From a virus: a stretch of DNA of 64,000 nucleotides. Under the pieces are notes generated by a model. It worked only from the letters and a program-made list of their open reading frames with translations. It did not search any database and was not told the origin of the DNA. Every line of letters begins with the position of its first letter. The stretch's first letter is position 1. Positions 1 through 64,000 of this stretch are shown piece after piece. Made by a program: the position numbers and the translations under genes. Location of the stretch: the IMG/VR virus record IMGVR_UViG_3300044618_001634, positions 1 to 64,000 of that record; one strand, 5' to 3'.

Positions 1-215
1 CCGCTAGGCCATGATAAAGTCGGTGATATATCCTTCCAATGATATACTGATAAATCTGGCCATTTAAGTTTTGCAGTAGCATAGACAGACTCTATGTCGT
101 TAATAATCACTCGAAATTTAGATTGATACGGCCCTACGCCATATTTTTTGATTGTGGATATACATAGATCAGCCTTGTCAAGATCTTTACTATAGGTGAC
201 TAATACTATTTCCAT
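1..215 (-). CDS. Partial nucleotide-sugar transferase-like protein, N-terminal part
   Basis: An open frame starts with ATG at 215 and runs off the left edge, giving 71 residues that begin MEIVLVTYSKDLDKADLCIS. The beta-strand followed by a Y/S-x-D-L-x-x-x-x-L-C-x-S pattern resembles the first Rossmann segment of GT-A-like transferases such as the DUF6492 type. The catalytic region lies outside the window. The start overlaps the end of uvsW by 10 bases, so it is probably the distal gene of the uvsW transcript. Function is inferred from the N terminus only. Confidence 0.45.
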   Translation of the reverse strand, partial: MEIVLVTYSKDLDKADLCISTIKKYGVGPYQSKFRVIINDIESVYATAKLKWPDLSVYHWKDISPTLSWPS

Positions 216-1666
216 TCTAGTTTCTCTTGTGTAAAGGGATAGTTGGCTTCTCGATAAAAAACTTTACGTTTGGTTAGGTGTCGTTTGGCAAACCTACAGG
301 TACTTGTTACGTCCCAGATTTGTACGTGGTCTTTGTCTTCGGCCTTTCGTATGCCTCGTCCAATTGATTGGATAACCCTAACAAATGATTTGCCAGGCTC
401 CACAAGCACAAGATTAAAAATACGGGGAATGTTAATGCCCACAGCGGCAACACCGTAAGTAGCAACAATAATTTTCCCAGTGGCTTCAGCAACTTCATCA
501 TATTCATCCTGTCTCGCTTTTGCTTTAGTTGCACCCGACACCATGACTGCATTATCGCCCAAGCGTTCAATAATACCTTGTCCTGCGGCAATGCGGTCAA
601 CTAATACAAGTGTATTACCAGTAACATTGACTTGCTTGATCAAGTTAGCAATGGTGTCTAGCCTGTTGGGTTCTTCTAGCAAGAACTTTAACTCACTTTG
701 ATAGTTGCTAAACTCTGCGTGATCAACCAACTGCACAATGTTCACATGGCACTGAGCCAATACGCCTTGATTTTGTAATTCGTTAGCCGATAACTTGCTG
801 ATCACTGGACCAAGGCTGCATTTAAGAGCTTGAAATTCAAATGGTTCTTTGGGCACTGTACCAGTAAGTCCCCAACGCAACGGAATACGACTCATCACTC
901 CTGTCAGCAGAGTCTTTAGTGCATCAGCCTTGGCCATGTGTACTTCGTCAACAATGACGCAAACTACATCTTCTAAAAACTCTCCAATGGTGCAATCACC
1001 TACACCTGCTTTTGTGTTCTTTAATAGGACATTTAAACTCTGCCAGGTACAGATGGTATGTGTGCGACCCCATTCCTTGCGATCACCAAAGTATACACCC
1101 ACGTCCTGTTGCATGTTGACATAGTCTTTTTCTGTTTGGGTCACTAGGCTTTTGTTGGGAACAATTACAATGGTACGACCATACGGTGCCACAGCATTCG
1201 ACAGTGCGGCTGTGATCACTGTCTTACCGGCGCCTGTGGCAATTTCTTGTATGCATTGTGGATTGGTTAAAAAGTTATTGATAATTTCAACTTGATAGTC
1301 GCGCAACTTCATGGGTTCGCCTTCTTGTGGATGACCCTTGCCCCAATTGATGTTGCTAAATGTATCTTCGTCCACGGAAATGAAATCAAAGTTGACACTA
1401 TAGTCTCGTTGATCATTTAACTCAATGTCATAGTTAAACTTTTCCAAGATAGGAATAATGTCTGGTAACAAATTCACATAAGTGCTACCACCTAGTTGAA
1501 AGTAACTTATCTTGCCGTCCCAACGTCCGAGTCTGACCGCGGGCAAATATCGAGCACCTGGAACATCATATTTAAAAGCATTAACCAAAGCTCGACGAGC
1601 GTCAAGTTCCAAGCCTTCAATTTTGATGTTTACTTCGTCTCGGATTGTAATTGTAGCTGTTCGCAT
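206..1666 (-). CDS. uvsW: UvsW-like DNA helicase (recombination/replication)
   Basis: This 486-residue superfamily 2 helicase matches T4 UvsW, which unwinds D-loops and R-loops, drives branch migration, and ends origin-dependent replication late in infection. The N-terminal UvsW-specific substrate-binding domain is present (YLPAVRLGRWDGKI, about 40-53). Walker A is ATGAGKT (143-149), the DEVH box is 240-243, and the C-terminal RecA-like domain ends with the arginine-finger motif QSIGRGIRK. Length is close to T4 UvsW. The ATG at 1666 lies only 6 nt from a TACAAT -10 element and has no Shine-Dalgarno site, so a leaderless message is predicted. The conserved N-terminal motif argues against a later start. 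Confidence 0.93.
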   Translation of the reverse strand: MRTATITIRDEVNIKIEGLELDARRALVNAFKYDVPGARYLPAVRLGRWDGKISYFQLGGSTYVNLLPDIIPILEKFNYDIELNDQRDYSVNFDFISVDEDTFSNINWGKGHPQEGEPMKLRDYQVEIINNFLTNPQCIQEIATGAGKTVITAALSNAVAPYGRTIVIVPNKSLVTQTEKDYVNMQQDVGVYFGDRKEWGRTHTICTWQSLNVLLKNTKAGVGDCTIGEFLEDVVCVIVDEVHMAKADALKTLLTGVMSRIPLRWGLTGTVPKEPFEFQALKCSLGPVISKLSANELQNQGVLAQCHVNIVQLVDHAEFSNYQSELKFLLEEPNRLDTIANLIKQVNVTGNTLVLVDRIAAGQGIIERLGDNAVMVSGATKAKARQDEYDEVAEATGKIIVATYGVAAVGINIPRIFNLVLVEPGKSFVRVIQSIGRGIRKAEDKDHVQIWDVTSTCRFAKRHLTKRKVFYREANYPFTQEKLEWK

Positions 1667-1672
1667 ATGATT

Positions 1673-1702
1673 ATTGTAACATACTTAGTTGACAAAAGTC
1701 AA
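1673..1702 (-). promoter_or_regulatory. Sigma70-type promoter for uvsW
   Basis: On the minus strand, TTGACT (1697-1702), an 18-nt spacer and TACAAT (1673-1678). Six nt separate the -10 from the uvsW ATG, so transcription should start at or next to the start codon. The -35 overlaps the U-tract of the upstream terminator. Confidence 0.7.
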
Positions 1703-1732
1703 AAAAACAGGTATCTTTTTAAGGATACCTGT
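1701..1732 (-). terminator. Rho-independent terminator after the AAA+ ATPase gene
   Basis: Perfect 9-bp stem (ACAGGTATC / GATACCTGT, 1707-1715 with 1724-1732), 8-nt loop, followed on the minus strand by seven T. It ends the ATPase transcript and shares bases with the uvsW -35 element. Confidence 0.88.
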
Positions 1733-1737
1733 CGAAA

Positions 1738-1757
1738 TGGGTAGTTTGTACTACCCA
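1738..1757 (-). other. Hairpin directly upstream of terminator
   Basis: Perfect 7-bp stem TGGGTAG / CTACCCA around a 6-nt loop, between the ATPase stop codon and the terminator. It has no U-tract of its own. It may stabilise the 3' end of the ATPase mRNA; that role is inferred. Confidence 0.5.
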
Positions 1758-1792
1758 GGAGCTACCATATACTTAACCGTTTTCAAATCCCC

Positions 1793-2818
1793 TTAGGAAT
1801 TTTTCATACAAGTTGTAGCCGCTAATGCTCTCCAATTTGTATCTGACACACGGGTTAAGTCTGCAATCTTAAGAGCCATACGCAAGCTCATTTCACGTAG
1901 TCGAGTTTGATTCTGTTCCATGAACTCGATCACCATGTCACCTTGTTCTTGTGTAAAGTCGTAGTCTGCAAACAGTTCGCCCTTACGGTAAATCTGCTTG
2001 ATACGCAAGAAACGATCGCGCATGGTATTGAGTGTAAGATCCAAAAAGTGACAGCGTGACTGAAGTGCTTCTAAGTGATCTTGCAACTTCTTAGATTTAA
2101 GGTTGCTGAACTGTAGGTTTGTGATAAAGATACAGGCACCCTTAAAGTCAAACATGTCTGGAACGCCTTCACGACGCAACATAGCACTATCACTATTCCA
2201 GTAGATTCTACGTTTCTTACCAGAGTCCAGCGCCGCTTTCAAAATGTTCAAGCTCAGGTCGTCTTGGAATACTGAGTCACAGTCGTCAAACACCAAAACG
2301 TTGTTCCGGTCAGAATGTTTGTATAGAGTGCAATACAGGCCAATCGGAGTCATGGCACCCTTGATCACTTCATACTTGACACGACGACCTGACAACTGGT
2401 CAAACAAGCCACTATGCTCCAATTGCTTTTCTACACCGTATGACTTGCCAACTCCGGGAGGGCCAACTACAATCATTGCACGGACATCGCCGGCAATTGT
2501 AGCCTTTGTCATTTGATCCAAAATGTCAAAGCGTTCGCCAATACGGGTCATCACTTCTTCATCTGTCTCCAATGGTGCTTTAGCAACTGGAGCAACGAAT
2601 TCACCCAATGGAACTGATTCGCTGGTAAACTCTAAATCTTCAATCGTGTTTACATTGATACGAACTACTTCGGGCAAGTCTGGGCCAAAATAGCCATCTG
2701 CATTCACAGTCACATAGCCTCCTTTGGCTCCTGTTTGGTAACCTTTAACCAAATTAAAGATCATGTTGTTTACGGGTTGATTACGGTATGTTCCGTTTAT
2801 AATTTTTACTGTGCTCAA
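1793..2818 (-). CDS. AAA+ ATPase of unknown partner
   Basis: 341 residues with Walker A GPPGVGKS (119-126) and Walker B VLVFDDCD (174-181), then a conserved sensor-like stretch (CIFITNLQF) and a helical C-terminal lid. The roughly 110-residue N-terminal extension has no motif I recognise. Similar stand-alone AAA+ proteins occur in aquatic T4-like phages without an assigned role; remodelling of a DNA or protein complex is a guess from the fold. The start is TTG at 2818, chosen because AAGGAG lies a few bases upstream and the reading begins MSTVKIINGTYRN. It has its own sigma70-type promoter and a strong terminator, so it is likely monocistronic and early. Confidence 0.8.
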   Translation of the reverse strand: MSTVKIINGTYRNQPVNNMIFNLVKGYQTGAKGGYVTVNADGYFGPDLPEVVRINVNTIEDLEFTSESVPLGEFVAPVAKAPLETDEEVMTRIGERFDILDQMTKATIAGDVRAMIVVGPPGVGKSYGVEKQLEHSGLFDQLSGRRVKYEVIKGAMTPIGLYCTLYKHSDRNNVLVFDDCDSVFQDDLSLNILKAALDSGKKRRIYWNSDSAMLRREGVPDMFDFKGACIFITNLQFSNLKSKKLQDHLEALQSRCHFLDLTLNTMRDRFLRIKQIYRKGELFADYDFTQEQGDMVIEFMEQNQTRLREMSLRMALKIADLTRVSDTNWRALAATTCMKNS

Positions 2819-2850
2819 GGTTAGCTCCTTAATTTATTGTTGATAATACT

Positions 2851-2879
2851 ATTATAAATGAATTGAATTATTTGGTCAA
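2851..2879 (-). promoter_or_regulatory. Strong sigma70-type promoter for the AAA+ ATPase
   Basis: TTGACC (2874-2879), 17-nt spacer, TATAAT (2851-2856) on the minus strand. Predicted leader of about 25 nt carries AAGGAG. The -35 sits in GGTTGACC, the same octamer used by the next promoter upstream. Confidence 0.85.
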
Positions 2880-2884
2880 CCGGC

Positions 2885-3010
2885 TTATTTACGGTAAATG
2901 CTTTCGGCCATTTCGGCACCTTTGTAGTAGCCCCGGGCACGGCCTAAACAGTAGCCTATGAATGCGCCGTATGCTAATGCTATTAAAATTAACATTGTAT
3001 TTGATTCCAT
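2885..3010 (-). CDS. Small single-pass membrane protein, 41 residues
   Basis: A short gene with ATG at 3010 and TAA at 2885. The product begins MESNTMLILIALAYGAFIGY and continues with a basic segment (CLGRARGYYKGAEMAESIYRK, described by its Arg and Lys residues). One hydrophobic helix (about residues 6-22) is followed by a positively charged tail, predicting N-out/C-in topology. It has a strong Shine-Dalgarno AAGGAG 6 nt before the ATG and its own consensus promoter, which is good support for expression despite the size. Function is unknown; small early inner-membrane proteins in phages often modulate host envelope functions, but nothing here shows that directly. Confidence 0.75.
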   Translation of the reverse strand: MESNTMLILIALAYGAFIGYCLGRARGYYKGAEMAESIYRK

Positions 3011-3040
3011 TTAAAACTCCTTATTTGTTATTATACTACT

Positions 3041-3069
3041 ATTATAGCAAAAAGGTAATTACCGGTCAA
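3041..3069 (-). promoter_or_regulatory. Strong sigma70-type promoter for the small membrane protein
   Basis: TTGACC (3064-3069), 17-nt spacer, TATAAT (3041-3046) on the minus strand, directly after the terminator at 3074-3097. A second TATAAT-like hexamer lies about 10 nt downstream. Confidence 0.85.
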
Positions 3070-3073
3070 CCAT

Positions 3074-3097
3074 AAAAAACCCTTGTAAAAACAAGGG
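3074..3097 (-). terminator. Rho-independent terminator after the 215-residue virion-like gene
   Basis: Stem CCCTTGT / ACAAGGG (3080-3086 with 3091-3097), 4-nt loop, then six T on the minus strand. It separates the late gene upstream from the early promoter at 3041-3069. Confidence 0.85.
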
Positions 3098-3124
3098 CTT
3101 TAAGTGGGTTAGTAAGTACTAACT

Positions 3125-3772
3125 TTATTCTTGTCCTGTTACAATATCAATATTGCATGCAAGTACACTGGATTGATTCACAGTCCAACCCCAATCGCCA
3201 GTTTTTCCATCTGGACGTGGGACTGGAACCACTTGTGGCTCACCATCAATGGTAACATTAGAACGGCAATCGCCGTCGCTGAAACCGGTAGTGAATATAC
3301 TAGGACCATTTTTAATGTACGGCAATACACCGTGACTTTGAAGCACGTCTTTAACAATGGCATAGTCAGACGCAGGGTTACTAATAAAAGCAATTTCGTC
3401 TGCGCTGAACGGAGGATTAGCCAACGGTTCGACTATGGTCAATTGTGTTTCAGCTGGGGTTGTTGGATCAATCAATTGCGCATATTGCTCGGATGTAAAC
3501 ACAGGATTTGGACTCATTGTGTAGTTTGATTCCACTGCAACAAAAAATCCTGTACCAGAATTTACGGTGATTTCCATTGGAACACTGCCTTGAAAATCCA
3601 CCGGAACTTCTCCGCCCTGAAATAAGAATGTGTTATCGCTAAGACTAACAGTGTTGCTATTTACAGTTGGAATGTCTCCAGAAAAGATAGTAGTACCTGC
3701 AAAAGTTGCGGTAATGTTTACTGGTGTTAGTCCGTACCCGCTGCCATAAAATTTAAAAGTTCTGTTAGCCAT
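3125..3772 (-). CDS. Putative virion structural protein
   Basis: 215 residues, beta-rich, low in charge, beginning MANRTFKFYGSGYG. No catalytic motif is visible. The GT/TV-rich composition resembles small fibre or decoration proteins of aquatic T4-like phages. The gene has its own late promoter (GATAAATA, 3794-3801) with an AGGAG ribosome site, and a terminator immediately follows, so it is a monocistronic late gene. That pattern fits an abundant virion component, but the exact location in the particle is unknown. Confidence 0.55.
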   Translation of the reverse strand: MANRTFKFYGSGYGLTPVNITATFAGTTIFSGDIPTVNSNTVSLSDNTFLFQGGEVPVDFQGSVPMEITVNSGTGFFVAVESNYTMSPNPVFTSEQYAQLIDPTTPAETQLTIVEPLANPPFSADEIAFISNPASDYAIVKDVLQSHGVLPYIKNGPSIFTTGFSDGDCRSNVTIDGEPQVVPVPRPDGKTGDWGWTVNQSSVLACNIDIVTGQE

Positions 3773-3793
3773 GTGTTAAAATCTCCTGTTTTG

Positions 3794-3801
3794 TATTTAT
3801 C
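3794..3801 (-). promoter_or_regulatory. Late promoter GATAAATA
   Basis: T4-like late promoter on the minus strand upstream of the 215-residue gene, which starts at 3772. The leader carries AGGAG before the ATG. Confidence 0.7.
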
Positions 3802-4549
3802 ATTGCCAATGCTGGGCTATCACTGGGTCTTGCACATCGCCCGGTTTGGGCTTGCCGTGAAACACTAATACACTGGTTTTTTCTGGTATTACCGTGCCAG
3901 TATTTGGTGTTAGAAATATTCTTTTCTTAAAATCCCAGCCGCCGTCCTTGCATTCCCAACGCCAACTTTTAATACAGTCATGATCAAAGAATCTGCGATC
4001 AGTGGGACTAATTGCTTGTGTAATATAATCCTGATCGCCATAATATCTTCTGAAAACTTGCTCTAGATTTTCTCGTTTAAAACTGTCATAAACATTCTGA
4101 AACTTTTGGGTGTGGAACCACATCACACTGCTGTTGATAACGTGCTGTGTAGGGCGCCATAGATATTTGAAGTCTCGTAAACACCAGAAGTTGTCCAAGG
4201 GCAAGTTCCAAATCCAATCAATATTTCTGGCAATAACCACATCCAAATCAAAATACAACAATGGACCATTGTGGTGTGCAGTGTCAAACAATTGCAGTTT
4301 GTACCACCAACTACGGCGTGGCCCGGATACTCCCCAATCATATAGTTCGTGTTTGATCATATGATCCGGTACCGGCCTGCTGGCTTCGGTATAAACATGT
4401 AAGCGTATCCCTGGCGTAATATGTCTTTGTAACATATTGTATAGCCGCTCAACATAGTCCCAAGAGTAACCATCGCCGTGAATAACACACGCACAATCAA
4501 TGGGACCAGTGAGTTGATTTAGAGAGCTGGTGATAATCTTGTTAGCCAT
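3800..4549 (-). CDS. Glycosyltransferase, GT-A fold with DLD motif
   Basis: 249 residues. The motif LLYFDLDVVIARNIDWIW (about 97-114) is a typical DxD metal/nucleotide-sugar site of GT-A enzymes. The preceding SWWYKLQLFD segment is also usual in phage and bacterial transferases of this type. The C terminus has VLVFHGKPKPGD, with the His-Gly that commonly binds the diphosphate in GT8-like enzymes. It overlaps the next upstream gene by 31 bases, so the two are translationally coupled. Acceptor and sugar are not predictable. It is the first gene of the carbohydrate island. Confidence 0.75.
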   Translation of the reverse strand: MANKIITSSLNQLTGPIDCACVIHGDGYSWDYVERLYNMLQRHITPGIRLHVYTEASRPVPDHMIKHELYDWGVSGPRRSWWYKLQLFDTAHHNGPLLYFDLDVVIARNIDWIWNLPLDNFWCLRDFKYLWRPTQHVINSSVMWFHTQKFQNVYDSFKRENLEQVFRRYYGDQDYITQAISPTDRRFFDHDCIKSWRWECKDGGWDFKKRIFLTPNTGTVIPEKTSVLVFHGKPKPGDVQDPVIAQHWQ

Positions 4550-5364
4550 AGGCCTTTTCTAATTTCTTCTATAGTGTATTCGGTGTGACATATTTCGACC
4601 AGCCATTGATCCCTGTCAACGGTGTATGGTCGATCAAGTGCATCAAGTCCAATACTAACAGGATGAGCCAAACTACTAGTGCTTACAATGGGACGGGTTC
4701 CAGCCAAAGCAGCTTGTATGCCAGGACCAGAATTGTAGTTTACCAGAGCGTGACAATCAAAGGTTAAATTATAACTGTCATAGGTATTAGGAATTTGTTT
4801 TGGTATTTCTAATTCTACCCCCTTTGATAAATTTTGAATTTGTAATGGTGATCTTGGATGCGTCCTGACTGTAATAGGGCGGTCGGTTACTTGACGTAGT
4901 TGCTCGATTTGTTCGGCGACCCACGACTCCATGTTTGGCAATGCCGATACCTGTAGACTTTTTTTATGTTGGATTGCAATAATTATTCGAGGGTTTTTTG
5001 AAACATTAAGCGCCAGACTTATAAGCAACTTTCTTGGGCGATCTAGATCTAAATTTTCTTTGTGTCCATAATAGCCGTCGGCTGTGATATTGTTTATTGC
5101 AATTTTCCATGTTTCGCCGCGGTACAATGCACCAATGTCAACTACAATAACTGGTTTACCTTGTGAGCGATAATGTTTATAGACTGCTTGATTTTTACTC
5201 ATACGTCCGTGCCACAGTACCGACCATATGATCACGGCGTCACAATCAAGACTGTTCTCTATAGTTTTGACCCCAGCAAACTTTAATGATTCAAGCATGG
5301 CCGTCAGCACCGGGCCGCTGTTTTGAGCACACTGAAAAGGAAAGTAGGCAACTGTTTTGATCAC
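4519..5364 (-). CDS. Capsule/KDO-type glycosyltransferase paralog 1
   Basis: 281 residues from a GTG at 5364. The C-terminal half carries the family signature TVRTHPRS, then ALVNYNSGPGIQAALAGTRP and a W..E..YT-E-I..G-W tail. The same signature occurs in the genes at 11230, 12159 and 13156. It resembles bacterial capsule polysaccharide (KpsC/KpsS, KDO-transferase) proteins: an RxHP loop, and an N-S-x6-A-x3-G loop that binds the nucleotide sugar. The GTG start is inferred, because upstream extension would enter the divergent gene at 5377; it lies inside that gene's late promoter. Confidence 0.6.
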   Translation of the reverse strand: MIKTVAYFPFQCAQNSGPVLTAMLESLKFAGVKTIENSLDCDAVIIWSVLWHGRMSKNQAVYKHYRSQGKPVIVVDIGALYRGETWKIAINNITADGYYGHKENLDLDRPRKLLISLALNVSKNPRIIIAIQHKKSLQVSALPNMESWVAEQIEQLRQVTDRPITVRTHPRSPLQIQNLSKGVELEIPKQIPNTYDSYNLTFDCHALVNYNSGPGIQAALAGTRPIVSTSSLAHPVSIGLDALDRPYTVDRDQWLVEICHTEYTIEEIRKGLWLTRLSPAL

Positions 5365-5370
5365 TAAATA
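5363..5370 (+). promoter_or_regulatory. Late promoter ACTAAATA (leaderless type)
   Basis: Ends 6 nt before the ATG at 5377, with no Shine-Dalgarno site between, so the transcript should begin at about the start codon. Confidence 0.6.
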
Positions 5371-5376
5371 TCCGTA

Positions 5377-6180
5377 ATGAAATATACTGTAGTTACCACT
5401 TTTAATGCCAAGGGTTACGAAACATACGGGCGCCGAATGATCAATACGTTTTTGTCCAATTGGCCCACCAATGTTACCCTTATTGTTTACGCAGAAGGAT
5501 GTGCTGTTACTGAATCTGCCGCTAATCTCATTGTGCGTGATCTTGAACAGGTCACAGAAATGGTTGAATTTAAAAATCGCTGGCGGAATGTACCCAAAGC
5601 CAACGGAGATGTTAGTCACGATCCTGTACGCAGTCGTCGCAAGGATGCTGGCAAAGGGTTTAAGTGGGACGCTGTGCGTTTTGCCCATAAAGTTTATAGT
5701 ATATTTGATTGTGCAAAAAAATCCAATAGTGATTGGTTATTATGGATGGATGCTGACATGGTGTGCCATAGTCCTATCACGGTTGAAAAGTTAGATGAAC
5801 TATGTCGAGAAGATTTATGCTTCTTGGGTAGAGAGGGCAAGTACAGCGAATGCGGACTATATGCTATGAATTTACGTAGTGAGCGTGTAAAAGAGTTCTT
5901 GAAAAAATTTCAAACATACTACGATTATGCCGAAGAAGGTATTTTTACACTAGATGAATGGCATGATAGTTATGTGTTTGATGCTGTTCGTAAACAAGTT
6001 GGTATGAATATTGTAAACTGGAGTGCTGGGTTAATTAGAGGCGAAGGACATCCACTAATCAACTGTGAGTGGGGGAATTATCTAGACCATCTAAAAGGTG
6101 ATCGGAAAGCCATTGGACGTAGTAAGTTGAAAGATTTACTGGCACATCCTAAAGAAGGATACTGGTCGGCTAGTAATTAA
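5377..6180 (+). CDS. Glycosyltransferase, DxD (DADM) type
   Basis: 267 residues beginning MKYTVVTTFNAKGYE. The motif WLLWMDADMVCHSPIT (about 124-139) is the DxD site of a GT-A enzyme. The order of elements (V-T-[ST]-F start, KAYS/KVYSI before the DxD, E-[TC]-G-[IL]-[FY] after it) is shared with the minus-strand genes at 6170 and 8135, so these are paralogs. It is one of the few plus-strand genes in the island, and its 3' end overlaps the convergent gene by 11 bases. The sugar and acceptor are unknown. Confidence 0.75.
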   Translation: MKYTVVTTFNAKGYETYGRRMINTFLSNWPTNVTLIVYAEGCAVTESAANLIVRDLEQVTEMVEFKNRWRNVPKANGDVSHDPVRSRRKDAGKGFKWDAVRFAHKVYSIFDCAKKSNSDWLLWMDADMVCHSPITVEKLDELCREDLCFLGREGKYSECGLYAMNLRSERVKEFLKKFQTYYDYAEEGIFTLDEWHDSYVFDAVRKQVGMNIVNWSAGLIRGEGHPLINCEWGNYLDHLKGDRKAIGRSKLKDLLAHPKEGYWSASN

Positions 6181-6868
6181 AATTATCTTTATTGCCTTTA
6201 CTTTTATAATGATTTAAGTAAGGACCTAAGATAGTATGTCGTAACGGTGTCTTGTATTTTTTCTTAAAATCAGCACACAAATCTCTCACGTGAGGTTTGA
6301 ATTCATTGGCTACGGCGCCAAACACTTCTCCGTCATAAAATCTTCGAAGGTTTTCAGTAATGTGCTCGTCGTAATATTGTCTATATCGTTGTGCAAATGC
6401 TTTAAATTCTGGGTGGGTACGATTTACAACAAATATACCTGTTTCGGCACTGATCCAGATGCGGTTATCCTTCTCGTGATATACTTCCATGTACGTGGCA
6501 AGAACATTGTCAGGGCATAACAATTCTAACATGCCCATTGAAATATCAGCAGTGGTTAATACATCTGCATCAAGCCAGATAACTCTATCTGCTGTGCTAT
6601 GTTCCATAGCATGTATAACGCTATATGCTTTCTTGGCAAAAGTCTTTACACGATCCTTGACCGGACTTAGTTGGAATTTAAAATAACTATCCCCTAGTTC
6701 TGTAAATTCAATTTGTTTAATTCTTGCTTGCTCCGGTAATCGAAACTCTTCTACATAACAAGTAAAAACAAGTTCAGACGGCCAATGTTTCAACCATGTT
6801 TCAACACATGCATGCCCTATTTTATCATAGTATGCTTGGTCAAAACTTGTAATTACTTCTATATTCAC
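6170..6868 (-). CDS. Glycosyltransferase, DxD (DADV) type
   Basis: 232 residues from a GTG at 6868 whose GTGA overlaps the stop of the upstream gene by 4 bases; the family-typical start VNIEVITSFDQAYYDKIG supports it. DxD site RVIWLDADVLTTADIS, then ETGIFVVNRTHPEFKAF and a NHYKSKGNK tail that resembles the H-F-K-G-K of the paralog at 8135. It is translationally coupled to the FkbM-like gene at 6865, so sugar transfer and methyl transfer may act on the same glycan. That coupling is inference from gene order. Confidence 0.72.
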   Translation of the reverse strand: MNIEVITSFDQAYYDKIGHACVETWLKHWPSELVFTCYVEEFRLPEQARIKQIEFTELGDSYFKFQLSPVKDRVKTFAKKAYSVIHAMEHSTADRVIWLDADVLTTADISMGMLELLCPDNVLATYMEVYHEKDNRIWISAETGIFVVNRTHPEFKAFAQRYRQYYDEHITENLRRFYDGEVFGAVANEFKPHVRDLCADFKKKYKTPLRHTILGPYLNHYKSKGNKDNFNY

Positions 6869-7482
6869 CGAAGACCTACGCCCATGCGTTCTTTCCATTG
6901 ATCAAATGTTATTTCAGGAAAGTCAATGTCGTTCTTAACAAACCATGTTTCAAATTGATAATCGGGTTGTTTACAATAGACATTACTAACTGCAACTTTG
7001 TACCCTTTGCTAGTCAGGTACTCACGTACAATAGGATCGTGATCGGGTATGTGTTGCATGCCAGGATTACCGTTGTCGTGTTCAAAAGTGATACAATCAA
7101 ATTCGATACCTTGTTCTATTACCCGTTGCAACGCTAACAAGGTGTTAGTTGGTGGTTCAATATCGCAACTTAAATAACTAATGTGTTTTGTTAGACCTTG
7201 TTTTTCAAGTTGAGCAACGTAATCAAAGGTAATAGCATTTTCCCAACAAATAGGATTGGTTCTTTCCGGACAGTCTGCCCAGGCCTTTTGCCATTTTTTG
7301 TTTAATTCAAGACTGAATCCCTTCCATCCTTTGTTTACTTCCAGAATGTAGGTATTGTTTTTATGTGCTGGCTTGTAAGCACCAATTTCTATATAGGTAG
7401 CATTATCGCCACCGATACTATATGCAAACCAATCCTGATAGGCTTGTCCACGAGTTTTTACATCTAAAGTTGGGAAGTTCAT
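6865..7482 (-). CDS. FkbM-like methyltransferase
   Basis: 205 residues. The N-terminal stretch with ATYIEIGAYKPAHKNNT, then NKGWKGFSLEL, matches the SAM-binding first and second strands of FkbM methyltransferases (EIGA..P..[NS]NT..LE..GWKG...E). LSCDIEPP corresponds to the acidic motif after strand 4. It is a clear paralog of the plus-strand gene at 8944. FkbM enzymes usually O-methylate sugars or small molecules. It overlaps both neighbours by 4 bases, so it belongs to a tight operon with transferases. Confidence 0.75.
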   Translation of the reverse strand: MNFPTLDVKTRGQAYQDWFAYSIGGDNATYIEIGAYKPAHKNNTYILEVNKGWKGFSLELNKKWQKAWADCPERTNPICWENAITFDYVAQLEKQGLTKHISYLSCDIEPPTNTLLALQRVIEQGIEFDCITFEHDNGNPGMQHIPDHDPIVREYLTSKGYKVAVSNVYCKQPDYQFETWFVKNDIDFPEITFDQWKERMGVGLR

Positions 7483-8138
7483 TGTGGTATTAAATCCTTT
7501 TGACGTTTACCACTATAGTGATAAAAGTAATCTAGTAAATCAGTATCTTCAAATCCTTGAGGTGATTTTTTTACACTCTTACTAAGATTGCGATGTGGTA
7601 GTTCTTTGACCGCATACCACAGGACATCGTTGTCCCATGGCCGATGTAGAGTATCTACTATTCCATTGTACCATGCTTCTTCGTAGACGTTAGTCCACGA
7701 TTCAAACAATGGGTGTTGTGTGTCTATAATAACAAACCCCGACTCGGCTTGTTTTAAGTTTCCACAAATAATTGTGGCTACTTGCCCTTCCTCAGGCATG
7801 AATCTTGATAGATTGGGTTTACTGTTTACCTTAACATCGCTGTCTAACCAAATTACATAACGTGTTTTTAAATTACGAATTGCCCACAGGAAACATTTAC
7901 CTTTGCGCCAGAACTTACCCTTTTTGCCGCCGCCTATTGAAAAGTGAGGATCATTAGGATCAGGATATGCTGGTGCGGCATCTATTACTTCTACTCCAGG
8001 ATAGGTAAATCCTGGCATGTTTTCGGCCATGACAATTTTAGGACCGTCTAGTAATTCCCACCCGGGCAAATTATATTTTGCCACACTGTCAAAATACGAT
8101 TGGCTGAAACTTGTAACCCAAGTTATATCATATGTCAT
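7479..8138 (-). CDS. Glycosyltransferase-like protein, DSD motif
   Basis: 219 residues, start MTYDITWVTSFSQSYFDSV. The site RYVIWLDSDVKVNSKP is a DxD-type metal site, followed by ESGFVIIDTQHPLFESW, which is the same E-[ST]-G-[FI] block seen in the other transferases here. The insert HFSIGGGKKGKFWRKGK is Gly- and Lys-rich and unlike its paralogs. It overlaps the gene upstream by an ATGA. The product is probably a GT-A transferase; the acceptor is not known. Confidence 0.65.
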   Translation of the reverse strand: MTYDITWVTSFSQSYFDSVAKYNLPGWELLDGPKIVMAENMPGFTYPGVEVIDAAPAYPDPNDPHFSIGGGKKGKFWRKGKCFLWAIRNLKTRYVIWLDSDVKVNSKPNLSRFMPEEGQVATIICGNLKQAESGFVIIDTQHPLFESWTNVYEEAWYNGIVDTLHRPWDNDVLWYAVKELPHRNLSKSVKKSPQGFEDTDLLDYFYHYSGKRQKDLIPQ

Positions 8139-8884
8139 GCAAGCACCTGACTAACATAATCTTTGATAGCAAACTGTTTGTATAACTCCTCAGCTTGACG
8201 TTTAATTTTACCTTTGAAATGCCCTACGTCATCGTTGACCATGCTACCGCGTATAGGAGTATTACCTTTTTGACGTAGATTCATTTCTGTAAATGTAATT
8301 CCTAATTTTTCACAATCTTTAACCACATGTCCGTGAACATTACTATCATAGAATCGACCCATGCCTTCCATACGATCGTTATCATAGTAATCTCTATAGA
8401 TACGAGCAAAGTCTTTGCGACCAGGATGTTTTAGATCAAATATAAAAAATCCACTTTCGACACAAAACTCTCCGCTGTCGTGTGTTACTCCAAGATGTGC
8501 CGATAAATTGTTGTTTAGTATTTTTCTAAAAAATGCTTCGTCAAGTGGACGTTTAATAAAAGCATCGGCATCTAACCAAAGCATAGTGTCGGCAGTGCCA
8601 TGTTCTGTGCCTTCTAAAACTGTATAACCTTTTTTAGCAAAACTAATAACTTTTTGCATGATCTTACCTTGCCATCGGTCTTCAAATTGTTTAAATCCGT
8701 TGTCGAGGCTGTACAGATCGACCAAGTTGATTCGAGGATTCAACTTGGGCCACTTATCATAGTCCTCTGTAGTAACAGTAATTTGTGTATCTGCTGGGAG
8801 AAACTTTAATGCACTAGCCAAGCTGTATTTGCCAATATCATTAAAATAATCAATGCTTTGTGATGTGTAAACGTGAATTGTCAT
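8135..8884 (-). CDS. Glycosyltransferase, DxD (DADA) type
   Basis: 249 residues, first gene of the minus-strand run 8884 to 6170. It has FAKKGYTVLEGTEHGTADT, then MLWLDADAFIKRP (DxD), VESGFFIFDLKHPGRKDF and the C-terminal VGHFKGKIKR. All of these align with the genes at 5377 and 6170. It is driven by a perfect TATAAATA late promoter (8911-8918) with AAAGG before the ATG. As the promoter-proximal gene it should be the best expressed of this set. Confidence 0.75.
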   Translation of the reverse strand: MTIHVYTSQSIDYFNDIGKYSLASALKFLPADTQITVTTEDYDKWPKLNPRINLVDLYSLDNGFKQFEDRWQGKIMQKVISFAKKGYTVLEGTEHGTADTMLWLDADAFIKRPLDEAFFRKILNNNLSAHLGVTHDSGEFCVESGFFIFDLKHPGRKDFARIYRDYYDNDRMEGMGRFYDSNVHGHVVKDCEKLGITFTEMNLRQKGNTPIRGSMVNDDVGHFKGKIKRQAEELYKQFAIKDYVSQVLA

Positions 8885-8909
8885 TTATAACCTTTTTAAT
8901 TAACTACCC

Positions 8910-8929
8910 ATATTTATAGTTATAAATAT
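8910..8929. promoter_or_regulatory. Back-to-back divergent late promoters in a palindrome
   Basis: Minus-strand TATAAATA (8911-8918) and plus-strand TATAAATA (8921-8928) face away from each other, separated by 2 bases. The arms ATATTTATA and TATAAATAT form a perfect inverted repeat. One serves the transferase at 8884, the other the methyltransferase at 8944. Both genes have Shine-Dalgarno-like sequences (AAAGG; AAGGAA). Confidence 0.8.
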
Positions 8930-8943
8930 CTGGCAAGGAAATC

Positions 8944-9564
8944 ATGACATTCTATTTTAACCAACTTAATACTGTGCTATTCAATAAATCTGCCGAAGCC
9001 AAGGTAGACCGTTTTGCTTACGGCTTATCTGGGGCCAATGGTACCTATATTGAAATAGGTGCCAGTAAACCAGTACAACGTAGCAACACCGTAGCATTAG
9101 AGCGTCAAGGATGGAAAGGGTTTGGGATCGAATTTGACCCTCGACTTCAACCACTATGGCCCGACTGTAGAACCAATCATATATATTGGGCTGATGCTAC
9201 TAAATTTGATTACATAGCAGCGGCCAAAGAACAAGGACTGCCTGATCGTATTAACTTTTTGCAAGTGGATATTGAGCCACCAGAAAATACGTTTGCCGCG
9301 CTTAAATTGGCTGTAGAATCAGGATTGACTTTTGATTTTATTGCGTTTGAACATGACGTGTATTGTCAAGATGTAGACTATAATGTAATTGCCACAGATT
9401 ACTTGTTAACTAAAGGTTACAAAGTTGCAGTTTACAATGTTTGCTCACAGCGTAAGCGTAACCCAGGAGTATGGAGCCACATAGAAACGTGGTATGTTAA
9501 AAATGACATACCCTTTGAAACTATGGAATTCTTTGATTGGAAAAAGAAATACAACGTACAATGA
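8944..9564 (+). CDS. FkbM-like methyltransferase, paralog of the 6865 gene
   Basis: 206 residues. The key blocks GTYIEIGASKPVQRSNT, RQGWKGFGIEFDP, NFLQVDIEPPENTF and FEHD repeat those of the minus-strand gene at 6865, including the end HIETWYVKNDIPFE. This shows a duplication with inversion, or separate capture from one family. The gene begins a three-gene plus-strand operon (methyltransferase, epimerase, dehydrogenase) with ATGA overlaps. That fits synthesis and decoration of an unusual sugar. Confidence 0.75.
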   Translation: MTFYFNQLNTVLFNKSAEAKVDRFAYGLSGANGTYIEIGASKPVQRSNTVALERQGWKGFGIEFDPRLQPLWPDCRTNHIYWADATKFDYIAAAKEQGLPDRINFLQVDIEPPENTFAALKLAVESGLTFDFIAFEHDVYCQDVDYNVIATDYLLTKGYKVAVYNVCSQRKRNPGVWSHIETWYVKNDIPFETMEFFDWKKKYNVQ

Positions 9565-10442
9565 AAAAAATATTAGTTACAGGTAGTAATGGATTTATTG
9601 GGCAACACCTGTGTCCGGCGCTGGATCAGTTAGGGCATAGTGTATATGCTGTTGATCGAACACTAGGCGGAGATTTATGCGATAAAGCATTTGTGGATGG
9701 ATTGCCGGATGTAGATATTGTGGTACATCTTGCCGCCCATAACGGTACAAAACATTTTTATAATCGGCCATTTGATGTTGTTCGAGACGGTGTGTTGCCA
9801 ACACAATATCTGTTAGAACGTTATGCTGGCAAAGTTAGTAGATTTGTGTTTACTGGAACTTGTGAAAGTTATGCCGGCGCTGTGGATTTGTTTAATTATC
9901 CAGTTCCCACAGATGAAAAGGTTCCCTTGGTCATTGGTGACGTAACTAACCCTCGCTGGAGTTACGGAGGCAGTAAGATTGTAAATGAAATCCAGGTTGT
10001 TGCTGCCAAAGAACAATTTGGTCAACGCTATTCAATTATACGATATCACAATGTATATGGGCCAGGCCAACAGGATCACTTTATTCCTGAATTTTATCAG
10101 CGGGCACTCACTGGTGATCTTACACTGTATGGCTGGGAAAATACTCGTAGCTTTATGTACATCAGTGATGCTATTGTTGCTACTATGCGTGTAATTCTGG
10201 AAGAATCGTTTACAAATGAAATTGTAAACATTGGCATTGATAACGAGATCAGTATTAAAGATTTAGCAGGAAAAATTCTAACAGTTGCTGGCATTGATGG
10301 AGAGTTGATATTAAAAGATGCTCCAGAAGGTTCAGTAAAACGTCGGTGTGCCGACGTATCAAAGTTTAATCGACTTACCTGGTTTGTGCCAAAAGTCGAG
10401 TTAGATGAAGGCATTAGATTAACATTAGAGAGTTTAAAATGA
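9561..10442 (+). CDS. NAD-dependent sugar epimerase/dehydratase
   Basis: 293 residues of the extended SDR family. The NAD-binding G8-x2-G11-x2-G14 is in ILVTGSNGFIGQHL; the DLC block, VVHLAAH, the T-G-T segment and the catalytic Y135-x3-K139 (SYGGSK) are all present. HNVYGPGQQDHFIPEF is the typical substrate-binding strand of UDP- or GDP-sugar epimerases and dehydratases. The start is the ATG at 9561, in an ATGA overlap with the methyltransferase. It probably converts a nucleotide sugar that the neighbouring transferases use. The precise reaction (4-epimerase or 4,6-dehydratase) cannot be fixed by eye. Confidence 0.82.
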   Translation: MKKILVTGSNGFIGQHLCPALDQLGHSVYAVDRTLGGDLCDKAFVDGLPDVDIVVHLAAHNGTKHFYNRPFDVVRDGVLPTQYLLERYAGKVSRFVFTGTCESYAGAVDLFNYPVPTDEKVPLVIGDVTNPRWSYGGSKIVNEIQVVAAKEQFGQRYSIIRYHNVYGPGQQDHFIPEFYQRALTGDLTLYGWENTRSFMYISDAIVATMRVILEESFTNEIVNIGIDNEISIKDLAGKILTVAGIDGELILKDAPEGSVKRRCADVSKFNRLTWFVPKVELDEGIRLTLESLK

Positions 10443-11233
10443 AAATAGGTGTAATTGGTTGGGGTGTTGTTGGAAGTGCATGCGGCGAAGGCTTTAAAAT
10501 GCTCGGACACGATGTTAAGATTCATGATTCTAAATTTAATACACTGATTAACGAAGTGCTCGATACCGAACTGGTATTTGTTTGTGTGCCAACGCCGCCT
10601 GGTCCTAACGGAGAGTGCGATCTTAGTATTGTGCATCAAACTATTCAGCACCTTATTGCCAATAATTATCAAGGTGTTATTGCGCTTAAATCAACCAGCG
10701 TACCAGGAACAACACAAAGTATTATTGATCAATACCCAGATCTTGACATTTGCTTTGTTCCAGAATTTTTACGTGAGCGTACTGCATTAGAGGATTTTGT
10801 TCGCAATCATGATTTGTTAGCAGTAGGTTGCCACACCGATCGTGCATGGCATCGTGTATGTGAAGCACACGACTGGTTGCCAAAAAATAAGGTACGCATG
10901 ACTCCAACTGAAGCTGAGATTCTTAAGTATTACAGTAATACATTTAATGCTGTGCGTATTGTATTTGCTAATGTCATGTATGAAATTTGTGAAAAGTTAG
11001 ACAGCGATTACGAAACTATTCTAAATACTTTCTTGTTGCGCAAAACTACAAGCCCAGATTATTTAAGTTGTGGTCCAGACATGCGCGGATACGGTGGCAT
11101 GTGTTTGCCCAAAGATACTAAGGCTATGGCTGACTTATGTAAAAGATTGGACTTACCGTTTGAATTATTTGATACTGTAGATCATGATAACAGTCAAGTC
11201 AAGCGTACAGTATTTCCTGGTATGCGTTTTTAA
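10439..11233 (+). CDS. Short UDP-glucose/GDP-mannose dehydrogenase-family protein
   Basis: 264 residues. NAD site G4-V-I-G7-W-G9-x2-G12, then VFVCVPTPPGPNG, the KSTSVPGTT strand, FVPEFLRE, the helix with K163 and N167 (EILKYYSNTFNA), and the catalytic Cys222 in GYGGMCLPKD. These are the canonical oxidising-site elements that turn a UDP-hexose into a uronic acid. Full-length family members have about 390-450 residues; this one stops soon after the catalytic Cys and lacks the C-terminal nucleotide-sugar-binding domain. It may work with a partner, or be a reduced enzyme. It overlaps the epimerase by ATGA and the convergent gene by 4 bases. Confidence 0.8.
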   Translation: MKIGVIGWGVVGSACGEGFKMLGHDVKIHDSKFNTLINEVLDTELVFVCVPTPPGPNGECDLSIVHQTIQHLIANNYQGVIALKSTSVPGTTQSIIDQYPDLDICFVPEFLRERTALEDFVRNHDLLAVGCHTDRAWHRVCEAHDWLPKNKVRMTPTEAEILKYYSNTFNAVRIVFANVMYEICEKLDSDYETILNTFLLRKTTSPDYLSCGPDMRGYGGMCLPKDTKAMADLCKRLDLPFELFDTVDHDNSQVKRTVFPGMRF

Positions 11234-12162
11234 ATAAACTCTCGCATGTGGCGCCAGCATGCACCCGATTGCAGTTCATTAAAATTCCAGTGGCTCATAG
11301 CCAGCCGTTCAACCCACTTTTGCCTATCTGGTAACAGTGGGTTTTCAATTTGTGTCAAATCAGTGTTGGCGATTTCAGCACACTGGCTTCGTGCTGGATC
11401 TGTAATAAAAACTGGCCACCCTTCGATTGCGGCACCTACTACTGGACTTGAATTGTGATTAACAACTGCCCAGCAATGTTTAAGGTCTTTGTTTAATGGT
11501 GGATTATCGATACTTATTTCAATCGATCCTAAACCTCTTTGATTACAAAGGTGTATAATTTCATTACAGTAACGGGGGCTTTGACGATCGCCCGGATGAG
11601 GACGTAATCGTATAGGTCTTTGTGTATGTTGTCTAAGTTTAGCAATAGTAGTTACCGCCCAATCAACTACACTGTATCCTCCCATCGACCATCCTCCGTT
11701 GCGTTGTAAACATAACAAAATATGATTTCCGGTGGGTCTATAATCTTTAAGGTGGATGCCCAGATCTTTACTAATTTGTTGCCACCTTGATGGTGTTGGT
11801 GTAGTATCACAATAGATACCAGTGTTTGGAAACACACCATTAAAACTATATCTAAGATAGTGTTGAGGATTTCCAGGAGTGGCATATAGAAATAAATTAC
11901 TATCAACCGCTACTACACGTCGGTTAGTTCGAATTTGTTCTTGTATTATTTGATTTCGCAAACGCAAATGAGGAGCTTCAGCAACATCTGCAATCCATCC
12001 TTGTATCACTGCTACGTCTGTAGAACGATATTGGTGATCTTCAACATCAATGACCTGTTCACCGAGTAATCTAGCACCCTCAGCAAAAAATTTCAGCAGA
12101 TTAACTTTTTCTGGATTCTTAGCGTTAGGAACTGTGCGATGATATACTGCCACTGATGTCAT
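11230..12162 (-). CDS. Capsule/KDO-type glycosyltransferase paralog 2
   Basis: 310 residues. The C-terminal half carries RLRPHPGD, then AVVNHNSSPVVGAAIEGWPV and IENPLLPDRQKWVERLAMSHW, matching the paralogs at 4519, 12159 and 13156. The N-terminal half includes VAVIQGWIADVAEAPHLRLR, a domain seen also in paralog 3. It resembles KpsC/KpsS-like transferases that build capsule linkers. It is the last gene of the long minus-strand run from uvsX, linked to its neighbour by ATGA. Confidence 0.65.
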   Translation of the reverse strand: MTSVAVYHRTVPNAKNPEKVNLLKFFAEGARLLGEQVIDVEDHQYRSTDVAVIQGWIADVAEAPHLRLRNQIIQEQIRTNRRVVAVDSNLFLYATPGNPQHYLRYSFNGVFPNTGIYCDTTPTPSRWQQISKDLGIHLKDYRPTGNHILLCLQRNGGWSMGGYSVVDWAVTTIAKLRQHTQRPIRLRPHPGDRQSPRYCNEIIHLCNQRGLGSIEISIDNPPLNKDLKHCWAVVNHNSSPVVGAAIEGWPVFITDPARSQCAEIANTDLTQIENPLLPDRQKWVERLAMSHWNFNELQSGACWRHMREFI

Positions 12163-13166
12163 TTTTTTGCAGTTTCAATTACAGGCAATAATGCCAACCA
12201 TGCTTCGCCGGTGTACATTTCATCTAGTGTCCATTGGCATAGTGCTAATTGTTCAAGCCATACATTAACCTCTGCAGGATCGGACATTTTTATATCTTCA
12301 ATTTCTTTAACAAAATTAGTACTAATACTCCAGGCAAAATTTCCAGTATCGCATGCTACTGTAGGTATACCGGCTATGATACTATCAATGGCTAAACCAC
12401 TAGTATATGTTACTGTACAATATGCATCAGCAAGGTCATCTGCCCAGGCCACTTCGGCACCATCGCTAAATTTGATGTTGGAGATCCCTTCTAATAATAT
12501 TTTACGGGCAAGTTCTTCATGATCTCCAAATGCTCGCATGCTTGCTAGTGGATGATTTCGTACTACGATTGGACGATCGCTTACTTTTCGTATGTCTCGT
12601 ATGGTTCGGAATGCCCAATCATTGATATCAGTCCCTCGCAAACTGGCATCGCCCGGCAACTGCAATGCCAGTACTATGTGTCCGTCAATATTATTTTGCC
12701 AGCCGGACCACTCAATCCCTAAATCGTCTAATCTTGTTTTGCCTCGAGCTGAATCTAGATCTGGCCAACTGGCGCTTTGATTTAAAAATCCATTCACACC
12801 TACTCTCCAGTGTGTATTCTCGTTTGAAGTTTTGCGCCCTAGTAATGGAGTTTCGATACAAACGAAACACTTAGAATTTTGTGCAACACTATTGCGTACT
12901 AAATGATGTCCTTTTTCTCTTGGCTTCCAACTTCCAGACATCACAGCAACATCGCACGGAGTGTAATTTTCACTATATTCATACTCTAAAGTATTAACAA
13001 CATCAGCCTGCACGTTTGCCCATCGTCCAATCCTTACAATATCTTTAAAACGATCTTCTTCGGGCAAATTTTCTTGAATCCATTTATCGATTCCTGCTCC
13101 AAAATTTTGCAGTAATTCTCGTTCCAGGTAACTGTTAGCTGTTGCCATAAAAATTTTAATGTTCAT
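12159..13166 (-). CDS. Capsule/KDO-type glycosyltransferase paralog 3
   Basis: 335 residues, the longest of the four paralogs. It has DVAVMSGSWKPREKGHHLVR in the N-terminal domain (compare paralog 2), then PIVVRNHPLA, CTVTYTSGLAIDSIIAGIPT and the tail LCQWTLDEMYTGEAWLALL. In the N-S-x6-A loop the Asn is Thr (YTSG), which may alter donor binding. It overlaps its neighbour at 13156 by 11 bases. Confidence 0.62.
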   Translation of the reverse strand: MNIKIFMATANSYLERELLQNFGAGIDKWIQENLPEEDRFKDIVRIGRWANVQADVVNTLEYEYSENYTPCDVAVMSGSWKPREKGHHLVRNSVAQNSKCFVCIETPLLGRKTSNENTHWRVGVNGFLNQSASWPDLDSARGKTRLDDLGIEWSGWQNNIDGHIVLALQLPGDASLRGTDINDWAFRTIRDIRKVSDRPIVVRNHPLASMRAFGDHEELARKILLEGISNIKFSDGAEVAWADDLADAYCTVTYTSGLAIDSIIAGIPTVACDTGNFAWSISTNFVKEIEDIKMSDPAEVNVWLEQLALCQWTLDEMYTGEAWLALLPVIETAKK

Positions 13167-13947
13167 TTATTATCCTGTATGCTGTGCCATTTTTTAATTC
13201 ACTTATGTGAAACTGACCGTAGGCCAAATGGCAGGCCCAGGCATATAACTTATCGCTGTCGGCGTAGTAAGGTGTTTCAATTTGTGCAAGGTCTTTGCAA
13301 GCTACCGGATCTGCGGCATTTGGGGCTACTGTAAACACAGGTATGCCGTGCAATATACTTTCGGTTGCGGCTATTGTATTATAAGCTACCACCGCAAATA
13401 CATCATTATCAAGTGCCTGCTCAAACGTGTTAACAAGAACACGATTTCCACGCTTTCCTGGTTTTGATCTAATTTCTACCGGGCGGTCTGTGTGCTGTGC
13501 CAATGTGTTTAAAATAGTATCGATCCATTGCTCAGTATCAATGCCATAAAATTTGGCGGGCTTTTCGCCTGGTGGAAGAACTAATATTTTACGACCACTT
13601 TTTTTCCAGGGCGGTATAATACGATTGTGTTTCAGCCATCGATCGTCTGGGCGTGATATAATTTCTGTGTGTTGTAAATTATTTTTTGCTATACGATGCC
13701 ATAGCTTATATCCTCGAGGATTGGTTGAATTAACTTCGTTGCCAAAATATCCAGTATCCATATAATAAAATGTGCGTCCATCATTCCAGCATTGTTTCAT
13801 TATTTTATGCTTCAAAATACCACGTAACACAATTGGCTCTCGACTGTGATTATATACAAAATCGTCTGTATTAGTCGGCGATACATGTGCCCCAGCGGCA
13901 AGCATATTCATATACTTGTCTGTTCCACCTTTACTAAGAAATATCAT
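13156..13947 (-). CDS. Capsule/KDO-type glycosyltransferase paralog 4
   Basis: 263 residues. Family blocks: PVEIRSKPGKRG (the His of RxHP replaced by Lys), AVVAYNTIAATESILHGIPV, LAQIETPYYADSDKLYAW and the tail YGQFHISELKNGTAYR. The N-terminal domain is shorter than in paralogs 2 and 3. The changed RxHP loop suggests either a different specificity or loss of activity. ATGA overlap with the methyltransferase upstream. Confidence 0.58.
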   Translation of the reverse strand: MIFLSKGGTDKYMNMLAAGAHVSPTNTDDFVYNHSREPIVLRGILKHKIMKQCWNDGRTFYYMDTGYFGNEVNSTNPRGYKLWHRIAKNNLQHTEIISRPDDRWLKHNRIIPPWKKSGRKILVLPPGEKPAKFYGIDTEQWIDTILNTLAQHTDRPVEIRSKPGKRGNRVLVNTFEQALDNDVFAVVAYNTIAATESILHGIPVFTVAPNAADPVACKDLAQIETPYYADSDKLYAWACHLAYGQFHISELKNGTAYRIINEH

Positions 13948-14516
13948 TTCAACTTTATCTCTGCTTTTATGTATTTTGGACGTCGATCTATTACTTCCAC
14001 AATATCAAAACATTGTTCGTGTGCAGTCCTTGGACGTATATCCATAATAATTTTGGTATTCTCGTGACTATGTTTCCTAATTAAATCTTGGTAAGTGTCA
14101 ACTGGATAGTGATATCCGCAAGACAGATAACTACAAATTAAATCAAATTTTGTATCTTCTGGAATATCAATCTTGGTGGCATCAACAAATCGATATTTTA
14201 AATCAGTGTGTTGATCAAAATATTCTTTTAATTTTTCAATCGGATTATAAAATTTCATTGTTTCAGCAGGGCCGTAACGAACTAACCGATCGCTTCTAGA
14301 TGGACTATTAGAAAAATCACCATCTAATAACCATACATTAGATTTTGACTGTTGATAAAACTGTTGAGATTCAAAAGCAAATCCACACCCTATGTCAAGT
14401 ATAGACTCAGGCGCTGATCCTAAATATCCGGAGATAGATTTAAACGATTGTGTTTTTTCTTTGATATAATCAGGTAACAACCAGCCCTGTAACCATTTGT
14501 CATGATTATCAAGCAT
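13944..14516 (-). CDS. Class I SAM-dependent methyltransferase
   Basis: 190 residues with the SAM motif ESILDIGCGFAFESQQF (about 37-53), a second-strand acidic residue in VWLLDGDFSN, and FDLICSYLSCGYHYPVD as motif IV/post-IV. Small size suits a small-molecule or sugar methyltransferase. It lies between a GT-A transferase (one-base TAATG overlap) and the capsule-type paralogs, so it likely acts on the same product. The substrate is unknown. Confidence 0.75.
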   Translation of the reverse strand: MLDNHDKWLQGWLLPDYIKEKTQSFKSISGYLGSAPESILDIGCGFAFESQQFYQQSKSNVWLLDGDFSNSPSRSDRLVRYGPAETMKFYNPIEKLKEYFDQHTDLKYRFVDATKIDIPEDTKFDLICSYLSCGYHYPVDTYQDLIRKHSHENTKIIMDIRPRTAHEQCFDIVEVIDRRPKYIKAEIKLK

Positions 14517-15199
14517 TACTGACTACGCTGTAAGCAATAATCTGTAAGCATACGCTCACGATGCCATTCGTCACCCATTGGTGTTGTGGCAAATTCTGTA
14601 AAGCAAGGTGTGCCTAGCGTATAATGCAACAGCTTGGCATCCGGATTTGGGCCATACTCGTCTGGTAACCAGTTCCACTCTCGAGGTAATTCACCAATGC
14701 GCTCATCATCGATCCAACTAAAACGATGCAGGTATGCGCCTGTACTGTTTTCAATAAATTCTGGAGTTAATTTTCTATTAGGATGGTTATTGCAATTCCA
14801 AAGAATAACGCTGGACCAATTCTTCCGCGGATAATCTTCATTCTTACTACCAAGATATTTTTCTGTCATCTTGGTTTTGTAATCATGTTTGACTACCATG
14901 ACATCTGTGTGACTTTCACGCAAGTCCCAAAGTTTAGTAATGTCGTCTCTAACAATCATGTCTCCATCGATAAAAATTGCCCAGCCCTGGTAACTCATTA
15001 GATGCGGCACCAAGAAACGACTGTAGATAAAGTGATTACTGCCGTCGGTGTGTGTTTCTGTGTAGTCTTTAAACAAGTTAAGTGCCAACGGCATAATTGC
15101 CACTGGGCGGCTAGCATGCCTAATAATACTGTTCGCACACACATGGAATGCAATTGCTTCGCGAGGATCGTACCCGATAAAAATTGGAATTGGTGTCAT
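14516..15199 (-). CDS. Glycosyltransferase, DGD motif
   Basis: 227 residues from the ATG at 15199, starting MTPIPIFIGYDPREAIAFHV. IGYDPREAIAFHVCANSI is the typical N terminus of a GT-A family often found in phages and proteobacteria. The DxD-like site is WAIFIDGDMIVRDDI. LLHYTLGTPCF near the end holds the conserved His of the donor site. A longer upstream reading exists but would overlap UvsY, so the start just after the uvsY stop was chosen. Confidence 0.78.
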   Translation of the reverse strand: MTPIPIFIGYDPREAIAFHVCANSIIRHASRPVAIMPLALNLFKDYTETHTDGSNHFIYSRFLVPHLMSYQGWAIFIDGDMIVRDDITKLWDLRESHTDVMVVKHDYKTKMTEKYLGSKNEDYPRKNWSSVILWNCNNHPNRKLTPEFIENSTGAYLHRFSWIDDERIGELPREWNWLPDEYGPNPDAKLLHYTLGTPCFTEFATTPMGDEWHRERMLTDYCLQRSQ

Positions 15200-15201
15200 G
15201 T

Positions 15202-15657
15202 CTATATTGTAATGTCTTCCATCCCAGCTGCACGTAATCGAACCACGTGACCCATTTGCCATTGTTTGGTATCGAGTCCCTTCATGATGCCTAGCCAGCG
15301 ATTGCGTAACAGTGCCACTTCGTTGATAATTGTTTCAAAGTCAATGACTTCGTCTTCACCATCTACATACTTTTCAGCATCGCGACTAGATAATGTTCTA
15401 GCATAGCCTTCAAGATATTTTTGAAAATGTTTACGACGAATTTTGCGTAGTTGTATGTTAAGGAAATTTAATACTGCTTCGATTTCCTGTAGTTGATTGA
15501 ACCTGTGCTCTGTTATGCCTGGCAAGGCTGTGATATTTTTCTCCACAAGCCCGCCTATACGACATTCGGCTTTGGCGCCAACTAGCTCATTTTCATAATG
15601 TTCAATGAAATCTGGAATTGCGCCAAGGTTTGCTACAACTTTACTATACCACATCAA
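15202..15657 (-). CDS. uvsY: UvsY-like recombination mediator
   Basis: 151 residues, helical. The C-terminal half (DEVIDFETIINEVALLRNRW, then LGIMKGLDTKQWQMGHVVRL and RAAGMED) lines up with the C terminus of T4 UvsY (DVLKVDTSLQYWGILLDFC... and ...FAIKHIQDMRAFEAGK), including the R-x-x-x-A-G end. UvsY loads UvsX onto gp32-coated ssDNA. The position two genes downstream of uvsX in one overlapping operon supports the call. It is overall weakly similar to T4, so some doubt remains. Confidence 0.72.
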   Translation of the reverse strand: MMWYSKVVANLGAIPDFIEHYENELVGAKAECRIGGLVEKNITALPGITEHRFNQLQEIEAVLNFLNIQLRKIRRKHFQKYLEGYARTLSSRDAEKYVDGEDEVIDFETIINEVALLRNRWLGIMKGLDTKQWQMGHVVRLRAAGMEDITI

Positions 15658-15911
15658 TAATCCTCGTAGTCATTATCCTCGTCATCATGAAGATCGTCGT
15701 CATCCTCATCCTCGTCGGCATGATCTTTAAGATAGCTGGTTAATGCACGTTTAACATCACTGTCGCTTTTGAATGTTGATTTAATATCATCTGCATTGCA
15801 ATCGTTATCGATGAGTACCGACACCAGTATTTCTGCAGCTTCATCACGATCTTGTGGATTCACATAACGCTTGAGCTCATCCCAAATTTCTTTGCTTAAT
15901 TCTACTGACAT
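15654..15911 (-). CDS. Small acidic protein between uvsX and uvsY
   Basis: 85 residues. The N-terminal 60 residues look helical (SVELSKEIWDELKRYV) and the last 20 are nearly all Asp and Glu. I recognise no family. Location inside the uvsX-uvsY operon with a 4-base overlap suggests a recombination accessory. An acidic tail could mimic the DNA-like C terminus of gp32, but that is speculation. Confidence 0.6.
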   Translation of the reverse strand: MSVELSKEIWDELKRYVNPQDRDEAAEILVSVLIDNDCNADDIKSTFKSDSDVKRALTSYLKDHADEDEDDDDLHDDEDNDYEDY

Positions 15912-15913
15912 TC

Positions 15914-16975
15914 TTATTCCTCCGTTACAGTGTCTTCAGTACTACTTACCGTTTCTTTCTGATTATTGAAGTCAGTCATAACTTTGTCTAAGCAACCGGC
16001 CTCGTTGGATTCCCACTTTTTACGGAACTGTTTGATAATCTCACCATCGCTAGTAACAAACACTAGGCTGTTGCCTTCTTTCTTGAGTAGGCCACGTTTC
16101 TCTGCCAAGTCTACCATGCCAGAATATGGATTCATACCTGTTTCGTACGGAATCTTAACCTGCATGCCTTCAAAGGGTTTGGCATAACGAGTTTTCATTA
16201 CTTTACAACCAGCACGGATACCCATAACTTCCGAGATCTTGTTGCCATCTTCATCTTCTTTCAGTTTCATTTTCTTCATAGCAACCACAATACTGCTTGC
16301 ATAGATAAAGCCTTGTCCACCTGAGATTTTGTCGTCTGGGTCAAACATGTCCTGGCTTGCGTATGTGTGATTTGTACATACCATGCCCACATTGTAACTA
16401 CCAAACATGTTGACTGAGTTCCGAACTAGACTTGTAAGTGCCTTAGGTTTACGGCCCATGTCACCCTTCATATCGCCTGCTTCAAATTGATTAACGTCGG
16501 TTGGAGTCAACAACATACCCAAAGAATCAATTACAAACAGGACCTTTATACGCTCACCATCGGGTAAGGCTTTGTAGTCGGTCATAAATGTTGAGATTGT
16601 TTTAGCAACATCATCAATCATGGCCATATTAAGTTTAAGCAATTTATCTTCGCCGGTATCAACACCTAACGCATGTAACCATGCTTCATCAAGTGCATTT
16701 TCTGTATCAATTAAGATAACAAAAATGCCTTGTTCTTGTGCATTTTTAACAATGTTACCACTACAGATATATGATTTACCAGCACCAGATTCTCCAGCAA
16801 ACACTGTGACCTTGCCGAGTGGAATACCTTTGTTAAAGTCCCCAGAGATCAAATAATTTAAAGCAAAGTTACCTGTGCTGATCCAATCAGTCGGGTCGTT
16901 AAATCCAATACTAAGACCATCAATGCTCTTAGTGATTTCCTTACGGAACTTGCTTACGTCAAATGGCTTTCCCAT
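15914..16975 (-). CDS. uvsX: UvsX, RecA-like strand-exchange recombinase
   Basis: 353 residues. Walker A is GESGAGKS (61-68), Walker B VLFVIDS (145-151), and the MAW-like segment DTENALDEAWL, DNA loop region (DVNQFEAGDMKGDMGRKPKA) and KISGGQGFIYAS are all conserved with T4 UvsX and cyanophage homologs. UvsX forms the presynaptic filament for recombination-dependent replication. The ATG at 16975 is preceded by AAGAAGGAA. It is followed by the small acidic gene and uvsY in one operon, while a radical SAM gene lies just upstream (stop at 16977). Confidence 0.95.
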   Translation of the reverse strand: MGKPFDVSKFRKEITKSIDGLSIGFNDPTDWISTGNFALNYLISGDFNKGIPLGKVTVFAGESGAGKSYICSGNIVKNAQEQGIFVILIDTENALDEAWLHALGVDTGEDKLLKLNMAMIDDVAKTISTFMTDYKALPDGERIKVLFVIDSLGMLLTPTDVNQFEAGDMKGDMGRKPKALTSLVRNSVNMFGSYNVGMVCTNHTYASQDMFDPDDKISGGQGFIYASSIVVAMKKMKLKEDEDGNKISEVMGIRAGCKVMKTRYAKPFEGMQVKIPYETGMNPYSGMVDLAEKRGLLKKEGNSLVFVTSDGEIIKQFRKKWESNEAGCLDKVMTDFNNQKETVSSTEDTVTEE

Positions 16976-16976
16976 G

Positions 16977-18119
16977 TTAATTTCCTTCTTTAAGTTTATA
17001 TAATTCTTTAAAAATCTTACTGCTGCCTACACCACGTCGCTGGTCCATTATTGCTAATTTTTCAAAGGAACTGTTTAGATCCTTTGCAAATGGTTGTTGA
17101 ATATAGTATAACATATTCCGATAGCTATCTTCAAGCAAATATCCTGGTTTACCTGAAATTAGATGTTCTAATTTATGCTCTAGTAATTGTAACACACTTT
17201 TTGGCAAATGTCTAATGTTTAGGTATTCTGGAGTTAGTAATGCTCCAATTACAAAACTATTTGGGTGAAAACCTTGTTTTCTCAAAAATGCAACACAATC
17301 AAACACAGAATTGTAATTTAACAAAAACCAAAGCATGTTAAAAGATATCTTGTGCCCAAGATCCTGAATACGTTGTAGATTATCCAAAAAGTCTTGCCAC
17401 TCTCCACCAAATCGTATGTAGTTAAATTCTTGATCCATACTTTCAACACTTATGGTCCAGTGTACATTTTGAAATTCACAGATACGTTCGAACACTTGAG
17501 TATTAGTCTTACTGAGATTTGTGTTGACTCTAAGATTTACTCTGGGATTTTTTTCCAACAACAAATCCAATAGTTCTAAATTTTGTTTCATCAGCAAGGG
17601 CTCACCGCCGGCTAGATACACATGTTTAAGATTGTCGGCATGATCAAAAATATATTTTTTAAACTGTTCAAACTTGCCTAGGTCGGGCTGTTGTATGTTG
17701 ACGTCTAGTTCATCTGCCCAGCGACTACTGAATATTGGTGTGCAATACACGCAGGCAAAATTACACAGATTAGTCCAGCGAACATCAATGGATTGAAGAT
17801 TGTGGTATCCAGTTTGATCATATATAGTTGGATCTGTACGTTTGAGTTCTCTAATATAAAACACACGATCGCTTATTATTTCAAATCCACGTTTGTTTTG
17901 TTCGATATCCTTGCAAGGTCGGCAACTATTCACAGGTTGTTGTTGCTGTATTTGTGACTGTCTATTGGCATTAGTGTCGCCAGTAAGTATTTGTTCTATT
18001 GTTTGCTCTTGTATGTTACCCAGTGGAGTACTACTGCGAATGCAATTTTTAACTGTGCCATCAAAGTTATACATCAACCCAGTCCATGGCATAGGACAAA
18101 ACTGTGTATTAGTCAGCAT
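16977..18119 (-). CDS. Radical SAM protein with N-terminal twitch domain (1)
   Basis: 380 residues from the ATG at 18119. The radical SAM motif C119-x3-C123-x2-C126 is in LCNFACVYCTP, and GGEPLL follows. The N-terminal region has a separate Cys set, C8, C26 and C66-x2-C69 (FCPMPWTG... KNC... CRPCKD), which fits the N-terminal twitch/SPASM-like auxiliary cluster of a radical SAM type known from phages. Such enzymes modify peptides or small molecules. Two bases separate the stop codon from the uvsX start, so it is co-transcribed with recombination genes. The substrate is unknown. Confidence 0.78.
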   Translation of the reverse strand: MLTNTQFCPMPWTGLMYNFDGTVKNCIRSSTPLGNIQEQTIEQILTGDTNANRQSQIQQQQPVNSCRPCKDIEQNKRGFEIISDRVFYIRELKRTDPTIYDQTGYHNLQSIDVRWTNLCNFACVYCTPIFSSRWADELDVNIQQPDLGKFEQFKKYIFDHADNLKHVYLAGGEPLLMKQNLELLDLLLEKNPRVNLRVNTNLSKTNTQVFERICEFQNVHWTISVESMDQEFNYIRFGGEWQDFLDNLQRIQDLGHKISFNMLWFLLNYNSVFDCVAFLRKQGFHPNSFVIGALLTPEYLNIRHLPKSVLQLLEHKLEHLISGKPGYLLEDSYRNMLYYIQQPFAKDLNSSFEKLAIMDQRRGVGSSKIFKELYKLKEGN

Positions 18120-18130
18120 GTCCTTGGGAG

Positions 18131-18664
18131 TCACAGTGGCCCTAAACTTATGTCTGGTATGCAAAGACCATTGGCTTCGGCCATGTTTAATATAGATACT
18201 AGTGTTGCGGCCCATGTGGTAGGATTTGCAGATGACGGCACAGTTTTATCTGCGCTGGTTGCTATGTCACCGGGCCTAACCAATGTAATACGAATACCCA
18301 ACCGTCGATGTCTAATCTGTTGAACTGCTTGTTCTAACGATAGTTTTTGTATGCGGTATTGATCCATGTCCAGACCCGGCAAACTGCTGACCGGTTGCTG
18401 AGTCATCATGGTAGAAATAACCACAATATGTTTTCCTGTGCTGGTCCATCGCTTGGCCATTTCAAACAATAATTCAGTTTGCGAGTATCCGGCTTGTGCA
18501 TTGTTGATAAACATATCGCACGGTTCAATCTGGTCACAGATTTTAGGAATGTTGCGTATGTTATTACCATCACGGCGACTAAGGCCAACAACTTCGTGAC
18601 TGGCATACGCACAAGACAATGCTTGTCCTATACCTGCGGTGTGTCCGGTAATGGCTATCTTCAC
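18131..18664 (-). CDS. Short-chain dehydrogenase/reductase
   Basis: 177 residues. NAD(P) motif ITGHTAGIGQAL near the N terminus, the NNAQAG strand, a Ser in VVISTMM and Y-x3-K in YRIQK, which together are the classical SDR catalytic set. It is short for the family (about 250), lacking much of the C-terminal substrate lid. It sits between two radical SAM genes with a 4-base overlap to one, so it may reduce or oxidise an intermediate of the same pathway. Confidence 0.75.
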   Translation of the reverse strand: MKIAITGHTAGIGQALSCAYASHEVVGLSRRDGNNIRNIPKICDQIEPCDMFINNAQAGYSQTELLFEMAKRWTSTGKHIVVISTMMTQQPVSSLPGLDMDQYRIQKLSLEQAVQQIRHRRLGIRITLVRPGDIATSADKTVPSSANPTTWAATLVSILNMAEANGLCIPDISLGPL

Positions 18665-19578
18665 TCAATTCCTCGCAATTGTTTTTGTTTGCGTATGTAT
18701 GCTTGAGCAGACTCTGGATTGTTATTATCAACCGACAGCTCAGGCGGATCTTTTAAATAAGCATACGAATGATCAATTCCATGTTCTTTTGCGAATGCTT
18801 GTATATTTGGCAAGTCACCAACATTCAGTACACTAACAGTGGTCCACAGATTCAAATCTACAGGCATGGTCCGATAAATCATTAGATTGCGATAAAAATC
18901 TTCCCACCGGATGGGCCAACGAACTAAATCATGCACATCACCAATGCCATCGCAACTGACTGTGACTGTGACTTTGATCCCACGAGCGGCTATTTCAGTC
19001 AATTCAGTTAGAACAGTGTTGCAATTGGTGTTGAGTCTTAAAGTTTTTACATTGGGTGGCAGATTGGCTAGAATGTGTCGATAGTTTTTACTGTAACTTG
19101 GTTCTCCGCCGTTGATATCAAGATGCACTATGCGTTCTTGCGGAAGTTGCCAAAATTGTTCACTGTTGTTAACTGTCTGTGTGATTTCACCGGGACGCCA
19201 ATCTGATTCAGCATATTGTTTGTATACCAAACTAGCAATAAAACTACTGTGTTCCTTGTTACAAGTCATACAAGCACTGTTGCAAACATTATCCAAGACA
19301 CCGCCCACTTGTAGATAATTTGCTTGTTCGGTAGACTTGTCTAATTCAATTGCGTGTTGACGTATGCTGATATTGCCTTGTTGTTCAACTTCTTGACAAC
19401 GAACACATTCAATAGGCCATTGGTCGAAAGACATAAGTTCTTTGGTGTTGGCCAGCCACGAACTAGATTCCATTTCTGTCAGGGTTGAAAATTGTCTTGC
19501 TTGAACCATGTGACCACAACGGCTTACGGTGCCGTTGGTATTGAAACGAACAAAGTGGTCTAGTCTAGGACAGCGCAT
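18661..19578 (-). CDS. Radical SAM protein with N-terminal twitch domain (2)
   Basis: 305 residues. C99-x3-C103-x2-C106 (VCNSACMTCNKEH) binds the catalytic cluster; NGGEPSYSK is the GGE motif. N-terminal Cys residues C3, C21, C58 and C61 repeat the auxiliary-cluster spacing seen in the gene at 16977, so the two are distant paralogs. The start follows the sulfotransferase-like gene with an overlap of 19 bases. Function is unknown; pairs of such enzymes suggest successive steps on one substrate. Confidence 0.75.
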   Translation of the reverse strand: MRCPRLDHFVRFNTNGTVSRCGHMVQARQFSTLTEMESSSWLANTKELMSFDQWPIECVRCQEVEQQGNISIRQHAIELDKSTEQANYLQVGGVLDNVCNSACMTCNKEHSSFIASLVYKQYAESDWRPGEITQTVNNSEQFWQLPQERIVHLDINGGEPSYSKNYRHILANLPPNVKTLRLNTNCNTVLTELTEIAARGIKVTVTVSCDGIGDVHDLVRWPIRWEDFYRNLMIYRTMPVDLNLWTTVSVLNVGDLPNIQAFAKEHGIDHSYAYLKDPPELSVDNNNPESAQAYIRKQKQLRGIE

Positions 19579-20174
19579 AGATCGTTAACTCTTTGTATTG
19601 TTTCTTCATACAACACTGGGTAGGATGTGTGTATGTGTGCAATGATATCTTTAAACTTTACAGTCTGTCCAATAAAAGTATCTATTAGTATTTTGTCTAA
19701 CTTTAAATAAAACCAAAGTCGATCATTTTCCTGGAAATGTTTTATTAACTGTTCGTCTCGGGCAATAGCATTCCAGGTTAGTTCGGTGGTTAAGCCCATG
19801 TCCGATAGTGGTCTTAGCGTAATACTAGCAGATGTGTATCTGGCTAAATTTACAAGCCAATGAAACTGTAAAGCAAAATGTCGGTTTAAAAATAAAAACT
19901 GATCAATCATACTTAAGACTGTGGCACGATCTTGTGCAAGATCTAATTGACTCAAATATGTTTGTACGCCACTAACATAACGTTCGTATGGATCTCGAAT
20001 AAAAACTTCAACAGTGTCAAGTGCGGCCACTTCGTCTAAAGACAATTGTCTGAAACCAGATTTGCGCAGGCTACTGCTACCATTTTTGAATATGTTGTAG
20101 ACATAACGACCAGGCGCTACTTCTAGCACCTCGCATTCGTCTGGAAAGATAATAGGATCTATGTATCCGAGCAT
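19560..20174 (-). CDS. Sulfotransferase-like protein
   Basis: 204 residues. KNGSSSLRK (30-38) fits the 5'-phosphosulfate-binding loop of PAPS-dependent sulfotransferases, and FIRDPYERYVSGV (58-70) fits the 3'-phosphate-binding R-D-P-x-E-R-x-x-S block. Histidines in RHFALQFHWL could supply the catalytic base. The family transfers sulfate to sugars. The ATG at 20174 lies just after the hairpin that follows gene 32, with no Shine-Dalgarno site close by. Assignment rests on two motifs, so moderate confidence. Confidence 0.6.
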   Translation of the reverse strand: MLGYIDPIIFPDECEVLEVAPGRYVYNIFKNGSSSLRKSGFRQLSLDEVAALDTVEVFIRDPYERYVSGVQTYLSQLDLAQDRATVLSMIDQFLFLNRHFALQFHWLVNLARYTSASITLRPLSDMGLTTELTWNAIARDEQLIKHFQENDRLWFYLKLDKILIDTFIGQTVKFKDIIAHIHTSYPVLYEETIQRVNDLCAVLD

Positions 20175-20180
20175 AGAGAA

Positions 20181-20204
20181 AGTGGGGGAGTTTCCTCCCC
20201 CACT
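20181..20204 (-). terminator. Strong GC hairpin after gene 32
   Basis: Perfect 10-bp stem AGTGGGGGAG / CTCCCCCACT with a GAAA tetraloop on the minus strand, 10 bases past the gp32 stop. The tail TTTCTCTAT is only moderately U-rich, so it may be an attenuator that lets some transcription reach the sulfotransferase gene 7 bases further on. Confidence 0.75.
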
Positions 20205-20214
20205 GTCAAACTAA

Positions 20215-21204
20215 TTACTGCTTTTGACGGCTACGAATCATAGCCAAAATGTCTTCAGTTTTTTGTGAAGCTGGTTTTGCTTCGATCGGCGCCGATGCTA
20301 CAGGAACCGACGCTTCATCTTCATCATCAAAACTGCTGGTTGGTGCTGGAGCGGCTTTGGTCATTGGTGCTGGAGCATCTTCAGTAGCGGCCGGAGCACT
20401 AGAACCAGCTGGAGCCGACACACCTGCTGGGCGGAAGTACTGACCCCAACGTTCTGTGTCATAGCTTTGACCATCAACACTTGCTTCAAACATTTCTTTG
20501 ATTACTTTAACTTCTGCCTCAGTTGGTTTCTTTGGCAAGAATGTTGAAAGATCAAACAAGCCGTGTTCAGCAACTGCTGCTTGTTCAGCTTCATCAAGTG
20601 CAGTTTCTTTACGAGCCCACTTACTTGTGCTGTAGTCAGCAAAGCCACCTTTGGCTGTTTTACTAATACGGAAGTCTAAACCACGCAGATAATCTGTTGG
20701 CAATTCTTCCAATTCTGGATCCATCAATGCGGACTTGATAGTAGCAAAAATTTGAGGACCAATAATAAAGCGACGGATTGGATTGGCCGGAGCCTTGTCG
20801 TCACCGATTGGGTTTTCACGTACAAATCCTTGGAAAATGTAACTACGCTTCTTCCAATACTTACGACCCATTTCTTCTAGACTCTTGTCTTTGAACCAAC
20901 CGCGTACTTCGGTTAGTACTGGGCAAGTTTCTTGCCACATTTCCATACAAGGAACTTGTACATAAACTTGTTTTGAATCTGCTTCACCCTTGATGCCGTT
21001 AAACGGTAAACGAATCATCTGGCGTTCTTGCCAAAAGAATGTGTTTTTTGTGTTACCATCTGGTAAAAAACGGAGTGTTGTGGATTGTCCTTCTTCCATG
21101 TTCCAGTGTGGATAAATTGCATTATCACCACCTGTGGAACTATTACCGCCTTGTTTTGATTCGCTAGCGGCCAGACGAGCGCGAATTTCTGATAATGATG
21201 CCAT
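20215..21204 (-). CDS. gp32: gp32-like single-stranded DNA-binding protein
   Basis: 329 residues. The N-terminal LAST-like region (MASLSEIRARLAASES), the core with YPHWNMEEGQSTTLRFLPDG and FFWQERQMIRLPFNGI, and the zinc-region Cys pair (PCMEMWQETCPVL) match T4-like gp32. The C terminus has an Ala/Pro-rich linker, an acidic FDDEDE segment, and a basic end (MIRSRQKQ). It coats replication and recombination intermediates and recruits UvsY. T4 gene 32 is 301 residues; the extra length lies in the linker. Confidence 0.92.
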   Translation of the reverse strand: MASLSEIRARLAASESKQGGNSSTGGDNAIYPHWNMEEGQSTTLRFLPDGNTKNTFFWQERQMIRLPFNGIKGEADSKQVYVQVPCMEMWQETCPVLTEVRGWFKDKSLEEMGRKYWKKRSYIFQGFVRENPIGDDKAPANPIRRFIIGPQIFATIKSALMDPELEELPTDYLRGLDFRISKTAKGGFADYSTSKWARKETALDEAEQAAVAEHGLFDLSTFLPKKPTEAEVKVIKEMFEASVDGQSYDTERWGQYFRPAGVSAPAGSSAPAATEDAPAPMTKAAPAPTSSFDDEDEASVPVASAPIEAKPASQKTEDILAMIRSRQKQ

Positions 21205-21280
21205 AATGTGTTGCCTTTCTAAGTTTTATGGTTGTTGCCTATCTATTGTATAGATGTTACGTTGCCTGTGATACTAATGT

Positions 21281-21315
21281 AAAAAAGCGTATGCACTTGT
21301 GTAGTGTACACGCTT
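21281..21315 (-). terminator. Terminator after the 534-residue gene
   Basis: Stem AAGCGT.. / ..ACGCTT extended by GTACAC / GTGCAT with one mismatch and one G-U pair, then six T on the minus strand. It lies between the 534-residue gene and gp32. Confidence 0.8.
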
Positions 21316-21335
21316 AATTCCTTAGCGTCAAGTAC

Positions 21336-21343
21336 TATTTATG
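21336..21343 (-). promoter_or_regulatory. Late promoter-like CATAAATA inside an inverted repeat
   Basis: CATAAATA lies between GCGTCA and TGACGC arms, upstream of the terminator at 21281-21315. If used, its transcript would meet that terminator before gp32. Whether it is active is unclear. Confidence 0.4.
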
Positions 21344-21360
21344 ACGCGGTTGTTCTAAAA

Positions 21361-22965
21361 CTAATTTCTCATCATGCCAGAAAGTTGTTTTAGGCGATCC
21401 AAGAAACTAGTATCTTTTTCCACAGGTTTCATTTTTCCAGGATGGCCATATTGTCCTTTAAGTGGACTATCGTTACATTCGTTGGTTTCGTCGCCTGTTT
21501 CGTAATTGGGTGCAGCTACTACAGTGTCGTCTACGCCGGCAGATTTAAGTACTTGAGCTAGATCATCTTGATACTCTGGGTACGCTGGTTGTTGGGTTCC
21601 GGCAGGATCTTCAGTTTGGGTAGCTGGATCTTTGACTTCGTCTACTTCTTCAATATTACCCGTTGTCTCAATCTCACCTGGGTCAACTTCAGGAGCAGGG
21701 TTCATTGTAGCTTCTGGATCAATTTGAACTTGATCAATAACTGCTTTAATGTCTGGGTTGTCGCTTAACATTTGTAAACGATCGTACACCACCTGGCGAC
21801 AGTCAGCGTCTGGATCTTGCGTGGCCAATTGTTCTAACTCGTCGAACAATTCATCATCACCCAATAGGTCATACAATTGTTCAGTAGAATTAGTAGCATC
21901 TGTGCCTACTGGAAATTCTTGACTTAATAATTCTACCAATTTACTTTTCTTTTCGGGTGTGTCTGGCAGTTGCCATGTGCCCTCTACAAGAGTATCTGCC
22001 CATGCTTCAAATATGTTTGCTTCTTTCATTTCATTTCCTTGTTGTTGTATACGGGCCAAGATTGGTAAGGCCTCTTCAATTCTGTGATCAATGCTTTGAG
22101 TTACAAACAAATGTTTAATGCCTTCAATCACAACTTCCTGTTCGGTTACCTCAGCAGGATTCCATGATTCAAAATACCGAGTGTAGCCACGTGTACTACT
22201 CAAATGTTTTAGTGTTTTGTTTGCTGTTTCATAATACGCATTGGTTTGTTCAACCAACTGTGCTGTGTCGCCTTCAAATATTTTGCCATAGTTAGCACGA
22301 CGGAAACGACTCAATACATTTAATTCGTTGACCATTTCGGCAATGTGTTGGCCGCGTTGGTCATATGGTTTGCCGCCCTGGCGTACATGTTCAACCATGG
22401 CACGTCCACCAGACAATTTTGTAAATGGTAATTTGTATCTTTCGCCGTCGCTGGTCTCAACAAATAATTTTTCAACATAGCGATAACGCTTGTCGCCTTC
22501 TTGTATTGGCTTGCTGTGTTTGATCATTAAACGTGCAGAATCGGGGCGATCATTGTAACTTACAGTTTTGGTACCTGTCCACGATTCAAACAGGCCTTCT
22601 TTAATAGCTGCTTGTCCTTGCATGCTGTAACGTAGACGATTTAGATTTTTTAATCCAAAACTCATTAGGTTACGTTTGGCAAACATACGGATTTGATACA
22701 AAAAATCAAACCACTCGTTTTTGTCGTCTATTTCCATGCCGCGGCCAATATTGTCACCAAAGTAAACTTCTAGGTCGTTTTCAGTTCCTAGCATAATAAC
22801 AACTGTGCCGTAATCGTTGCCAGATTCTGTAGTGTAGTCGAAACTAAAAACTTCAGCTTCGGCTGGATTTTCAGCTGATTTGCCAGAACTATCCAGTAGC
22901 TCTATGTCAAAATTGCGGCTGACCAGTAGATCGTATAACTGTTTTGCAGGTGTTTGTGTAGCCAT
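21361..22965 (-). CDS. Large hypothetical protein downstream of gp17
   Basis: 534 residues. The first 340 are mixed alpha/beta and include a basic patch; the last 180 are acidic and Pro/Thr-rich (IETTGNIEEVDEV, TQTEDPAGTQQPAYPEY), ending with a short helix (SFLDRLKQLSGMMRN). Similar long proteins of unknown role occur beside packaging genes in aquatic T4-like phages; I recognise no catalytic motif. It has its own late promoter 7 nt from the ATG without a Shine-Dalgarno site, so a leaderless late mRNA is predicted. Confidence 0.6.
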   Translation of the reverse strand: MATQTPAKQLYDLLVSRNFDIELLDSSGKSAENPAEAEVFSFDYTTESGNDYGTVVIMLGTENDLEVYFGDNIGRGMEIDDKNEWFDFLYQIRMFAKRNLMSFGLKNLNRLRYSMQGQAAIKEGLFESWTGTKTVSYNDRPDSARLMIKHSKPIQEGDKRYRYVEKLFVETSDGERYKLPFTKLSGGRAMVEHVRQGGKPYDQRGQHIAEMVNELNVLSRFRRANYGKIFEGDTAQLVEQTNAYYETANKTLKHLSSTRGYTRYFESWNPAEVTEQEVVIEGIKHLFVTQSIDHRIEEALPILARIQQQGNEMKEANIFEAWADTLVEGTWQLPDTPEKKSKLVELLSQEFPVGTDATNSTEQLYDLLGDDELFDELEQLATQDPDADCRQVVYDRLQMLSDNPDIKAVIDQVQIDPEATMNPAPEVDPGEIETTGNIEEVDEVKDPATQTEDPAGTQQPAYPEYQDDLAQVLKSAGVDDTVVAAPNYETGDETNECNDSPLKGQYGHPGKMKPVEKDTSFLDRLKQLSGMMRN

Positions 22966-22972
22966 AGTGTTA

Positions 22973-22980
22973 TATTTAGC
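22973..22980 (-). promoter_or_regulatory. Late promoter GCTAAATA (leaderless type)
   Basis: Ends 7 nt before the ATG at 22965; no Shine-Dalgarno site in between. Confidence 0.65.
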
Positions 22981-22989
22981 CGATATAGA

Positions 22990-24552
22990 TTAGTAACGGC
23001 TACTGATAAATGGCATAGGAGGTTCCAATACTTCGCCATGATCACGTATTTGATTGTCTATTCCTGAGTCAAATGTTTGTAGTAAAACCATCATACGAAC
23101 AGCTAGTAGTGCGCTCATCACAAGATCGTCGGTTTCGCCTACTTTGCCAGCGTAGCTGGTGCCATGTGCCACAAATGTTTTTAATTCGCTTACCAACGAA
23201 CTGCTGCGTATTTTCATTTTGCCAGTTTCGATTAGAATTTTTAGTTTGTTGCAGGCACCAAGTTTTGATTTATTTGTTGTGTTAAACCCTTTGCGATATC
23301 TGCGACTGCCACCACCGCCGGGTTCACTTAGAAAATAACCTTCAATGTTTTCTTCGCCATACTCTGCAATACTAATCAAAGCAGCCTCACCAATGGTGTT
23401 GTTTTCTACACTAAAATAAATGTTTTTGGGATCTTGCACTGTTTCGTTTAGGTGTTTGCAGATATCACTAAGAATTCTAATCTGTTCCGGAATAGTGGTT
23501 TTATTGTGTCGCCATTCGGCTATTTGTTCTGTGGTATTAGCCTCAAACACTTGTATAGCCGCAGGGTCACCGCCGGTGCCCAAACTAGGATCCAATGCCA
23601 CTACATATATTCGATCCTTACGAGGACGTTGATACCAGCGTACTTGACCAATTTTGTACATGGGCTCATGTCCTTGTAGATCGAGCAATTTAGCAGGAGC
23701 AATAAGAGTTTCGTCGTTAATAATAAATTCACAACCCATTTCACGGCGGAAACGATCTTCGCCTAGCTGTGCTTGTTGTTCCGCGGCCCATTTCTCATCA
23801 CGGTCTGGATGTTCATTCCAATAACTACGATAGGCTCTAAATCCGTTAATTCCTAATTCAGTAGGATTGCCGTAGGCATCTTCGCACCGGTTGGCGCCCT
23901 TCCATAATAACGCAAATTGATCCTCGTCACTGTTTGGTGTTGACGTAATAATTGCCTTACCACCAGTGGCCAAGGTTGGTGATATGGAAGTCCAGAATTC
24001 TTTTGCAATACCAGGTCGAACAAATGCAAACTCATCGGCGTATAGCAAGGATATACTCATACCACGACCGGTATTTTCTGTTGTGGTGGTCGAAACTATG
24101 CGGCTGCCGTTTTCAAAATCTAGGTTGCCTTTGTTGTAGCTGGTGCAACCTGCTCGGATATGATCTGGGCATAGTTCATAGGCATAACGAATACGTTGCA
24201 TGATCTCCTGTGAGCCAGTGTATTTGTGTGCGGCAATCAAGATGGTAGAATCTGGACGAAACATAGCATACCACAGCAAGTATCCAGCGGCACTGGTACT
24301 CTTACCTGTTTGTCGAGGCATCATGCTGATGCTAAATCTGTAGTTGTGATAGGTATCTATCAAGCGTTTCTGATAGTCAAATGGGTAATACAACATCTTG
24401 CCACGAGTAGGATGTTGTATGTGGAAAAAGTTGCTCATGAAATATTCTGGACCTGTAACAGGGTCCGCACAGGCCATGAATTCTCGGAGTTGTTCGTCAG
24501 TAAACGCAGTGCGTTTGTAAGGAGTTTTGACTAGTGCTGTTTCTTGTGCCAT
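22990..24552 (-). CDS. gp17: Terminase large subunit (gp17)
   Basis: 520 residues. ATPase domain: Walker A MPRQTGKS (78-85), Walker B SLLYADE (168-174) and the coupling motif TSTP near 204. Nuclease domain: D321 in VVALDPSLGTGGDP, an acidic VENN segment, and DD in GETDDLVMSALLA. These make up the headful-packaging motor of T4-like phages. It is shorter than T4 gp17 (610), which has longer terminal extensions. Gene 16 is not adjacent, lying about 6 kb upstream. Confidence 0.95.
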   Translation of the reverse strand: MAQETALVKTPYKRTAFTDEQLREFMACADPVTGPEYFMSNFFHIQHPTRGKMLYYPFDYQKRLIDTYHNYRFSISMMPRQTGKSTSAAGYLLWYAMFRPDSTILIAAHKYTGSQEIMQRIRYAYELCPDHIRAGCTSYNKGNLDFENGSRIVSTTTTENTGRGMSISLLYADEFAFVRPGIAKEFWTSISPTLATGGKAIITSTPNSDEDQFALLWKGANRCEDAYGNPTELGINGFRAYRSYWNEHPDRDEKWAAEQQAQLGEDRFRREMGCEFIINDETLIAPAKLLDLQGHEPMYKIGQVRWYQRPRKDRIYVVALDPSLGTGGDPAAIQVFEANTTEQIAEWRHNKTTIPEQIRILSDICKHLNETVQDPKNIYFSVENNTIGEAALISIAEYGEENIEGYFLSEPGGGGSRRYRKGFNTTNKSKLGACNKLKILIETGKMKIRSSSLVSELKTFVAHGTSYAGKVGETDDLVMSALLAVRMMVLLQTFDSGIDNQIRDHGEVLEPPMPFISSRY

Positions 24553-24557
24553 ATGTT

Positions 24558-24565
24558 AATTTATG
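24558..24565 (-). promoter_or_regulatory. Degenerate late promoter CATAAATT before gp17
   Basis: One mismatch from the late consensus and 5 nt before the ATG at 24552, the spacing seen at other leaderless late genes. Confidence 0.35.
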
Positions 24566-24588
24566 GCAAAAACTGGTAGTTCAAAAAG

Positions 24589-25029
24589 TTATTGGCACCA
24601 AGACTGTTTGGCATCGCCGTAGTATTCACGTGCAAAGCCGTTGCGGATCAGTTCGGCTCTTAAACTAACACCGTCCAGGATCATGTCGCCCAAGACACGG
24701 CCGCCAAACTTGTCCCAACCGTATAATATTACTTGATGCCGTTTGGTTGACTTTACAACGTTTTTGGTAAACTCACTGGCGGCTTGGCCACGAGTATCTT
24801 CGCTGGGGCATTGAGCACGATGTCCTTTTTCAGGAGTATCTACTCCAAATATTCTCACTGCCAGTTCAGGTTTGAGTGGTTGTGGCAGGAACGGTGCGGC
24901 AATTACAATGGTATCGCCGTCGCTGACTCGGATGATCTGTGCGTCATAGGTGGCAGAATTTTTGGGCATCTTGCCTTGTGCCACAACAAGTGCTGGCACT
25001 ATCAATAATAGTGCTAGTAATTTTTTCAC
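24589..25029 (-). CDS. Secreted thermonuclease-like (SNase) nuclease
   Basis: 146 residues from GTG at 25029, chosen because AAGAAGGAC lies just upstream and the product then begins with a signal peptide (VKKLLALLLIVPALVVAQG). The SNase core follows: RVSDGDTIVI, VRIFGVDTPEKG (catalytic Arg and Asp), ASEFTKNVV, and YGWDKFGGRVLGDM (the D-x-x-G-R motif with second catalytic Arg). The end with REYYGDAKQSWC is also usual. It probably digests nucleic acid in the periplasm or outside the cell. Placement between gp17 and a fibre gene is typical of an accessory (moron-like) gene. Confidence 0.85.
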   Translation of the reverse strand: MKKLLALLLIVPALVVAQGKMPKNSATYDAQIIRVSDGDTIVIAAPFLPQPLKPELAVRIFGVDTPEKGHRAQCPSEDTRGQAASEFTKNVVKSTKRHQVILYGWDKFGGRVLGDMILDGVSLRAELIRNGFAREYYGDAKQSWCQ

Positions 25030-25042
25030 AATTAGTCCTTCT

Positions 25043-26746
25043 TTAATTTGTAAGTTCTTCCCAACCCAGTTTATACAACAGGTCAGCATTGTTGGCAGTG
25101 TAGGCCACAGCCAAGGTCAGGGTAATGGGTGTGCCGGTAACATCTCGTTTGAGCTGTAGGCGTCGCTTGAGGTCTTCACCTATGGCCACAGTGTCGCGGC
25201 TGCTGGTCAGACCAGCATAGACCACCGTGCCATCTGTAATAGTATTGCTGTGTACAGCTGTCTGAACCACAGAATTTGTCACATTGCTGAATGACGTGGT
25301 GAATGTGGCGCCTTCAATCAGTTGGAACTGCCCATATCGCACATCTATCAACAATAGGTCAACTTGTGCTGGCAAGACCACTGCGTCTGGATAGGCTGGG
25401 TTTAATCTGATGCTGGCCAAAGCAGTAAGTGTGTTGCCTGTGGCAATTCTAGTGGCCACAGCTCCGTTGCTGATATAATTTATTGTGGTAGCTGGATTGT
25501 ATCCGCCTTCTGAAATCACTGTGCTACAGATCTGCTTCATAGTAGTGGCACCCGAGGTAGCACCAGTGTTGGTTATTTCGTAGCGAGGATTTAAGGTAGC
25601 CGTGGTCATGTACACACGGGTGTTGCCGGGTTGATTGGCATGTTGGAAGGTGTGGCACACAATAAACGCACCGTTGATGATAAATCCGGCTCGCACATTG
25701 CCCACACCTAACCACTCTATATCAGACCACAAGATCTGTGTAAGGGTTGGATCAAGTACAATGCCCGATGCTCCGGCGCCATTAAGGGGATCGCCATTCC
25801 AGCTACTTTGAGCGATGCGTTCTTCAACTATGGAGCCTGTAGCAGATGATCTGATCACCAAGTACAAGGTAGTGCCGTCGGCTTCAAAATACACACCATT
25901 TTCGGTGGTAAAATATCCCACTCGCTGGCGACAGTTGGCCCGGAGTGTGCCCATGGCAAAAGTGTTCATGATCAGCAGACTCTTGCCGGGCTGATAGGTT
26001 TGTGTGGTAAAACTCTGATTGATCACGCTGGAAGCGTTGGCTGTGGTCACAGCAAGATTGAATGAACTTTCAGCTGGCACATAGGTTATGGTACCTCCAG
26101 TGGCAGTGACGTTGCTGAACTGTCTACCATCAATGTAGCGATTTTGACTGTCAAACAGGGTGTAGGGTTGACTTACACGTAGGCGGCCAAACGCATCTAG
26201 GTTTGTTCCACCAATGGTTGTGGCAACATTGCCACCAGTGATTGTGGCATTTACGTTGCCGTCTACGGTAAGGCTTCCGCCACCGTCTACTACTGTGACA
26301 TTGCCTGTAATACCTGCCAAGTTGCCGGTAAGGCCCACGTTGCCCGACGTGATGGCTACGTTGACATTGCCGACTACTCCTACATTGCCAGTTATAGGAT
26401 TAACTGTGACATTGCCTGTAATACCTGCCAAGTTGCCCGCGATGCCCACATTGCCTGAAACTGTGACATTACCTCCGGTTACTGTGACATTGGTATTGCC
26501 AATAGGCATATAAGGCACATTAAGTATGCCAGAAGTTCCTATTTCGTCAAGATGAACGTGAACTGGGTCTTCGGCACTACTGTTAACGGTTACAGTTCCT
26601 GGAATGTTAACGTTGCCCTCGATAACAATGTTTCCTGCGAAGCCTGTTCGCACATACACATTGCCTGTGGTTTCGTCAAGTGCCAGAGCCTGCGTGATGT
26701 TACGCAGGTACCACGGTGCTACTTGTGAAGGATCTGGGATGGCCAT
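25043..26746 (-). CDS. Tail-fibre or virion surface protein with GNV repeats
   Basis: 567 residues. Residues about 40-185 are a low-complexity beta region of alternating GNV/TGN units (for example GNLAGITGNVTV twice), which likely forms a repetitive beta-prism shaft. The rest is a larger globular domain (QPYTLFDSQNRYIDGRQFS and onward) that is like capsid- or fibre-associated proteins of marine phages. At DNA level the shaft has a 35-nt exact repeat. It lies in the packaging/head cluster, so decoration of the head is also possible. Confidence 0.65.
   Translation of the reverse strand: MAIPDPSQVAPWYLRNITQALALDETTGNVYVRTGFAGNIVIEGNVNIPGTVTVNSSAEDPVHVHLDEIGTSGILNVPYMPIGNTNVTVTGGNVTVSGNVGIAGNLAGITGNVTVNPITGNVGVVGNVNVAITSGNVGLTGNLAGITGNVTVVDGGGSLTVDGNVNATITGGNVATTIGGTNLDAFGRLRVSQPYTLFDSQNRYIDGRQFSNVTATGGTITYVPAESSFNLAVTTANASSVINQSFTTQTYQPGKSLLIMNTFAMGTLRANCRQRVGYFTTENGVYFEADGTTLYLVIRSSATGSIVEERIAQSSWNGDPLNGAGASGIVLDPTLTQILWSDIEWLGVGNVRAGFIINGAFIVCHTFQHANQPGNTRVYMTTATLNPRYEITNTGATSGATTMKQICSTVISEGGYNPATTINYISNGAVATRIATGNTLTALASIRLNPAYPDAVVLPAQVDLLLIDVRYGQFQLIEGATFTTSFSNVTNSVVQTAVHSNTITDGTVVYAGLTSSRDTVAIGEDLKRRLQLKRDVTGTPITLTLAVAYTANNADLLYKLGWEELTN
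26292..26326. repeat. 35-nt direct repeat, copy A
   Basis: Identical to 26403-26437, 111 bases apart, both within the GNV shaft of the fibre gene at 25043. It encodes the repeated AGITGNVTV unit and could allow slippage or recombination that changes shaft length. Confidence 0.85.
26403..26437. repeat. 35-nt direct repeat, copy B
   Basis: Second exact copy of the repeat at 26292-26326. Confidence 0.85.
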
Positions 26747-27138
26747 TATCTTGGATATCCTTTAAATGCCTTCACAGGGCTGTCTGTGTCTACAAACTTG
26801 GGTTCTCGACTATCGGCTGTGCTTACTAATTCTTTGCCGCCTGGAGTTTTGGTCATTTGTAATGCTTGGTCAATTATTTGTTCTATTCCACCATTCATGC
26901 CTACCACAACACCGTGCTCACCAAACGCTGTTTCAGCTGTCCATTCTGGTTTGAATGGATCTATCGAGTGATTGTCTGCGCCAGCATTGCTTCTGGCTCG
27001 AGCCATGGCCACACCAAATCTATAGTTGTTGTAAGGATCACTGGCACTGAGTCCTGGAATCACATAAGTGTAACGCATGGGTTCGGCCAACTCAGCCGGC
27101 AACTCTCGTTGCTCAGTGATAAACTCTCGAGCTCTCAT
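26746..27138 (-). CDS. Putative internal head protein with capsid-targeting-like peptide (1)
   Basis: 130 residues from the ATG at 27138. It begins MRAREFITE, a near match to the T4 capsid-targeting sequence MKTYQEFIAE, with a gp21-protease-type site I-T-E. It ends SPVKAFKGYPR, the same tail as the gene at 27425. The body (FGVAMARARSNAGADN, MNGGIEQIIDQALQMT) suggests a small folded domain of unknown function. The start overlaps the upstream gene by 4 bases. Packaging into the head is inferred from the N terminus and neighbours. Confidence 0.6.
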   Translation of the reverse strand: MRAREFITEQRELPAELAEPMRYTYVIPGLSASDPYNNYRFGVAMARARSNAGADNHSIDPFKPEWTAETAFGEHGVVVGMNGGIEQIIDQALQMTKTPGGKELVSTADSREPKFVDTDSPVKAFKGYPR

Positions 27139-27428
27139 TCGCAATTCCAACGTCGACGTGCAGCACAAATTGCCTTGTCAGGAGTTTTGCTACAATCAAT
27201 ATTGTGCATTTTCTTTTGACCAGCTGATCTGGAGCAATAGCTCTTGCGACGCTTACTGTCCTTAGAACCTTTTTTGAGTTTACTTGGCTTGGTGGTCACA
27301 GCAGTTTTTAATTTACTGCCTGGATTCTCACGTCGATAAGCCTTGACTGCTTTTTTACTCATGCCGGCTGTGCGATCTTTTTTGTTGACCTTTTGCCAAT
27401 CTTCTACAATAAATTCTGCGGCTCTCAT
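27135..27428 (-). CDS. Putative internal head protein with capsid-targeting-like peptide (2)
   Basis: 97 residues, very basic. It begins MRAAEFIVE (I-V-E cleavage-type site), then a Lys/Arg-rich body (KKAVKAYRRENPGSKLK, KLKKGSKDSKRRKSY) and a Cys-containing end (CSKTPDKAICAARRRWNCE). High positive charge fits a DNA-associated internal protein like the T4 internal proteins. Four-base overlaps on both sides place it in one operon with the two related genes. Confidence 0.6.
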   Translation of the reverse strand: MRAAEFIVEDWQKVNKKDRTAGMSKKAVKAYRRENPGSKLKTAVTTKPSKLKKGSKDSKRRKSYCSRSAGQKKMHNIDCSKTPDKAICAARRRWNCE

Positions 27429-27799
27429 CTTGGGTATCCCTTAAATGCCTTTACTGGACTAGTTTTATTAGTTGATTCAGTTTCTTGACTTTCGTTATCA
27501 CCATGATTTAAATCGTGATGTTCACTACCGGTGGCTTTTAACGCTTGTTTTAACATTTTTGCTTCGGCATCGGTGTAAGGGTGTGCGGTGTTAAATTTTC
27601 CAGACCACGATTCGGTGTCTAGATTTAACGGCGCATCAGTACCGTCAGCGCAAGCAGCAGCCATCATAACACGATTTAATTCATATATGCGATCAAAACC
27701 TTGAGGGTCTCGAAAGGTAGAAAGACCACGAGTGGACTGTTGTCTACGATGACCAATTTTGCCCATGCGTTTCTCAATGAGAAACTCTGCCGCTCGCAC
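27425..27799 (-). CDS. Putative internal head protein with capsid-targeting-like peptide (3)
   Basis: 124 residues from a GTG at 27799. It begins MRAAEFLIE (L-I-E cleavage-type site) and ends SPVKAFKGYPR, sharing both ends with the gene at 26746. The middle differs (FDRIYELNRVMMAAACADG, PYTDAEAKMLKQALKATG). The shared ends and different middles point to modular cargo built on common sorting ends. Which step uses the C-terminal motif is unknown. Confidence 0.6.
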   Translation of the reverse strand: MRAAEFLIEKRMGKIGHRRQQSTRGLSTFRDPQGFDRIYELNRVMMAAACADGTDAPLNLDTESWSGKFNTAHPYTDAEAKMLKQALKATGSEHHDLNHGDNESQETESTNKTSPVKAFKGYPR

Positions 27800-27801
27800 G
27801 A

Positions 27802-28113
27802 TCAGCTTCCTGTGACGCCGGCTGTTGCTGAACTTGCTGTGCCTAACTCTGCGGCAGTGAATGTGCCAGTGAGAGTAAGTTTATTACCAGCACCTACATA
27901 AATTTGTACAGTAGAATTGGCAACAACACTAACAGCGTTACTCCAAATATTGCCAGCTGGTACAGAGGTGTAGGTTACACCATTACCATATGGAGTGGTT
28001 AACCCTACTGCATACACTTGGTAGGTAACTGCATTGTCTAAAGCAACAATTTCGGCCTTATCGGTGTACCAAGTTATATTGCCTGCCGATGAAACTACAT
28101 TAGCCTGACTCAT
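27802..28113 (-). CDS. Small beta-rich virion-like protein
   Basis: 103 residues, beginning MSQANVVSSAGNITWYTDKA. Ser/Thr/Val/Gly-rich with almost no charge, as in small decoration or fibre proteins (compare the gene at 49686). No family is recognised. It lies between the head-core-like gene at 28119 and the capsid-targeted set, so it may be a head decoration protein. Confidence 0.5.
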   Translation of the reverse strand: MSQANVVSSAGNITWYTDKAEIVALDNAVTYQVYAVGLTTPYGNGVTYTSVPAGNIWSNAVSVVANSTVQIYVGAGNKLTLTGTFTAAELGTASSATAGVTGS

Positions 28114-28118
28114 TTTTA

Positions 28119-30188
28119 TTAACCTTTATAATTCTGCCAAGTCTTAAACAAACTACGTTCAAGTTCAACATTTTCTTCCATACTTACTTGGCGACGCAAT
28201 TGACTTGCAATCACCGGAATAGTTGTTTGACCAGTCGACTTAGGCTTGTTAAGGCCGCCGCTGTACTGTAGTGCATCGTCACTGGTTTCTGTATTAGTTG
28301 GCCAGTCTGGCTTGTTTTCATCAACCATTTTGGCGTCGCAACCGCACTCTGCCGAACCACATGTTGGGCAAGTATCCTGCGCACCACCTTCTAATCCTGC
28401 CATTTTGAGTAACTGTGCTAATATGTCTGCATCGTCGCCGTCGGCAGTAACTGTAATACTCTTGCGTGGTTCACCTTCTTCACCAGCAGACATATTAGCA
28501 GTGATACTCATGCCTTCGGCAATCATGTTTTCAACTTTTTTATCAAGATTTTCATAAATGCCGCCACCAAAGTTGTATCCACCCTTGTTGGATTCTTTTA
28601 CTTTTTCTTCTTTTTTATCTTTTTTGTCATCGTACTCGATGTCTTTGGCAACTTTCTTACCAGCCTTTTCAGCACGTTGATCTTCTTTTTCAGTAGACTC
28701 TTCATCTACATGAGCAGGCAATCCTTTGTGTTTGGTCTTGGCAAAGTCTTCAGCATCTTTTTTGCCCATTGACTTGGCTACTTTACCAACTTCCTTGCTG
28801 GCTGGCTTTTCACCTTTTTGTGCGGCATGAACCATGCCCATGAATTTTTGTTGTGCCTTGCTTTTTGCTTTTTCAGCAATAGGCTCTTCTTCGGCACGCT
28901 CTGCATGCTGTGACAACATGTAATCACGGGCTGTGTCAATGTACTCTTTGGCCAATGTAATTTTTTTCTGTACCCACTCTGGCAAGTTTTCTTCGTCTTT
29001 GAGTATGCGATGCAATTCTTTGGCTGCATTCATAATAGTGTGCATCTGCTCTTTAGCCATGTCGCCTTCACGATCATACTCGCCATGATCAACACCTTCG
29101 CTGCTCATATTGCTTGCTCGTGTCATCATAACACCGTCGGTGTCAAGATCTTCTTCGGTCTTTTCTTTCTTCACACGCTTGCCATTGACCATTTTATATT
29201 TCCAACTTCCTTTGGTCACAGTCTCTTGATCTTTTGGTTTTGCAGATTTTGGACGGCCTTTTTTCTTGGGCTCGTCGCTTTTAGCTTCGTCGTCGGTGTC
29301 AATTTCTGTGTCAACTGCTTTACGAGTATAACGCTTGCTGTAGCCAGTGTCTTGTACGTCATAACGACTGTGTGACTCAGCATCTTTTTTTGCTTGTTGT
29401 TGTTTCATAAAGTCAGCGTCAAATGCTGTGCCTTTGCTACGTGGCTCTTTCTTTTTGCCAATTGCACCTTTGATTGCTTCGGCTGCAACATCGCCTAACA
29501 TTTCGTCAACTTCTTTTTTAGCGCCAGCAATCTTGTCAGCAAATGTAATCTTGTCTGTGGGAGGAGCTAACTTAGCAAATGATTTTTGCTTTGGGGTCAT
29601 TGCTGTCTCAAAGCCAACAATGTCGGCTTCCTCAATACTACTTGTATCTGTAAATTCTTTGTTGCCTACTTTAAACTTACCACCCTTTGGTGTACTAGCC
29701 AAGGCGCCAGTAAATGCGTTACCTTCGTCGGTCATTCCTTGACTTTCGTCATACTTGTCATACCGGTTGCGAATGTTACTCATAGTCTTGTCGCTGGCAT
29801 GCTCACGTCCGGCTTTTTGCAAGGCCTTCATGCCCTCATCACCATATTTCTTTTTACCAATAGCTGCTTGGAATGCACTTTCATCCATTTCACTTTCTTT
29901 TGGATGACGCAACTTGTTCAACACAGCACCGGCCACACGCTCACCAGCGTCCTTAGAACCATAACGCTCAGCAGCACCTTTGGCAATCTTGCCAAAGTTT
30001 TTGCCTGGCTGACCTAGGTCTTTGCCAGCACGGCCAGCTTTGGCACTGTAACCGGCTTCGGCTACATCTAATGACTCTGCCAGCTTGCTCTTAGGAGCAG
30101 TAGCTTTAGCATCTTCGCTAATTTGTTTAGCGTCTTGTTTAGCAGCCAGTTTGGCCAATCTTGCATTTAGGTCGTAAAAAAAACTCAT
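28119..30188 (-). CDS. Large Lys/Glu-rich head-core-like protein with DUF3008-like segment
   Basis: 689 residues, highly charged and mostly disordered or helical. Starts MSFFYDLNARLAKLAAKQDA. The stretch QQKFMGMVHAAQKGEKPAS, followed by DFAKTKHKGLPAHV, matches the DUF3008 motif that also occurs in proteins of marine T4-like phages. A CPTCGSAECGCD segment near residue 620 could bind zinc. Many [LI]-x-E sites suggest processing by the gp21 prohead protease. This composition is like T4-like scaffold or core proteins, but its function is inferred from location beside gp16, gp4 and the capsid-targeted genes. The ATG follows GAGGATA. Confidence 0.6.
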   Translation of the reverse strand: MSFFYDLNARLAKLAAKQDAKQISEDAKATAPKSKLAESLDVAEAGYSAKAGRAGKDLGQPGKNFGKIAKGAAERYGSKDAGERVAGAVLNKLRHPKESEMDESAFQAAIGKKKYGDEGMKALQKAGREHASDKTMSNIRNRYDKYDESQGMTDEGNAFTGALASTPKGGKFKVGNKEFTDTSSIEEADIVGFETAMTPKQKSFAKLAPPTDKITFADKIAGAKKEVDEMLGDVAAEAIKGAIGKKKEPRSKGTAFDADFMKQQQAKKDAESHSRYDVQDTGYSKRYTRKAVDTEIDTDDEAKSDEPKKKGRPKSAKPKDQETVTKGSWKYKMVNGKRVKKEKTEEDLDTDGVMMTRASNMSSEGVDHGEYDREGDMAKEQMHTIMNAAKELHRILKDEENLPEWVQKKITLAKEYIDTARDYMLSQHAERAEEEPIAEKAKSKAQQKFMGMVHAAQKGEKPASKEVGKVAKSMGKKDAEDFAKTKHKGLPAHVDEESTEKEDQRAEKAGKKVAKDIEYDDKKDKKEEKVKESNKGGYNFGGGIYENLDKKVENMIAEGMSITANMSAGEEGEPRKSITVTADGDDADILAQLLKMAGLEGGAQDTCPTCGSAECGCDAKMVDENKPDWPTNTETSDDALQYSGGLNKPKSTGQTTIPVIASQLRRQVSMEENVELERSLFKTWQNYKG

Positions 30189-30193
30189 TTATA

Positions 30194-30802
30194 TTATCCT
30201 CTTGGGTTTGCGCCAGTGGCTGGCTTTGGTGGACGACTTACTTTAGTCATTGGACTTTTATTGCCCATTGGTAAATCATTTGTTGTTTTGGCAGGAGGTG
30301 TCTTACCACCGGCCACAGTGAAGTCACTGCGATATGTATTTTTCAACACCGCATGTTGATATGGATTGGCCGAATAGTCTTTACTCAGTGCCTTTTGTTC
30401 AGCATCTGGTGCAGGATAATCTGTGTCAGTCAACAAATCTTTGTTTTGATCTTCAACTTTTTCTTTTTCTTCTGCCATGCTATCTTCATACGGCACAGTT
30501 AACATACGAATACGATTTGGATCAAGTCCTAGAAGTTGAGCAAGTTGTTGAACTTGTGGCTCAATTGCTGGATAGCGGAATTCCACATCCATGTGAGTCA
30601 CTCGGTCGTTTTCAAATGCAGGAAAGTCTGCTGGTTTCAACTGCACAGGCGTAGTCTTAGGAGCAGAAATTTTAACAATGTCAAATTGTTTTAATTTTTC
30701 CTCTAACTCTTTTAAGAAGTATGCTGGTGCTTCACCTACAAATTTAATGCGATAATTGTAGGTTCGTTCGCTTTCTGTTAGATAATCTTTGAAATGTTTC
30801 AT
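30194..30802 (-). CDS. Putative capsid-targeted protein, MKHFKDYLTE start
   Basis: 202 residues. The N terminus MKHFKDYLTE resembles the T4 capsid-targeting peptide MKTYQEFIAE, with L-T-E as gp21-type cleavage site. The body begins with a beta-alpha-beta domain (YRIKFVGEAPAYFLKELEEK, VEFRYPAIEPQVQQLAQLLG) and ends in a Pro/Lys-rich tail. Aquatic T4-like phages have similar proteins of unknown function near gp4/gp16. A CATAAATA late promoter and AGGAAAA precede the ATG. Confidence 0.6.
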   Translation of the reverse strand: MKHFKDYLTESERTYNYRIKFVGEAPAYFLKELEEKLKQFDIVKISAPKTTPVQLKPADFPAFENDRVTHMDVEFRYPAIEPQVQQLAQLLGLDPNRIRMLTVPYEDSMAEEKEKVEDQNKDLLTDTDYPAPDAEQKALSKDYSANPYQHAVLKNTYRSDFTVAGGKTPPAKTTNDLPMGNKSPMTKVSRPPKPATGANPRG

Positions 30803-30819
30803 ATTATTTTCCTATATGA

Positions 30820-30827
30820 TATTTATG
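30820..30827 (-). promoter_or_regulatory. Late promoter CATAAATA
   Basis: About 17 nt before the ATG at 30802 with AGGAAAA in between; overlaps the stop codon of gp16. Confidence 0.65.
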
Positions 30828-31311
30828 CTTCTTTGTTCTTTTGGTCATTTGCGCCCTTGAGCATTTCCAAAAGATCATTACGACTCAGCACCTGGCCGTG
30901 TGCTGTTTGTGATGGTTCGTCGCCTTGTACATCACGGTCTAATTTGACTTTTTTCATTTGCAACTCAATCATCTTGAGTTTTTTATTAAGTTTGGCTGTT
31001 TTAGCTGTCAGCGCATGCCCTAACATGGCGCCTGCAACTGCAAAGATTTCACTAGCATATCTGCTGTCTACATTAAACCCAAGATCCATCAGATTATCAA
31101 ACGTCTCCTGCGCTTTACTAGCAATGTCGTCCATTTCCTGGTCGCTAGCATCTAATCCTTTAACTGCCGGAAGTGCCTGATCAATTTTATCAATGGTATC
31201 ATTGATGTCTACTATAGCCGACTGTGTTGCAGGTATTGTTGTAATTTCTGCAGGGTCGGATTGATCAACAGCTTTGGGTAAATCAAAAAGGTCTTCAAGT
31301 TTGCGAGTCAT
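30823..31311 (-). CDS. gp16: Terminase small subunit (gp16-like)
   Basis: 162 residues (T4 gp16 is 164). The central helix RYASEIFAVAGAMLGHALTA followed by a coiled coil (KTAKLNKKLKMIELQMKKVK) aligns with the T4 gp16 segment RHMEVFATLMGQM... and its coiled coil; the [RH]-x-x-E-[IV]-F-A pattern is the family hallmark. gp16 forms a ring that regulates gp17 ATPase and DNA cutting. The gene is apart from gp17, which is unusual. The late promoter GGTAAATA ends 4 nt before the ATG and there is no Shine-Dalgarno site. Confidence 0.72.
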   Translation of the reverse strand: MTRKLEDLFDLPKAVDQSDPAEITTIPATQSAIVDINDTIDKIDQALPAVKGLDASDQEMDDIASKAQETFDNLMDLGFNVDSRYASEIFAVAGAMLGHALTAKTAKLNKKLKMIELQMKKVKLDRDVQGDEPSQTAHGQVLSRNDLLEMLKGANDQKNKEA

Positions 31312-31315
31312 AGCG

Positions 31316-31323
31316 TATTTACC
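31316..31323 (-). promoter_or_regulatory. Late promoter GGTAAATA (leaderless type)
   Basis: Ends 4 nt before the gp16 ATG at 31311; transcription would begin at about the start codon. Confidence 0.65.
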
Positions 31324-31341
31324 GTATTTTAACGGAGGTTG

Positions 31342-31773
31342 CTACTTTCGCCCATTACGAAATATTTGATCTTCGTTAATAACCCTAAAGGTCAGTCCGT
31401 TTCGACGAGCCCACTTGGTGGCAGCATCCCACTTGGAATAGTTAACAGCCACAATTGCTCGTTCTTTTGCGCTGGCTTTGCTTTCAATAATGCTTTGTTT
31501 TTTGGGTTTAATTTCAATTAACTCAGCTACAACTTGATTGTTTTTGGTACGATATGTGATTAAAAAATCTGGTATGTACATGCTGGACTTGCCAGTTATT
31601 GGATTGCGGTATGGTATACTAACGCTTTCGCTGGCCCATTGAAGGATATGATCGTTGGTGTCGCAAAAACGCATGAATGCGTGTTCCCAACCACTGCGAT
31701 ATCTAGGAGTACCTTTGCCTACATACTTGTCTGAATTAAGAATTTGATAACTGCCTTGGGCAAATTTGCTCAT
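31342..31773 (-). CDS. gp4: Head completion nuclease-like protein gp4
   Basis: 143 residues. KYVGKGTPRYRSGWEHAFMR, then ILQWASESVSIPYRNPITGK, IPDFLITYR and EIKPKKQ are conserved in T4 gp4 (gp50) and cyanophage homologs. The E...D...ExK layout is a PD-(D/E)xK (TnsA-like) nuclease fold. gp4 acts when the filled head is finished before tail joining. It overlaps the 119-residue gene upstream by an ATGA. Confidence 0.88.
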   Translation of the reverse strand: MSKFAQGSYQILNSDKYVGKGTPRYRSGWEHAFMRFCDTNDHILQWASESVSIPYRNPITGKSSMYIPDFLITYRTKNNQVVAELIEIKPKKQSIIESKASAKERAIVAVNYSKWDAATKWARRNGLTFRVINEDQIFRNGRK

Positions 31774-32129
31774 AATCGAATGTTGTGTGCGGCGTAGTAA
31801 TTTGGTGTAGTTGGTGCATTGAGTCCTAGCAAGGTACTAGAACTTCTGTTGCCGTTGAGATAATAAGCCAATGTCAGTGTTAACTCTGGCACACCAAGCC
31901 CTTGAATTTGTTGCAATAATGTCATTACAGGAATGTCGCTTTGTTCTGCAATTCTGAACAAGGTAACAGCAAAATTTCCTGCGGCTTCGGCTGTGCCAAA
32001 CACACTGTTTAAATAACTAAACACTGCATCATATTCTTGTGCAGGAACGTTGGCAGAATATGCATAGAACTCGTCAAAAATTTGTACGGTTTGATCAATC
32101 TTGTTATTGATACTGTTGACTGATCCCAT
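31770..32129 (-). CDS. Conserved T4-like hypothetical protein next to gp4
   Basis: 119 residues, helical. AGNFAVTLFRIAEQSDIPVM, then ELTLTLAYYLNGNRSSSTLL and PNYYAAHNIRL form a pattern found in many cyanophage genomes beside gp4 and the tail genes. Function is unknown; it may be a virion or assembly protein. ATGA overlap with gp4, 2-base gap to the tail gene upstream. Confidence 0.65.
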   Translation of the reverse strand: MGSVNSINNKIDQTVQIFDEFYAYSANVPAQEYDAVFSYLNSVFGTAEAAGNFAVTLFRIAEQSDIPVMTLLQQIQGLGVPELTLTLAYYLNGNRSSSTLLGLNAPTTPNYYAAHNIRL

Positions 32130-32131
32130 GA

Positions 32132-33355
32132 TTACCGTCCTTGATTATTAAGTAATGATTGAGTAGGAGTTGGCAACTGAACTGTGGTTTGTCCATTTAA
32201 TCCAATGGCAGGACCGGCGGCTTTTGGAAATACCATTCCATTAGCACTGTTCATAGCAACTCTTACTGCGGCTGGCAACACCTGTCTGGCAGCGTCTTGA
32301 GCATATTGACGAAGTTCTGTATTGGCCAGGCTCTTAAGATCTTTGCCTTTGAATGTTTCATATGATGTTCCGGCTTTTTGTATGGCACCAAGTATGTTTT
32401 GCACACCACCGCGACCACTTGCCAATGCTGCTAAGTCTGAGAATGTTCCCTCAACCGCATCTACTAGGCCGCCTTGTCCAAACACCGTGGCAGTTGAGCC
32501 TGGACGTGCCAGTGCGCTCTTAACTGTATCGTAACGATTAGGATCACCAAACCCAACTACAGTATTACTAGGAGTTGCGCCGCCCACTGCGCCACTACCA
32601 TACTTGACTGTTTCATATCTAATACTCATAGTATGTGTCATTATATCGCCACCCGCGGTATAATCATAGGTGTCGTGTTGCCACTCGGTGATCATTGGAT
32701 TGATCAATGTATAACTTGCATACTTTTTTTGACTAAGACCGTATATGGTTATATCTCTGAAGAATGCAGGTTTACCGCCTTCTTTGCCAGCACCAATGTT
32801 TTTTAATCCATCCGAGTAGCTTTCACCAATATATCCCCAATCGTTGACTGGACGGCTGTTGGTATAGGTGTCTCTGGTGTTGTAACTAAACCCTTGTTGC
32901 ATGCTGGCCAATTGTCCAATGGTTCCGTCAGTTACTGCAGCTCCTTGATATGAATTGGCTGTGTCTTTGTAGTAGTAACTCATGTAGTTGTACCACATGT
33001 TGCGAATCAAGTCTCCTTGATCGTCGTTAAAAACAATTTGTACAGGATTATAATCTAGTTTAGTTTGAACCAATCTTTTACGATTGTATTGATTCATTGT
33101 TTCTACATTTATTGTGTAGCTTGGTAATTGTGCGGACTTGACTACAAGTCCAACTGTGGCAACATCACCGCTACCAAACACCTTCTGTAATGCAGGAATT
33201 TGTCCAGTGTTGATGTTAAAAAACACGTGGAAAAGAAATTTATAACGAGGCAGTAACTCGTACTGATTGGTCCTAAAGATTTTGGATGCATGCGCATAAT
33301 CTTTAAGACCATCGACACCAAAGAACCCCTGAAGGAAATCCTGGCCGAAACTCAT
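32132..33355 (-). CDS. Tail tube/baseplate initiator-like structural protein
   Basis: 407 residues. The region LPRYKFLFHVFFNINTGQIP, the KSAQLPSYTINVETMNQYNR segment and NDDQGDLIRNMWYNYMSYYY are typical of proteins with a tail-tube fold (T4 gp19, gp48, gp54 type). The latter half is Gly/Ala-rich. It follows gp19 by 6 bases. It could be the baseplate tube initiator (gp54-like), but the exact T4 counterpart is uncertain. Confidence 0.6.
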   Translation of the reverse strand: MSFGQDFLQGFFGVDGLKDYAHASKIFRTNQYELLPRYKFLFHVFFNINTGQIPALQKVFGSGDVATVGLVVKSAQLPSYTINVETMNQYNRKRLVQTKLDYNPVQIVFNDDQGDLIRNMWYNYMSYYYKDTANSYQGAAVTDGTIGQLASMQQGFSYNTRDTYTNSRPVNDWGYIGESYSDGLKNIGAGKEGGKPAFFRDITIYGLSQKKYASYTLINPMITEWQHDTYDYTAGGDIMTHTMSIRYETVKYGSGAVGGATPSNTVVGFGDPNRYDTVKSALARPGSTATVFGQGGLVDAVEGTFSDLAALASGRGGVQNILGAIQKAGTSYETFKGKDLKSLANTELRQYAQDAARQVLPAAVRVAMNSANGMVFPKAAGPAIGLNGQTTVQLPTPTQSLLNNQGR

Positions 33356-33361
33356 AATCGT

Positions 33362-34003
33362 TTAGATTGTAGTTTCGGAAGTACCAGCGCCTGTTGCAAC
33401 ATCACCAACGGTTCTGCCAACAGTAGCTCCAATACCGCTACCAGTTGGGGTTTGTAATGCATTGTCAAAACGCAAGGTCATGGAAATTGTAGCCACAGCA
33501 CTCTCGCCGTAGTCCATATTGTTGTAGTTTACTTCTTGTAAGTAGCAACCATAAATTTCCCAAGTTTCAAGAGCAATTGGTTCATATGCGCCATTGCCGC
33601 CGTCCAATACTTCAAACCGTGTAAGGAATTTGTAATCGATACCACTAGCAGCAGATGATTGCTCCATGAAGTCTAGTTGTTTCTGTAACTGTTCGCCAAC
33701 CAACTTAGAAACTGTACCGCCGGCATCATCACGCACTTGGCATGTAAGGTCGCCCCAACTGTGTTTGCCAGCAAGTTTGATTGTGCTGTTATACACAGGA
33801 ACATCAATATTTTCAAAGGTAACAGTTGGACGTGTAAAGTCCATAACCTGTTTGGTTAATTCTGTTCTAGGTGTGCTCACACCAAAGTTTTCAAATACCA
33901 CTCTAAAGCGGTATTTGAGTTTGGGCATCAACAATCCCTGATTTGGGTTACTTTGGTCACTTGCCAAAGGTACTGTCATTCTACTAAGCGATGAAACGGC
34001 CAT
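33362..34003 (-). CDS. gp19: Tail tube protein gp19
   Basis: 213 residues. PKLKYRFRVVFENFG, VMDFTRPTVTFENIDVPVYN, KHSWGDLTCQVRDDAGG and LETWEIYGCYLQEVNYNNMD are the conserved blocks of T4-like gp19. It stacks as hexameric rings inside the sheath. A late promoter (GATAAATA) and AGGAGATAA ribosome site match a highly expressed protein. Confidence 0.92.
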   Translation of the reverse strand: MAVSSLSRMTVPLASDQSNPNQGLLMPKLKYRFRVVFENFGVSTPRTELTKQVMDFTRPTVTFENIDVPVYNSTIKLAGKHSWGDLTCQVRDDAGGTVSKLVGEQLQKQLDFMEQSSAASGIDYKFLTRFEVLDGGNGAYEPIALETWEIYGCYLQEVNYNNMDYGESAVATISMTLRFDNALQTPTGSGIGATVGRTVGDVATGAGTSETTI

Positions 34004-34024
34004 TTGTTATCTCCTGTGTACTAT

Positions 34025-34032
34025 TATTTATC
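34025..34032 (-). promoter_or_regulatory. Late promoter GATAAATA for gp19
   Basis: About 20 nt upstream of the ATG at 34003; the leader carries AGGAGA. Confidence 0.72.
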
Positions 34033-34084
34033 GTAATCTATTCAAGTAGTTTTTGGGGCTATTACACCCCAAAAACCTTATGCA

Positions 34085-37000
34085 TTAAGACGCCAGTCCT
34101 GCAGCAATCTCTCCTGTGTTCTTGATACGAACTGGAATATAGATGAACTCAACTGCTTTAACGGGTTCAATCGCTATATCTACGTAGAGTTCATTACGAT
34201 CAATACGTGCTGGGGTATTATTGGTCAGATCACAAATTACCAAGTAGTCATAGATACCACGTTTGGCTACCAAGTCGATCATCAAACTATCAATTGAATT
34301 ACGGATCTCGTTACGTGTAATTTGGTCATTTGGTTCAAACAAGAATTGTTTACCAATGCTTTCTAAACGTCCACGGATAAATGCAATCAACCGTGCCACG
34401 TTAATACGATCCAACGCACTTGTTACCTGGGTGGTTGTCTTGTTACCAAAGTTGGTAATACCAACACCTGGAATAAAGGTAATTGGATTGATACTGTTTT
34501 CGTATAGTGTGTCACGCAATCCTTGACGTACACCTAGGCTTTCAAACTCGCCTGTTACACTGTTAATATAACCAATCTGTGCAGCATTATCAACTACACC
34601 GCGACGTGTTCCAGCAGGTGCCAACCAAGGAAACGCCACTTCGTCGTTACGAATAATTGTACGAAGCATCATGTGACTTGGTGGTTGTACCACTGCACTA
34701 CCTGTGGTATCTGTGGTTTGGCAACTTGGATAGAATACACCACTGTAAACATCTCGTGTGATCAAGCCATCTGCTGTTGACAATCCAAGACCGTCGTTAT
34801 TGCTGGCCCATGGTAAAATATCTTCTGGTGCCAACCGCAATGGTGTGTCACTCACAACAAACGCTGTGTTGTTGCGTTCGTTGTTGAGTGCTACCAAGTT
34901 AGGCAACAGTTCTGGATACTGCGGGGAAGCAATCAAGTTAAACACACGTTGTTCTTCACGAGCACCGGTGCTTGTATCAACGCCTGCTTTGAGTGCTTGT
35001 ACAATCAAGGCACGTTGAGCTTGGCGGCCCATGTATGGACTGCCGTCGTTCTTGTTGCCACTGGCTGTTACCCATGCATTTGTTTCTGTAGGCAATACGC
35101 TGTCAGGGAATGTTGTAGCGTTGAAGTAATCAACTTGGAAGCTCTTGACATTGAAGCCCGAACGACGTGTGTTGAATAACAACATGCCTTGTGGATACAA
35201 GCTAGGATCAGGAGCATCTAAATCCAAATAGTCGCTGGTCAACAAACTTTCGATTGTTGGGTAAGGATCTGTGATTGGATTGGTTGTACCGTTTGGTGCC
35301 CAACGTGCATCTGCAAACAATACACCATTCTCTGTAGTTTGGTCGGTATTATCAATAGTGACCCACTGATCTGCACCATTTACCAAACTCCAACGACTAA
35401 TTACTGGATAGTTTTCTAAATCACTTGTGTCAATCCACAAATCTCCATATTGCAATGGGCTTTGTGCTTCGTCGTTTTGTGTGAGTGGTGCTGTGGCACT
35501 AAAGATAGGACCACTTGCATTGGTCAAACTTAAATTGTCACCGCGCACATCATTAGTAACGTTTTGATAGCCAAACCATTCGCCATTGTCTTGAATCATA
35601 ATGTCAACTTGGTTTGTAGCTGAGTAGTACCATAAACGTCCGTCAGCTGGATCTTGATCCGGCGCAGAATCACTGGCTGTGTAGGTAAATGTTGTCGACC
35701 CTACCCAGTTACTCAAAATAAGACCTTGTGCTACACCGTTGTTGTAGCGTTGACGAATTCCGCGCACTGTGGTATTGAATCCAGCTGTTGTTACAGGAGT
35801 TCCAATACTGTTAATCAAAATGATTGTACCACCTTGGCTGTGAGTCAACACAATTGAGCCGGCACTATTAACCGATGCACTTACATATGGAACTGCAGCA
35901 GCACTAACAGCAGCCACAAAGTTTGAAACTGTTGTTCCAGTTAATGTTGCAGTTACTGGCGTTGAGAATGTGCCACTTTCAGAACTAGAAGCACTGATTG
36001 TAAATGTATTTCCACTTATAAACGGACCAGGTGCACTGTTATCGCCAGTGATTATTGTAGAGCCAGTTGAGTATCTTTCCAATAAAAGGAATGTGCTGGT
36101 TGAATCGTTGTAAATGTCACCTTGAGCATAGGTGCTACCAGCTGTGATGGTTTTGCCGCCGCCACTTGGGTCAATTGCAAAGTTAGCAGCTGCATCGTTA
36201 CCATAAACATTACAACTTTGCTGTACAAAGGTGCCCAGTGTGCTGTTATATTTTTTAACAATAAGATTTGTTCCTAAATTTACATTGTTAATTTTTTGCC
36301 ACACAGAACCAGTTGGACGTCCACCGTTGGTGTCAGATGTTCTCCAACGTGGTACATTGTAGCTGTAATTTGCATAAAAGTCTGGAGCAACATACAAACT
36401 AGCTGTGATGCCCAATGCTGTCAGTGGTGTTCCTGTTCCGTTGGCAATTTCAACTAGGCCTTCGCCCAATGAACTACCGTCGCTGATTGCAAAACGATCA
36501 GCATAAATTTGTAATTTGTTGCCAATAAACGCTGAATAAACGCCAGTGATATTAGCATTGTTAATGTCATTACTTACAGATTCAACATCGGTGCCAGTCA
36601 ATATAACATTGGTCCCGTTAATAACAATACTGTTACTAACAACCAGAGTTGGATTAGAGTTAGCGCCCTGTATTGTAGGCCATGCTGTTTTCCAGTCATC
36701 GCTTCCTAACAATACCCAGGTGTTGTATAATTCACTCAAATAGATACTGCTGGTTTCTGCAGATGTTGGACCACCACGCTTGTAATAACTAGGATTAAGT
36801 GTGCTAGTCGCTGTAACTGCATAATCGCCAATGCTTCCAAGACTTTGCAATGGCACTGTGCTTGATGTTTCTAAGTCAGCAGTATCTGTGATTACCAGTG
36901 GTACTTTGTTTGTAAATGCGCTGGTAACTTGATTCCACTCAAAAATTCCCCATAGTGTGTTAGCAGTATCCAACCAGTATGTTCCTTCGTTTGGACTGCC

Positions 37001-37381
37001 GGTTGGACGAACCAATGTTGCTGTTAATTCAGCAAGATCAATGTCCACACGCTGAATATAACAACGATTAGAAACGCCCAATGCACTGTAGGCAGCCAAT
37101 AACCCGTATTCGTTGAGTTCGTAACCGTTGATCGGTGTTCCTGTTGTAGTTTTATAAAAGAAGGGATTGCCAAATGTAGCCAACAAATCACGCTGACTGC
37201 TCATTAAGTAAACACGATTTGCGTTGGCTGCCAATGTGCCAGCTGCAACGCCAACTCCGGCACCAGAAACTTTGTTCTGTGCTGTTGCTAATAAAATGTA
37301 CGGTACCGAGTTAGTTGCTGATGGAATATATTGACTTTCATCAATAATGCTAACTTGTACGCCAGGTGATATAAGTGCCAT
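34085..37381 (-). CDS. gp18: Tail sheath protein gp18, unusually long
   Basis: 1098 residues against 659 in T4. The N terminus (MALISPGVQVSIIDESQYIP) and C terminus (ARLIAFIRGRLESIGKQFLF, RNEIRNSIDSLMIDLVAKRG, AIEPVKAVEFIYIPVRI) are the conserved sheath core. The extra length lies in the middle (about 130-750), a Thr/Ser/Asn-rich beta region that includes DNGEWFGYQNV, and would project outward from the contractile sheath. Late promoter with AAAGGAATT before the ATG. Confidence 0.93.
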   Translation of the reverse strand: MALISPGVQVSIIDESQYIPSATNSVPYILLATAQNKVSGAGVGVAAGTLAANANRVYLMSSQRDLLATFGNPFFYKTTTGTPINGYELNEYGLLAAYSALGVSNRCYIQRVDIDLAELTATLVRPTGSPNEGTYWLDTANTLWGIFEWNQVTSAFTNKVPLVITDTADLETSSTVPLQSLGSIGDYAVTATSTLNPSYYKRGGPTSAETSSIYLSELYNTWVLLGSDDWKTAWPTIQGANSNPTLVVSNSIVINGTNVILTGTDVESVSNDINNANITGVYSAFIGNKLQIYADRFAISDGSSLGEGLVEIANGTGTPLTALGITASLYVAPDFYANYSYNVPRWRTSDTNGGRPTGSVWQKINNVNLGTNLIVKKYNSTLGTFVQQSCNVYGNDAAANFAIDPSGGGKTITAGSTYAQGDIYNDSTSTFLLLERYSTGSTIITGDNSAPGPFISGNTFTISASSSESGTFSTPVTATLTGTTVSNFVAAVSAAAVPYVSASVNSAGSIVLTHSQGGTIILINSIGTPVTTAGFNTTVRGIRQRYNNGVAQGLILSNWVGSTTFTYTASDSAPDQDPADGRLWYYSATNQVDIMIQDNGEWFGYQNVTNDVRGDNLSLTNASGPIFSATAPLTQNDEAQSPLQYGDLWIDTSDLENYPVISRWSLVNGADQWVTIDNTDQTTENGVLFADARWAPNGTTNPITDPYPTIESLLTSDYLDLDAPDPSLYPQGMLLFNTRRSGFNVKSFQVDYFNATTFPDSVLPTETNAWVTASGNKNDGSPYMGRQAQRALIVQALKAGVDTSTGAREEQRVFNLIASPQYPELLPNLVALNNERNNTAFVVSDTPLRLAPEDILPWASNNDGLGLSTADGLITRDVYSGVFYPSCQTTDTTGSAVVQPPSHMMLRTIIRNDEVAFPWLAPAGTRRGVVDNAAQIGYINSVTGEFESLGVRQGLRDTLYENSINPITFIPGVGITNFGNKTTTQVTSALDRINVARLIAFIRGRLESIGKQFLFEPNDQITRNEIRNSIDSLMIDLVAKRGIYDYLVICDLTNNTPARIDRNELYVDIAIEPVKAVEFIYIPVRIKNTGEIAAGLAS

Positions 37382-37407
37382 GGTAATTCCTTTTTTCTAG
37401 TTAAAGA

Positions 37408-37415
37408 TATTTATC
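37408..37415 (-). promoter_or_regulatory. Late promoter GATAAATA for gp18
   Basis: About 26 nt upstream of the ATG at 37381; the leader contains AAAGGAAT. Confidence 0.72.
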
Positions 37416-37467
37416 GGAATGCCTAAAAAGAGCATGGTATTGGTGCCCTTACTGTAAGGTTCGCAAT

Positions 37468-37475
37468 AATAAATA
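37468..37475 (+). promoter_or_regulatory. Late promoter-like AATAAATA
   Basis: Ends 4 nt before ATG 37480. It may also be part of a longer coding region if the A5 tract upstream is a frameshift, so its status is uncertain. Confidence 0.4.
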
Positions 37476-37479
37476 CCAC

Positions 37480-37824
37480 ATGAGACCCATATGTCCTGCC
37501 TGTAATCAACGCCCAAGGGCTATAAATTGCCACAGAGACGGCATAATTTATTACCGCAGCAAGTGTGAAATGTGCAATCGCAAAGGTAGGAAAATCAAAC
37601 CGCCAACACCAAGATGGGAATTAAGCGGATATAAGAAAAAACCCACATGTGATCGATGTGGGTTCAAAGCAAAATATGCAGGGCAGTTGCTAGTATATCA
37701 CGTCGATGGCAACATGAATAATAGCAGTCTGCGCAATTTAAAAACCATTTGTTTAAATTGTGTTGTAGACGTTAAGAAGAGCTTGTCAACTTGGCGGCCC
37801 GGGGATCTTGAACCAGACTCTTAA
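37480..37824 (+). CDS. Zinc-ribbon/HNH-like small protein
   Basis: 114 residues from the ATG at 37480. Cys pairs MRPICPACNQRP, KCEMCNRKG, CDRCGFKA and ICLNCV, with H in YHVDGNMNNSSLRNLKTICL, give an HNH-like treble-clef arrangement with extra zinc ribbon. Similar small proteins are common in cyanophages without a known role. In the same frame upstream, WYWCPYCKVRNNKYH reads as another zinc knuckle, but no start codon exists in that frame. Convergent with the dNMP kinase, overlapping it by 53 bases. Confidence 0.65.
   Translation: MRPICPACNQRPRAINCHRDGIIYYRSKCEMCNRKGRKIKPPTPRWELSGYKKKPTCDRCGFKAKYAGQLLVYHVDGNMNNSSLRNLKTICLNCVVDVKKSLSTWRPGDLEPDS
37636..37664 (-). terminator. Terminator for minus strand inside a plus-strand gene
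   Basis: Perfect 9-bp stem AACCCACAT / ATGTGGGTT (37640-37648 with 37656-37664), 7-nt loop, and six T on the minus strand. It would end transcripts from the dNMP kinase gene, while lying within the coding sequence of the zinc-ribbon gene. Confidence 0.8.
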
Positions 37825-38437
37825 TTTGTTTGTAAAGATTATCAAGTCCGTCGGCATTGTTATCAATTATAGCATCAAATTCCGTACCAACCCAAGCTGT
37901 TTCGCTGGCATGAACATTAAACTTTTCCAAGCGGTCTTTGCTTAACCGCCATTCTATGTTGTTAGGACCCTGATTTACAATTTTAGCCAAATCGTACCAT
38001 TCGGGTTCTGGACCGCGAATTACCCTAATAACAATGCCGTCGGCATCTTTGATTGCTTTAATTTCGTTAGGAAAACGGCAGTCAGAAATCACTACGTCAT
38101 CGGTGGTTTTTCGAAGTTTATTTTCCAGGCTTGCAATCCAGATGTTGTCGTGAAAACCTTTACGGCAAACTTCTGTGCCCCAAAGTTGCAATACTAGCCT
38201 AGGAGTTAAATTAGGCATGTTTAAGCGTTCAGCCCACCATGTGTCAACTTGTTCGCGCCAGGCACGGCTTTCTTTGGTGCGCCCTTCCAGCAACTCGCGA
38301 TCCCACCCAAACACTGCAGCTACAGCATCTTTAAGGGTGTGGGCAAATGACTCACGTCGGAACTGATGTATGTTTTGCAAGTAATCTGCAGTGGTATCTT
38401 TTCCAGATCCAATAAGTCCACATACACCAATAATCAT
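37772..38437 (-). CDS. gp1: Deoxynucleoside monophosphate kinase (gp1-like)
   Basis: 221 residues. P-loop GLIGSGKDTTA (7-17), then FAHTLKDAVAAVFGWDRELL, LQLWGTEVCR, and the DCRFPNEIKAI segment that corresponds to the substrate/Walker-B region of T4 gp1. It phosphorylates dNMPs to supply DNA synthesis. ATGA overlap with the dexA-like gene. Confidence 0.85.
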   Translation of the reverse strand: MIIGVCGLIGSGKDTTADYLQNIHQFRRESFAHTLKDAVAAVFGWDRELLEGRTKESRAWREQVDTWWAERLNMPNLTPRLVLQLWGTEVCRKGFHDNIWIASLENKLRKTTDDVVISDCRFPNEIKAIKDADGIVIRVIRGPEPEWYDLAKIVNQGPNNIEWRLSKDRLEKFNVHASETAWVGTEFDAIIDNNADGLDNLYKQIKSLVQDPRAAKLTSSS

Positions 38438-38955
38438 GCCAATTCCTTTATGTTAAAATGTTTAAGAGTAGTTTGTAATAAGTCAATTTGTCTACGGCAA
38501 TCCTCTAGAGCATGATGACTGGTAGGAGGTTTTGGTAGTCCTGGCCACAAGCTAAACACAGTACGACTATCACGCACGGCATAGAACTGCCAAGGGATCG
38601 GTTTGCCATAACTCTTGTATGCATGCTCTAGGATATTCATGTCGTAAGTTGGGCCTTGTGCCCAAATACGTTTACTGTGCCAGATCAACTTGCCCAACTC
38701 GTCCAGAGCCCGATCCAACGGTATACGACCTTCTTCATTGAACGCTTCATCTCTTGCTGCCGCAGGTTGAGTAGCCCACCAATCAATGGTACCTTGTTGT
38801 ATGCTACGATTTTCTTGGCTTTCCAGAGTTACTCTGGCATAGTATTGTTGATCAAAGTTATGAATACCAAATGGATCAAATGCCTGTGCGGCAATGGTTA
38901 ATATTGTTGTGTCTGGTCCTGTGCCCAGGCCTTCTAAGTCTATCATGAGATCCAT
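38434..38955 (-). CDS. dexA: DexA-like 3'-5' exonuclease (DEDDh)
   Basis: 173 residues. D6-x-E8 in LMIDLEGLG, D105 in GPTYDMNILEHAY, and H148-x4-D-type motif in SHHALEDCRRQ form the DEDDh active site. T4 DexA (227 residues) degrades ssDNA and host DNA. The start at 38955 fits a promoter whose -10 (TATACT) lies 6 nt upstream, so the mRNA is predicted to be leaderless. Confidence 0.85.
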   Translation of the reverse strand: MDLMIDLEGLGTGPDTTILTIAAQAFDPFGIHNFDQQYYARVTLESQENRSIQQGTIDWWATQPAAARDEAFNEEGRIPLDRALDELGKLIWHSKRIWAQGPTYDMNILEHAYKSYGKPIPWQFYAVRDSRTVFSLWPGLPKPPTSHHALEDCRRQIDLLQTTLKHFNIKELA

Positions 38956-38961
38956 GCTGTA

Positions 38962-38990
38962 AGTATAACATAGATTACGATAAAAGTCTA
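38962..38990 (-). promoter_or_regulatory. Sigma70-type promoter for dexA (leaderless type)
   Basis: TAGACT (38985-38990), 17-nt spacer, TATACT (38962-38967) on the minus strand; ATG 6 nt beyond. Confidence 0.6.
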
Positions 38991-38997
38991 GTAGGTT

Positions 38998-39768
38998 TTA
39001 ACCAATTACCCAGGTAATAGGTTGGCTACCATCAACATAGTTTTTGAGTTGCTCAATTTGAACATCCATTTGAGCTTGTGCTTCGGCCTTCATTGCGGAA
39101 CCGTTAAGGCTACCGCCACCCTGTGGACCAGCAATGGTGGCAAATTTTTCACGTGCTTCGCCAATGATCATTTTGCAATTGGCAACCATATAGTCTTTGA
39201 TCCATTGACTGATTTGGTAGTCGCTTAATAGATTAAATTCTGGCTTGAGATTGTATGTCCACAGCAACACATTTTCTCCTGTGCCTTTGGGATCTCTAAT
39301 CAACTGTAATTTTTTAGTCACAGGATTATAGGTATAGTTCATGTAGGCGCCAAACATACGACCGGCTAGTTCTACATACTGCGAGTAAAAGTCGTAAGTG
39401 GCCAGGCCACCAGCCACGTTAAAATTCATCAGGTAAACATTCATGCTTGCCTGACTAAATGGATCAAAGTTGCTGGCAAACGGACCTGTGCTGTCACCAA
39501 ATGTTCTACGGAAAATCTGACGCACCTGAATCACTTCCTGCGGCAGGGTATAAATGTTTACATTGTTAACCAATTCCATAAAAGTGTATGATTCTTCATA
39601 GGCATTTTGTGCCCGCTGGCGATAGGTACCAATGGTTTTTTGATATGCAGCTTCATAATGTTCTGCATCTAGCTCAAGGTCAATGATCTGATTGGCCAAC
39701 TGAAGTTGTACATATTCAATAAGATTTTGTTTGAGCGTTTGTAAAGTGGATTCAACTTGTAATGGCAT
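38998..39768 (-). CDS. gp13: Neck protein (gp13-like)
   Basis: 256 residues. AYEESYTFMELVNNVNIYTL, EVIQVRQIFRRTFGDSTGP, FDPFSQASMNVYLMNFNVAG, LATYDFYSQYVELAGRMFGA and the C-terminal LNGSAMKAEAQAQMDVQIEQ follow the neck-protein pattern of cyanophage T4-like genomes. I assign gp13 rather than gp14 because gp14- and gp15-like genes are found at 42149 and 43492. The late promoter ends 5 nt before the ATG, with no Shine-Dalgarno site. Confidence 0.65.
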   Translation of the reverse strand: MPLQVESTLQTLKQNLIEYVQLQLANQIIDLELDAEHYEAAYQKTIGTYRQRAQNAYEESYTFMELVNNVNIYTLPQEVIQVRQIFRRTFGDSTGPFASNFDPFSQASMNVYLMNFNVAGGLATYDFYSQYVELAGRMFGAYMNYTYNPVTKKLQLIRDPKGTGENVLLWTYNLKPEFNLLSDYQISQWIKDYMVANCKMIIGEAREKFATIAGPQGGGSLNGSAMKAEAQAQMDVQIEQLKNYVDGSQPITWVIG

Positions 39769-39773
39769 AAGAG

Positions 39774-39781
39774 TATTTACC
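39774..39781 (-). promoter_or_regulatory. Late promoter GGTAAATA (leaderless type)
   Basis: Ends 5 nt before the gp13-like ATG at 39768; located between it and the stop of the radical SAM gene. Confidence 0.65.
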
Positions 39782-39786
39782 GATCT

Positions 39787-40653
39787 TCACTTGCCTTTGC
39801 GTATAGCCCATATTTTTTTATAATTGCTTTGTTCGGGGCAAAATTTACACATTGGTATAGGATTATCAATTTCGTCCATAAACTGGTCTAGACGGATTGC
39901 TAACTCATCACTGCCCAGTGGGCGATAACTGTATAAAAGTTTGCGATCTTCTGCTGTTATTGCCAGCGGATGCTGTTGGTCAAACTCGGGCAACAGAGTT
40001 GACGGCCCACATTTATACATTTTGCCACGTATGAAATGATAGTTTTTCCAATGCACAAATCCACAATTGCTGTGAGCTTTTAACGGATCACTATTGTGTA
40101 GGGTCAACTCGCCTGCGGCATTGCGTTTTATACTGCTTTGATAAAACTCAGTTTGATTCCACACTGCTACCTTAATCCTGTTGGAATCTTCATAGTACCA
40201 ATCGGCATTGTAAATGTTATTTTCTTTGCCGTGCATCTCTTTCACTGGAGCACGTACAAAGTTTTCTATCTGCTCAAATATTTCGCGATTGTCTTCATCG
40301 TTATGTAAACTAACACCTATCCAAATTCTTCTATTTTTAATTTTTTCGTATAGGTCTTTGACATGGGTTAGCCTTGTGCCGTTGGTTAAAATCTGTACTG
40401 TTGCAGTAGGCCACAAAGCATTCAAGCCCAGTGCCCAGTCAACTATGGTTGGATTTAGTAACGGTTCACCACCAAGGATAACAATGTGTTCAAAGTCAAC
40501 ATACTTTGCCCATTCCGTGTAGTCGTCCTTGTAGTCGTTCCATGCTTGCCATCCTTTGAAGTTATAATCATTAAATCGATTACAGTTTTCACAGGTTAAG
40601 TTGCAAACATTGGTTATGTAAAATTCACCCTTGGATATTACTCGACGAGACAT
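39787..40653 (-). CDS. Radical SAM protein (3)
   Basis: 288 residues. C17-x3-C21-x2-C24 (VCNLTCENCNRF) and ILGGEPLLNP give the radical SAM core. C-terminal Cys residues (CGFVHW, YKCGPS, MCKFC) look like a SPASM-type auxiliary cluster. Unlike the other two radical SAM proteins here, the auxiliary Cys are after the core rather than before it. It lies between gp13 and the 380-residue gene and is on the same strand. No precursor peptide gene is obvious next to it. Confidence 0.75.
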   Translation of the reverse strand: MSRRVISKGEFYITNVCNLTCENCNRFNDYNFKGWQAWNDYKDDYTEWAKYVDFEHIVILGGEPLLNPTIVDWALGLNALWPTATVQILTNGTRLTHVKDLYEKIKNRRIWIGVSLHNDEDNREIFEQIENFVRAPVKEMHGKENNIYNADWYYEDSNRIKVAVWNQTEFYQSSIKRNAAGELTLHNSDPLKAHSNCGFVHWKNYHFIRGKMYKCGPSTLLPEFDQQHPLAITAEDRKLLYSYRPLGSDELAIRLDQFMDEIDNPIPMCKFCPEQSNYKKIWAIRKGK

Positions 40654-40665
40654 CCTTTACTTAGT

Positions 40666-41808
40666 TTACCACGCCTTCAGGATGATTAGATTGTCGTTGC
40701 CGCGGCCGTTAAATTTAACTTCGGTAGCTTTGATTGCTTCAAATTCTTTACGAGCCACTGGTTTACTGCCCATTACTAGTTTAATCTGTTCAGCTGGTTT
40801 ACGCAGAGTCTTTTGTACCGTTGTTTGAGCATCAAAGCCCACAATAGCACTGCCCTTTACAGTAAAGGTACCAATGTGACTATCTGCTACAACATGAATA
40901 AGTTTACGTTTGGCTGTATCGTACAGCCAAGCTTCACTGGCATTGACTAGTTTTGTAACTGGCTCTGATTTGAGCTTGAACTCATCAAACTCTTTTAAGA
41001 ACTTAAATTTGCGAGTTAATTTTTCTGGACTCACAGCTTTCTTGGCACGTGGTTTGCGTTCTACCTTCTTTAGTTGAACATAACTGTTGCAATCATTGAT
41101 CACTGTTTCGCAAAACTTAACACACTGTTTAAGTTGATTCTTGGAGAGGTGGCTATAACCTTCGACTAGGTCGGCATCGGTACCATCTAGTACTTCGTTG
41201 AATTCTGCGAGGCGAGATTCCCAAACCTTAGACACTGTGCCAACCATGTTGGGACTAATATTCATGCCACGCATCAAGGCAATGGGTTTAAAGTCTGCTG
41301 ACATCTTAGCGCCTGCTACAACAAAATCATCAAACATGCCTTCAAGCTCACCGCAACATTCGCTTACTTTTTCACGCAGGTGATCTTGAATGGTAAGTTT
41401 TGCCACAGCAGTATCCGCATCGACTTCAGACTGAGCTCGTTTAATTTCTTGTTTGACTTTGAGCATGGACGAAATTTGATCGTCAATGATGCTTTGCTCG
41501 TGTTCGTTTAAAACTAAACCAAGCAAGGTCATTCGACACACCCAGGCAGGAGTCAATCGAATTTGACTGTCCGGTATTCCACGCATGGTCTTGGCATCAA
41601 CTTTACGGCTGTTGTGCTCTAAATAATGGCACAACATTTCTTTGGCGTCTTTTTTACCGTAGTGATAGTTATACCACTGAAAAGCATTTGCCAAGGATGA
41701 TATACGATTTTCCTCGGTGGGCTGGAATTTCCACTCTGGTTCAAACCCCACATACTTGGTTTCAGCACCCTTGGGGTTTAGTCGTTTGATTTCGTTTGAT
41801 TTTGCCAT
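40666..41808 (-). CDS. Hypothetical 380-residue early protein
   Basis: The N terminus (KSNEIKRLNPKGAETKYVGF) is followed by a helical region (NAFQWYNYHYGKKDAKEMLC), a long coiled segment (LKVKQEIKRAQSEVDADTAV) and a basic linker (KKVERKPRAKKAVSPEK), then a beta-rich end. Related proteins occur in aquatic T4-like phages without a known role. The basic linker could bind nucleic acid. A sigma70-type promoter sits directly before the ATG, so it is an early gene with a leaderless mRNA. Confidence 0.65.
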   Translation of the reverse strand: MAKSNEIKRLNPKGAETKYVGFEPEWKFQPTEENRISSLANAFQWYNYHYGKKDAKEMLCHYLEHNSRKVDAKTMRGIPDSQIRLTPAWVCRMTLLGLVLNEHEQSIIDDQISSMLKVKQEIKRAQSEVDADTAVAKLTIQDHLREKVSECCGELEGMFDDFVVAGAKMSADFKPIALMRGMNISPNMVGTVSKVWESRLAEFNEVLDGTDADLVEGYSHLSKNQLKQCVKFCETVINDCNSYVQLKKVERKPRAKKAVSPEKLTRKFKFLKEFDEFKLKSEPVTKLVNASEAWLYDTAKRKLIHVVADSHIGTFTVKGSAIVGFDAQTTVQKTLRKPAEQIKLVMGSKPVARKEFEAIKATEVKFNGRGNDNLIILKAW

Positions 41809-41815
41809 AGTCTTT

Positions 41816-41843
41816 ATTGTATATTAAATTTTTGTAAAGTCAA
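41816..41843 (-). promoter_or_regulatory. Sigma70-type promoter (leaderless type)
   Basis: TTGACT (41838-41843), 16-nt spacer, TACAAT (41816-41821); ATG at 41808 is 7 nt beyond the -10. Confidence 0.65.
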
Positions 41844-42091
41844 CCTAGTAAATTAGCAAAGGTAATATGCTGTTCTAAATTAGTCAGCAAATCCTCAATT
41901 TGTTTAACCAGTTCTCGATATCTAGATGTTTCTTTTTTGTTTCGACGACATTCTACGCTTTCCATGTCAGCAGCTACAAAGACTGTATCAACTGCCTTGA
42001 CCATTTTAAGCAGATCCCTGCGAGCCACCTTGTTTTTAACAGCGGCTATTGCTTTTTCTGCTCGATCAAGTCGTTGAAATAATTCGTCCAT
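41840..42091 (-). CDS. Small helical early protein, 83 residues
   Basis: The product is nearly all helix (MDELFQRLDRAEKAIAAVKN, LVKQIEDLLTNLEQHITFAN) with balanced charge, likely a coiled-coil dimer. Nothing identifies a family. A consensus promoter (TTGACC-17-TATAAT) is positioned so that transcription begins at the ATG. Its stop overlaps the promoter of the next gene. Confidence 0.65.
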   Translation of the reverse strand: MDELFQRLDRAEKAIAAVKNKVARRDLLKMVKAVDTVFVAADMESVECRRNKKETSRYRELVKQIEDLLTNLEQHITFANLLG

Positions 42092-42097
42092 TTTGTA

Positions 42098-42126
42098 ATT
42101 ATACTAGCTTTTGATTTCTAGGTCAA
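42098..42126 (-). promoter_or_regulatory. Consensus sigma70-type promoter (leaderless type)
   Basis: TTGACC (42121-42126), 17-nt spacer, TATAAT (42098-42103) on the minus strand; ATG at 42091 only 6 nt beyond. Confidence 0.85.
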
Positions 42127-42133
42127 TCTAACC

Positions 42134-42141
42134 GCTAAATA
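42134..42141 (+). promoter_or_regulatory. Late promoter GCTAAATA for the neck operon (leaderless type)
   Basis: Ends 7 nt before the ATG at 42149 with no Shine-Dalgarno site. It diverges from the early promoter at 42098-42126. Confidence 0.68.
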
Positions 42142-42148
42142 CTAGACT

Positions 42149-43489
42149 ATGCCACGCTTGAGTCTATATCGTCCAAATCGCACCAATGATTATCAATTCC
42201 TTGACCGCACAATACGTGAAATGTACACAGTCGGCGGATTGGATATCTATGTTCACAAATATCTAGGACCCAAAACAGGTGATCCGGGTGACGCCGACGC
42301 TACTATTCCAGTACGTGAAACACAAAGTCCGCTGTTTATTGAGGACTTGCTGTTATTGGAAAATAGAGATCGTGCCTACGATCCTGACATTTTTATCATG
42401 CGCGGTGTGTATCGTGTGCAAGACATTGATTTTGATTTGACACAATTTGGTTTGTTTTTAAACAACGATACCTTGTTTATTACATTCCACTACAACGACA
42501 TGATTGACACCTTTGGCCGTAAGCTAATGTCGGGCGATGTAATTGAAGTTCCAAATCTCAAAGATTATAACCCTCTGAATGCTGCTATTCCGTTGCCATT
42601 ACCAAAATATTATGTAATACAAGATGCGGCATTTGCCAGCGAAGGTTTTAGTCAAACTTGGTTGCCACACTTATGGCGAGTCAAGGCCACACCATTGGTC
42701 AATGCACAAGAATATCAAGACATAATGAATCAACCATTTGTTACAAATAACATTTGGGATCCAGGTAATTTTTATCCAAGCGGTGATGTAGTTAATCAAG
42801 GTGATCAATACTATCGTGCCAATGGTAATGTGCCCGCGGGTACTCCTATTGACGCTGTTAACCCCAGCACCGGTCAACCATACTGGACACCGATTGCAAA
42901 TCCTAACACGTTGGGTGACAGTGCCAGTACTCGTAACAAAGATCTAGCACTGAATGATGCTATTTTAACTCAAGCCGAAATTGAAGTTCCACTCAGTGGC
43001 TACGATATTACTAAGTTTTATATTTTACCAACATCACCAAACGGTCAGCCGGCAGGATCTGGACTAACTACCGACCAAACTATACCCACAGGTGACGGTA
43101 CACAAGGTGGCGATGGTACTAACCCAACTGGGCTTGGATATACCTTGGGTTATCTAAGCAATAGTGTGGATCCAGAAACAGGATATTTAATTCCACCAAA
43201 TGGCTTGCCAGTAACGCCGGGTGTGAGTTTTCCTCCAAATGCTGCAACAGGCGATTATGCGTTGCGTTTAGATTATTTCCCAAATAGATTATTTAGATAC
43301 GACGGACGTAGATGGGTCAAGATCGAAGATGCAGTCAGAACTGGACTTGACTTTGAGGCGGATGCAAAAACACTCCGTGCTGGATTTGTTAACAACACCG
43401 ACACAGTACAAACTACAGATCGTGGTGCTATACCAAGTCGCCAAAGTCTCAGTGAAATCCTTAAGCCTAGAGCCGACAACGGAGGTTAA
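42149..43489 (+). CDS. gp14: Neck protein (gp14-like)
   Basis: 446 residues. The N-terminal domain includes RTIREMYTVGGLDIYVHKYL, IFIMRGVYRVQDIDFDL, RKLMSGDVIEVPNLKDYNP and YYVIQDAAFASEGFSQTWLP. This gives the same order as T4 gp14, where an adjacent gp15 follows (GDxI-x-P segment, then a Y/W-x-V strand). An Asn/Pro/Thr-rich insert (about 210-380) has no T4 equivalent. Direct coupling to a clear gp15 gene supports the call. Confidence 0.65.
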   Translation: MPRLSLYRPNRTNDYQFLDRTIREMYTVGGLDIYVHKYLGPKTGDPGDADATIPVRETQSPLFIEDLLLLENRDRAYDPDIFIMRGVYRVQDIDFDLTQFGLFLNNDTLFITFHYNDMIDTFGRKLMSGDVIEVPNLKDYNPLNAAIPLPLPKYYVIQDAAFASEGFSQTWLPHLWRVKATPLVNAQEYQDIMNQPFVTNNIWDPGNFYPSGDVVNQGDQYYRANGNVPAGTPIDAVNPSTGQPYWTPIANPNTLGDSASTRNKDLALNDAILTQAEIEVPLSGYDITKFYILPTSPNGQPAGSGLTTDQTIPTGDGTQGGDGTNPTGLGYTLGYLSNSVDPETGYLIPPNGLPVTPGVSFPPNAATGDYALRLDYFPNRLFRYDGRRWVKIEDAVRTGLDFEADAKTLRAGFVNNTDTVQTTDRGAIPSRQSLSEILKPRADNGG

Positions 43490-43491
43490 CC

Positions 43492-44892
43492 ATGCCAGCA
43501 TTGACACCATTATTTTTCTATGACGAACAAATACGTAGATTTCTTTTACAATTTGCTAGAATTTTTAGCAACTTTCAAGTTGAGTACGGCCGCAATGAAG
43601 AAGGCACTGATCATACTTTAGTTAGAGTTCCTGTGCGGTATGGCGATGCTACCCGGCAAGCTCAAGTTATTCTTCAAGAAAACTCAGCATCAGGCATGCC
43701 TGCTACGCCATTGATGACATTTTATATTACTGGACTTGATTATGATCGTCCTAGAATACAAGAACCATATTTTGTAAGCAAGACTGCTGTGCGTCAACGC
43801 ACTTATGACGAAGCCACAAACAGTTATGAAACAACGCAAGGCAACGCATTTACCATTGAGCGGTTGATGCCTGTGCCATACAAACTAACATTAAAGTTAG
43901 ATATCTGGACTAGCAACACCAATCAAAAAATGCAAATTTTAGAACAAATGCTGGTGTTGTTTAATCCATCATTGGAAATACAAAGCACTGACAACTATAT
44001 TGATTGGACTAGTTTAACTGTGTGTGAATTAGAAAGTGTTCAGTGGAGCTCAAGAACTATTCCGCAAGGAACAGAAAATCCAATTGACATTGCTACACTA
44101 ACATTTAATTTACCAATTTGGATTTCAAGCCCGGCCAAAGTTAAAAAACTTGGTGTGGTTGAAAGAATTATTGCACAAATTTTTGATGCACAAGGTGACG
44201 CTGCAAATGCTGTCGTTGACAATGACTTGTTGTTAGGAACTCGTCAAGTTATTACACCATACAGTTATCAGGTATTGTTGATTGATAATAAACTTCAAGC
44301 CTTGCGTGAGCCGCAAGTCATAAATGAATCTAACAGCAGTTTGGAGCCGCCTGCCAGTCCGCAAAGCAATGTATTGTGGCATGCAGTTGTAGGAGTATAT
44401 GGTGTGTTACGTCCAGGTATCAGTTATGTTAGCCTGGAAATGGACGACGGCAACGAAGTTGTTGCATATATTTCTTACGACCCATCAGATGATCGATTCC
44501 TGTTGCTAGATTTTGATTTGGATACTATTCCTCAAAATACCTTAGGTCCAATCAATGCAGTTATTAACCCGTTGGCTAGTGGCCCAGATCATGGGTTGCC
44601 AGTAGCTGCCATTGGGCAAAGATATTTACTAACTGAGGACACCGGCAGTGATAGCGGCTACGCAGAGGCATGGACTGGAATCACCGGCATACCGTTGGTA
44701 GCAAAAACCAATGACATTATTGAATACAATGGTGCACGTTGGCAAGTTGCGTTTGATCATACCAGCAGTCCTAACAATTTCCAATATGTTACAAATTTAA
44801 CCACAGAATTACAGTACCAATGGACTGGTGCAGAGTGGGTCAAGAGTTATCAAGGACTATATCCGGGGGGTCGATGGAGAATCACTCTGTAA
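43492..44892 (+). CDS. gp15: Tail completion/sheath stabiliser (gp15-like)
   Basis: 466 residues. FFYDEQIRRFLLQFARIFSN, VRVPVRYGDATRQAQVI, TFYITGLDYDRPRIQEPYFV, MPVPYKLTLKLDIWTSNTNQ and IDWTSLTVCELESVQWSSR match T4 gp15 in order and in character. gp15 caps the tail and docks it to the neck. The family is about 270 residues; the final 180 residues are an added beta-rich domain with repeated WTG/W-Q motifs. Two bases separate it from gp14. Confidence 0.85.
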   Translation: MPALTPLFFYDEQIRRFLLQFARIFSNFQVEYGRNEEGTDHTLVRVPVRYGDATRQAQVILQENSASGMPATPLMTFYITGLDYDRPRIQEPYFVSKTAVRQRTYDEATNSYETTQGNAFTIERLMPVPYKLTLKLDIWTSNTNQKMQILEQMLVLFNPSLEIQSTDNYIDWTSLTVCELESVQWSSRTIPQGTENPIDIATLTFNLPIWISSPAKVKKLGVVERIIAQIFDAQGDAANAVVDNDLLLGTRQVITPYSYQVLLIDNKLQALREPQVINESNSSLEPPASPQSNVLWHAVVGVYGVLRPGISYVSLEMDDGNEVVAYISYDPSDDRFLLLDFDLDTIPQNTLGPINAVINPLASGPDHGLPVAAIGQRYLLTEDTGSDSGYAEAWTGITGIPLVAKTNDIIEYNGARWQVAFDHTSSPNNFQYVTNLTTELQYQWTGAEWVKSYQGLYPGGRWRITL

Positions 44893-45302
44893 ACGCCATT
44901 GGGGTTTGGTTCTATGCCATGGACACTCAACGGTATCTTTACCTACTGAGAGATGATCCAAAGCACCCAGAGACTTGGGGGTTGCCTGGCGGCAAAATTG
45001 AACCAGGCGAAACCATGTTACAAGCCATGCAACGCGAGTGCGAAGAAGAATTAGGATTCATGCCTGATTATATCAAACTTGCGCCATTGGAAAAGTTTAC
45101 TAGCCCCGACGGTGTGTTTTCATATCATACATTTTTTTGTAGTGTGGCCTCTGAGTTTCATCCACAGTTAAACGACGAGCATGTTGGATGGGCATGGTTA
45201 AACAGTGGCCGCTGGCCTAAGCCTATGCATCCAGGACTTTGGTCTACTGTTAACTTTGATGCTGTGCGAAATAAAATTCGTAGTATCGAATCTACTCTGT
45301 AA
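44874..45302 (+). CDS. Nudix hydrolase
   Basis: 142 residues from ATG at 44874, overlapping the gp15 end by 19 bases. The Nudix box G-x5-E-x7-R-E-x2-E-E-x-G lies at 39-62 (GLPGGKIEPGE then RECEEELGF). It would hydrolyse a nucleoside diphosphate linked to another group, such as a nucleotide sugar, damaged dNTP or RNA cap. Its 3' end overlaps the convergent methyltransferase by 11 bases. Confidence 0.85.
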   Translation: MENHSVNAIGVWFYAMDTQRYLYLLRDDPKHPETWGLPGGKIEPGETMLQAMQRECEEELGFMPDYIKLAPLEKFTSPDGVFSYHTFFCSVASEFHPQLNDEHVGWAWLNSGRWPKPMHPGLWSTVNFDAVRNKIRSIESTL

Positions 45303-45888
45303 TTTCCAACACCGTGTCTGTGTTGCTACTAACAACACGATAGCCAATACTGGTAAATTTTGCTTTAACAAGTTTGACAAGATGTGCTGGATTCAATTCG
45401 TTGCTTTCAAATAAAACACGACGTGGCTTTTTGTGTGCAGGTTGCGTAATCAAATATTCATAAAGATGTAACATAATTTCAGCGTCGCTGCCTTCAGTAT
45501 CAATTTTTAAATAATCTACTTCAGACACATCATACTGCTCAAATATTTCGCCAATAGGTATGCAAGGCACATGTTTTTTAACTACAAGATCAGTTACACC
45601 TAGTTTTCTATGTTGCAGGTGAAAATCACCTACACTGTTGCACCCACGCAACCAGTCTGGTAAATTGTGTTCAGCAATCACTGATTCTGGAACATAAAAT
45701 ACCTGTAGCATTTCTTTTTGATTGTTTCGAGACACTGCACAATTTATTTTTTTAACACCGGGACGATCGGGCAAGCAATCCAAGTAATGCTTTATGGCTT
45801 CAATGCTGAGACCTGTTGTGGTGTCTGTGGCTGTTTCAATCAATGTATCAAAATTACTTGTACCTATTTCTATAAAATCATATTTCAT
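45292..45888 (-). CDS. FkbM-like methyltransferase (third copy type)
   Basis: 198 residues. The opening DFIEIGTSNFDTLI is the SAM motif I, and VDYLKIDTEGSDAEIM is the FkbM signature K-I-D-T-E-G. It is closer to standard FkbM enzymes than the pair at 6865/8944. It overlaps the glycosyltransferase upstream by ATGA, so it probably methylates that product. Confidence 0.8.
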   Translation of the reverse strand: MKYDFIEIGTSNFDTLIETATDTTTGLSIEAIKHYLDCLPDRPGVKKINCAVSRNNQKEMLQVFYVPESVIAEHNLPDWLRGCNSVGDFHLQHRKLGVTDLVVKKHVPCIPIGEIFEQYDVSEVDYLKIDTEGSDAEIMLHLYEYLITQPAHKKPRRVLFESNELNPAHLVKLVKAKFTSIGYRVVSSNTDTVLEITE

Positions 45889-46757
45889 TGCATTAACCTT
45901 GCCCAGCTATCAATAACTTCACTCCAGTCATATTGACGAGCATGCTGTTGTGTACTTAAACACTTGGCTCGATAAGCATCTGGATTATCTCTATAAAATT
46001 CTAACAGTGCAGTAGTTTCTTCTACGTATTCGTGTTCGTCAATGGGAACTGTGTGTCCACTGTTGCCACTCTTAGACAACCATAAACCAACTGGTGTACT
46101 GATCACAAGTTTGCCTGCAGCACTGGCTTCTAGTGCTGGCAATCCAGCACCTTCTTCTGTGCTAGATACTAACAAAGCATCTACTGTTTGATAATACCCA
46201 GCCATGGTCACATAGCTGTTGTGATAACTTTGAGCAAGTTTAAATTCTAAGCCGGCATTCTTGGCCGCTTGTTCTGCTAGCCAATAGCGTTTGATATCTT
46301 TGTGTACGTTGTTGATTGCTCCAGCAAATCCAACTGTAAGTAATTTTTCATTGGGTTTGTTGTAAAATGTGTCGTAGTTGATGGCTACCGGAGTAACTAA
46401 TGGTACCCGAGCTATTCCTGCCAGTTTACTTTCGCCCATTAGCCATTCGCTTACTACGCTATATTTGTGTAGACGATTTACTATGTCTGGATCATACTGT
46501 GTTAAATGATTCAAGTCCCACTTGGCATGCACAGTGGCAATGCACTTTTCAGGTGGAACACCGTAGTTTTTAATTAGGAGGTTGACGCCATACGGTGTAC
46601 TATGGAAATAATCAATATTATCAGACAACTCTGCTATTTCTTGTTGTGTGTAACTCTTTTCCCAGTTTAGTACTGTGGCATTGACTCCGCGATCGAATAG
46701 ATACTTGGTTAATTCATAATGTATTGCACCAAACGCCCACTCAGGCTCGGTGTACAT
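45885..46757 (-). CDS. Glycosyltransferase family 4-like (GT-B)
   Basis: 290 residues. The C-terminal domain has VGFAGAINNVHKDIKRYWLA (donor-domain start), VDALLVSSTEEGAGLPALEA (E-x7-E motif), and ASAAGKLVISTPVGL. The N-terminal acceptor domain is short. It sits between a second GT4-like gene and the methyltransferase in one minus-strand operon. The sugar is unknown. Confidence 0.8.
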   Translation of the reverse strand: MYTEPEWAFGAIHYELTKYLFDRGVNATVLNWEKSYTQQEIAELSDNIDYFHSTPYGVNLLIKNYGVPPEKCIATVHAKWDLNHLTQYDPDIVNRLHKYSVVSEWLMGESKLAGIARVPLVTPVAINYDTFYNKPNEKLLTVGFAGAINNVHKDIKRYWLAEQAAKNAGLEFKLAQSYHNSYVTMAGYYQTVDALLVSSTEEGAGLPALEASAAGKLVISTPVGLWLSKSGNSGHTVPIDEHEYVEETTALLEFYRDNPDAYRAKCLSTQQHARQYDWSEVIDSWARLMQ

Positions 46758-46759
46758 CG

Positions 46760-47947
46760 CTATTCTTTTTTTTTTAAATTTATAGTTGGTGCTATTGGTG
46801 TTGTAATAGCAGTTGGAGGAATAGATGCCTTGGCTGGAATAGTTCTACGCAACCAATCTAACTGTGTGCGGTCTGGATGTTCTTGATACCAGCCCTTGCC
46901 AGCGTACACATCTAGTACGCCTTGGAAGTATTCTTCGTACATAGGTGCCACACGGGCTAGGCTAAAGTTTTCTGCAAACTGACGACAGTCCTTGGGATCT
47001 ATGTTGCCAATGTTTCTTGCTGCCCACTCAAACTGTTCAAATGTTCGACAACGATAACCAGTTACACCGTGAATGTTGTTTTCTGCAAAGCTACCCCAGT
47101 CTGTGGTAATGGTTGGTGTGCCTGAGAATAGCAATTCAATCTGTACACCACCAAACGGTTCTACATACTGACTGGCTACAAATGCTGCTTTGGCATTGCT
47201 CATCAGTTGCTTGCGTTTTTCAACGTCAGCATATCCAACAAATTCTACATGTGGAGGAAATGTTCTGTTTTCTGGATTTTGTCCAGCAATGACTAACTTG
47301 GCTCCAATTTTTTCTGTTACTTGAATAGCAATGTCAATACCCTTGCCAGAGTACACACGTCCCAGGAACAAGAAATAATCTTGTTTCTGTTCTTTGAATT
47401 CAAAATCATCAGGATCAAAATAATTAGGTATTACTGCATCGTACCAATCTTGTTTGCAAGTGCCCACTGCCTCAAGACCGCAGTAAGCGTGATAAATTGC
47501 ATAACTTTCAAAAATCTTCCAACGTGCCCAATGGCCACCAGCATATCCAATACCGGGCTCAACTGTGATTAAATCTGGGTGTGCGTCGCAAACTGGTCTT
47601 GTGCCTGCTCCCCAAAACGGAAGAATAAAATCATTTTTTTGTTTGCGTTTACCGACTTCTCTGATAGCATTAGTAAAAAATGTTTGGTATGCATGGTCAT
47701 TCATGTCATACTTAAAAAAGTTTTTGCGCCAATCGTAGCCACCATAAGCAATTTCAAAATCTTTGTTGGTTAACACTGTAACATGCTCGGTACAAGGAAG
47801 ATCAGAATCTTCGTGACCGTAATGGATAACTTTGTGACCGCGCTCGGTCATCATTTTACCAAATTTAAAAACTTTTTGGGTATATGCACAAGCATTAAAT
47901 TCTTTGCTTGTTACAGTGTGTGGCAGTCCTAGAATATGAAATCGCAT
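46760..47947 (-). CDS. Glycosyltransferase family 4-like (GT-B), 395 residues
   Basis: MRFHILGLPHTVTSKEFNAC begins a typical GT4 N-terminal domain. The donor domain starts at YFLFLGRVYSGKGIDIAIQV and has KLVIAGQNPE and VEPFGGVQIELLFSGTPTIT, the E-x7-E region. The C-terminal tail (about 30 residues, Ile/Pro/Thr-rich ending KKKE) is an extension that could tether it. Similar proteins are frequent in cyanophages. Confidence 0.82.
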   Translation of the reverse strand: MRFHILGLPHTVTSKEFNACAYTQKVFKFGKMMTERGHKVIHYGHEDSDLPCTEHVTVLTNKDFEIAYGGYDWRKNFFKYDMNDHAYQTFFTNAIREVGKRKQKNDFILPFWGAGTRPVCDAHPDLITVEPGIGYAGGHWARWKIFESYAIYHAYCGLEAVGTCKQDWYDAVIPNYFDPDDFEFKEQKQDYFLFLGRVYSGKGIDIAIQVTEKIGAKLVIAGQNPENRTFPPHVEFVGYADVEKRKQLMSNAKAAFVASQYVEPFGGVQIELLFSGTPTITTDWGSFAENNIHGVTGYRCRTFEQFEWAARNIGNIDPKDCRQFAENFSLARVAPMYEEYFQGVLDVYAGKGWYQEHPDRTQLDWLRRTIPAKASIPPTAITTPIAPTINLKKKE

Positions 47948-47962
47948 ACACTTAATTATCTT

Positions 47963-47977
47963 GCCAACTAAGTTGGC
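47963..47977. other. Intergenic hairpin
   Basis: Perfect 6-bp stem GCCAAC / GTTGGC with a 3-nt loop between the collagen-like fibre gene and the GT4 gene. No proper U-tract on either strand, so probably a processing or stabilising element, not a terminator. Confidence 0.4.
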
Positions 47978-47983
47978 TAAAAA

Positions 47984-49684
47984 TTATGTACGTCCTACTG
48001 CAATCTCAATAGTGCCAATTTCATCAGAATCGTAATCTTGTAAGGCCTTGCCTAAAATACAAGCTGGGCGATATTGACCCATGTCTAATACCTTAGCAAC
48101 ACCGGGGTATTCGCTGGCAACCAAACAATCACCTTTGGTAATTTTTCCTACTACGTGACAAGGTACTCGCCCAGTTAACGCTACAGTAACTACGTACTCA
48201 CCTTCTAAGCCAAAATTCATTTGATATGCTGGATTAGTAGATACTACACCAGCTACCCGACTACTATGACTTTGAGTGGTTATTGTTACATCATGTGTGC
48301 CGCCAAATTCAATCACGGTTCCGGGGCTGTAAGTGTTGTCACTTAAATAGCACTCGGCCAAGTCAGCATATCTAGCTTGTGTGCTTGTTCCAGAAAATAT
48401 TGTAGTTGTTAATGTGTTTGTACTAGGATTATATGCAAGCCCAGGATTATCTAAATATGGAACTGCATTGACTCCTGCAGCAGAAACAAACACAGGGTAG
48501 TATGTGCTATTATCATCTGTATCTGTTGCGTTGATTGCTGTAGCTGGGCCACTTGCCCCAGTGAATCCAGTGGTTCCCTGGATACCTTGAATACCTGTGG
48601 CACCAATTGGTCCGGTAACGCCGGTAGCGCCTGCTCCGGTTGCTCCAGTTAGGCCAGTGGTTCCTTGTGGACCTGTGGCTCCACGCAGTCCAGTTGCTCC
48701 GCTGGCTCCAGTGGCTCCTGATCCGGTTGCTCCATCAAATCCAGTAGCTCCTTGAAAACCAGTGGCTCCTTGAACACCTGTTGCACCAGCACCAGTGGCT
48801 CCTTGAATTCCTTGAACACCAGTGGCGCCTGTGGCACCAATTGGTCCGGTACTACCGGTCAGTCCTATAGGACCGGTTGTTCCTTGTACGCCAGTTGCGC
48901 CAGTTGCTCCAGAGCCTGTTGCACCTTGGTCGCCTTGTGGTCCTATCTCGCCGGTGGCTCCTCTAAAACCAGTGGCACCACGTATGCCAGTTGCGCCCTG
49001 AAATCCGGTGGCGCCTTGTGGTCCTTGACTGCCAGTCGCTCCTGTGGCTCCAGATCCTGTGGCGCCTGTGAATCCTGTGGCTCCTTGTGGTCCTTGAATA
49101 CCAGTGGCACCTGTGGCACCAGCGCCGGTTGCGCCCTTTTGTCCGGTTGATCCTTGCAATCCACTTGCACCGGTTGAGCCCGTTTGTCCGGTTGCTCCTG
49201 TTGGGCCGGTGCTGCCGTTTACTCCAGTGGCTCCCTGTGGTCCTTGGATAACGCCGGCATCTACCCAAGTGGCTCCGTCATATACCCATAAGTGGCCGTC
49301 AGATTGATCAAGTACTCCGTCTCCAGCTACTGCACCTGGAAAATAATAATCAAGATATCCTTGCGGGTCATTGGGACCACCACCCGGATATGTTCCATTT
49401 ACGTCGGCTACACTACCTGTGATAACCACACTAGTGCCAGCGGGGCCAGTTGCTCCGTTTATACCAGCAGGGCCAGTTGCTCCGGTGTATCCTGTTGCAC
49501 CTGTGGTACCCACTACTGTTTGCCAATAACGTGTGCCATCAAGGTCACTAAATAAAACCTGTTGATTTTGTCCGGGTAATCCTAAATTGGGTTCTGCCTC
49601 ACCAGGTGGTAACCAATCGTACCTATCAACAGATACGTCTGATGGTGGTATTGTTTTGACTTTTCCTGATAGATTATATGGCAT
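47984..49684 (-). CDS. Collagen-like tail fibre protein
   Basis: 566 residues. Residues about 60-90 and 145-370 are Gly-x-Y triplets, mostly GATG, GPQ and GPI, that would form a trimeric collagen-type shaft. The C-terminal 190 residues ([53 protein letters not shown]) are a conserved tip domain in cyanophage fibres. It probably contacts the host surface. The short N-terminal domain ([20 protein letters not shown]) would attach to the particle. Confidence 0.85.
48544..49260. repeat. Collagen-type codon repeat tract
   Basis: Degenerate 9- and 18-nt repeats that encode Gly-Ala-Thr and Gly-Pro-Gln triplets. Similar tracts expand or contract easily, so strain variation in shaft length is expected. 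Confidence 0.75.
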
Positions 49685-49685
49685 A

Positions 49686-50018
49686 TTAGTTCTTAGATTC
49701 TAGAATACTTAATGTAATTTTTAACGCATTGTTTGTGCTGGCTACAACTGTAAGTCCGTACCCTGTTTCCAAAACTAATTTTCCAACCAATGCAGATGAC
49801 GCATCGTTTGGAGGTATTGCAAAATCTTTGATTAGTTCTGTTTCGGTGCTGTCTTCTGCCAACACACTCATTGTAGCTAGTACAGTTGAGCCAGTGACGT
49901 TGGTAAGTTGCGCACTAAGCACAATAGCACTGTAAAGAGCCGGTGCTGTGTAAATTTCTGATACGGTTGTGCCAATATCAAATGTAACTGTTTTAAATAT
50001 ATTAAGTCCAAATGCCAT
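49686..50018 (-). CDS. Small virion-associated protein
   Basis: 110 residues, uncharged and beta-rich ([32 protein letters not shown] at the end). Located between two fibre genes with 1-base gaps, so it is probably a fibre or collar component. No family recognised. Confidence 0.55.
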
Positions 50019-50019
50019 T

Positions 50020-51357
50020 TTATGGTCCCTCGATTGCTAAGATGTATGGTGTCATTACAGCAAAAAGACTTTTATCAAATGCCTCGCCGGTGATGGTGCC
50101 TTGCGGTCCGTTGATAGTTAATTGACTTCCTACACGGAAGTCGCCTCTTTGATCTGTGCTTGTAAAAATAATTTCGCCGCCGTTTTCTTGTACTATTTCG
50201 TTTGCTTGTATAGGTACACCGCCGTCTTGTGGCAAAGCATTACCAAGATTATTACCAGTGCCCACATATTCAAATGTGTGTGAACTTGTGGTGATTTGGC
50301 TACGTTGATAAAATACTGCTGGGGTGTTGTCAGGAATTGGTACCAGCGTGGTGTCTGGTAATTCTAATATCCAGGTCGATCCTGCCACTTGAACTACATT
50401 GTATATGGTGTAAAGAGTAACGCCTGCATCAAAACTTACTGCGGTGTTAACCACTGGGTCTTGTGTGAGATTCTTAATTTGAATCAATGGTCCTTGCTGA
50501 CTGGCACCGTCGCTGGTTCCAGTATACAATGGTCCACTCTTGCCATTGGCTCTGAGTGCATAGGTTCCAAACGAACTGTTAGAGTTTGTAACACTACAAG
50601 TGCCACCCGATTCTGTCAGAATACCATCTTGGCAACAAATTGTAAAAATACTGACCAACTGCGAATAGCCTTGATTTAAAATATGAATGCCAATGCCGCC
50701 TTGATTGATTTGTGTGTACGCGTCAAACACCATGCTTCGTAAGCCACTGGCCAAACTGCCATCTATTCGTGCACCAGCGCCTGTGGTAGTTATGCTTGAA
50801 CAATTTTGTACATATGGACTAGTGGTAATTGGGCCAGCGCCGCCACTTGGATAAGCAACAGCAGCAGCTGGTTCGATGTGTCCTCTAAAGGTTATTCCAC
50901 TGATGTAACAACCATTGTTGACCCAAAAAATATCATCAGTTACGTTAGCGGGTCTTACACTAACTGATCTAAGATTGTCGCCAACAATTGTTACCCGTGG
51001 TGACAAGGTAATGGGATTGTTTTCTGTGTAGTCGCCGGACTTGACAAAAATTGTTACTCGATTGTTTGAACTAGCATCGGCTATAATATTGGCTTCTGAC
51101 ACTGCGGATTCGATAGTTAACTTGGCGGTGCTAAGGCTCTTGCCGTCGTTGTCGTCGTTACCACTTTTGCTAACATACCAAACATAATCGGCTGTTTGAT
51201 CTCCAATGGCTGTGATGATGGCACCGGTACCAGGGTCAACTTTAAGAAACAATTTACCGTCGTGGGTGTTGACTGCAATTTCTCCATAGGCCAATTCGGT
51301 TGTAAGCGGAACTAAGTTAGCTACGTTGCTGTTTTTAGAAATGATAGTATTAGACAT
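50020..51357 (-). CDS. Beta-helix tail fibre/spike-like protein
   Basis: 445 residues. TELAYGEIAVNTHDGKLFLK is the short attachment motif of many phage fibre proteins. WYVSKSGNDDNDGKSLSTAK followed by VTIFVKSGDYTENNPITLS is the entry to a right-handed beta-helix, as in pectin-lyase-like domains. The C terminus (DQRGDFRVGSQLTINGPQGT) recurs in cyanophage fibres. Carbohydrate binding or cleavage is possible, but catalytic residues cannot be named. Confidence 0.75.
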   Translation of the reverse strand: MSNTIISKNSNVANLVPLTTELAYGEIAVNTHDGKLFLKVDPGTGAIITAIGDQTADYVWYVSKSGNDDNDGKSLSTAKLTIESAVSEANIIADASSNNRVTIFVKSGDYTENNPITLSPRVTIVGDNLRSVSVRPANVTDDIFWVNNGCYISGITFRGHIEPAAAVAYPSGGAGPITTSPYVQNCSSITTTGAGARIDGSLASGLRSMVFDAYTQINQGGIGIHILNQGYSQLVSIFTICCQDGILTESGGTCSVTNSNSSFGTYALRANGKSGPLYTGTSDGASQQGPLIQIKNLTQDPVVNTAVSFDAGVTLYTIYNVVQVAGSTWILELPDTTLVPIPDNTPAVFYQRSQITTSSHTFEYVGTGNNLGNALPQDGGVPIQANEIVQENGGEIIFTSTDQRGDFRVGSQLTINGPQGTITGEAFDKSLFAVMTPYILAIEGP

Positions 51358-51365
51358 TTGACCTA

Positions 51366-51923
51366 TTATCCTGAATAGCTTCCGCCCTCGAGTACGCTGT
51401 TACCGTTTAAAACCGGTGACCCGTTGGCGTAAATGTTGTTGCCGTAAATGTTATTGCCAGTGATATTGCCGGAAACACTTAAATTGATTCCGTTGAACGT
51501 GTTGGCCACAACAATATTAGCATAGATATTTCCAGTGGTTCCTATTCCGCCGGTTAATACCAATGCACCAGAGGTCCAATTAGTTGCAGCAGTGCTCAGG
51601 TTAATTTCAACAGTGGTAGTGCTGACACGCATTACGTTACTTTGAAAATCTACGCCAAATACAATGTTGCCATTGGGTGTGGGAATATCAACGTTAGATG
51701 TTCCATTTTGAAGTTTTGATGCAGTTCCGGTGTTGGCAACTACATTGGTTAAAAATTGACCATCGCCTAGAAAAAAGTTAGCAATGGCTATGTTTGACTG
51801 GACATTACCTAGCGCAATTAGATTGCCGCTGACAGTTACTTCTGATGTGTTTACATCAATAGTATCAGTTGGGTTCAGCGTTGTAATTACATAATCGCCG
51901 TCTATGCGTTTGTATGTGGTCAT
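51366..51923 (-). CDS. Small fibre-like protein with GN repeats
   Basis: 185 residues. Begins MTTYKRIDGDYVITTLNPTD; later units such as VTVSGNLIALGNVQ, NITGNNIYGNNIYANGS show a repetitive beta arrangement like the shafts at 25043 and 55253. Gene start has a late promoter and GAGGAC site. Probably a co-fibre or tip adaptor of the gene that follows. Confidence 0.6.
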   Translation of the reverse strand: MTTYKRIDGDYVITTLNPTDTIDVNTSEVTVSGNLIALGNVQSNIAIANFFLGDGQFLTNVVANTGTASKLQNGTSNVDIPTPNGNIVFGVDFQSNVMRVSTTTVEINLSTAATNWTSGALVLTGGIGTTGNIYANIVVANTFNGINLSVSGNITGNNIYGNNIYANGSPVLNGNSVLEGGSYSG

Positions 51924-51939
51924 TTTAGTCCTCGTACGT

Positions 51940-51947
51940 TATTTAGC
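51940..51947 (-). promoter_or_regulatory. Late promoter GCTAAATA
   Basis: About 16 nt upstream of the ATG at 51923, with GAGGAC between. Confidence 0.65.
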
Positions 51948-52020
51948 CCTAAAGTGCGACCGTGCTCGACTGCGTCAACTAAACAATTTTTGGCTAAAAA
52001 ATTACAGCTAAATGGGTACA

Positions 52021-52608
52021 TTACAAATCCTTTTGAGTATTTATGCGGTCTAAAAACACCGACATGTCTATGTGTTGAAGATTTTGAATATTATCTAACT
52101 CTGATATTCTAGACGTGGTTTTGCCACACACTCTGAAAAATTTAGTTGTAGGGAAATCTTGAGCAATTCTCCCAATTTGCTTGATCCAATTTCCAGTGAA
52201 TGTTGGAAGACTGGTGCTGGTTTTGTAAAATTCTGTGTCGGCATATAGATTATTAAAACCGTTATTAAGGGTTGGCCCCATGTCAAATCCAATCATGTAA
52301 ATTCGTCGATTCAAGTCTCTAGCTGCTAACGAGGTAGCAATTGGACCTGAACTATACCCATAATATTCAGATGGTACCTGTTGAGCACCGGTGTCGGGCA
52401 AGGGTCTACGAGTAAAAAATATATTTTTGTGTGCATATCCAGTTTCTTGAATATGTTGACTGATAGGACGGTCGGTTGCAACCAACACATCTGGGGTAAA
52501 ATCCCTATACAAAGCATTACAGCCGTATATTTTGCCCAGCGTTCTTAACACCGGCAACGGTACGTGTTCTCGGCTAACGCCATTACCCAACACAAAAGCT
52601 ATAGTCAT
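52021..52608 (-). CDS. Putative glycan-modifying or sialyltransferase-like protein
   Basis: 195 residues from the ATG at 52608. IAFVLGNGVSREHVPLPVLR resembles the GNGPS-like nucleotide-binding start of sialyltransferase-like/DUF115-type proteins; YGCNALYRDFTPDVLVATD and RRIYMIGFDMGP also fit that fold. This is a weak match. Translation probably uses GTGAGGA, which lies within the stem of the terminator just upstream. Confidence 0.45.
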   Translation of the reverse strand: MTIAFVLGNGVSREHVPLPVLRTLGKIYGCNALYRDFTPDVLVATDRPISQHIQETGYAHKNIFFTRRPLPDTGAQQVPSEYYGYSSGPIATSLAARDLNRRIYMIGFDMGPTLNNGFNNLYADTEFYKTSTSLPTFTGNWIKQIGRIAQDFPTTKFFRVCGKTTSRISELDNIQNLQHIDMSVFLDRINTQKDL

Positions 52609-52642
52609 AAAAAAATCCTCACAGTACTTAGCTGTGAGGATT
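52609..52642 (-). terminator. Terminator after the 260-residue virion gene
   Basis: Stem AATCCTCACAG / CTGTGAGGATT (11 bp), 7-nt loop, then seven T on the minus strand. The downstream ATG at 52608 follows the T-run with no gap, so the stem's 3' arm also supplies the likely Shine-Dalgarno of that gene. Confidence 0.9.
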
Positions 52643-52657
52643 TTGAGTTGATGCAAA

Positions 52658-53440
52658 TTACGATGAGTATTTTTCAACTTGTGCAAGATCAACACGGTTT
52701 TGTTGCGTGCCTGTGTTGGCTGCACCGCTTGTGCCACTCTTGACTTCATAACCTTCGTCGCTGAAGAAGTTGCCAGCATAACGAACGTTTTGTGTTACCA
52801 GAGTTGGATTCCAGACATCGCCTGTGTTGGCATTGCCGCCGGTTTCGCCGCCGGTAAAGTCCAACAAGAACTTGTTGGTCAACTTGCTGATGGCTTGTTC
52901 CGTGGAATCTGTGGCTCCATAAAAGAAACTGATGCTCATGTCACCGGCTGGTGGTGTGAGATCACTGCTCAACACACATACACCAACTTCTTGAGCTGTG
53001 CCTGTCGTACCTGCACCAGCTGCTGCTGTGGCTGTAAAGATTGTGCCTACAATAGCACCAGCTGGAGCACCCATGGCTTGCCAGTTGGTGTCACCCAGTG
53101 TGGCAATACGCAAAGCAACGCCAACCACAGCATTTTCTGGGTCAATAGTGGCAACCGTAGCAACTAGGAATTTTCTAGCACCTTTCTGACGAATGATCAC
53201 ACCCGGTGTTTGACCCTGTGAACTATTGGTGATGTTGACTTCGACCTTGACAATTGGATATGCTGCTGTGGCCACTGTGGGTGGTTGTACACCACCAACC
53301 ACACCAAGATAATTGTCTGTGTTGAATGCACCACCAACTGGCAGTGCTGGATTAGTCAATTGATCAAATGCGTTGAAGCCGATGTCTTTCCCGTTGCCGG
53401 TACCTTCGATGATTTTTTTAATTTTGAGAGGACGTCCCAT
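52658..53440 (-). CDS. Abundant virion structural protein candidate
   Basis: 260 residues, Ala/Gly/Thr-rich with few charges (TATAAAGAGTTGTAQEVGVC and similar). Begins MGRPLKIKKIIEGTGNG, and ends KSGTSGAANTGTQQNRVDL plus a short tail. It has a perfect TATAAATA late promoter, a 90-base structured leader, AAGGAG and a strong terminator. This is the layout of a single gene expressed at a very high level, like a head decoration or fibre protein. Confidence 0.6.
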   Translation of the reverse strand: MGRPLKIKKIIEGTGNGKDIGFNAFDQLTNPALPVGGAFNTDNYLGVVGGVQPPTVATAAYPIVKVEVNITNSSQGQTPGVIIRQKGARKFLVATVATIDPENAVVGVALRIATLGDTNWQAMGAPAGAIVGTIFTATAAAGAGTTGTAQEVGVCVLSSDLTPPAGDMSISFFYGATDSTEQAISKLTNKFLLDFTGGETGGNANTGDVWNPTLVTQNVRYAGNFFSDEGYEVKSGTSGAANTGTQQNRVDLAQVEKYSS

Positions 53441-53466
53441 TTTGTTTTCTCCTTAAAGAAGCCCAA

Positions 53467-53505
53467 TGTGGGTTCTAGCCCACTACGCAGGGGGTTAAAG
53501 CCTGC
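53467..53505 (-). other. Structured 5' leader of the 260-residue virion gene
   Basis: Two adjacent stems on the minus strand: GCAGG / CCTGC (53487-53491 with 53501-53505) and GTGGG / CCCAC (53468-53472 with 53479-53483). They sit between the late promoter (53532-53539) and AAGGAG. A role in mRNA stability or translation is likely but not shown. Confidence 0.5.
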
Positions 53506-53531
53506 ATAAAACGCCCGATTGCGTTGACAAG

Positions 53532-53539
53532 TATTTATA
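53532..53539 (-). promoter_or_regulatory. Late promoter TATAAATA, perfect T4 consensus
   Basis: Drives the virion gene starting at 53440 through a leader of about 85 nt. Confidence 0.8.
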
Positions 53540-53573
53540 TTAAATTGATAATTTTAACCTAGCACATCTATTA

Positions 53574-53581
53574 CGTAAATA
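53574..53581 (+). promoter_or_regulatory. Late promoter CGTAAATA (leaderless type)
   Basis: Ends 5 nt before ATG 53587 with no Shine-Dalgarno site. Confidence 0.65.
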
Positions 53582-53586
53582 CTGCC

Positions 53587-54735
53587 ATGAATGACAGCGA
53601 ACTAGTAGCACTGGGCAATCACTGCCGAGAACAAAACAATTTTGATCAGGCGTTGGCTTGTTATGCACAGGCTTTTGTACACAATAGATTAAACAACCAT
53701 GCCTGGAACAACTATGGCAATGTGTTGCGTGAATTAGGTGATCCTGCGGGTGCTATTCCATTTTTACAGTATGGAATTCACTTGAGCCCAGGCGAATCAA
53801 CTCCGCCATTTAATCTAGCAGTTGCTTATTTGTTAGCCGGTGACTATCAACGTGGTTGGCCCCAGTATGAAACCAGATGGAATTTTGAACATTTATCAGG
53901 AACACTACCCCAGTTTTCACAACCCAGATGGACCGGTCAAGATCTTGAAGGGAAAACAATTTTTGTGCTGAATGAGCAAGGACTGGGCGATAACATACAA
54001 TTTGTAAGATTTTTACCAGAGTTAATCAACAGAAAAGCCACGGTGATCCTTTCTGCAAACACACCACTGATTCCAGTTTTTAAAAATAGTTTGCCACAGA
54101 TTGCGGTATTAGAATACGGACAAGTTCCAGATCAATTTGATTACTGGACTCCGATCATGAGTATTCCGGGTATCATAAACGTAACGCTAGATACATTACC
54201 AAAAAATCTAAGTTACATCACTGCCAACAATGACAAAATTGAAAAATGGCGCAAAATACTAGGTCTTAAAAAACAATTGCGAGTGGGATTCTGTTACAGT
54301 GGTCGACAAGACAGTTGGATCAATCGTCACAAGGGCATGGACATTGATCAGATGTTGAGTCTGATACAACGCAATCCCAATTACGATTGGATCAACTTGC
54401 AAATTGATGCGTCAGACGAAGACATTGGTAAAATGACCTTAATGAAATGTCACGTTTACAATGATCAAATAACAGATTTTGCCGACACCGCCGGGCTCAT
54501 GCATCATTTGGATGTTGTCATAAGTGTTGATACTGCTGTGGCACACTTGGCTGGTGCTATGGGTAGACCCACGTGGATTCCGTTGAATGCATTTGGAACT
54601 GACTGGCGTTGGTTGCTTGGTCGAGACGATAGTCCGTGGTATCCTAGTGCAAGATTATTTAGACAACCAACACCAGGCGATTGGACAAGTTGTTTTGATA
54701 AAATTCATCAATACTTGAGTTGGTTTAAGATTTAA
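53587..54735 (+). CDS. TPR protein with GT9-like glycosyltransferase domain
   Basis: 382 residues. Residues 1-95 are about 2-3 tetratricopeptide repeats (ALACYAQAFVHNRLNNHAWN; AIPFLQYGIHLSPGESTPPF). The rest resembles heptosyltransferase/GT9-like domains: FVLNEQGLGDNIQFVRFLPE (nucleotide-sugar loop), VGFCYSGRQDSW, and VVISVDTAVAHLAGAMGRPT (donor-site D-T-x-x-x-H-x-x-x-A). TPR-GT9 fusions are common in bacteria, and this is a host-like gene on the opposite strand from its neighbours, suggesting capture. Confidence 0.82.
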   Translation: MNDSELVALGNHCREQNNFDQALACYAQAFVHNRLNNHAWNNYGNVLRELGDPAGAIPFLQYGIHLSPGESTPPFNLAVAYLLAGDYQRGWPQYETRWNFEHLSGTLPQFSQPRWTGQDLEGKTIFVLNEQGLGDNIQFVRFLPELINRKATVILSANTPLIPVFKNSLPQIAVLEYGQVPDQFDYWTPIMSIPGIINVTLDTLPKNLSYITANNDKIEKWRKILGLKKQLRVGFCYSGRQDSWINRHKGMDIDQMLSLIQRNPNYDWINLQIDASDEDIGKMTLMKCHVYNDQITDFADTAGLMHHLDVVISVDTAVAHLAGAMGRPTWIPLNAFGTDWRWLLGRDDSPWYPSARLFRQPTPGDWTSCFDKIHQYLSWFKI

Positions 54736-54770
54736 TACCCAATAAAGAAAAACCCACAACAAAGTTTTTG

Positions 54771-55256
54771 TTATTTTAAATTGTGTAAAAGTTGTTGTTG
54801 CACTTTAATGTCATTGATTCCTAGGTGCACATGTTTTGCCCAAACAAAATTTGTCAACCAAGTTCCCATGTATAAATCATCTATTGCTGCCCACTGAGTG
54901 GTTTCAGGGTGTTGTTCTAGCCAAGCGGTTATTTCAGTTGCCCGTTGTTCATGATATGTAGTTGCTCCGGGTAACCATGCAGTATAATCAATAGGCAGTT
55001 TTTTAATGCCCTGTTTTTGATAAAATTCACACATGCCATTTAAGGTTGTATGCTGTTTCCAATCACTAGAAATTACTATTTCGGCTCCGGTTATTCCTAT
55101 AATATTATTTAATATATCAACTGCGTCTTTATCAAAATTGTCAAATACATTTATATCTTTGAGTTCGTCTCCTGCGGGTGTGCTCAATTCTGTTCTTGTA
55201 ATTGCCTGCTTGCTCAAACAGAGAACACCATAATGATCTAAGAATAGTATTTTCAA
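54771..55256 (-). CDS. HAD-like protein with altered nucleophile motif
   Basis: 161 residues from a TTG (TTGA overlap with the fibre gene). KILFLDHYGVLCL aligns with HAD motif I (D-x-D-G-V-L), VISSDWKQHT is motif II, and WAAIDDLYM is motif IV, as in the small HAD_SAK-type family. The second Asp of motif I is Tyr (D7-H-Y9), so phosphatase activity may be lost. Function of a distal gene after a fibre is unclear. Confidence 0.65.
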   Translation of the reverse strand: MKILFLDHYGVLCLSKQAITRTELSTPAGDELKDINVFDNFDKDAVDILNNIIGITGAEIVISSDWKQHTTLNGMCEFYQKQGIKKLPIDYTAWLPGATTYHEQRATEITAWLEQHPETTQWAAIDDLYMGTWLTNFVWAKHVHLGINDIKVQQQLLHNLK

Positions 55257-58200
55257 ACAGTTAGCTCAGATGCAGCCAACACTTCGGTACTCAGTAGTCT
55301 GTTTACATACCATTCAACCGTTTTGATGTCTGTTGTTTGTTCTGCTAATCGCAGACCATGGAAGAATCTATCTGGAATATTTTCAAACTCTGCTCTTGTG
55401 CGTAATTTTCTGCCATCTTTGACAAACTTCATATCTGTTATAGGATAGATGTTGTTGAATCTGCATGATGTCAATACCGTGTCAGAAAACAGGTTCATAT
55501 GGTAATCTGTGATAACATTGTAGTATTCAATGGTATCTACAATCACTTGCTTGTTGGTCAGGGTGATCTCTTGGCCGTGTTCGTTGACTGTGACCGTTCC
55601 GATAGGAGTTGCATCGGTCATTGGATAGGTAAATGCACCTGCCTGTTTGTTAAAGATACGATGCTGATCAAATGTGCGTAAAGTTGTGCCATCACTGAAT
55701 GTGAGTAGGTTATACTGAGATCCAGTTTCTCCCCGTTTGATCCACACAGCAGTGGTTTCTGCATAGCAACCACGATCAAAGTCCCAGCTCAACATCTTGT
55801 CAGTGTAGGTAATGTGTTCGATTGCTTTGCGTGTGCCATCGCTGAGTGCAATTTGAGTTCCGGCCAATAAGCAAATGCCCGAAGTTCCAGTGGCTGCATT
55901 TGAATAGTATGTACCTGCATTACTGGTCACGTAAGCAAACACCGTAAACTGTGCGGAATTCAACCCAGTCGTAAAGGTTAATGATACTGTTCCTGGAATG
56001 CTGCCCAAACTACCAGTCTTATACTTTTCACTTACTGTGCCGTCGGTGATGATCACACCATATTCGGTCACTGGAATAGCGTTGGCCACTGTTACATTGG
56101 CACCTCCTTGGCCGCCTCCAAACAAACCGGCTGGCCTGGCCGCAACCGTAATGGTTTGTACAGTAGGCAGGATTGTTTGGCCAGGAACCGATGCTGTAAC
56201 ATCGGTGAGTTGACTGCCGTTACCTAAAATATAAGCACCTGTGATGTTGCCCACAGCACTGACGTTGCCAGGGGCCGTTAAATTACCATCTGCGCCAAAG
56301 TCCCATAGATTAGGACCAGGGCTACCATTGGTACCTACTGCTATTCTAACAATCTTTGATCCTGGAGTAGGGTTAGCATACACAGCCGCTATGTTGCTGG
56401 TGCTGGCGTTTGCGTAATCCTCCACCCAAAAACTTGATAAACCACCGTTGGCTCCAGTCGATAATGTGATCAAGCTATGATACTGCGATGCTATAACAGC
56501 CGAGTTGCCAAGGTAAGCATCAACGGGTGTGATGACCAAATTACCTGTGGGGAATGTTAAATTGCCACCAGTATCAAAGGTCCATTGTGCTGAGTTACCC
56601 ACAGCATCATTGCTGCCAATTTCGACGTTGCCGGTGTTGACCAGTTTTACATACTTGCCGTCATCGCCAAAGTATTGATCAAAATAAGCGTTGTTGCCAG
56701 TGTCAAGGTGTATGTGTGTGGCAACATCGCCACCACGCACTCGAATATATTGTAAATTGCCTACACTTTCAGTACCCGGAGCCAAATACAAGCCACTGCT
56801 GCCCTCTTGATCACCAGTGCCCACAACAGCTTGATCGTTAAAGGTCACATTTCCGGTGTTGGCACTGCCGCCACCAATTGATACCGGTGTACCGTTGGCA
56901 TAATTGACAGCAAAGGTATTACCTGGCAAGGTCAAGTTGCCATCTGTGCCAAAGGTCCACTGTGCTGTGTTGCCTGTATCGTCGTTGCTGTTGACAACAA
57001 CATTACCGGTATTGGCCAACTTGACATACAAGTTGTCGTCGCCTAAGAATAACTCTGTGTTGTATAAGTTGCCTGTGGTCAAGTGCAAGTGATTGGCATC
57101 ATTGACTGTGGGATAAATCAACAACTCTTGATCAGCATTGGTTCCACCTGTTGGTTTTAAAGCAATGGCACTACCACTAAGTCCGCCGTCTGGAATGTTG
57201 GTTTCATAAACAACACCACCCATTGGCAAGTTGAGGTTACCAGACCCGTCAAAAGTCCAGGTACCACCGGCTTGAATCACAACATCACCTGCCAATGCGC
57301 TTGCATCAGCGGCACCCGAAGTTAGATAGATAGTGCCACCGGGATCACCGTTGCCTGTGCTATCACCGGCATTTATTATTACATCACCGCCCGAATTACC
57401 TAGGTCAATATTACCATTGTTTGTACCGGCATCACCGGCACGAAGTGTAAGATCACCGCCGCTTTGTGCAGAGAAATTAGCACCTATTGCGTTACCACCT
57501 TGGCCAGACTGTATAGTAACAAATCCACCTACTCCACCAAAGTCAACGTTGGCTGCTCCGCCGCGGCCACCTTCGATGATAACATCACCGCCACTAGAAT
57601 CGCTGTCTTCTGCGGAATCACCGGCAAAAATATTGATGTCGCCACCTTCTGATGTAGATCCTGCACTGCGATCACGAGCCTGTAACAAGATGTCATCGGC
57701 TGAGTAGAGTTCGATGTCTGCGCCGTTGCCCGAAGCACGGTTGTCTATGGCCACAGTAGCGGCACCAATAATACTGCCCGGAATTGCTAAATTACCGTCT
57801 GAGCCAAAGTTCCAATCTTTATTTGCTCCGATAGAATTAGCACGAAGTGTTACATTTGTATTGGCATACAAGAGATTAACGCCGTCGGCGTTGAGATACA
57901 TGCCCGAAGCATTATTATCTGTTTCTATTGTGATCTGACCATATGAAGTTATTCGGCTACTTCCTGCTGGTAATGTTAATGTGCTATCTGTGCCAAATGT
58001 CCAAGTAGATGCGGCATTGGCTGTTATGGTCGCATTGCCATTGGCAGTGGCTATGTTGACATTTGAAGTGCCATTGGCAATACTTGATTGAATACCGCTA
58101 CTGATACCAGTCAGTTGTGAACCATTACCAATGAAATAATTGCCAGTAACGTTGCCTGTGGCACTGACCAATCCAGTAGTAGTAATGTTGCCGCCTGCAA

Positions 58201-58840
58201 TGTTGCCACTGGATGGTTCAACTGTGGCATAGTTTACATATTTTATGTTGCCATCATAGAGCATTATACTCATGGCGCCGTTGGAGGTGATATCTTGTGT
58301 GACTACAGGTGCTGGTAAGCTGGTCAATTCACTGCCGTTGCCTTTGACGTAAGCACCTGTGACGTTGCCCGACGCACTGACGTTGCCTGCTGAGATGTTG
58401 CCCGTGGTTGAGATTGTGGTATTGGAATTGTTTTGTAACACAGCATTGCCATTGACTGTGAGCACGTTGCCAGCAGTCAAGCTGAGCGGTACATTGTTCA
58501 TGAAGATGGTAGCATTGCTCACATACAAATCATTCCATTGATTTGTGGCATTGCCCAAACTGTAAACAGCATTGCCACTGGGTATAATGTTTCCAACTTG
58601 ACCTGCCTCTAGGTATTGTCCTACTTGTGCATTTCCATAGGTGCCAGCAGAAGTTAAAAGTGTGAGCTGGCCAACATTGTTGCCAATATAAGGAGTAGGA
58701 GGATTGGTAGTAAGGTCTACTACAATTTCGCCCGGTCTGGCATTGCCGTTGTAGTTGACCAGGGTCTCCTGCGCATTGTCCTTCATGACAGTGCGGCTAA
58801 TGCCAGTTATGTCGTCATATGGTGGTGGTGGGTTGGCCAT
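55253..58840 (-). CDS. Giant tail fibre with C-terminal Hint (hedgehog/intein) domain
   Basis: 1195 residues. Residues 1-950 are a shaft of repeated TGN/GNV units and of the module WTFGTDGNLTLPGN (several variants). From C990 (GICLLAGTQIALSDGTRKAI) a Hint domain begins: block A Cys, block B TLRTFDQHRIF, and an F-like block YYNVITDYHMNLFSDTVLTS. The usual terminal His-Asn is replaced by Ser-Cys, so N-terminal cleavage rather than splicing is expected. About 55 residues follow the Hint domain. It could release or attach a fibre tip. Confidence 0.8.
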   Translation of the reverse strand: MANPPPPYDDITGISRTVMKDNAQETLVNYNGNARPGEIVVDLTTNPPTPYIGNNVGQLTLLTSAGTYGNAQVGQYLEAGQVGNIIPSGNAVYSLGNATNQWNDLYVSNATIFMNNVPLSLTAGNVLTVNGNAVLQNNSNTTISTTGNISAGNVSASGNVTGAYVKGNGSELTSLPAPVVTQDITSNGAMSIMLYDGNIKYVNYATVEPSSGNIAGGNITTTGLVSATGNVTGNYFIGNGSQLTGISSGIQSSIANGTSNVNIATANGNATITANAASTWTFGTDSTLTLPAGSSRITSYGQITIETDNNASGMYLNADGVNLLYANTNVTLRANSIGANKDWNFGSDGNLAIPGSIIGAATVAIDNRASGNGADIELYSADDILLQARDRSAGSTSEGGDINIFAGDSAEDSDSSGGDVIIEGGRGGAANVDFGGVGGFVTIQSGQGGNAIGANFSAQSGGDLTLRAGDAGTNNGNIDLGNSGGDVIINAGDSTGNGDPGGTIYLTSGAADASALAGDVVIQAGGTWTFDGSGNLNLPMGGVVYETNIPDGGLSGSAIALKPTGGTNADQELLIYPTVNDANHLHLTTGNLYNTELFLGDDNLYVKLANTGNVVVNSNDDTGNTAQWTFGTDGNLTLPGNTFAVNYANGTPVSIGGGSANTGNVTFNDQAVVGTGDQEGSSGLYLAPGTESVGNLQYIRVRGGDVATHIHLDTGNNAYFDQYFGDDGKYVKLVNTGNVEIGSNDAVGNSAQWTFDTGGNLTFPTGNLVITPVDAYLGNSAVIASQYHSLITLSTGANGGLSSFWVEDYANASTSNIAAVYANPTPGSKIVRIAVGTNGSPGPNLWDFGADGNLTAPGNVSAVGNITGAYILGNGSQLTDVTASVPGQTILPTVQTITVAARPAGLFGGGQGGANVTVANAIPVTEYGVIITDGTVSEKYKTGSLGSIPGTVSLTFTTGLNSAQFTVFAYVTSNAGTYYSNAATGTSGICLLAGTQIALSDGTRKAIEHITYTDKMLSWDFDRGCYAETTAVWIKRGETGSQYNLLTFSDGTTLRTFDQHRIFNKQAGAFTYPMTDATPIGTVTVNEHGQEITLTNKQVIVDTIEYYNVITDYHMNLFSDTVLTSCRFNNIYPITDMKFVKDGRKLRTRAEFENIPDRFFHGLRLAEQTTDIKTVEWYVNRLLSTEVLAASELTV

Positions 58841-58864
58841 GATTTCTCTTTGTATTCATTATGA

Positions 58865-58872
58865 TATTTAGT
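58865..58872 (-). promoter_or_regulatory. Late promoter ACTAAATA
   Basis: About 24 nt before the ATG at 58840, with AGAGAAA in the leader. Confidence 0.62.
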
Positions 58873-59350
58873 TAATCTCTAGTATGTTGGCCGGAAGGTA
58901 CAATCCCCACGAAACCAGTTGATTAAACATGGCATAGTAGGTTGAACTGCCATAAATGTATAACTCACCGCCGTTACGATATACTATATTTTTATTTTGT
59001 TGAGAACTCCACTCAATCAGCCATGTTAATATAGCAGGAGGAATTTCGTTGCCGGCAGCAGTGACTTCATAATACACCAGAGTATCGTCGGTAGGATGTT
59101 TTTTGAGACTAATGATTACGTTGCTCAAATTGGGCTTAACCCAGTCCGGGATGCTGTCATCTTGTATCCATGCACACCAATAATCCTGGCAGGGATTTTT
59201 AGGGCGATTGGGATAGATTGAACACTGATGATTGTCTAGAAAAAAACACGGAGTGCCGGATTTCATAACATGTCCATTGATTGTTGCGCCCAACCACCCA
59301 TTGCAACAAGCATGACAATCACCGCACTGACGTGTGTTTGACCTATTCAT
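58868..59350 (-). CDS. YkgJ-like CxxCxxCC cluster protein
   Basis: 160 residues. C9-x2-C12-x2-C15-C16 (CGDCHACCNGW), then PCFFLDNHQCSIYPNRPKNPC and DYWCAW follow the zinc/iron cluster pattern of YkgJ-family proteins. The biochemical function of that family is unclear; a redox or metal role is usual. The late promoter ends 7 nt before the ATG without a Shine-Dalgarno site. Confidence 0.75.
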   Translation of the reverse strand: MNRSNTRQCGDCHACCNGWLGATINGHVMKSGTPCFFLDNHQCSIYPNRPKNPCQDYWCAWIQDDSIPDWVKPNLSNVIISLKKHPTDDTLVYYEVTAAGNEIPPAILTWLIEWSSQQNKNIVYRNGGELYIYGSSTYYAMFNQLVSWGLYLPANILEIN

Positions 59351-59357
59351 AGTTTAA

Positions 59358-59365
59358 TATTTATA
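59358..59365 (-). promoter_or_regulatory. Late promoter TATAAATA (leaderless type)
   Basis: Directly follows the terminator at 59372-59396 and ends 7 nt before ATG 59350. Confidence 0.75.
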
Positions 59366-59371
59366 CCCAAC

Positions 59372-59396
59372 AAAAAAGCACCCTGGGTGCTTTTTT
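59372..59396. terminator. Bidirectional terminator
   Basis: AAAAAAGCACC / GGTGCTTTTTT, 11-bp stem with a 3-nt loop, T-runs on both strands. It ends the kelch-like fibre gene on the minus strand. Confidence 0.9.
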
Positions 59397-59416
59397 GTTT
59401 ACAGAATTTATGTGTG

Positions 59417-60340
59417 CTATGAGTACACTTCTGTGGATGCTAGACTTGGGAAACTGCCGGTGGAGCCACCAAACGCTATACCGGTACCGGCTGCTGTGCC
59501 TGCACCACCTAGTTGAAATCTAGCAGTGGTCAATGATCCAGTTGCGGTCCATGTGGATCCATTGTATGTTAGCGCTGCTGCAGTTGCACCACCGGCATTG
59601 CCGCCAAATATCAATCCTGCAGTTTGTGTTCCGCTTCCGCCTGCACCCAATCGACCAGATGGTAAAGCTCCACCTGCCGACCAGGAAATACCGTTAAAAT
59701 TTTCAGTAGATGACAGTAGATTAAACGAAGCGTCGGCGCCGGCTGAGGTTACTGCAGCAGATTGTGTTCCAAACGCAGCATTGAATTTTCTGCCAGTGGC
59801 CAGATTCAGTGGAGGACCCCCGGTGGACCAACTTGTTCCATCGTATAATACAACTGAAGCAAGTGCACTTCCCACGGGGCTATTTTCGCCACCAACACCC
59901 AGTGCTGCTGTCTGAGTTCCGCATCCTGCTAGGGTATATCTAGCTGAGCCTAAGGATCCGCCGGAACTCCATGCACTTCCATCATATTCATTTGAGGCAG
60001 TTTGCGGTGCAAATGCTCCATTTAATCCAGCAAATGCCAGTCCTGTAGTTTGTGTTCCTGCCCCAGCAAAGTTAAAACAGGCATTGGGGTAATTGCCTCC
60101 CACAGACCATGCGGATCCATCATATTCTTCTGTTTCTTGAGAAAATGTACCAGCTCCTTTGGAAGCGGAGATGTATCCACCCATGCCCAAGGTTGCTGTT
60201 GGTGTGCCGCATGCTGCCAACTTGTCGCGCCCGGTATTCATGGTGCCGCCTGCACTCCAACCTGGAGGTGGTGGAGGTGGCGGTGGTGGTGGGGGTGCTG
60301 TCATTGTAATACCAGTTAGCGTTAGTCCTGAAATTTCCAT
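59417..60340 (-). CDS. Kelch-like repeat virion protein with poly-proline tract
   Basis: 307 residues. Starts MEISGLTLTGITM, then about eleven consecutive prolines, then six repeats of about 45-50 residues, each with a W-[ST]-x-G-G start, a GTQT/GTPT strand and a Y-[DN]-G-[ST] end (for example EYDGSAWSVGG, TYNGSTWTATGSL). Six blades form a beta-propeller-like fold, similar to kelch/galactose oxidase. A sugar-binding fibre tip or capsid decoration is likely. Confidence 0.72.
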   Translation of the reverse strand: MEISGLTLTGITMTAPPPPPPPPPPPGWSAGGTMNTGRDKLAACGTPTATLGMGGYISASKGAGTFSQETEEYDGSAWSVGGNYPNACFNFAGAGTQTTGLAFAGLNGAFAPQTASNEYDGSAWSSGGSLGSARYTLAGCGTQTAALGVGGENSPVGSALASVVLYDGTSWSTGGPPLNLATGRKFNAAFGTQSAAVTSAGADASFNLLSSTENFNGISWSAGGALPSGRLGAGGSGTQTAGLIFGGNAGGATAAALTYNGSTWTATGSLTTARFQLGGAGTAAGTGIAFGGSTGSFPSLASTEVYS

Positions 60341-60367
60341 AATAATCCTTTAGCAAGTTTTGTTATG

Positions 60368-60375
60368 TATTTAGC
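60368..60375 (-). promoter_or_regulatory. Late promoter GCTAAATA
   Basis: Follows a weak terminator directly; leader to the ATG at 60340 carries AAAGGAT. Confidence 0.68.
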
Positions 60376-60382
60376 CAAAAAT

Positions 60383-60400
60383 AAAAAAACACATTAGTGC
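60383..60400 (-). terminator. Weak terminator after the GT32-like gene
   Basis: Short stem CAC / GTG extended by G-U pairs, then seven T on the minus strand. Confidence 0.5.
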
Positions 60401-60404
60401 CTTG

Positions 60405-61103
60405 CTAGTTTGATTTATAAACTGTTTTTGAATCGTAAAATGTGTTATAGTTGTTGGTGCCCAGGGCCTCTAAGTCGCCGCTGACTGAGGTTTTTCCGTA
60501 GGCATGGATACGGCCATCAGGTAAAACAAATGCTGGATTAGGAATCAGGCGTGTTGGTGTCAAGAACATGTAGTCGCCAAACAGCATGTTTTCATTGGCT
60601 GGTTGTTCAGCAAATGCTCGACCCAACACCGTAGGACCAGTGGGACACAGGGGAGAAATACCATAGTATTCTTTTTTGCAATTATCAACCACTATGTCAA
60701 TGGCACGCTGAAACACTGGATGCTGTGGCTGGCTGTAGATAGCACCACACGACACTGAATAATTAGTTAGTGAGTAATTTTGCATGTCTCTATAGGCCAA
60801 GATCTCAACCGAATCAGCTGGTAGGGCACGAAAATTCATTCTGACTGCAATATCAAAATACCAGCCGCCTAATGCATACAGCACACAGTATTTTCCTAAG
60901 TCTGCTTTGTAGGAATAAGGATTCAATCGATCGTAGGCTTTTACCACAGCGGAATCAAAGTTTTTTGAAATCAACTCTCTCAATGAGTCATGATCATACA
61001 CGGTATAAGTATCAATGTCGTGAGTACTGGTCACTGTTTTAACACAATCAACCAGGTGATCTGCCATTGGACTTTGAGAAATGTAGATTTGACTGATGTT
61101 CAT
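60405..61103 (-). CDS. GT32-like glycosyltransferase (Gly_transf_sug type)
   Basis: 232 residues. YSYKADLGKYCVLYALGGWY matches the conserved A-D-x2-R-Y-x2-L-x3-G-G-x-Y block of GT32-like sugar transferases. The DxD that follows is FDIAV, so the second Asp is replaced by Ala. The rest (PTGPTVLGRAF; GDYMFLTPTRLIPN) fits the family. Similar proteins occur often in cyanophages. Whether the altered DxD binds metal is unclear. Confidence 0.72.
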   Translation of the reverse strand: MNISQIYISQSPMADHLVDCVKTVTSTHDIDTYTVYDHDSLRELISKNFDSAVVKAYDRLNPYSYKADLGKYCVLYALGGWYFDIAVRMNFRALPADSVEILAYRDMQNYSLTNYSVSCGAIYSQPQHPVFQRAIDIVVDNCKKEYYGISPLCPTGPTVLGRAFAEQPANENMLFGDYMFLTPTRLIPNPAFVLPDGRIHAYGKTSVSGDLEALGTNNYNTFYDSKTVYKSN

Positions 61104-61112
61104 ATGGTGGAA

Positions 61113-61120
61113 TATTTACC
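61113..61120 (-). promoter_or_regulatory. Late promoter GGTAAATA
   Basis: Ends 9 nt before ATG 61103; no Shine-Dalgarno site, so the leader would be only a few nt. Confidence 0.6.
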
Positions 61121-61123
61121 AAC

Positions 61124-61143
61124 AAAAACCCACCCCCGGGTGC
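61124..61143 (-). terminator. Short GC-rich terminator
   Basis: CACC / GGTG stem with a CGGG loop, then GGTTTTTG on the minus strand, directly upstream of the late promoter at 61113. Confidence 0.55.
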
Positions 61144-61146
61144 TTT

Positions 61147-61154
61147 TATTTAGA
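61147..61154 (-). promoter_or_regulatory. Late promoter-like TCTAAATA
   Basis: Lies just before the terminator at 61124-61143. It might add transcription of the GT32-like gene by read-through; activity is uncertain. Confidence 0.35.
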
Positions 61155-61182
61155 TTGACAGAGATCACCGTGCCAGCGAGCG

Positions 61183-61368
61183 TTAATACGTATCGTGTTC
61201 AAATCCGCTTGGTACTTGTACTGTGGAACCGTCGATCAGCGTGACTTGATATTCAGTGCGATCTGCTGACAAGCACACACCGGCATAATCTCCTGGGTCG
61301 AGGCCGGCGTTCTTTAGAGTTTCTTTGTATGCGTGTTCCTGCTGTGCAGCGTATTGACGTGAGTTCAT
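61183..61368 (-). CDS. Small hypothetical protein, 61 residues
   Basis: Product begins MNSRQYAAQQEHAYKETLKN and ends VQVPSGFEHDTY. An N-terminal amphipathic helix followed by a short beta domain. Starts in a 4-base overlap with the homing endonuclease stop, so it is co-expressed. No family recognised. Confidence 0.5.
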   Translation of the reverse strand: MNSRQYAAQQEHAYKETLKNAGLDPGDYAGVCLSADRTEYQVTLIDGSTVQVPSGFEHDTY

Positions 61369-62171
61369 TGGGTTTCCTTATTTGGGTTTAGTTTACAACG
61401 GTCAGCATGCCAGCGTGTGTGCATGCTCACGCTTGCAGTTTTACCACAGTGTTTGCAAGTTTTTTTCATTTGACTTGGGTGTCGTCCTTCTGCTAGTCTT
61501 TTAAGATTGCTGTCAGATCCAACAAAATTGTGGGTACCGGCTTTGATTCGTTTAGCATTGTGCTCGGGTCCAAGTAAATTATGAGTTCCTTCAGCAATAC
61601 GTTTTTCATTTAGTTTACCGCTAGCATTAGGGCTTTTTCCATCTTGCCAGTGATGTATACCCGCTTCGCTACGCCATATGCTTGGATTGTTTTTAAGCCA
61701 GATATGGTTGCCGTTTTCATATGCTGTTTTAGCATTGCGACCATCTTTGTTTGGGTTTCGGTCGCCTTGTAAATTATGCTTACCTTCACGAACTAACTTA
61801 TTTTGTTTTTGTCTACTATTTTCTCTTGCTTGCGGATTTTTTCTCATATAGTGATTATCCCCGGCAATTTTTTCTGCTATAATTGGATTTTTCATTGGAT
61901 TATTATCTGTGTCAAACCCAATTGGATCTACTGTTCTGTTCATGCAACCAGGTTTGCCATAATGTTCTGACAAATATTGACCTTCAAGTCGTTTTACCTG
62001 TTCGGCCGACTCTGCGTATTCGAGTATTTCTCGAGTCAGAGTAGATTTATCTTTTATAGAACTGGGCCACAGACCAGAACCAATGTAGCCATCGTTGATG
62101 TTTTCTGTACTATGTCTTCCAATATAATATTTGCCGTTTGTGTGAGTTGTTTTGTATATAAAGTGTTTCAT
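61365..62171 (-). CDS. GIY-YIG homing endonuclease
   Basis: 268 residues from the ATG at 62171. HFIYKTTHTNGKYYIGRHS is the GIY-YIG start. The middle has repeated NUMOD-like DNA-binding units (EGTHNLLGPEHNAKRIKAGT and variants), and the C terminus is a zinc finger (KTCKHCGKTASVSMHTRWH). This is the Seg/I-Tev-like architecture of T4-type phages. Free-standing beside gp23, it likely cuts a related phage genome near here. Late promoter GATAAATA ends 5 nt from the ATG. Confidence 0.85.
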   Translation of the reverse strand: MKHFIYKTTHTNGKYYIGRHSTENINDGYIGSGLWPSSIKDKSTLTREILEYAESAEQVKRLEGQYLSEHYGKPGCMNRTVDPIGFDTDNNPMKNPIIAEKIAGDNHYMRKNPQARENSRQKQNKLVREGKHNLQGDRNPNKDGRNAKTAYENGNHIWLKNNPSIWRSEAGIHHWQDGKSPNASGKLNEKRIAEGTHNLLGPEHNAKRIKAGTHNFVGSDSNLKRLAEGRHPSQMKKTCKHCGKTASVSMHTRWHADRCKLNPNKETQ

Positions 62172-62176
62172 GCTTT

Positions 62177-62184
62177 TATTTATC
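62177..62184 (-). promoter_or_regulatory. Late promoter GATAAATA (leaderless type)
   Basis: Ends 5 nt before the homing endonuclease ATG at 62171. Confidence 0.68.
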
Positions 62185-62251
62185 ATAGTCCGTGGCATTA
62201 CTAAACATAATACACTCGAACTGACTCTTTTGTCAAATAATTTGGCCAACA

Positions 62252-62275
62252 AAAAAGCACACTGTAGTGTGCTTT
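62252..62275 (-). terminator. Terminator after gp23
   Basis: Stem AAGCACAC / GTGTGCTT (8 bp), 4-nt loop, followed by T-run on the minus strand. Confidence 0.9.
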
Positions 62276-62325
62276 CTTGCTCTTCCCATCCCAAAGGGTA
62301 GGATGATTTGGTAGTAATTCTCTGA

Positions 62326-63522
62326 TTAGGAGAAAGACAAGTTTTGAACGGCAATCTCGCCCACGTAGTCGGCCGCGTTTCCAAAACTGCTCGCGGTGTT
62401 AGTGAGTTCTACGAATCCGTAGCGAGTCATGAAACTAACTACTGGTTCAAATGTTGTTGGATCCAATACAACGCCTGAGCTCATCAACGGAATGTATGGG
62501 CAATAGAACGCAGGAGCATCAGCTTCAGATGTGCCTTTGTAACCAACCAATACAGGTGTTGTGTCGCTAGCATAGCTGTCAACAAACACACGCATAGCAC
62601 CGTTGAGTGTACCAACAAACTTGGTGTTTGTAGGAGCTTCAAATGTGCCTTCTGTTGTGCGAGCAAAAGCACTAGTAGTTGCACTTTGTAACACTGTCAA
62701 CGAGGCTGAACTTACAACAGCATAGTTACCAGCGCCACGACGTGTACGCTGAGCAATCAAGTTAGCAACACGGTTGATCAAAACTGCCAAAGCGGCATGT
62801 TCGTCACCAACGAATGTAGCTGTACCTGAAACTGTAGCTTGGTTGTATGTAAACTCCGTAGCTGCCAAAGTACGCAGGCTCAACAGGATCTCTTGATCAA
62901 TCTCAGCTGTGATCTCTTGTGCAAGAGCAGCCATGATTTCTGCTTCAACGTCAATGCCATGCATGGCTTGTGCGTCTTGTGCAGATTCAAATGTCCAACG
63001 AGCTTGTAACTTACGTGTTTTAGCTTCAACAGCTTGTTTCAAGATCTGTACGGAAATTTGCTTACCGCCTGTGCCTTCCATGTTTGCTGTGTTGTTGCCA
63101 GTGTAACCTGTTGCAACAGTTTGAGTTGTTGGAACTGTGGAATACGCTGTAGCGATTGTGAATGGTGACAGTGCTTCTTGACCAGCTGTTACGCTTGTCT
63201 GTGCCAGGCTGTTGTCTGTTAAAGACTGAGCATAGCGTACACGCAATGTGTGGATTTGGCCTACTGGACCTGTCATTGGCTGAACGCCGACCAACTCGTT
63301 AGCAATAACAGTTGGCATAACACGTCGAATAACTGGCAGAATCACACGGTTTAATGTAGCGATGTTACCAGATGTTGTAGAACCTGATGATGCGTTCTCA
63401 CGCAAATACTTTTTAGTATTTTCAAGGATTACTCCCATTGATGAACGCTTAGATCCGGATAAACCTTCTAAGAGTGCGTCTTTAGTTTCATTCCAACGAC
63501 CTTCTAATAATTCTTGTGACAT
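62326..63522 (-). CDS. gp23: Major capsid protein gp23
   Basis: 398 residues. LNRVILPVIRRVMPTVIANE, LVGVQPMTGPVGQIHTLRVR, LQARWTFESAQDAQAMHGID, RRGAGNYAVVSSASLTVLQ and FVGTLNGAMRVFVDSY are hallmark gp23 blocks. A gp21 protease site L40-R-E42 probably removes the N-terminal propeptide (before NASSGSTTSG). It is short against T4 gp23 (521), as in some aquatic T4-like phages that lack the insertion domain. The ATG follows AAAGGAGA and a late promoter. Confidence 0.95.
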   Translation of the reverse strand: MSQELLEGRWNETKDALLEGLSGSKRSSMGVILENTKKYLRENASSGSTTSGNIATLNRVILPVIRRVMPTVIANELVGVQPMTGPVGQIHTLRVRYAQSLTDNSLAQTSVTAGQEALSPFTIATAYSTVPTTQTVATGYTGNNTANMEGTGGKQISVQILKQAVEAKTRKLQARWTFESAQDAQAMHGIDVEAEIMAALAQEITAEIDQEILLSLRTLAATEFTYNQATVSGTATFVGDEHAALAVLINRVANLIAQRTRRGAGNYAVVSSASLTVLQSATTSAFARTTEGTFEAPTNTKFVGTLNGAMRVFVDSYASDTTPVLVGYKGTSEADAPAFYCPYIPLMSSGVVLDPTTFEPVVSFMTRYGFVELTNTASSFGNAADYVGEIAVQNLSFS

Positions 63523-63544
63523 TTAAGTCTCCTTTATTATATCT

Positions 63545-63552
63545 TATTTACA
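63545..63552 (-). promoter_or_regulatory. Late promoter TGTAAATA for gp23
   Basis: About 22 nt before the gp23 ATG; the leader carries AAAGGAGAC. It overlaps the end of gp22. Confidence 0.65.
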
Positions 63553-64000
63553 GCCCTGCCAAACGCTTTAGATCGATCACGTTGGATTGGGATTCAACGT
63601 AATCTGCATCTGGACTGCGGGCAGATTTATCGCCAGTTGCCTCAGACAATGATTCTACGATTACCTTGGAGGCTTTCACAGAACGATCTTCTAAAACTGC
63701 TGGTAGATACTTTTCAAAAGCATTTGACAAACGACTTGTTTGTACGCTTTCAAGCAAATTACGCATCACTTCTGCTTTTTCCTTGTTTAAAGGAGAGAGC
63801 AATTCCTCTAAAGCAGCTTCACGCTGATTAGATTCTTTAAGGATACGCATTTCGCGTTCTTTTGACTCCACTAAGACTTTTGCCCTTTGTGTGAGTTGGA
63901 TGGCTTCAGCAAGTTTTTCATCTTTAGAAGCAATCATATCATGCAACTTGCGAACTTCTGCTTTCTCATTTAAGTGAGTAGCACCAAATTCTGCTGCGTA
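63548..64000 (-). CDS. gp22: Prohead core scaffold protein (gp22-like), C-terminal part
   Basis: An open frame enters at the right edge and ends at 63548; 150 residues are visible. It is helical and highly charged (KLAEAIQLTQRAKVLVESKE, EKAEVMRNLLESVQTSRLSN), ending NVIDLKRLAGL. The position directly upstream of gp23, as in T4 (21-22-23), and the coiled-coil scaffold composition support gp22. The N-terminal part lies outside the window. Confidence 0.8.
   Translation of the reverse strand, partial: YAAEFGATHLNEKAEVRKLHDMIASKDEKLAEAIQLTQRAKVLVESKEREMRILKESNQREAALEELLSPLNKEKAEVMRNLLESVQTSRLSNAFEKYLPAVLEDRSVKASKVIVESLSEATGDKSARSPDADYVESQSNVIDLKRLAGL

Follow-up and report, generated by a model that had tools for sequence, protein, structure and literature searches.

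A variable carbohydrate gene island in the uvsY-uvsW interval of an uncultured T4-like phage

Described glycan clusters and the setting of the island

Glycan gene clusters of similar kind are already published in cyanophages and pelagiphages. In marine T4-like phages such clusters were recognised in 2010, and whether they are working genes or filler was left as a question (PMC3037559); later work assumed that they change the host surface. The "LPS" clusters of cyanophages P-SSM2, S-SSM7 and S-SM2 resemble the island described here in combining several glycosyltransferase families, an NDP-sugar epimerase/dehydratase, a UDP-glucose dehydrogenase and methyltransferases in a tight array, on T4-like genomes, and in being polymorphic between relatives (PMC3037559, PMC7824862). 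They differ from it in lying near hli03/phoH and tRNAs and in encoding sugar kinases. Their UDP-glucose dehydrogenase has about 383 aa, against 264 aa in the island, whose GT-B-like and methyltransferase families are also different ones. Pelagibacter phage Mosig EXVC030M has, adjoining its RuvC gene, a cluster with relatives of the GT-B-like family and of the island's GT8 protein (44% identity), together with two methyltransferases and a sulfotransferase-like gene, but with far fewer glycosyltransferases. The hypervariable glycosyltransferase islands of pelagimyophages sit among tail-fibre genes (PMC7029224), whereas the present one occupies the uvsY-uvsW interval.

The window, that is the whole stretch of 64,000 nucleotides analysed, belongs to a 64,298 bp record fragment of an uncultured T4-like phage from water metagenomes; a near-identity DNA search across phage records gave no match. 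Its features are listed in Table 1. Fifteen ORFs lie between 3800 and 15262, nearly all overlapping, with intergenic gaps of -69 to +59 bp. This bears out the nearly gapless carbohydrate island described in an earlier, sequence-only reading, except that the right limit proposed there, 15199, falls short of the start of the last gene. The gene set comprises six GT-A-like and four probable GT-B-like glycosyltransferases, an epimerase/dehydratase, a short UDP-sugar dehydrogenase and three methyltransferase-type proteins, so that paralogous glycosyltransferases and NDP-sugar-modifying enzymes are found in one tight cluster. Just across uvsX, a cassette of rSAM/SPASM, SDR, rSAM and sulfotransferase-like genes was observed at 16977-20174.

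Table 1. Features of the island and its borders (window coordinates)
Feature	Coordinates	Strand	Evidence or remark
UvsW helicase + AAA ATPase (phrog_1250), left slot border	206..2818	-	
GT-A-like glycosyltransferase, FDLDV = DxD (read by eye)	3800..4549	-	phrog_1962 glycosyltransferase 2e-20
GT-B-like putative glycosyltransferase, paralogue 1, probable GTG start at 5364	4519..5364	-	paralogy to other three
GT-A-like glycosyltransferase, MDADM	5377..6180	+	weak PF00535; family alignment, invariant DxD
GT-A-like glycosyltransferase, LDADV	6170..6898	-	weak PF00535/PF01501; paralogue
Putative SAM-dependent methyltransferase, new family, motif I YIEIGA..P	6865..7482	-	45% identity to 8944-9564
GT-A-like glycosyltransferase, LDSDV	7479..8138	-	paralogue; family alignment
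GT-A-like glycosyltransferase, LDADA	8135..8884	-	paralogue; family alignment; dN/dS 0.02 vs L024
TATAAATA late-promoter-like box	8911..8918	-	26 bp before start of 8135-8884
TATAAATA late-promoter-like box	8921..8928	+	15 bp before start of 8944-9564
Putative SAM-dependent methyltransferase, same new family as 6865-7482	8944..9564	+	alignment, 36 invariant columns, 14 sequences
NDP-sugar epimerase/dehydratase/decarboxylase, extended SDR, TxE + YxxxK	9537..10442	+	PF01370 1.4e-37
Short UDP-sugar dehydrogenase, NAD-binding + central domain	10439..11233	+	PF00984 1e-20, PF03721 1e-16
GT-B-like putative glycosyltransferase, paralogue 2	11230..12162	-	family alignments; phage-restricted family
GT-B-like putative glycosyltransferase, paralogue 3	12159..13166	-	paralogy
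GT-B-like putative glycosyltransferase, paralogue 4	13156..13947	-	paralogy
Class I methyltransferase, possibly sugar O-methyltransferase	13944..14516	-	Methyltransf_25 4e-4; NanM (sugar O-methyltransferase) 0.0026
GT8-type glycosyltransferase, IDGDM	14516..15262	-	PF01501 4.3e-8; phrog_28018 2e-36
UvsY recombination mediator, right slot border	15202..15657	-	phrog_231 1.7e-12

Enzymes encoded in the island

The number of glycosyltransferases, given as about ten in the sequence-only reading, was right, six of the assignments being firm or nearly so and the other four probable. The GT8-type protein exceeded the Pfam cut-off (PF01501, 33.5 versus 24.3 bits) and has a DxD. Genes 5377, 6170, 7479 and 8135 constitute one paralogous family, with W103, D105 and D107 invariant in an alignment of 38 sequences; two of them scored 17-18 bits against GT2 (PF00535), below its cut-off of 23.3 bits, and the others gave no match. 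Among solved structures, the top match of the GT-A family profile, a weak one (E=0.021), was A064R, a capsid-glycan glycosyltransferase of PBCV-1.

The four genes at 4519, 11230, 12159 and 13156 are paralogues of one another and, on weak evidence, probable GT-B-like glycosyltransferases. DUF6716, a "putative glycosyltransferase" domain, matched 6 of 50 family members, never above cut-off, the family had no match in PDB, and the 4519-5364 protein had no Pfam or PHROG match of its own. The family is nearly confined to phages (at least 588 viral contigs versus 3 genome contigs); the genome scan was carried out with a tighter sequence set, the 50-protein profile being too diverse.

The assignment of an epimerase is certain, and its family profile lies nearest to the structures of UDP-GlcA 4-epimerase, UDP-Glc epimerase and UDP-GlcA decarboxylase. 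For the uronate-forming dehydrogenase the family is equally certain, but the enzyme is not the normal full-length one. All 21 sequences of its family measure 245-280 aa, and the island protein retains the catalytic E, K, N, C and D in the family alignment. The C-terminal UDP-binding domain (PF03720) is absent from this protein and from the whole record, where a separately encoded copy was sought. The dehydrogenase gene and that of its SDR partner are adjacent in nearly all loci.

Two genes, 6865 and 8944, had been called FkbM-like. A SAM-type motif I is present in them, but neither matched any library entry, PF05050 (searched directly) and NCBIfam FkbM included, and hhalign of their family against the true FkbM proteins of these phages aligned only 22 columns at motif I, with a probability of 21%. 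FkbM membership was rejected after four kinds of test. The genuine FkbM gene of the contig is found at 45292-45888. The single class I methyltransferase also named in that reading is a weak but plausible assignment; its gene is missing from one relative, L006.

Variation among relatives and late-promoter-like boxes

Of the relatives, 50 have an island of 7-16 kb in the uvsY-uvsW slot, and in five the slot holds little or nothing; close relatives lacking the island include L088, L086, L096 and L105. Comparing island content between close relatives, as had been proposed, revealed strong differences: genes are swapped, rearranged or missing, some relatives have an additional nucleotidyltransferase of RfaE type (heptose-like) that carries a cupin domain, and phages that are otherwise nearly identical lose their similarity abruptly at the island or within it. 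The cluster is sporadic and polymorphic among related phages, and these sharp breakpoints and turnover of content fit an exposed, diversifying structure. Most island genes are under purifying selection (dN/dS 0.02-0.3 where computable), and catalytic residues are conserved across 40-50% identity.

The divergent gap at 8885-8943 holds two back-to-back TATAAATA boxes, both conserved in relatives L020 and L024. Only 12 NATAAATA sites were found in 64 kb, the island pair among them; others precede the tail-tube gene by 21 bp, the tail-sheath gene by 26 bp and a structural gene by 17 bp. In the relatives, ATAAATA was found ahead of 43 of the 131 divergent slot starts (shuffles gave a mean of 6.4 and a maximum of 11), ranking first among 21 anagrams. 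Before replication-gene starts it was found in 3 of 212 and 0 of 285 cases (3/497 together). In CBB and GAP32, which are related phages, this motif was reported upstream of structural genes as the putative late promoter (PMC5259590). A homologue of the late sigma factor gp55 was detected in 7 of 15 related records, island carriers included, and gave no match in the window record, which is a fragment. Both parts of a T4-type late promoter system, TATAAATA upstream of late genes and a gp55 homologue, are represented by sequence matches. The right half of the island (GT-B-like paralogues 2-4, the class I methyltransferase and the GT8-type gene) overlaps the uvsY-uvsX operon and is probably transcribed with it, early or in the middle period, so that the island would not be late as a whole, a point against the virion as target.

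Possible products and targets

A multi-gene glycan pathway on this phage, as first proposed, is supported. With moderate confidence, we regard the island as a cassette that functions, can be exchanged and makes a variable glycan in the infected cell's cytoplasm, most likely on virion proteins. We infer the glycan product, the virion-protein acceptor, the sugar identities, the step order and the diversifying selection, as follows. The short dehydrogenase and its SDR partner would convert a host UDP-sugar into a UDP-uronic acid and then into its product; the GT-A-like and GT-B-like enzymes would attach sugars singly, without a lipid carrier, and one to three methyltransferases would cap them. 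The resulting oligosaccharide, variable, partly uronic-acid-derived and methylated, would be carried by at least one virion protein of the capsid, tail or fibre, and relatives would diversify it under selection by hosts, grazers or competing phages. Of the three targets previously offered, DNA, virion and host surface, the virion is favoured because of the late-promoter boxes in the island: late switches common to part of the island and the tail genes suggest, at the level of sequence, a sugar coat on the phage's own particles. More tentatively, a late-expressed, lipid-carrier-free, phage-private "glycotype" locus may glycosylate the virion from within the replication module of a widespread uncultured T4-like lineage, be exchanged among near-identical phages through recombination with anchors in uvsX/uvsY and uvsW, and use a two-domain UDP-sugar dehydrogenase that works without the UDP-binding domain.

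It is possible, if somewhat doubtful, that the island remodels instead the host surface, altering LPS core, O antigen or capsule so that competing phages are blocked or progeny is kept off debris. GT8-type enzymes are often LPS enzymes, extending a host LPS core needs no lipid-carrier start, and the island has a GT8-family member above cut-off. The heptose-like nucleotidyltransferase of some relatives also speaks for this reading, the difference in island content between close relatives and the hypervariability fit it equally well, and it is the published one for similar cyanophage and pelagimyophage clusters (PMC7824862, PMC7029224). On the other hand, an island core under late-type promoters would leave little time for exclusion, the initiating phosphoglycosyltransferase (PHPT, PF02397) and the Wzx flippase (PF01943) were absent in 17 records, and no membrane segments were found in the island proteins. 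As LPS-core extension would need none of these, their absence is only a partial objection.

That the glycosyltransferases decorate hydroxymethylated bases against restriction, in a many-sugar version of T4 beta-gt/alpha-gt, is unlikely, even though the slot adjoins uvsX/uvsY, close to the position of beta-gt in T4. Several phages are reported to put diverse glycans on their DNA (Pyle 2024, as cited in PMC12619734). However, the thymidylate-synthase-fold hydroxymethylase (PF00303; dCMP/dUMP) was found in none of 30 phage records, the window being a fragment and several others being of 110-200 kb with islands, by a search that did detect T4 gp42 (3.9e-17). This argues against T4-type DNA glucosylation, which was rejected as leading idea. 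Tet/JBP had no match in 16 records, in a search run without positive control, and ten glycosyltransferases with uronate and methyl chemistry would be excessive for the role.

Still less likely is that the island and the radical-SAM/SPASM, SDR and sulfotransferase-like genes across uvsX jointly make a glycosylated small metabolite or a modified peptide: Iyer et al. suggested secondary metabolism as the role of a second cluster in cyanophages, but presence or absence of the cassette in relatives is independent of the island, and neither a precursor nor a carrier protein was identified. Finally, filler DNA without function, retained for headful packaging as has been considered for the LPS clusters of cyanophages (PMC3037559) and in keeping with the island-less close relatives, is very improbable and largely refuted by codon-level constraint, that is strong purifying selection, to which tightly overlapping ORFs, the conserved catalytic residues and the enrichment of promoter boxes over shuffles are added.

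Selection on the enzymes, exchange of the cassette among phages that hardly differ, and late-type boxes make the virion a concrete rival to the host surface as target. In addition, neither the GT-B-like family nor the short dehydrogenase has a close characterised relative. Cytoplasmic, virus-encoded glycosylation and methylation of a capsid is described in chlorovirus (PMC5408694). PBCV-1 (A064R and others) resembles the island in its virus-encoded, soluble DxD glycosyltransferases and methyltransferases acting in the cytoplasm, but it is an unrelated virus of a eukaryotic host, with homology at fold level at best. The T4 beta- and alpha-glucosyltransferases are likewise phage enzymes encoded near recombination genes, but they belong to other families, and no hydroxymethylase partner was found in the 30 phage records. 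If virions do carry strain-specific sugars, they would form a phage glycotype system that influences how phages adsorb, decay and compete in natural waters, and the uvsY-uvsW locus would, under virion glycosylation, be comparable to bacterial capsule loci.

Composition and turnover of the island

The 15 genes of the island are tightly packed, with overlaps of a few bases between nearly all of them. Pairwise comparison revealed three paralogous sets (four GT-A-like, four GT-B-like and two putative methyltransferases), so much of the island was probably built by local duplication. W..DxD is invariant in the GT-A-like set; the GT-B-like set, with R, R/HPGD, NS and E as invariant positions, gave no firm match in the libraries searched. 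This latter set is almost phage-restricted: relatives occur on at least 588 viral contigs, and among 84,980 species genomes three contigs carry one. L172 and L173 are phage DNA in a MAG, since they have the same uvsX-uvsY-island-uvsW layout as the phages, and the third contig (L171), from a SAR11 single-cell genome, is likely of phage origin. L172 was binned in a Marinimicrobia MAG; this binning and the SAR11 contig are weak hints as to the hosts of the wider lineage.

In 50 relatives, some of them near-duplicates, the interval from uvsY to AAA/uvsW held 7-16 kb of glycosyltransferase, methyltransferase and sugar-enzyme genes, varying in order and strand. It measured 229 bp in contig L105, 2.4 kb in L095, and about 1.1 kb, with one methyltransferase only, in L086, L088 and L096; because relatives were sampled with island and UvsX queries, counts of filled and empty slots are not frequencies. 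Comparison of island content between close relatives, proposed in the sequence-only reading, did reveal differences: contig L006 matches the window at 97.9% identity along 14526-16418 and at 71% along 13180-13947, does not carry the methyltransferase, and holds a different glycosyltransferase replacing 12159-13166. In further pairs whose uvsX-uvsY stretches are 95-99% identical, divergence likewise sets in at the island or within it (L070/L071, L216/L228, L050/L062, L051/L062). An RfaE-type nucleotidyltransferase gene fused to a cupin domain (L084, 6872-7633, fusion judged by eye) is common in relatives' islands and missing from that of the window.

Sugar chemistry, timing and target of the predicted glycan

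In almost every locus the dehydrogenase gene adjoins that of the SDR enzyme. The 21 aligned relatives of the dehydrogenase are all short, with the catalytic residues retained; a C-terminal UDP-binding domain was found neither in this protein nor anywhere in the virus record, itself a fragment. The structures nearest to the SDR profile are UDP-glucuronate 4-epimerase, UDP-glucose epimerase and UDP-glucuronate decarboxylase. T-x-E and YxxxK are invariant in the family, and on these motifs we lean to decarboxylase or dehydratase chemistry, which we presume from what is generally known of SDR enzymes.

NATAAATA occurs at 12 sites in the window, mostly 4-26 bp ahead of genes, among them tail tube, tail sheath and one structural gene. 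The only wide divergent gap of the island holds two perfect TATAAATA boxes, back to back. Among relatives, ATAAATA lies ahead of 43 of the 131 divergent starts in the slot, against 6.4 expected and at most 11 in shuffles. It precedes 24 of the 416 co-directional starts there, with 13.6 expected, and 3 of the 497 starts of replication genes. The motif resembles the T4 late promoter TATAAATA, and 7 of the 15 large records have a gp55 homologue. In CBB and GAP32, ATAAATA is located before structural genes (PMC5259590). The genes at 11230-15262 run on from the uvsX-uvsY operon with no gap, and would probably be transcribed earlier as well.

No thymidylate-synthase-fold enzyme was detected in 30 phage records, T4 gp42 being recovered by the same search, a result that disfavours DNA as the target; neither an initiating enzyme nor a flippase for a lipid-linked polysaccharide was found in the 17 records searched, and none of the island proteins is a membrane protein. 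The remaining targets are thus a virion protein or the extension of an existing host glycan. The late-type promoters favour the virion, to which we give about an even chance of carrying the glycan; an action on the host surface is the less likely alternative. Chlorovirus capsid glycosylation is a working example of such a scheme (PMC5408694). Non-synonymous divergence is far below synonymous in nearly all island genes. Where synonymous sites were unsaturated, dN/dS is 0.02-0.3 in most of them, and about 0.4 in the methyltransferase when it is compared with distant relatives; this pattern of substitution argues against decay or filler DNA.

A second glycan module and the phage

Two island proteins had been labelled FkbM-like, which did not hold: neither of them was matched by Pfam FkbM or by any model in NCBIfam or PHROG. 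A true FkbM methyltransferase gene, adjoined by two glycosyltransferase genes, lies beside the tail-fibre genes, and the phage thus carries two glycan modules.

Features of the window
Position	Feature	Remark
3800-15262	island	15 genes
5377, 6170, 7479, 8135	GT-A-like set
4519, 11230, 12159, 13156	GT-B-like set
6865, 8944	pair labelled FkbM-like
8911-8918 (-), 8921-8928 (+)	late-promoter-like boxes
9537-10442	SDR enzyme
10439-11233	short UDP-sugar dehydrogenase
13944-14516	putative class I methyltransferase
14516-15262	GT8-type
16977-20174	radical SAM/SPASM (NF033640), SDR, second radical-SAM-like and sulfotransferase-like genes	second exchangeable cassette, uvsX-gp32 interval; different genes in relatives
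37480-37824	HNH-endonuclease-like gene	opposite strand, between tail sheath gene and next operon; own ATAAATA box
39787-40653	further radical-SAM-like gene	adjoins head-tail connector genes
45292-45888	true FkbM methyltransferase
45885-46757	glycosyltransferase
46760-47947	glycosyltransferase	phrog_3408, 5e-204
55253-58840	1195-aa protein	amid structural genes; no PHROG match
61365-62384	homing-endonuclease-like gene	overlaps gp23 3′ end

The window covers almost all of the 64,298 bp source record. The phage is a T4-like myovirus, as its predicted UvsW, UvsY, UvsX, gp32-type SSB, terminase, tail sheath, tail tube and gp23 show. UvsX and gp23 reach at most about 67% identity to cultivated phages, among which jumbo phages such as Atu_ph07, CBB, GAP32 and Vibrio 2.275.O come closest; many relatives are present in IMG/VR.

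Comparison with known clusters

Cyanophage and pelagiphage clusters are of the same kind as the island (PMC3037559, PMC7824862, PMC7029224), that of Pelagibacter phage Mosig being the nearest cultivated parallel by gene families. In Caulobacter jumbo phages, genes related to the GT-B-like ones and to the GT8 gene are kept as neighbours. The dehydrogenases of S-SSM7 and HTVC008M are about 383 aa long, unlike the short form found here. The island differs from the known clusters in its fixed slot in the replication module, in having enzyme families private to phages and a dehydrogenase of two domains, and in its late boxes.

Follow-up and report, generated by a model that had tools for sequence, protein, structure and literature searches.

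A four-gene radical SAM cassette carried at a variable gp32-uvsX interval in jumbo T4-like phages

Why should the junction between two replication and recombination genes of a phage house four enzyme-like genes, and do these four belong together? The stretch analysed here (the window) comprises 64,000 nucleotides of the IMG/VR record IMGVR_UViG_3300044618_001634, and its phage belongs to a jumbo T4-like group and not to T4 proper. A sequence-only reading had placed a four-gene cluster between gene 32 and uvsX, and all four open reading frames were found there, co-oriented on the minus strand, as are all features located below. In the order of transcription, a gp32-like ssDNA-binding protein (20215..21204), whose homologue is annotated as 'single strand DNA binding protein' in Atu_ph07, GAP32 and Vibrio phage 2.275.O, forms the upstream border. 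It is followed by ST, a sulfotransferase-like protein of 204 aa (19560..20174), rB, a short N-terminal-twitch radical SAM protein of 305 aa (18661..19578), SDR, a compact classical short-chain dehydrogenase/reductase of 177 aa with a GTG start (18131..18664), and rA, a long N-terminal-twitch radical SAM protein of about 385 aa counted from GTG (16977..18134). A UvsX-like recombinase (15914..16975) forms the downstream border.

The four genes abut or overlap throughout. The rA frame is open from 18215, and the 85-bp overlap with SDR that this would imply was rejected because relatives start rA at the GTG at 18134, most likely the true start, leaving an overlap of 4 bp. Among 60 dereplicated cassettes, with starts defined by motif, this 4-bp overlap recurs in 48 at the SDR/rA junction and in 45 at the rB/SDR junction, while ST and rB overlap by 14-20 bp in 59. 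Between gp32 and ST lies a hairpin of 10 pairs, 7 of them G-C (20181..20204), and empty alleles of this interval, of which 14 of 17 were viewed, have a similar hairpin in the gp32-uvsX gap. Scans for promoters (20 sites against 17.4 expected) and for terminator-like sites (5 against 5.3 expected) returned about the expected numbers, and no tRNA genes were found in records G000-G003.

Two of the products had been described as twitch-type radical SAM enzymes, which holds for rA by family models and for rB by its cysteines and predicted fold. rA exceeds the cut-offs of Pfam Radical_SAM (62.8 bits) and SPASM (32.7 bits) and is a member of NCBIfam NF033640, 'twitch domain-containing radical SAM protein' (N_Twi_rSAM; 237.1 bits against a curated cut-off of 170), a model whose name carries no function. 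rB aligns with most of the same model (residues 11-300 on model positions 13-335 of 398) but is short and, at 144.4 bits, below the cut-off; we file it as a divergent relative of NF033640, not a member. The predicted model of rB (pLDDT 91) adopts a radical SAM fold, with Z-scores up to 12.3, to NifB, and both proteins thus combine CxxxCxxC with a radical SAM fold, as defines the superfamily. In 26 aligned sequences, this motif is invariant in each protein together with four other cysteines (C13, C31, C71 and C74 in rA; C3, C21, C58 and C61 in rB), which would be available for a putative auxiliary cluster.

A profile search matched the twitch region of rA (residues 11-85) to residues 167-247 of BtrN (E 7e-4), which oxidises an aminocyclitol and has an auxiliary cluster with four Cys ligands (PMC9012708). 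The likeness lies in this match and in the four available cysteines; as differences, the twitch is N-terminal in rA although it aligns with residues 167-247 of BtrN, and overall similarity is remote. Bacterial relatives of rA are also remote (22-30% identity, mostly Bdellovibrionota), and rA, rB and ST had zero matches among 50,697 named phage records.

The description of the third product as a short SDR is borne out by motifs and by a profile match to solved SDRs. GxxxGxG and YxxxK (Y103/K107) are invariant, and S84 and N54-N55 nearly so, among 26 aligned sequences. Since its domain scores lie below curated cut-offs (adh_short 17.5 against 26.6 bits; Epimerase 20 against 20.9), we describe it as SDR-like by motif and profile. 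A second SDR accompanies a divergent rA in loci L163 and L185; this pairing was rejected as a rule, as L080 carries a divergent rA and one ordinary SDR.

For ST, the proposal of a PAPS sulfotransferase-like protein gains support from the predicted fold and a named viral homologue. In a VIA-align comparison of its AlphaFold2 model (pLDDT 88), the 29 best rows were all sulfotransferases, giving ST a predicted sulfotransferase fold; the best, a 3-O-sulfotransferase, aligned over 144 residues with rmsd 4.8 and a Z of 6.2, below the value of 8 that would be safe on its own. ST also matches BFVD entry A0A6J7WGY4, 'Sulfotransferase family', with a TM of 0.94 and 60% identity. Among 28 aligned sequences, R60, R65 and H99 are invariant and K30/N31 nearly so; a lysine loop and an RDPxxR motif, features shared with PAPS-dependent sulfotransferases, are conserved. 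ST thus resembles the PAPS-dependent glycan 3-O-sulfotransferases, its best structural matches (Z 5.3-6.2), in fold, lysine loop and RDPxxR, but differs in length (204 aa against about 260) and in having no sequence-level match to solved sulfotransferases: its profile found no sulfotransferase among PDB sequences, and plain Foldseek against the PDB gave no E < 0.001 and a best relevant probability of 0.30. As searches of Pfam, PHROG and NCBIfam gave no match, we call it sulfotransferase-like. A divergent ST used as query returned only two loci, with an identical protein. A PAPS supply of the phage's own was considered and rejected. Of 17 records, all of which may be fragments, a single one matched an APS kinase model, and barely so (G002, 22.1 bits, cut-off 21.1), so that PAPS would need a host source.

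Overall, the four products look catalytically competent, and purifying selection maintains them. Median dN/dS, from pairs below saturation only, is 0.085 for rA, 0.12 for rB, 0.13 for SDR and 0.33 for ST. Junctions, gene order and active sites are conserved at a mean amino-acid divergence of 34-57%, which places the four-gene set far beyond chance.

Whether the genes travel together was assessed in two ways. Loci were fetched with the cassette genes themselves (the best 80 of 540 relatives returned for SDR and the best 80 of 157 for rA), and intervals counted as duplicates only if their sequences matched exactly, 300 bp of flank included. All four genes are present in 111 of the 121 non-identical intervals that have any of them, and the order gp32-ST-rB-SDR-rA-uvsX is nearly invariant in the loci so fetched. 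This sampling could suggest a universal fixture of the clade, an idea we rejected after a scan by uvsX that was not conditioned on the cassette. From the 80 loci of that scan, 18 without a readable interval were dropped before counting; the 62 complete intervals comprise 11 with all four genes, 2 with ST-rB only, 17 that are empty and 32 with other genes. The cassette is thus a minority allele, with 49 of the 62 intervals having none of its genes, while 11 of the 13 that have any carry the complete set. Independent occurrence of the genes in relatives, which had been named as the finding that would overturn the grouping, was mostly not seen in either sample.

The sequence-only reading had also taken the placement within recombination genes to ensure expression during replication. 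The cluster is no constant element of such a module; the contents of the site are swapped between near relatives. Loci L260 and L261 encode identical UvsX proteins but differ in what the interval contains, their homology ending at the gene borders, and nothing is annotated in the gp32-uvsX gap of 4 of the 5 cultured relatives examined. On a quick UvsX tree, which joins the window and 7 outgroup rows to 62 of the 80 loci from the scan, presence of the cassette is scattered, the 12 full rows needing 12 changes against a shuffled mean of 11.4. These alleles mark the gp32-uvsX interval as an insertion hotspot, and by sequence comparison the four genes form a single operon that an uncultured jumbo T4-like clade carries there as a swappable cassette. 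Most of the alternative contents tested have no known function, and a glycan theme for the hotspot therefore rests on few genes.

Swappable radical SAM modules are known from T4-like phages of Campylobacter. CP220 and CPt10, distantly related to T4, have 11 and 12 radical SAM genes and an interchangeable radical SAM module of 10-12 genes, five of them radical SAM, with a putative glycine amidinotransferase (PMC2853527). There as here, closely related phages exchange radical SAM genes as one block; the difference is a cassette of exactly four genes with an SDR and a sulfotransferase-like protein, at the gp32-uvsX site of a jumbo-phage group. Because no amidinotransferase is among the four genes, we regard the cassette as a variant and not a member of that module. 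Near relatives among pelagimyophages likewise differ by added radical SAM cassettes. Those occupy a variable region with many glycan genes and sit in the structural region's host recognition cluster (PMC7029224), whereas here a single gp32-uvsX slot is used. The open-licence PMC literature searched yielded no description of this four-gene cassette or of a gp32-uvsX hotspot.

That a joint biosynthetic step is plausible, as had been suggested, agrees with the co-occurrence in 111 of 121 intervals. We tentatively propose, at somewhat less than an even chance, that the cassette is one swappable operon whose four enzymes act together on one small acceptor, with a payoff in surface or virion glycans. 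The joint pathway likely ends in sulfation, and its substrate is most likely a sugar or glycan. With SAM and an auxiliary [4Fe-4S] cluster, rA and rB would each carry out a two-electron oxidation of the BtrN type, from alcohol to ketone. SDR, coupled to rA, would reduce the new carbonyl with NAD(P)H for a net epimerisation or deoxygenation, and ST, acting last, would use host-made PAPS to sulfate a hydroxyl or an amine. In favour of this chemistry are the predicted fold of ST, closest to that of glycan 3-O-sulfotransferases, and the BtrN match of the rA twitch; the sugar-related genes of the window and the radical SAM group of record G001, both described below, add context. The common acceptor is probably a sugar, an amino sugar or a surface/virion glycan, and an altered glycan of this kind could serve in phage-phage competition or in escape from host recognition. 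Such a payoff would explain swapping even between phages with identical UvsX. A bolder version, which we consider unlikely but worth stating, would make the gp32-uvsX slot a dedicated chemistry-swapping locus that exchanges complete small biosynthetic programmes. The present allele would then encode a pathway without precedent: starting from a sugar or metabolite of the host, two radical SAM oxidases, a compact SDR and an enzyme resembling 3-O-sulfotransferases would make a sulfated product that favours the infecting phage over its rivals.

The four genes may instead be two separable pairs, since ST distances track those of the other cassette genes loosely (rho 0.31 with rB, 0.42 with rA) and 4 intervals hold ST-rB but no SDR-rA. 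ST-rB and SDR-rA would then be independent modules that share a slot and serve separate substrates. rA alone in 1 interval points the same way, as do loci L089, L134 and L139, where SDR-rA is kept but both the upstream gene and the rB-like gene are other ones, and the pairwise-distance correlation of SDR-rA, the best observed (rho 0.77). Against this, the complete set predominates, rB and SDR are joined about as tightly as SDR and rA, and rB-rA distances correlate at 0.67 (rA-uvsX, 0.51); we consider two modules distinctly unlikely. That the genes are ordinary cargo, unrelated auxiliary genes at a permissive site without joint benefit, would fit a hotspot that houses many unrelated genes and the presence of N_Twi radical SAM genes at other sites. 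This is improbable given that order, junctions and active sites persist at the divergence noted above and that dN/dS is low.

Other chemistries for a joint pathway were also weighed. Peptides are frequent substrates of SPASM/twitch enzymes, and the operon might mature a peptide or protein, sulfation being one step. The SPASM match in rA favours this, as do SkfB, a peptide maturase that ranks first by E-value, ahead of BtrN, among the solved relatives of the rA profile, and the many peptide maturases among the NCBIfam near-matches. We nevertheless rate it as quite improbable. Each radical SAM protein has one four-cysteine set outside the SAM motif, as in BtrN, whereas the SPASM set is larger. 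The suggested search for a small precursor peptide nearby found none that fits within the operon, where genes overlap or abut and the longest gap, 40 bp, holds the hairpin; a RiPP cluster with a precursor beside its maturase was rejected on this account. Modification of nucleotides or DNA during replication, suggested by the gp32 and uvsX neighbours, is very improbable. The position between replication and recombination genes speaks for it, and MoaA and viperin are among the fold neighbours of rB, some radical SAM enzymes acting on nucleotides or nucleic acids; on the other hand, gp32 and uvsX merely border a hotspot with many other contents, and phages with near-identical UvsX lack the cassette, an absence that genome-wide base modification would probably make costly.

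What emerges is a compact, well-delimited operon of four genes, all of them for recognisable enzymes, in phages rich in radical SAM genes. The contrast between phages with and without the cassette and with near-identical flanks offers a natural experiment, and a replication-gene junction is seen to act as a fast exchange site in jumbo phages. Functions for the N_Twi proteins of these phages were not found in the open-licence PMC literature searched, and expressing the four genes could reveal for the first time what an N-terminal-twitch radical SAM protein does.

Sugar genes and other radical SAM genes also lie outside the cassette. An island downstream of uvsX in the window encodes a GT8 protein, an NAD epimerase and a UDP-sugar dehydrogenase. 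Proteins resembling amidinotransferases were seen by eye in hotspot alleles L277, L291 and L294, the one tested giving no family match. A third radical SAM gene noted in the window, rC (39787..40653), does encode a radical SAM protein but falls outside the twitch family (17.6-18.4 bits to NF033640); being of a different family and unlinked to the cassette, it was rejected as a pathway partner. A distant homologue of rC (25% identity) lies in the gp32-uvsX hotspot of L277, and in L276 directly before uvsX. N_Twi radical SAM genes occupy other sites too in these phages, with up to 12 proteins per record over the cut-off, and in record G001 genes for a DegT aminotransferase and a carbamoyltransferase lie close to five related radical SAM genes. 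By eye, the neighbourhoods of the bacterial rA relatives contain further radical SAM genes as well.

The cassette is a conserved operon on the minus strand, bordered upstream by a gp32-like gene (21204-20215) and downstream by a UvsX-like gene (16975-15914). Reading from gp32, it encodes a sulfotransferase-like protein of 204 aa (ST), a short twitch radical SAM protein of 305 aa (rB), a compact short-chain dehydrogenase/reductase of 177 aa (SDR) and a long twitch radical SAM protein (rA). The rA reading frame is open from 18215; alignment and junction comparison indicate that the start in relatives corresponds to the GTG at 18134. Read from that codon, rA has about 385 aa and overlaps the SDR stop by 4 bp. 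Among 60 cassettes, ST and rB overlap by 14-20 bp in 59, while 4-bp overlaps join rB to SDR in 45 and SDR to rA in 48. The order gp32-ST-rB-SDR-rA-uvsX is near-universal among loci retrieved with cassette genes, and profile searches of 17 records found one strong copy of ST in 17 and of SDR in 16. The related contig G003 held one additional weak match to each of these two profiles.

Within this unit there is partial modularity. In a pooled set of 196 non-identical gp32-uvsX intervals, both conditioned and not conditioned on cassette genes, 121 contained any cassette gene and 111 of these contained all four. The ten incomplete intervals comprised ST-rB (four), rB-SDR-rA (three), ST-rB-rA, ST-rB-SDR with a truncated SDR, and rA alone; in the three rB-SDR-rA loci, neither the upstream gene nor the rB-like protein in front of SDR-rA is the usual one. 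Across 61 dereplicated loci, distance correlations were 0.77 for SDR-rA and 0.67 for both rB-rA and rB-SDR, and lower with ST (ST-rA 0.42, ST-rB 0.31); for the flanks they were 0.81 (gp32-uvsX) and 0.51 (rA-uvsX). By these distances rB, SDR and rA move jointly, and ST is either the most exchangeable of the four or else the fastest-evolving.

The gp32-uvsX interval is itself a hotspot whose contents are swapped. Loci retrieved through cassette genes are a biased set for counting presence; in a scan with uvsX only, the whole interval was readable in 62 of the best 80 loci. Eleven of these carried the full cassette, 2 carried ST-rB, 17 were empty (56-74 bp) and 32 held other genes; single-linkage clustering of the 54 proteins encoded in these 32 (ORFs >240 bp) gave 20 families. 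The commonest alternative, present at 15 loci (e.g. L256:936-1775, L302:6083-6991), is a family of 261-316 aa, two members of which were searched and gave no Pfam or PHROG match. Among the other contents are an Asp/Asn hydroxylase, an AMP-binding enzyme, a GDSL-type hydrolase (under cut-off) and a remote radical SAM homologue (25%) of the window gene at 39787. The 12 full rows (the 11 and the window) show no clustering on the UvsX tree, where they needed 12 changes against a shuffled mean of 11.4. Loci L260 and L261 share an identical UvsX yet differ in what the slot holds; the two align at 89-93% as far as the end of gp32 and again from the start of uvsX.

A GC-rich strong hairpin follows gp32 in 14 of 14 empty alleles viewed, of 17 (L257, L259, L265, L267, L271, L278, L284, L288, L295, L298, L304, L307, L311 and L319), its sequence varying and its stem kept, a pattern that would fit a terminator or attenuator conserved after gp32. 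In the window it lies at 20181-20204, after gp32 and ahead of ST. The gp32-ST gap is just 3 bp in 28 of 60 cassette alleles, so the hairpin is absent there in those alleles.

The window comes from a 64,298-base virus contig. Its large terminase is closest to those of phages of the Pseudomonas phage PA5oct type (51%). For UvsX, the nearest are Sinorhizobium phage Phosso and Agrobacterium phage Atu_ph07 (67-68%), followed by GAP32/CBB types; by these nearest relatives, the phage is placed in the jumbo T4-like group. No gene is annotated between gp32-like and uvsX in Phosso, Atu_ph07, GAP32 or Vibrio phage 2.275.O, and PA5oct has two hypothetical proteins there. Both flanks were visible in 27 of 29 Phosso-like environmental loci; none of the 27 had cassette genes between them, the gap being <200 bp in 24 and 282-457 bp in 3. 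Two Phosso-like phages (L333, L339) have a protein that looks GroES-like by eye within the gap, indicating that the site is in use beyond the window's clade.

Many loci, L085, L092 and L113 among them, have a second insertion site in the stretch that corresponds to window 15654-15202, where a radical SAM gene matching the NCBIfam twitch model NF033640 (N_Twi_rSAM) is present or absent between a small acidic post-uvsX gene and, by position, uvsY. Beyond it, window 3125-15200 is a variable island running from uvsY-like to uvsW-like genes, with genes for a GT8 protein, an epimerase, a UDP-sugar dehydrogenase, a weakly matched methyltransferase and several mutually related proteins without an assigned family (11230, 12159, 13156, 4519).

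Family assignments differ in strength among the four proteins. rA passes N_Twi_rSAM (237 bits, cut-off 170) and matches Pfam Radical_SAM and SPASM, rB scores 144 bits, under the cut-off, SDR has no more than weak scores in Pfam and NCBIfam, and ST has no match in Pfam, PHROG or NCBIfam. Motif and putative active-site residues are kept: C13, C31, C71 and C74 with CxxxCxxC in rA, C3, C21, C58 and C61 with CxxxCxxC in rB, and GxxxGxG and YxxxK in SDR are invariant (26 sequences each), as are R60, R65 and H99 in ST, where K30/N31 are almost invariant (28 sequences). Median dN/dS was 0.085 for rA, 0.12 for rB, 0.13 for SDR and 0.33 for ST, compared with 0.063 for uvsX and 0.13 for gp32. The closest structural alignment of the predicted ST model (pLDDT 88) is to human 3-O-sulfotransferases (Z 6.2, rmsd 4.8, 144 residues); its top 29 rows are sulfotransferases without exception, though with Z <8, and a BFVD protein named 'Sulfotransferase family', A0A6J7WGY4, matches the ST model (TM 0.94, 60% identity). 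The rB model (pLDDT 91) resembles NifB, MoaA, SkfB, viperin and further radical SAM enzymes (Z 12.3-9.4). A profile search with rA matched SkfB and 6y1x (NifB), its twitch region matched BtrN (E 7e-4), and its bacterial relatives share 22-30% identity.

According to one account, BtrN (twitch) and PqqE and SuiB (SPASM) perform two-electron oxidations with an auxiliary cluster as the likely electron acceptor, and MoaA (twitch) performs no such oxidation (PMC9012708). Like BtrN, rA and rB have four cysteines beyond the SAM motif, whereas MoaA has three ligands; by this analogy they are best read as putative oxidases. They would oxidize the substrate, SDR, closely coupled to rA, would be the natural reductase for a ketone, rA and SDR might jointly achieve epimerisation or deoxygenation, and ST could then sulfate the product with PAPS from the host. 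We infer these steps, the substrate and any benefit to the phage. The favoured acceptor would be a sugar or glycan, because the sulfotransferases nearest to ST act on glycans, because BtrN uses an aminocyclitol (PMC9012708) and because of the GT8, epimerase and UDP-sugar dehydrogenase genes downstream of uvsX.

Exchangeable modules of radical SAM genes are already known from T4-like phages. One report counts 11 and 12 radical SAM proteins in CP220 and CPt10, Campylobacter phages distantly related to T4, and describes an exchangeable block that contains five such proteins and a putative amidinotransferase (PMC2853527); another describes radical SAM cassettes that vary between pelagimyophages within the host recognition cluster (PMC7029224). 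The open-licence PMC literature searched yielded no description of the present gene set, with its SDR and sulfotransferase, of the gp32-uvsX slot or of this clade. Among related contigs, G001 (145 kb) encodes 12 N_Twi proteins over the cut-off and G004 (340 kb) encodes 10, while G002 and G003 have 3 apiece. Five form a block at 13.8-23 kb of G001 (L210, L211); close by are genes whose products carry DegT aminotransferase and carbamoyltransferase domains, and a protein that resembles an amidinotransferase by eye. Further G001 N_Twi genes adjoin genes judged by eye to be gp46/gp47 and UvsW. One G001 radical SAM gene has a neighbour lacking a Pfam match and with a glycosyltransferase look by eye, whose relatives lie beside or near radical SAM genes on Bdellovibrionota contigs (E 4e-51 to L244).

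Follow-up and report, generated by a model that had tools for sequence, protein, structure and literature searches.

The DNA analysed here, hereafter the window, is a stretch of 64,000 nucleotides from a 64.3 kb record of an uncultured virus that, judged from its genes, is a phage of the T4 superfamily and of the giant water type, the closest isolate matches to its major capsid protein (gp23) and its terminase being found in giant phages such as PA5oct, Phosso, Atu_ph07 and a Vibrio phage. On its minus strand lies a cassette that is bordered by a gene for a terminase small subunit-like protein (terS, 30823–31311; phrog_445, E = 5.9e-5) and, at the opposite end, by the gene for the terminase large subunit (terL, 22990–24552). 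Between them are found, in the order of transcription, genes at 30194–30802, 28119–30188, 27802–28113, 27425–27799, 27135–27428, 26746–27138, 25043–26746 and 24589–25089, which we name by their lower coordinate. Genes 27425, 27135, 26746 and 25043 probably form one translationally coupled operon because they are chained by ATGA, ATGA and TAATG overlaps. Gene 28119 encodes a charged 689-residue protein with a Pfam DUF3008 domain that is likely, from its relatives, a virion protein without an N-terminal tag: the DUF3008-like protein of phage S-SCSM1 is annotated as a virion protein, and PA5oct gene 0203, which occupies the same position next to EST35_0202, is flagged by ESI-MS/MS.

Four genes of the cassette begin with peptides that resemble the T4 capsid-targeting sequence (CTS), MKTYQEFIAE, and all four N termini named in the original prediction (MRAREFITE, MRAAEFIVE, MRAAEFLIE and MKHFKDYLTE) were found at the respective minus-strand genes. 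Gene 26746 encodes a 130-residue protein (tag MRAREFIT-E, 27112–27138) with a predicted mature form of 121 residues after Glu9; we place its start at the ATG at 27138, and not at the upstream TTG of the listed open reading frame, because this ATG overlaps the preceding stop. Its 124-residue paralogue is encoded by gene 27425 (tag MRAAEFLI-E, 27773–27799), which has a GTG start with AGGA ahead of it, and the C terminus SPVKAFKGYPR that the two had been said to share is indeed present in both (26746–26781 and 27425–27460, including the stop codons). The very basic body that had been announced belongs to the 97-residue product of gene 27135 (tag MRAAEFIV-E, 27402–27428), with a predicted mature pI of 10.5 and a net charge of about +21, and the fourth gene, 30194, encodes a predicted head protein of 202 residues (tag MKHFKDYLT-E, 30773–30802). 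The additional claim that the set is not recognised by body homology stood for 26746 and 27425, Pfam and PHROG profile searches of the 26746 family giving no match, but not for the other two: the 27135 product matches DUF6321 (PF19846) with 42.9 bits against a Pfam gathering cut-off of 28.5, and the 30194 product matches phrog_14802, a virion structural protein, over residues 1–140 (E = 7.9e-6), so that body homology does identify two of the four in part. As synonymous codons differ among the three MRA tags, and likewise between the two SPVKAFKGYPR ends, these segments are conserved as peptides, and a DNA-level repeat is ruled out as their source.

A chance origin of the tags was rejected by shuffling and by a backwards-pattern control. 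A simple gene-calling procedure, which missed some GTG starts, gave 858 genes for two large relatives (320 and 344 kb). Of these, eight matched the strict tag pattern, compared to expectations of 0.04 when the N-terminal residues were shuffled and 0.06 when columns were shuffled across genes; seven of the matches sit in the terS–terL cassette, the remaining one being a DUF6321 gene. Similarly, the matching DNA pattern occurred 84 times in 35 tagged viral records, which had been picked for their tags or as relatives of tagged loci, versus none for the backwards control. All of the terL relatives for which 10 kb upstream was available (32/32) have two to five tagged genes in the same cassette, and when viral contigs were searched with the MRAxEF.xE pattern at the DNA level and with no homology filter, nearly all matches fell at plausible gene starts.

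The head genes of the window, likewise on the minus strand, comprise gp23 (62326–63522) and the C-terminal part of a gp22-like scaffold gene (63548–64000) that runs off the window end; gp21 is absent from the window and would fall past the end of the contig. A gp21-type protease and a gp22 scaffold are found in relatives, as in the large relative G001, where the block reads gp20 portal, gp67-like, gp68-like, gp21 protease, gp22 and gp23 (the gp67-like and gp68-like labels being given by position); PF03420 occurs in 9 of 35 tagged records, the others being mostly fragments. The predicted maturation site of gp23 is L-R-E42 (63397–63405), followed by NASSGSTTSGNIA and close, in the alignment, to where mature T4 gp23 begins. 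In related phages, tagged mini-proteins carry gp23's own post-cleavage sequence after the tag Glu (E followed by NASxGxTxSGxIA), and several tiny proteins consist of the tag with its Glu followed by NASVGATSSGSVATVA or TASAGATTSGNIA, the Glu being in register with the gp23 junction. Because these mini-proteins repeat the gp23 junction, the tag Glu would be the P1 residue of the gp23 protease, which is the most direct argument that sequence offers. A second possible [IL]xE in gp23 of the window is I-L-E34. That the tag also occurs in phages without T4-type heads was considered and rejected: 19 of 22 re-searched tagged records gave no matches to the T4 portal, Terminase_6N or the window's UvsX, and the three records that were read (G012, G043 and G038) look like fragments of the tagged lineage because their DNA polymerase, ribonucleotide reductase or other proteins are about 60–90% identical to those of G001 and G002.

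Published virion proteomes of relatives, whose lists are silent on cleavage and can include contaminants, mostly agree with this reading of the tag. The orthologue of 30194 by sequence and position in PA5oct, EST35_0202, is flagged by ESI-MS/MS. In cyanophage S-CREM2 the products of all five CTS-like genes are in the virion, compared to 52 of 219 genes overall (Fisher p = 6.5e-4; PMC10665884, whose authors allow for contamination). Four of these tags are convincing (SAM hydrolase, MKDFDSFLEE; gp13, MKDLHSFLTE; APH-like kinase, MKRFDAFLTE; cytidylyltransferase, MKNFSSFLTE) and the fifth match, MKQIIIHE, is weak. The S-CREM2 virion list also holds the DUF6321 protein gp137, on thin coverage (4 peptides, 4.1%) and with a start of its own that lacks a CTS. 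The virion NMNAT of S-SCSM1, which had been selected as a test case with its N terminus still unread, begins with MKSFLQFLKE, and a second tagged protein is absent from the virion list; in S-SZBM1, one of three tagged proteins, the cytidylyltransferase with MRFRQFIIE, was detected. Pooling the three cyanophages under a tighter motif that was set after the first (S-CREM2) test, six of nine tagged proteins were detected and three were not, versus 127 of 719 genes overall (p = 0.0014). S-SM1 virions contain the cytidylyltransferase cluster T4-GC190 (PMC3037559), and its P-SSM7 member starts with MKKFSAFLTE. The CTS-like motif of the cyanophages and the MRA motif are not identical. The S-CREM2 paper makes no mention of capsid targeting (PMC10665884), and among the papers searched, capsid targeting and cyanophages occur together in one T4 review only. 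The Cas9-like gp12 in the S-CREM2 virion has a similar segment, LRFASFMAE, at residues 17–25.

The tag set is far larger than the four genes and extends to enzymes elsewhere. The loci covered hold 291 distinct MRA-tagged proteins that fall into 35 body clusters without detected mutual similarity, and the Pfam domains in 74 tagged representatives differ, including GH19, GNAT, NUDIX, superoxide dismutase, an ADP-ribosyltransferase profile, M48 peptidase, ParB N-terminal, LysM with phage lysozyme, kinase, DUF6267 and DUF6321; the same tag thus heads unrelated bodies.

The T4-like CTS with a gp21-type [IL]xE site that had been predicted finds strong support in the conservation pattern of the tag, the gp23 junction, the gp21 of relatives and the mass spectrometry of homologous or analogously tagged virion proteins, and we consider it very probable that the four genes encode CTS-bearing precursors of internal head proteins of the T4 type. 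With the same high confidence we predict that the proteins are targeted to the prohead and cut behind the tag Glu. A late operon would be translated into tagged precursors, and the N-terminal peptide of 9–10 residues would dock each protein on a gp22-type scaffold core; upon completion of the prohead, a gp21-type protease would cut behind the final Glu of the tag ([IL]xE). The freed body would remain among the packaged DNA and, as we moderately favour by analogy with T4, enter the host with it. The tag would thereby be a portable address that has been fitted to many unrelated bodies in the phage lineage. The very basic DUF6321 protein 27135 would most likely bind or neutralise the packaged DNA, a putative role read from its charge to which we give an even chance. 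The best explanation of the fast-diversifying paralogues 26746 and 27425 would be that they are injected, like T4 IPI, as factors for host interaction or against host defence, an assignment that we offer tentatively from their diversification and copy variation.

Alternatively, the tagged proteins might reach the prohead core but serve there as parts of the scaffold or core, in the manner of T4 gp67 or gp68, without being ejected. We regard this as unlikely for the set, since the MRA family shows variable copy numbers and rapid divergence of its bodies, and since many tagged bodies elsewhere are enzymes, which make little sense as scaffold. It is supported by the PA5oct gp67-like gene, which starts with MKINDIITE, and by 30194, whose counterparts in close relatives adjoin the terminase and whose homologues extend to PA5oct, Phosso, Atu_ph07 and a Vibrio phage; most likely it holds for 30194 only, which is rather probably a conserved inner-head or core protein. 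The tag of 30194 itself speaks for the CTS reading: in its family, M1, K2, F4, Y7 and E10 are invariant among 21 close relatives and L8 is conserved in at least 90%. In T4 IPIII, residues 4 and 7 are needed for targeting and residues 8 and 10 for processing, and the gp21 cleavage site is L/I-X-E (PMC9026906); F4, Y7, L8 and E10 of 30194 fit these positions. EST35_0202 of PA5oct is a virion protein encoded, like 30194, between terS and terL, whereas its N terminus (MKSFRDYYDA) has no [IL]xE; as the Phosso orthologue (MKNFYEYLSS) has none either, cleavage is not required in all relatives. The fold of 30194 is predicted with low confidence overall (pLDDT 65); its ferredoxin-like core at about residues 14–103 is modelled better and reaches Z scores of up to 8.4 against ribosomal S6-like chains, a common arrangement that is uninformative on function.

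The conserved N terminus could also be the first helix of a common domain, or belong to a shared region of translation start, and play no part in targeting. That conservation in the 30194 family continues beyond the tag, and that the paralogues sit in one operon with coupled starts, would agree with this; it is nevertheless highly improbable, as the same residues recur on 35 body clusters without detected similarity, codons differ between copies, and only the positions for targeting and protease recognition are fixed. In the MRA tag, columns 1, 2, 3, 5, 6 and 9 hardly vary (near 4 bits), column 7 accepts I, V or L, and columns 4, 8 (P2) and 10 (P1') are variable; because the end is fixed and P2 and P1' are free, this is the pattern of an [IL]xE recognition peptide. 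F6, I7 and E9 would correspond to IPIII residues 7, 8 and 10, position 4 being without a counterpart unless a gap is allowed, and compared to a CTS length of about 10–19 residues ending in L/I-X-E, the MRA type is one residue shorter (9). A body-only profile, from which the first ten residues had been removed, found 181 homologues of 26746 with an assignable start, 173 of which keep the tag, the seed members having originally been found via the tag, so that untagged relatives may be under-represented. Of the eight exceptions, four shift the Glu yet retain [IL]xE (MRAREFVIQE, MRAREFVSAVLSE, MRASEFISAQLME and MKLRELFE), and the remaining ones are mostly apparent wrong start assignments. Isolate homologues of the 26746 family were absent from 50,697 phage records, and solved structures included no convincing relative for the 26746 or 30194 profiles; the predicted fold of 26746, of moderate confidence (pLDDT 82, pTM 0.50), had one viral match, likewise uncharacterised. 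That the N termini are alike merely by recent duplication of the MRA-type genes, as the similarity of 26746 and 27425 at both ends might suggest, is hardly credible, given that the bodies of 27135 and 30194 are unrelated, that the 26746/27425 family alignment (members chosen by tag) has a mean column identity of 34% versus invariant tag positions, and that the tag is also found on unrelated enzymes.

Head targeting by a cleavable tag has its closest model in T4 IPI, IPII and IPIII, whose N-terminal tag is likewise short and ends in [IL]xE, with an aromatic residue before the P3 aliphatic one, and whose diverse bodies have only the tag in common, the lineage of the window also having gp21, gp22 and gp23 homologues. 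The MRA tag differs in its nine residues, in the fixed RA at positions 2–3 and in having no aromatic residue at position 4, and the MRA paralogues differ in their conserved C terminus, their location between terS and terL and the much wider set of bodies. T4 Alt is a packaged ADP-ribosyltransferase that is processed at its N and C termini and thus resembles the present set as a head-packaged enzyme with an N-terminal propeptide; one tagged protein matches an ADP-ribosyltransferase profile, whereas no Alt homologue is found among the four window genes. The virion enzymes of T4-like cyanophages (NMNAT/cytidylyltransferase, SAM hydrolase and APH-like kinase) share CTS-like N termini with the window genes but have different bodies. 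The ejection proteins of phiKZ and SPN3US are internal head proteins cut after Glu by a gp21-related protease (PMC5694885, PMC9026906); by contrast to the tags described here, several of their propeptides exceed 100 residues, and the specificity in phiKZ is S/A-x-E. In phage P1, the N-terminal signal of DarB suffices to bring a reporter into the capsid (PMC9024508), but this signal is longer than 9 and at most 30 residues, with no consensus among the Dar proteins.

We think it somewhat more plausible than otherwise that a cleavable address of 9–10 residues is a general means of loading head cargo across aquatic phages of the T4 superfamily, including uncultured giants. Such a system would deliver dozens of families, among them GH19 glycosidases with Tat-like leaders, acetyltransferases, ADP-ribosyltransferases, NUDIX hydrolases, superoxide dismutase, SAM hydrolase, kinases, NMNAT and perhaps a Cas9-like nuclease, and a phage's injected effectors, normally learned only via particle purification, could in large part be read from its genome. 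A start-anchored motif search would then predict what many uncultured T4-type phages probably carry in their heads, explain the recurrence of metabolic enzymes in virions of cyanophages, for which contamination had been suspected, and supply candidate injected anti-defence proteins, with the four window genes as a clean example of tagged cargo. Tagged genes may form islands, several being consecutive in each of two loci (L109 and L359), and PADLOC matched one tagged protein to a candidate defence model. In some GH19-type proteins, a Tat-like DRRGFL segment directly follows the tag.

Directly behind the glutamate that ends the tag, the capsid-targeting-like N terminus, tiny proteins of nine related-phage loci carry a copy of the arm with which mature gp23 begins, NASxGxTxSGxIATV (L117 at 11476, L123 at 4779, L092 at 10619 and L293 at 7403, along with L281, L252, L266, L102 and L120). 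Among published virion proteins, PA5oct 0203 contains a segment similar to the gp23 arm, and S-SCSM1_97, which is on the virion list, resembles the arm of S-SCSM1's own gp23.

In three other tagged proteins (L263 3861-4493, L214 2992-3609 and L116 7035-8264) a Tat-like leader, DRRGFL, lies downstream of the tag glutamate; in two of them it follows immediately and the body is GH19-like. These proteins look like cargo that would be packaged, injected and then host-exported. Several tagged genes with differing bodies are grouped as an island at L359 5892-11374.

Tag-like segments were also seen in two cyanophage virion proteins: residues 17-25 of S-CREM2 gp12, a Cas9-like nuclease detected in the virion (OR473000.1 7704-10313; L327), read LRFASFMAE, and the DUF3008-like S-SCSM1_93, also virion-listed (MK867354.2 91626-91835; L335), ends in TFKEFLEYIE. 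Window gene 28119-30188 contains DUF3008 as well.

In the family of the paralogues starting at 26746 and 27425, the conserved C-terminal regions (26746-26820 and 27425-27490, minus strand) have a fixed end, SPVKxFKGYPR, and a likewise fixed nearby SxE (S110, E112; alignment A1), possibly a second site of processing or docking.

Ahead of terL in the terS-terL cassette, 24589-25089 encodes a small protein; it has a hydrophobic leader, and its fold looks like that of a staphylococcal nuclease. A homing endonuclease gene (61365-62384) adjoins gp23.
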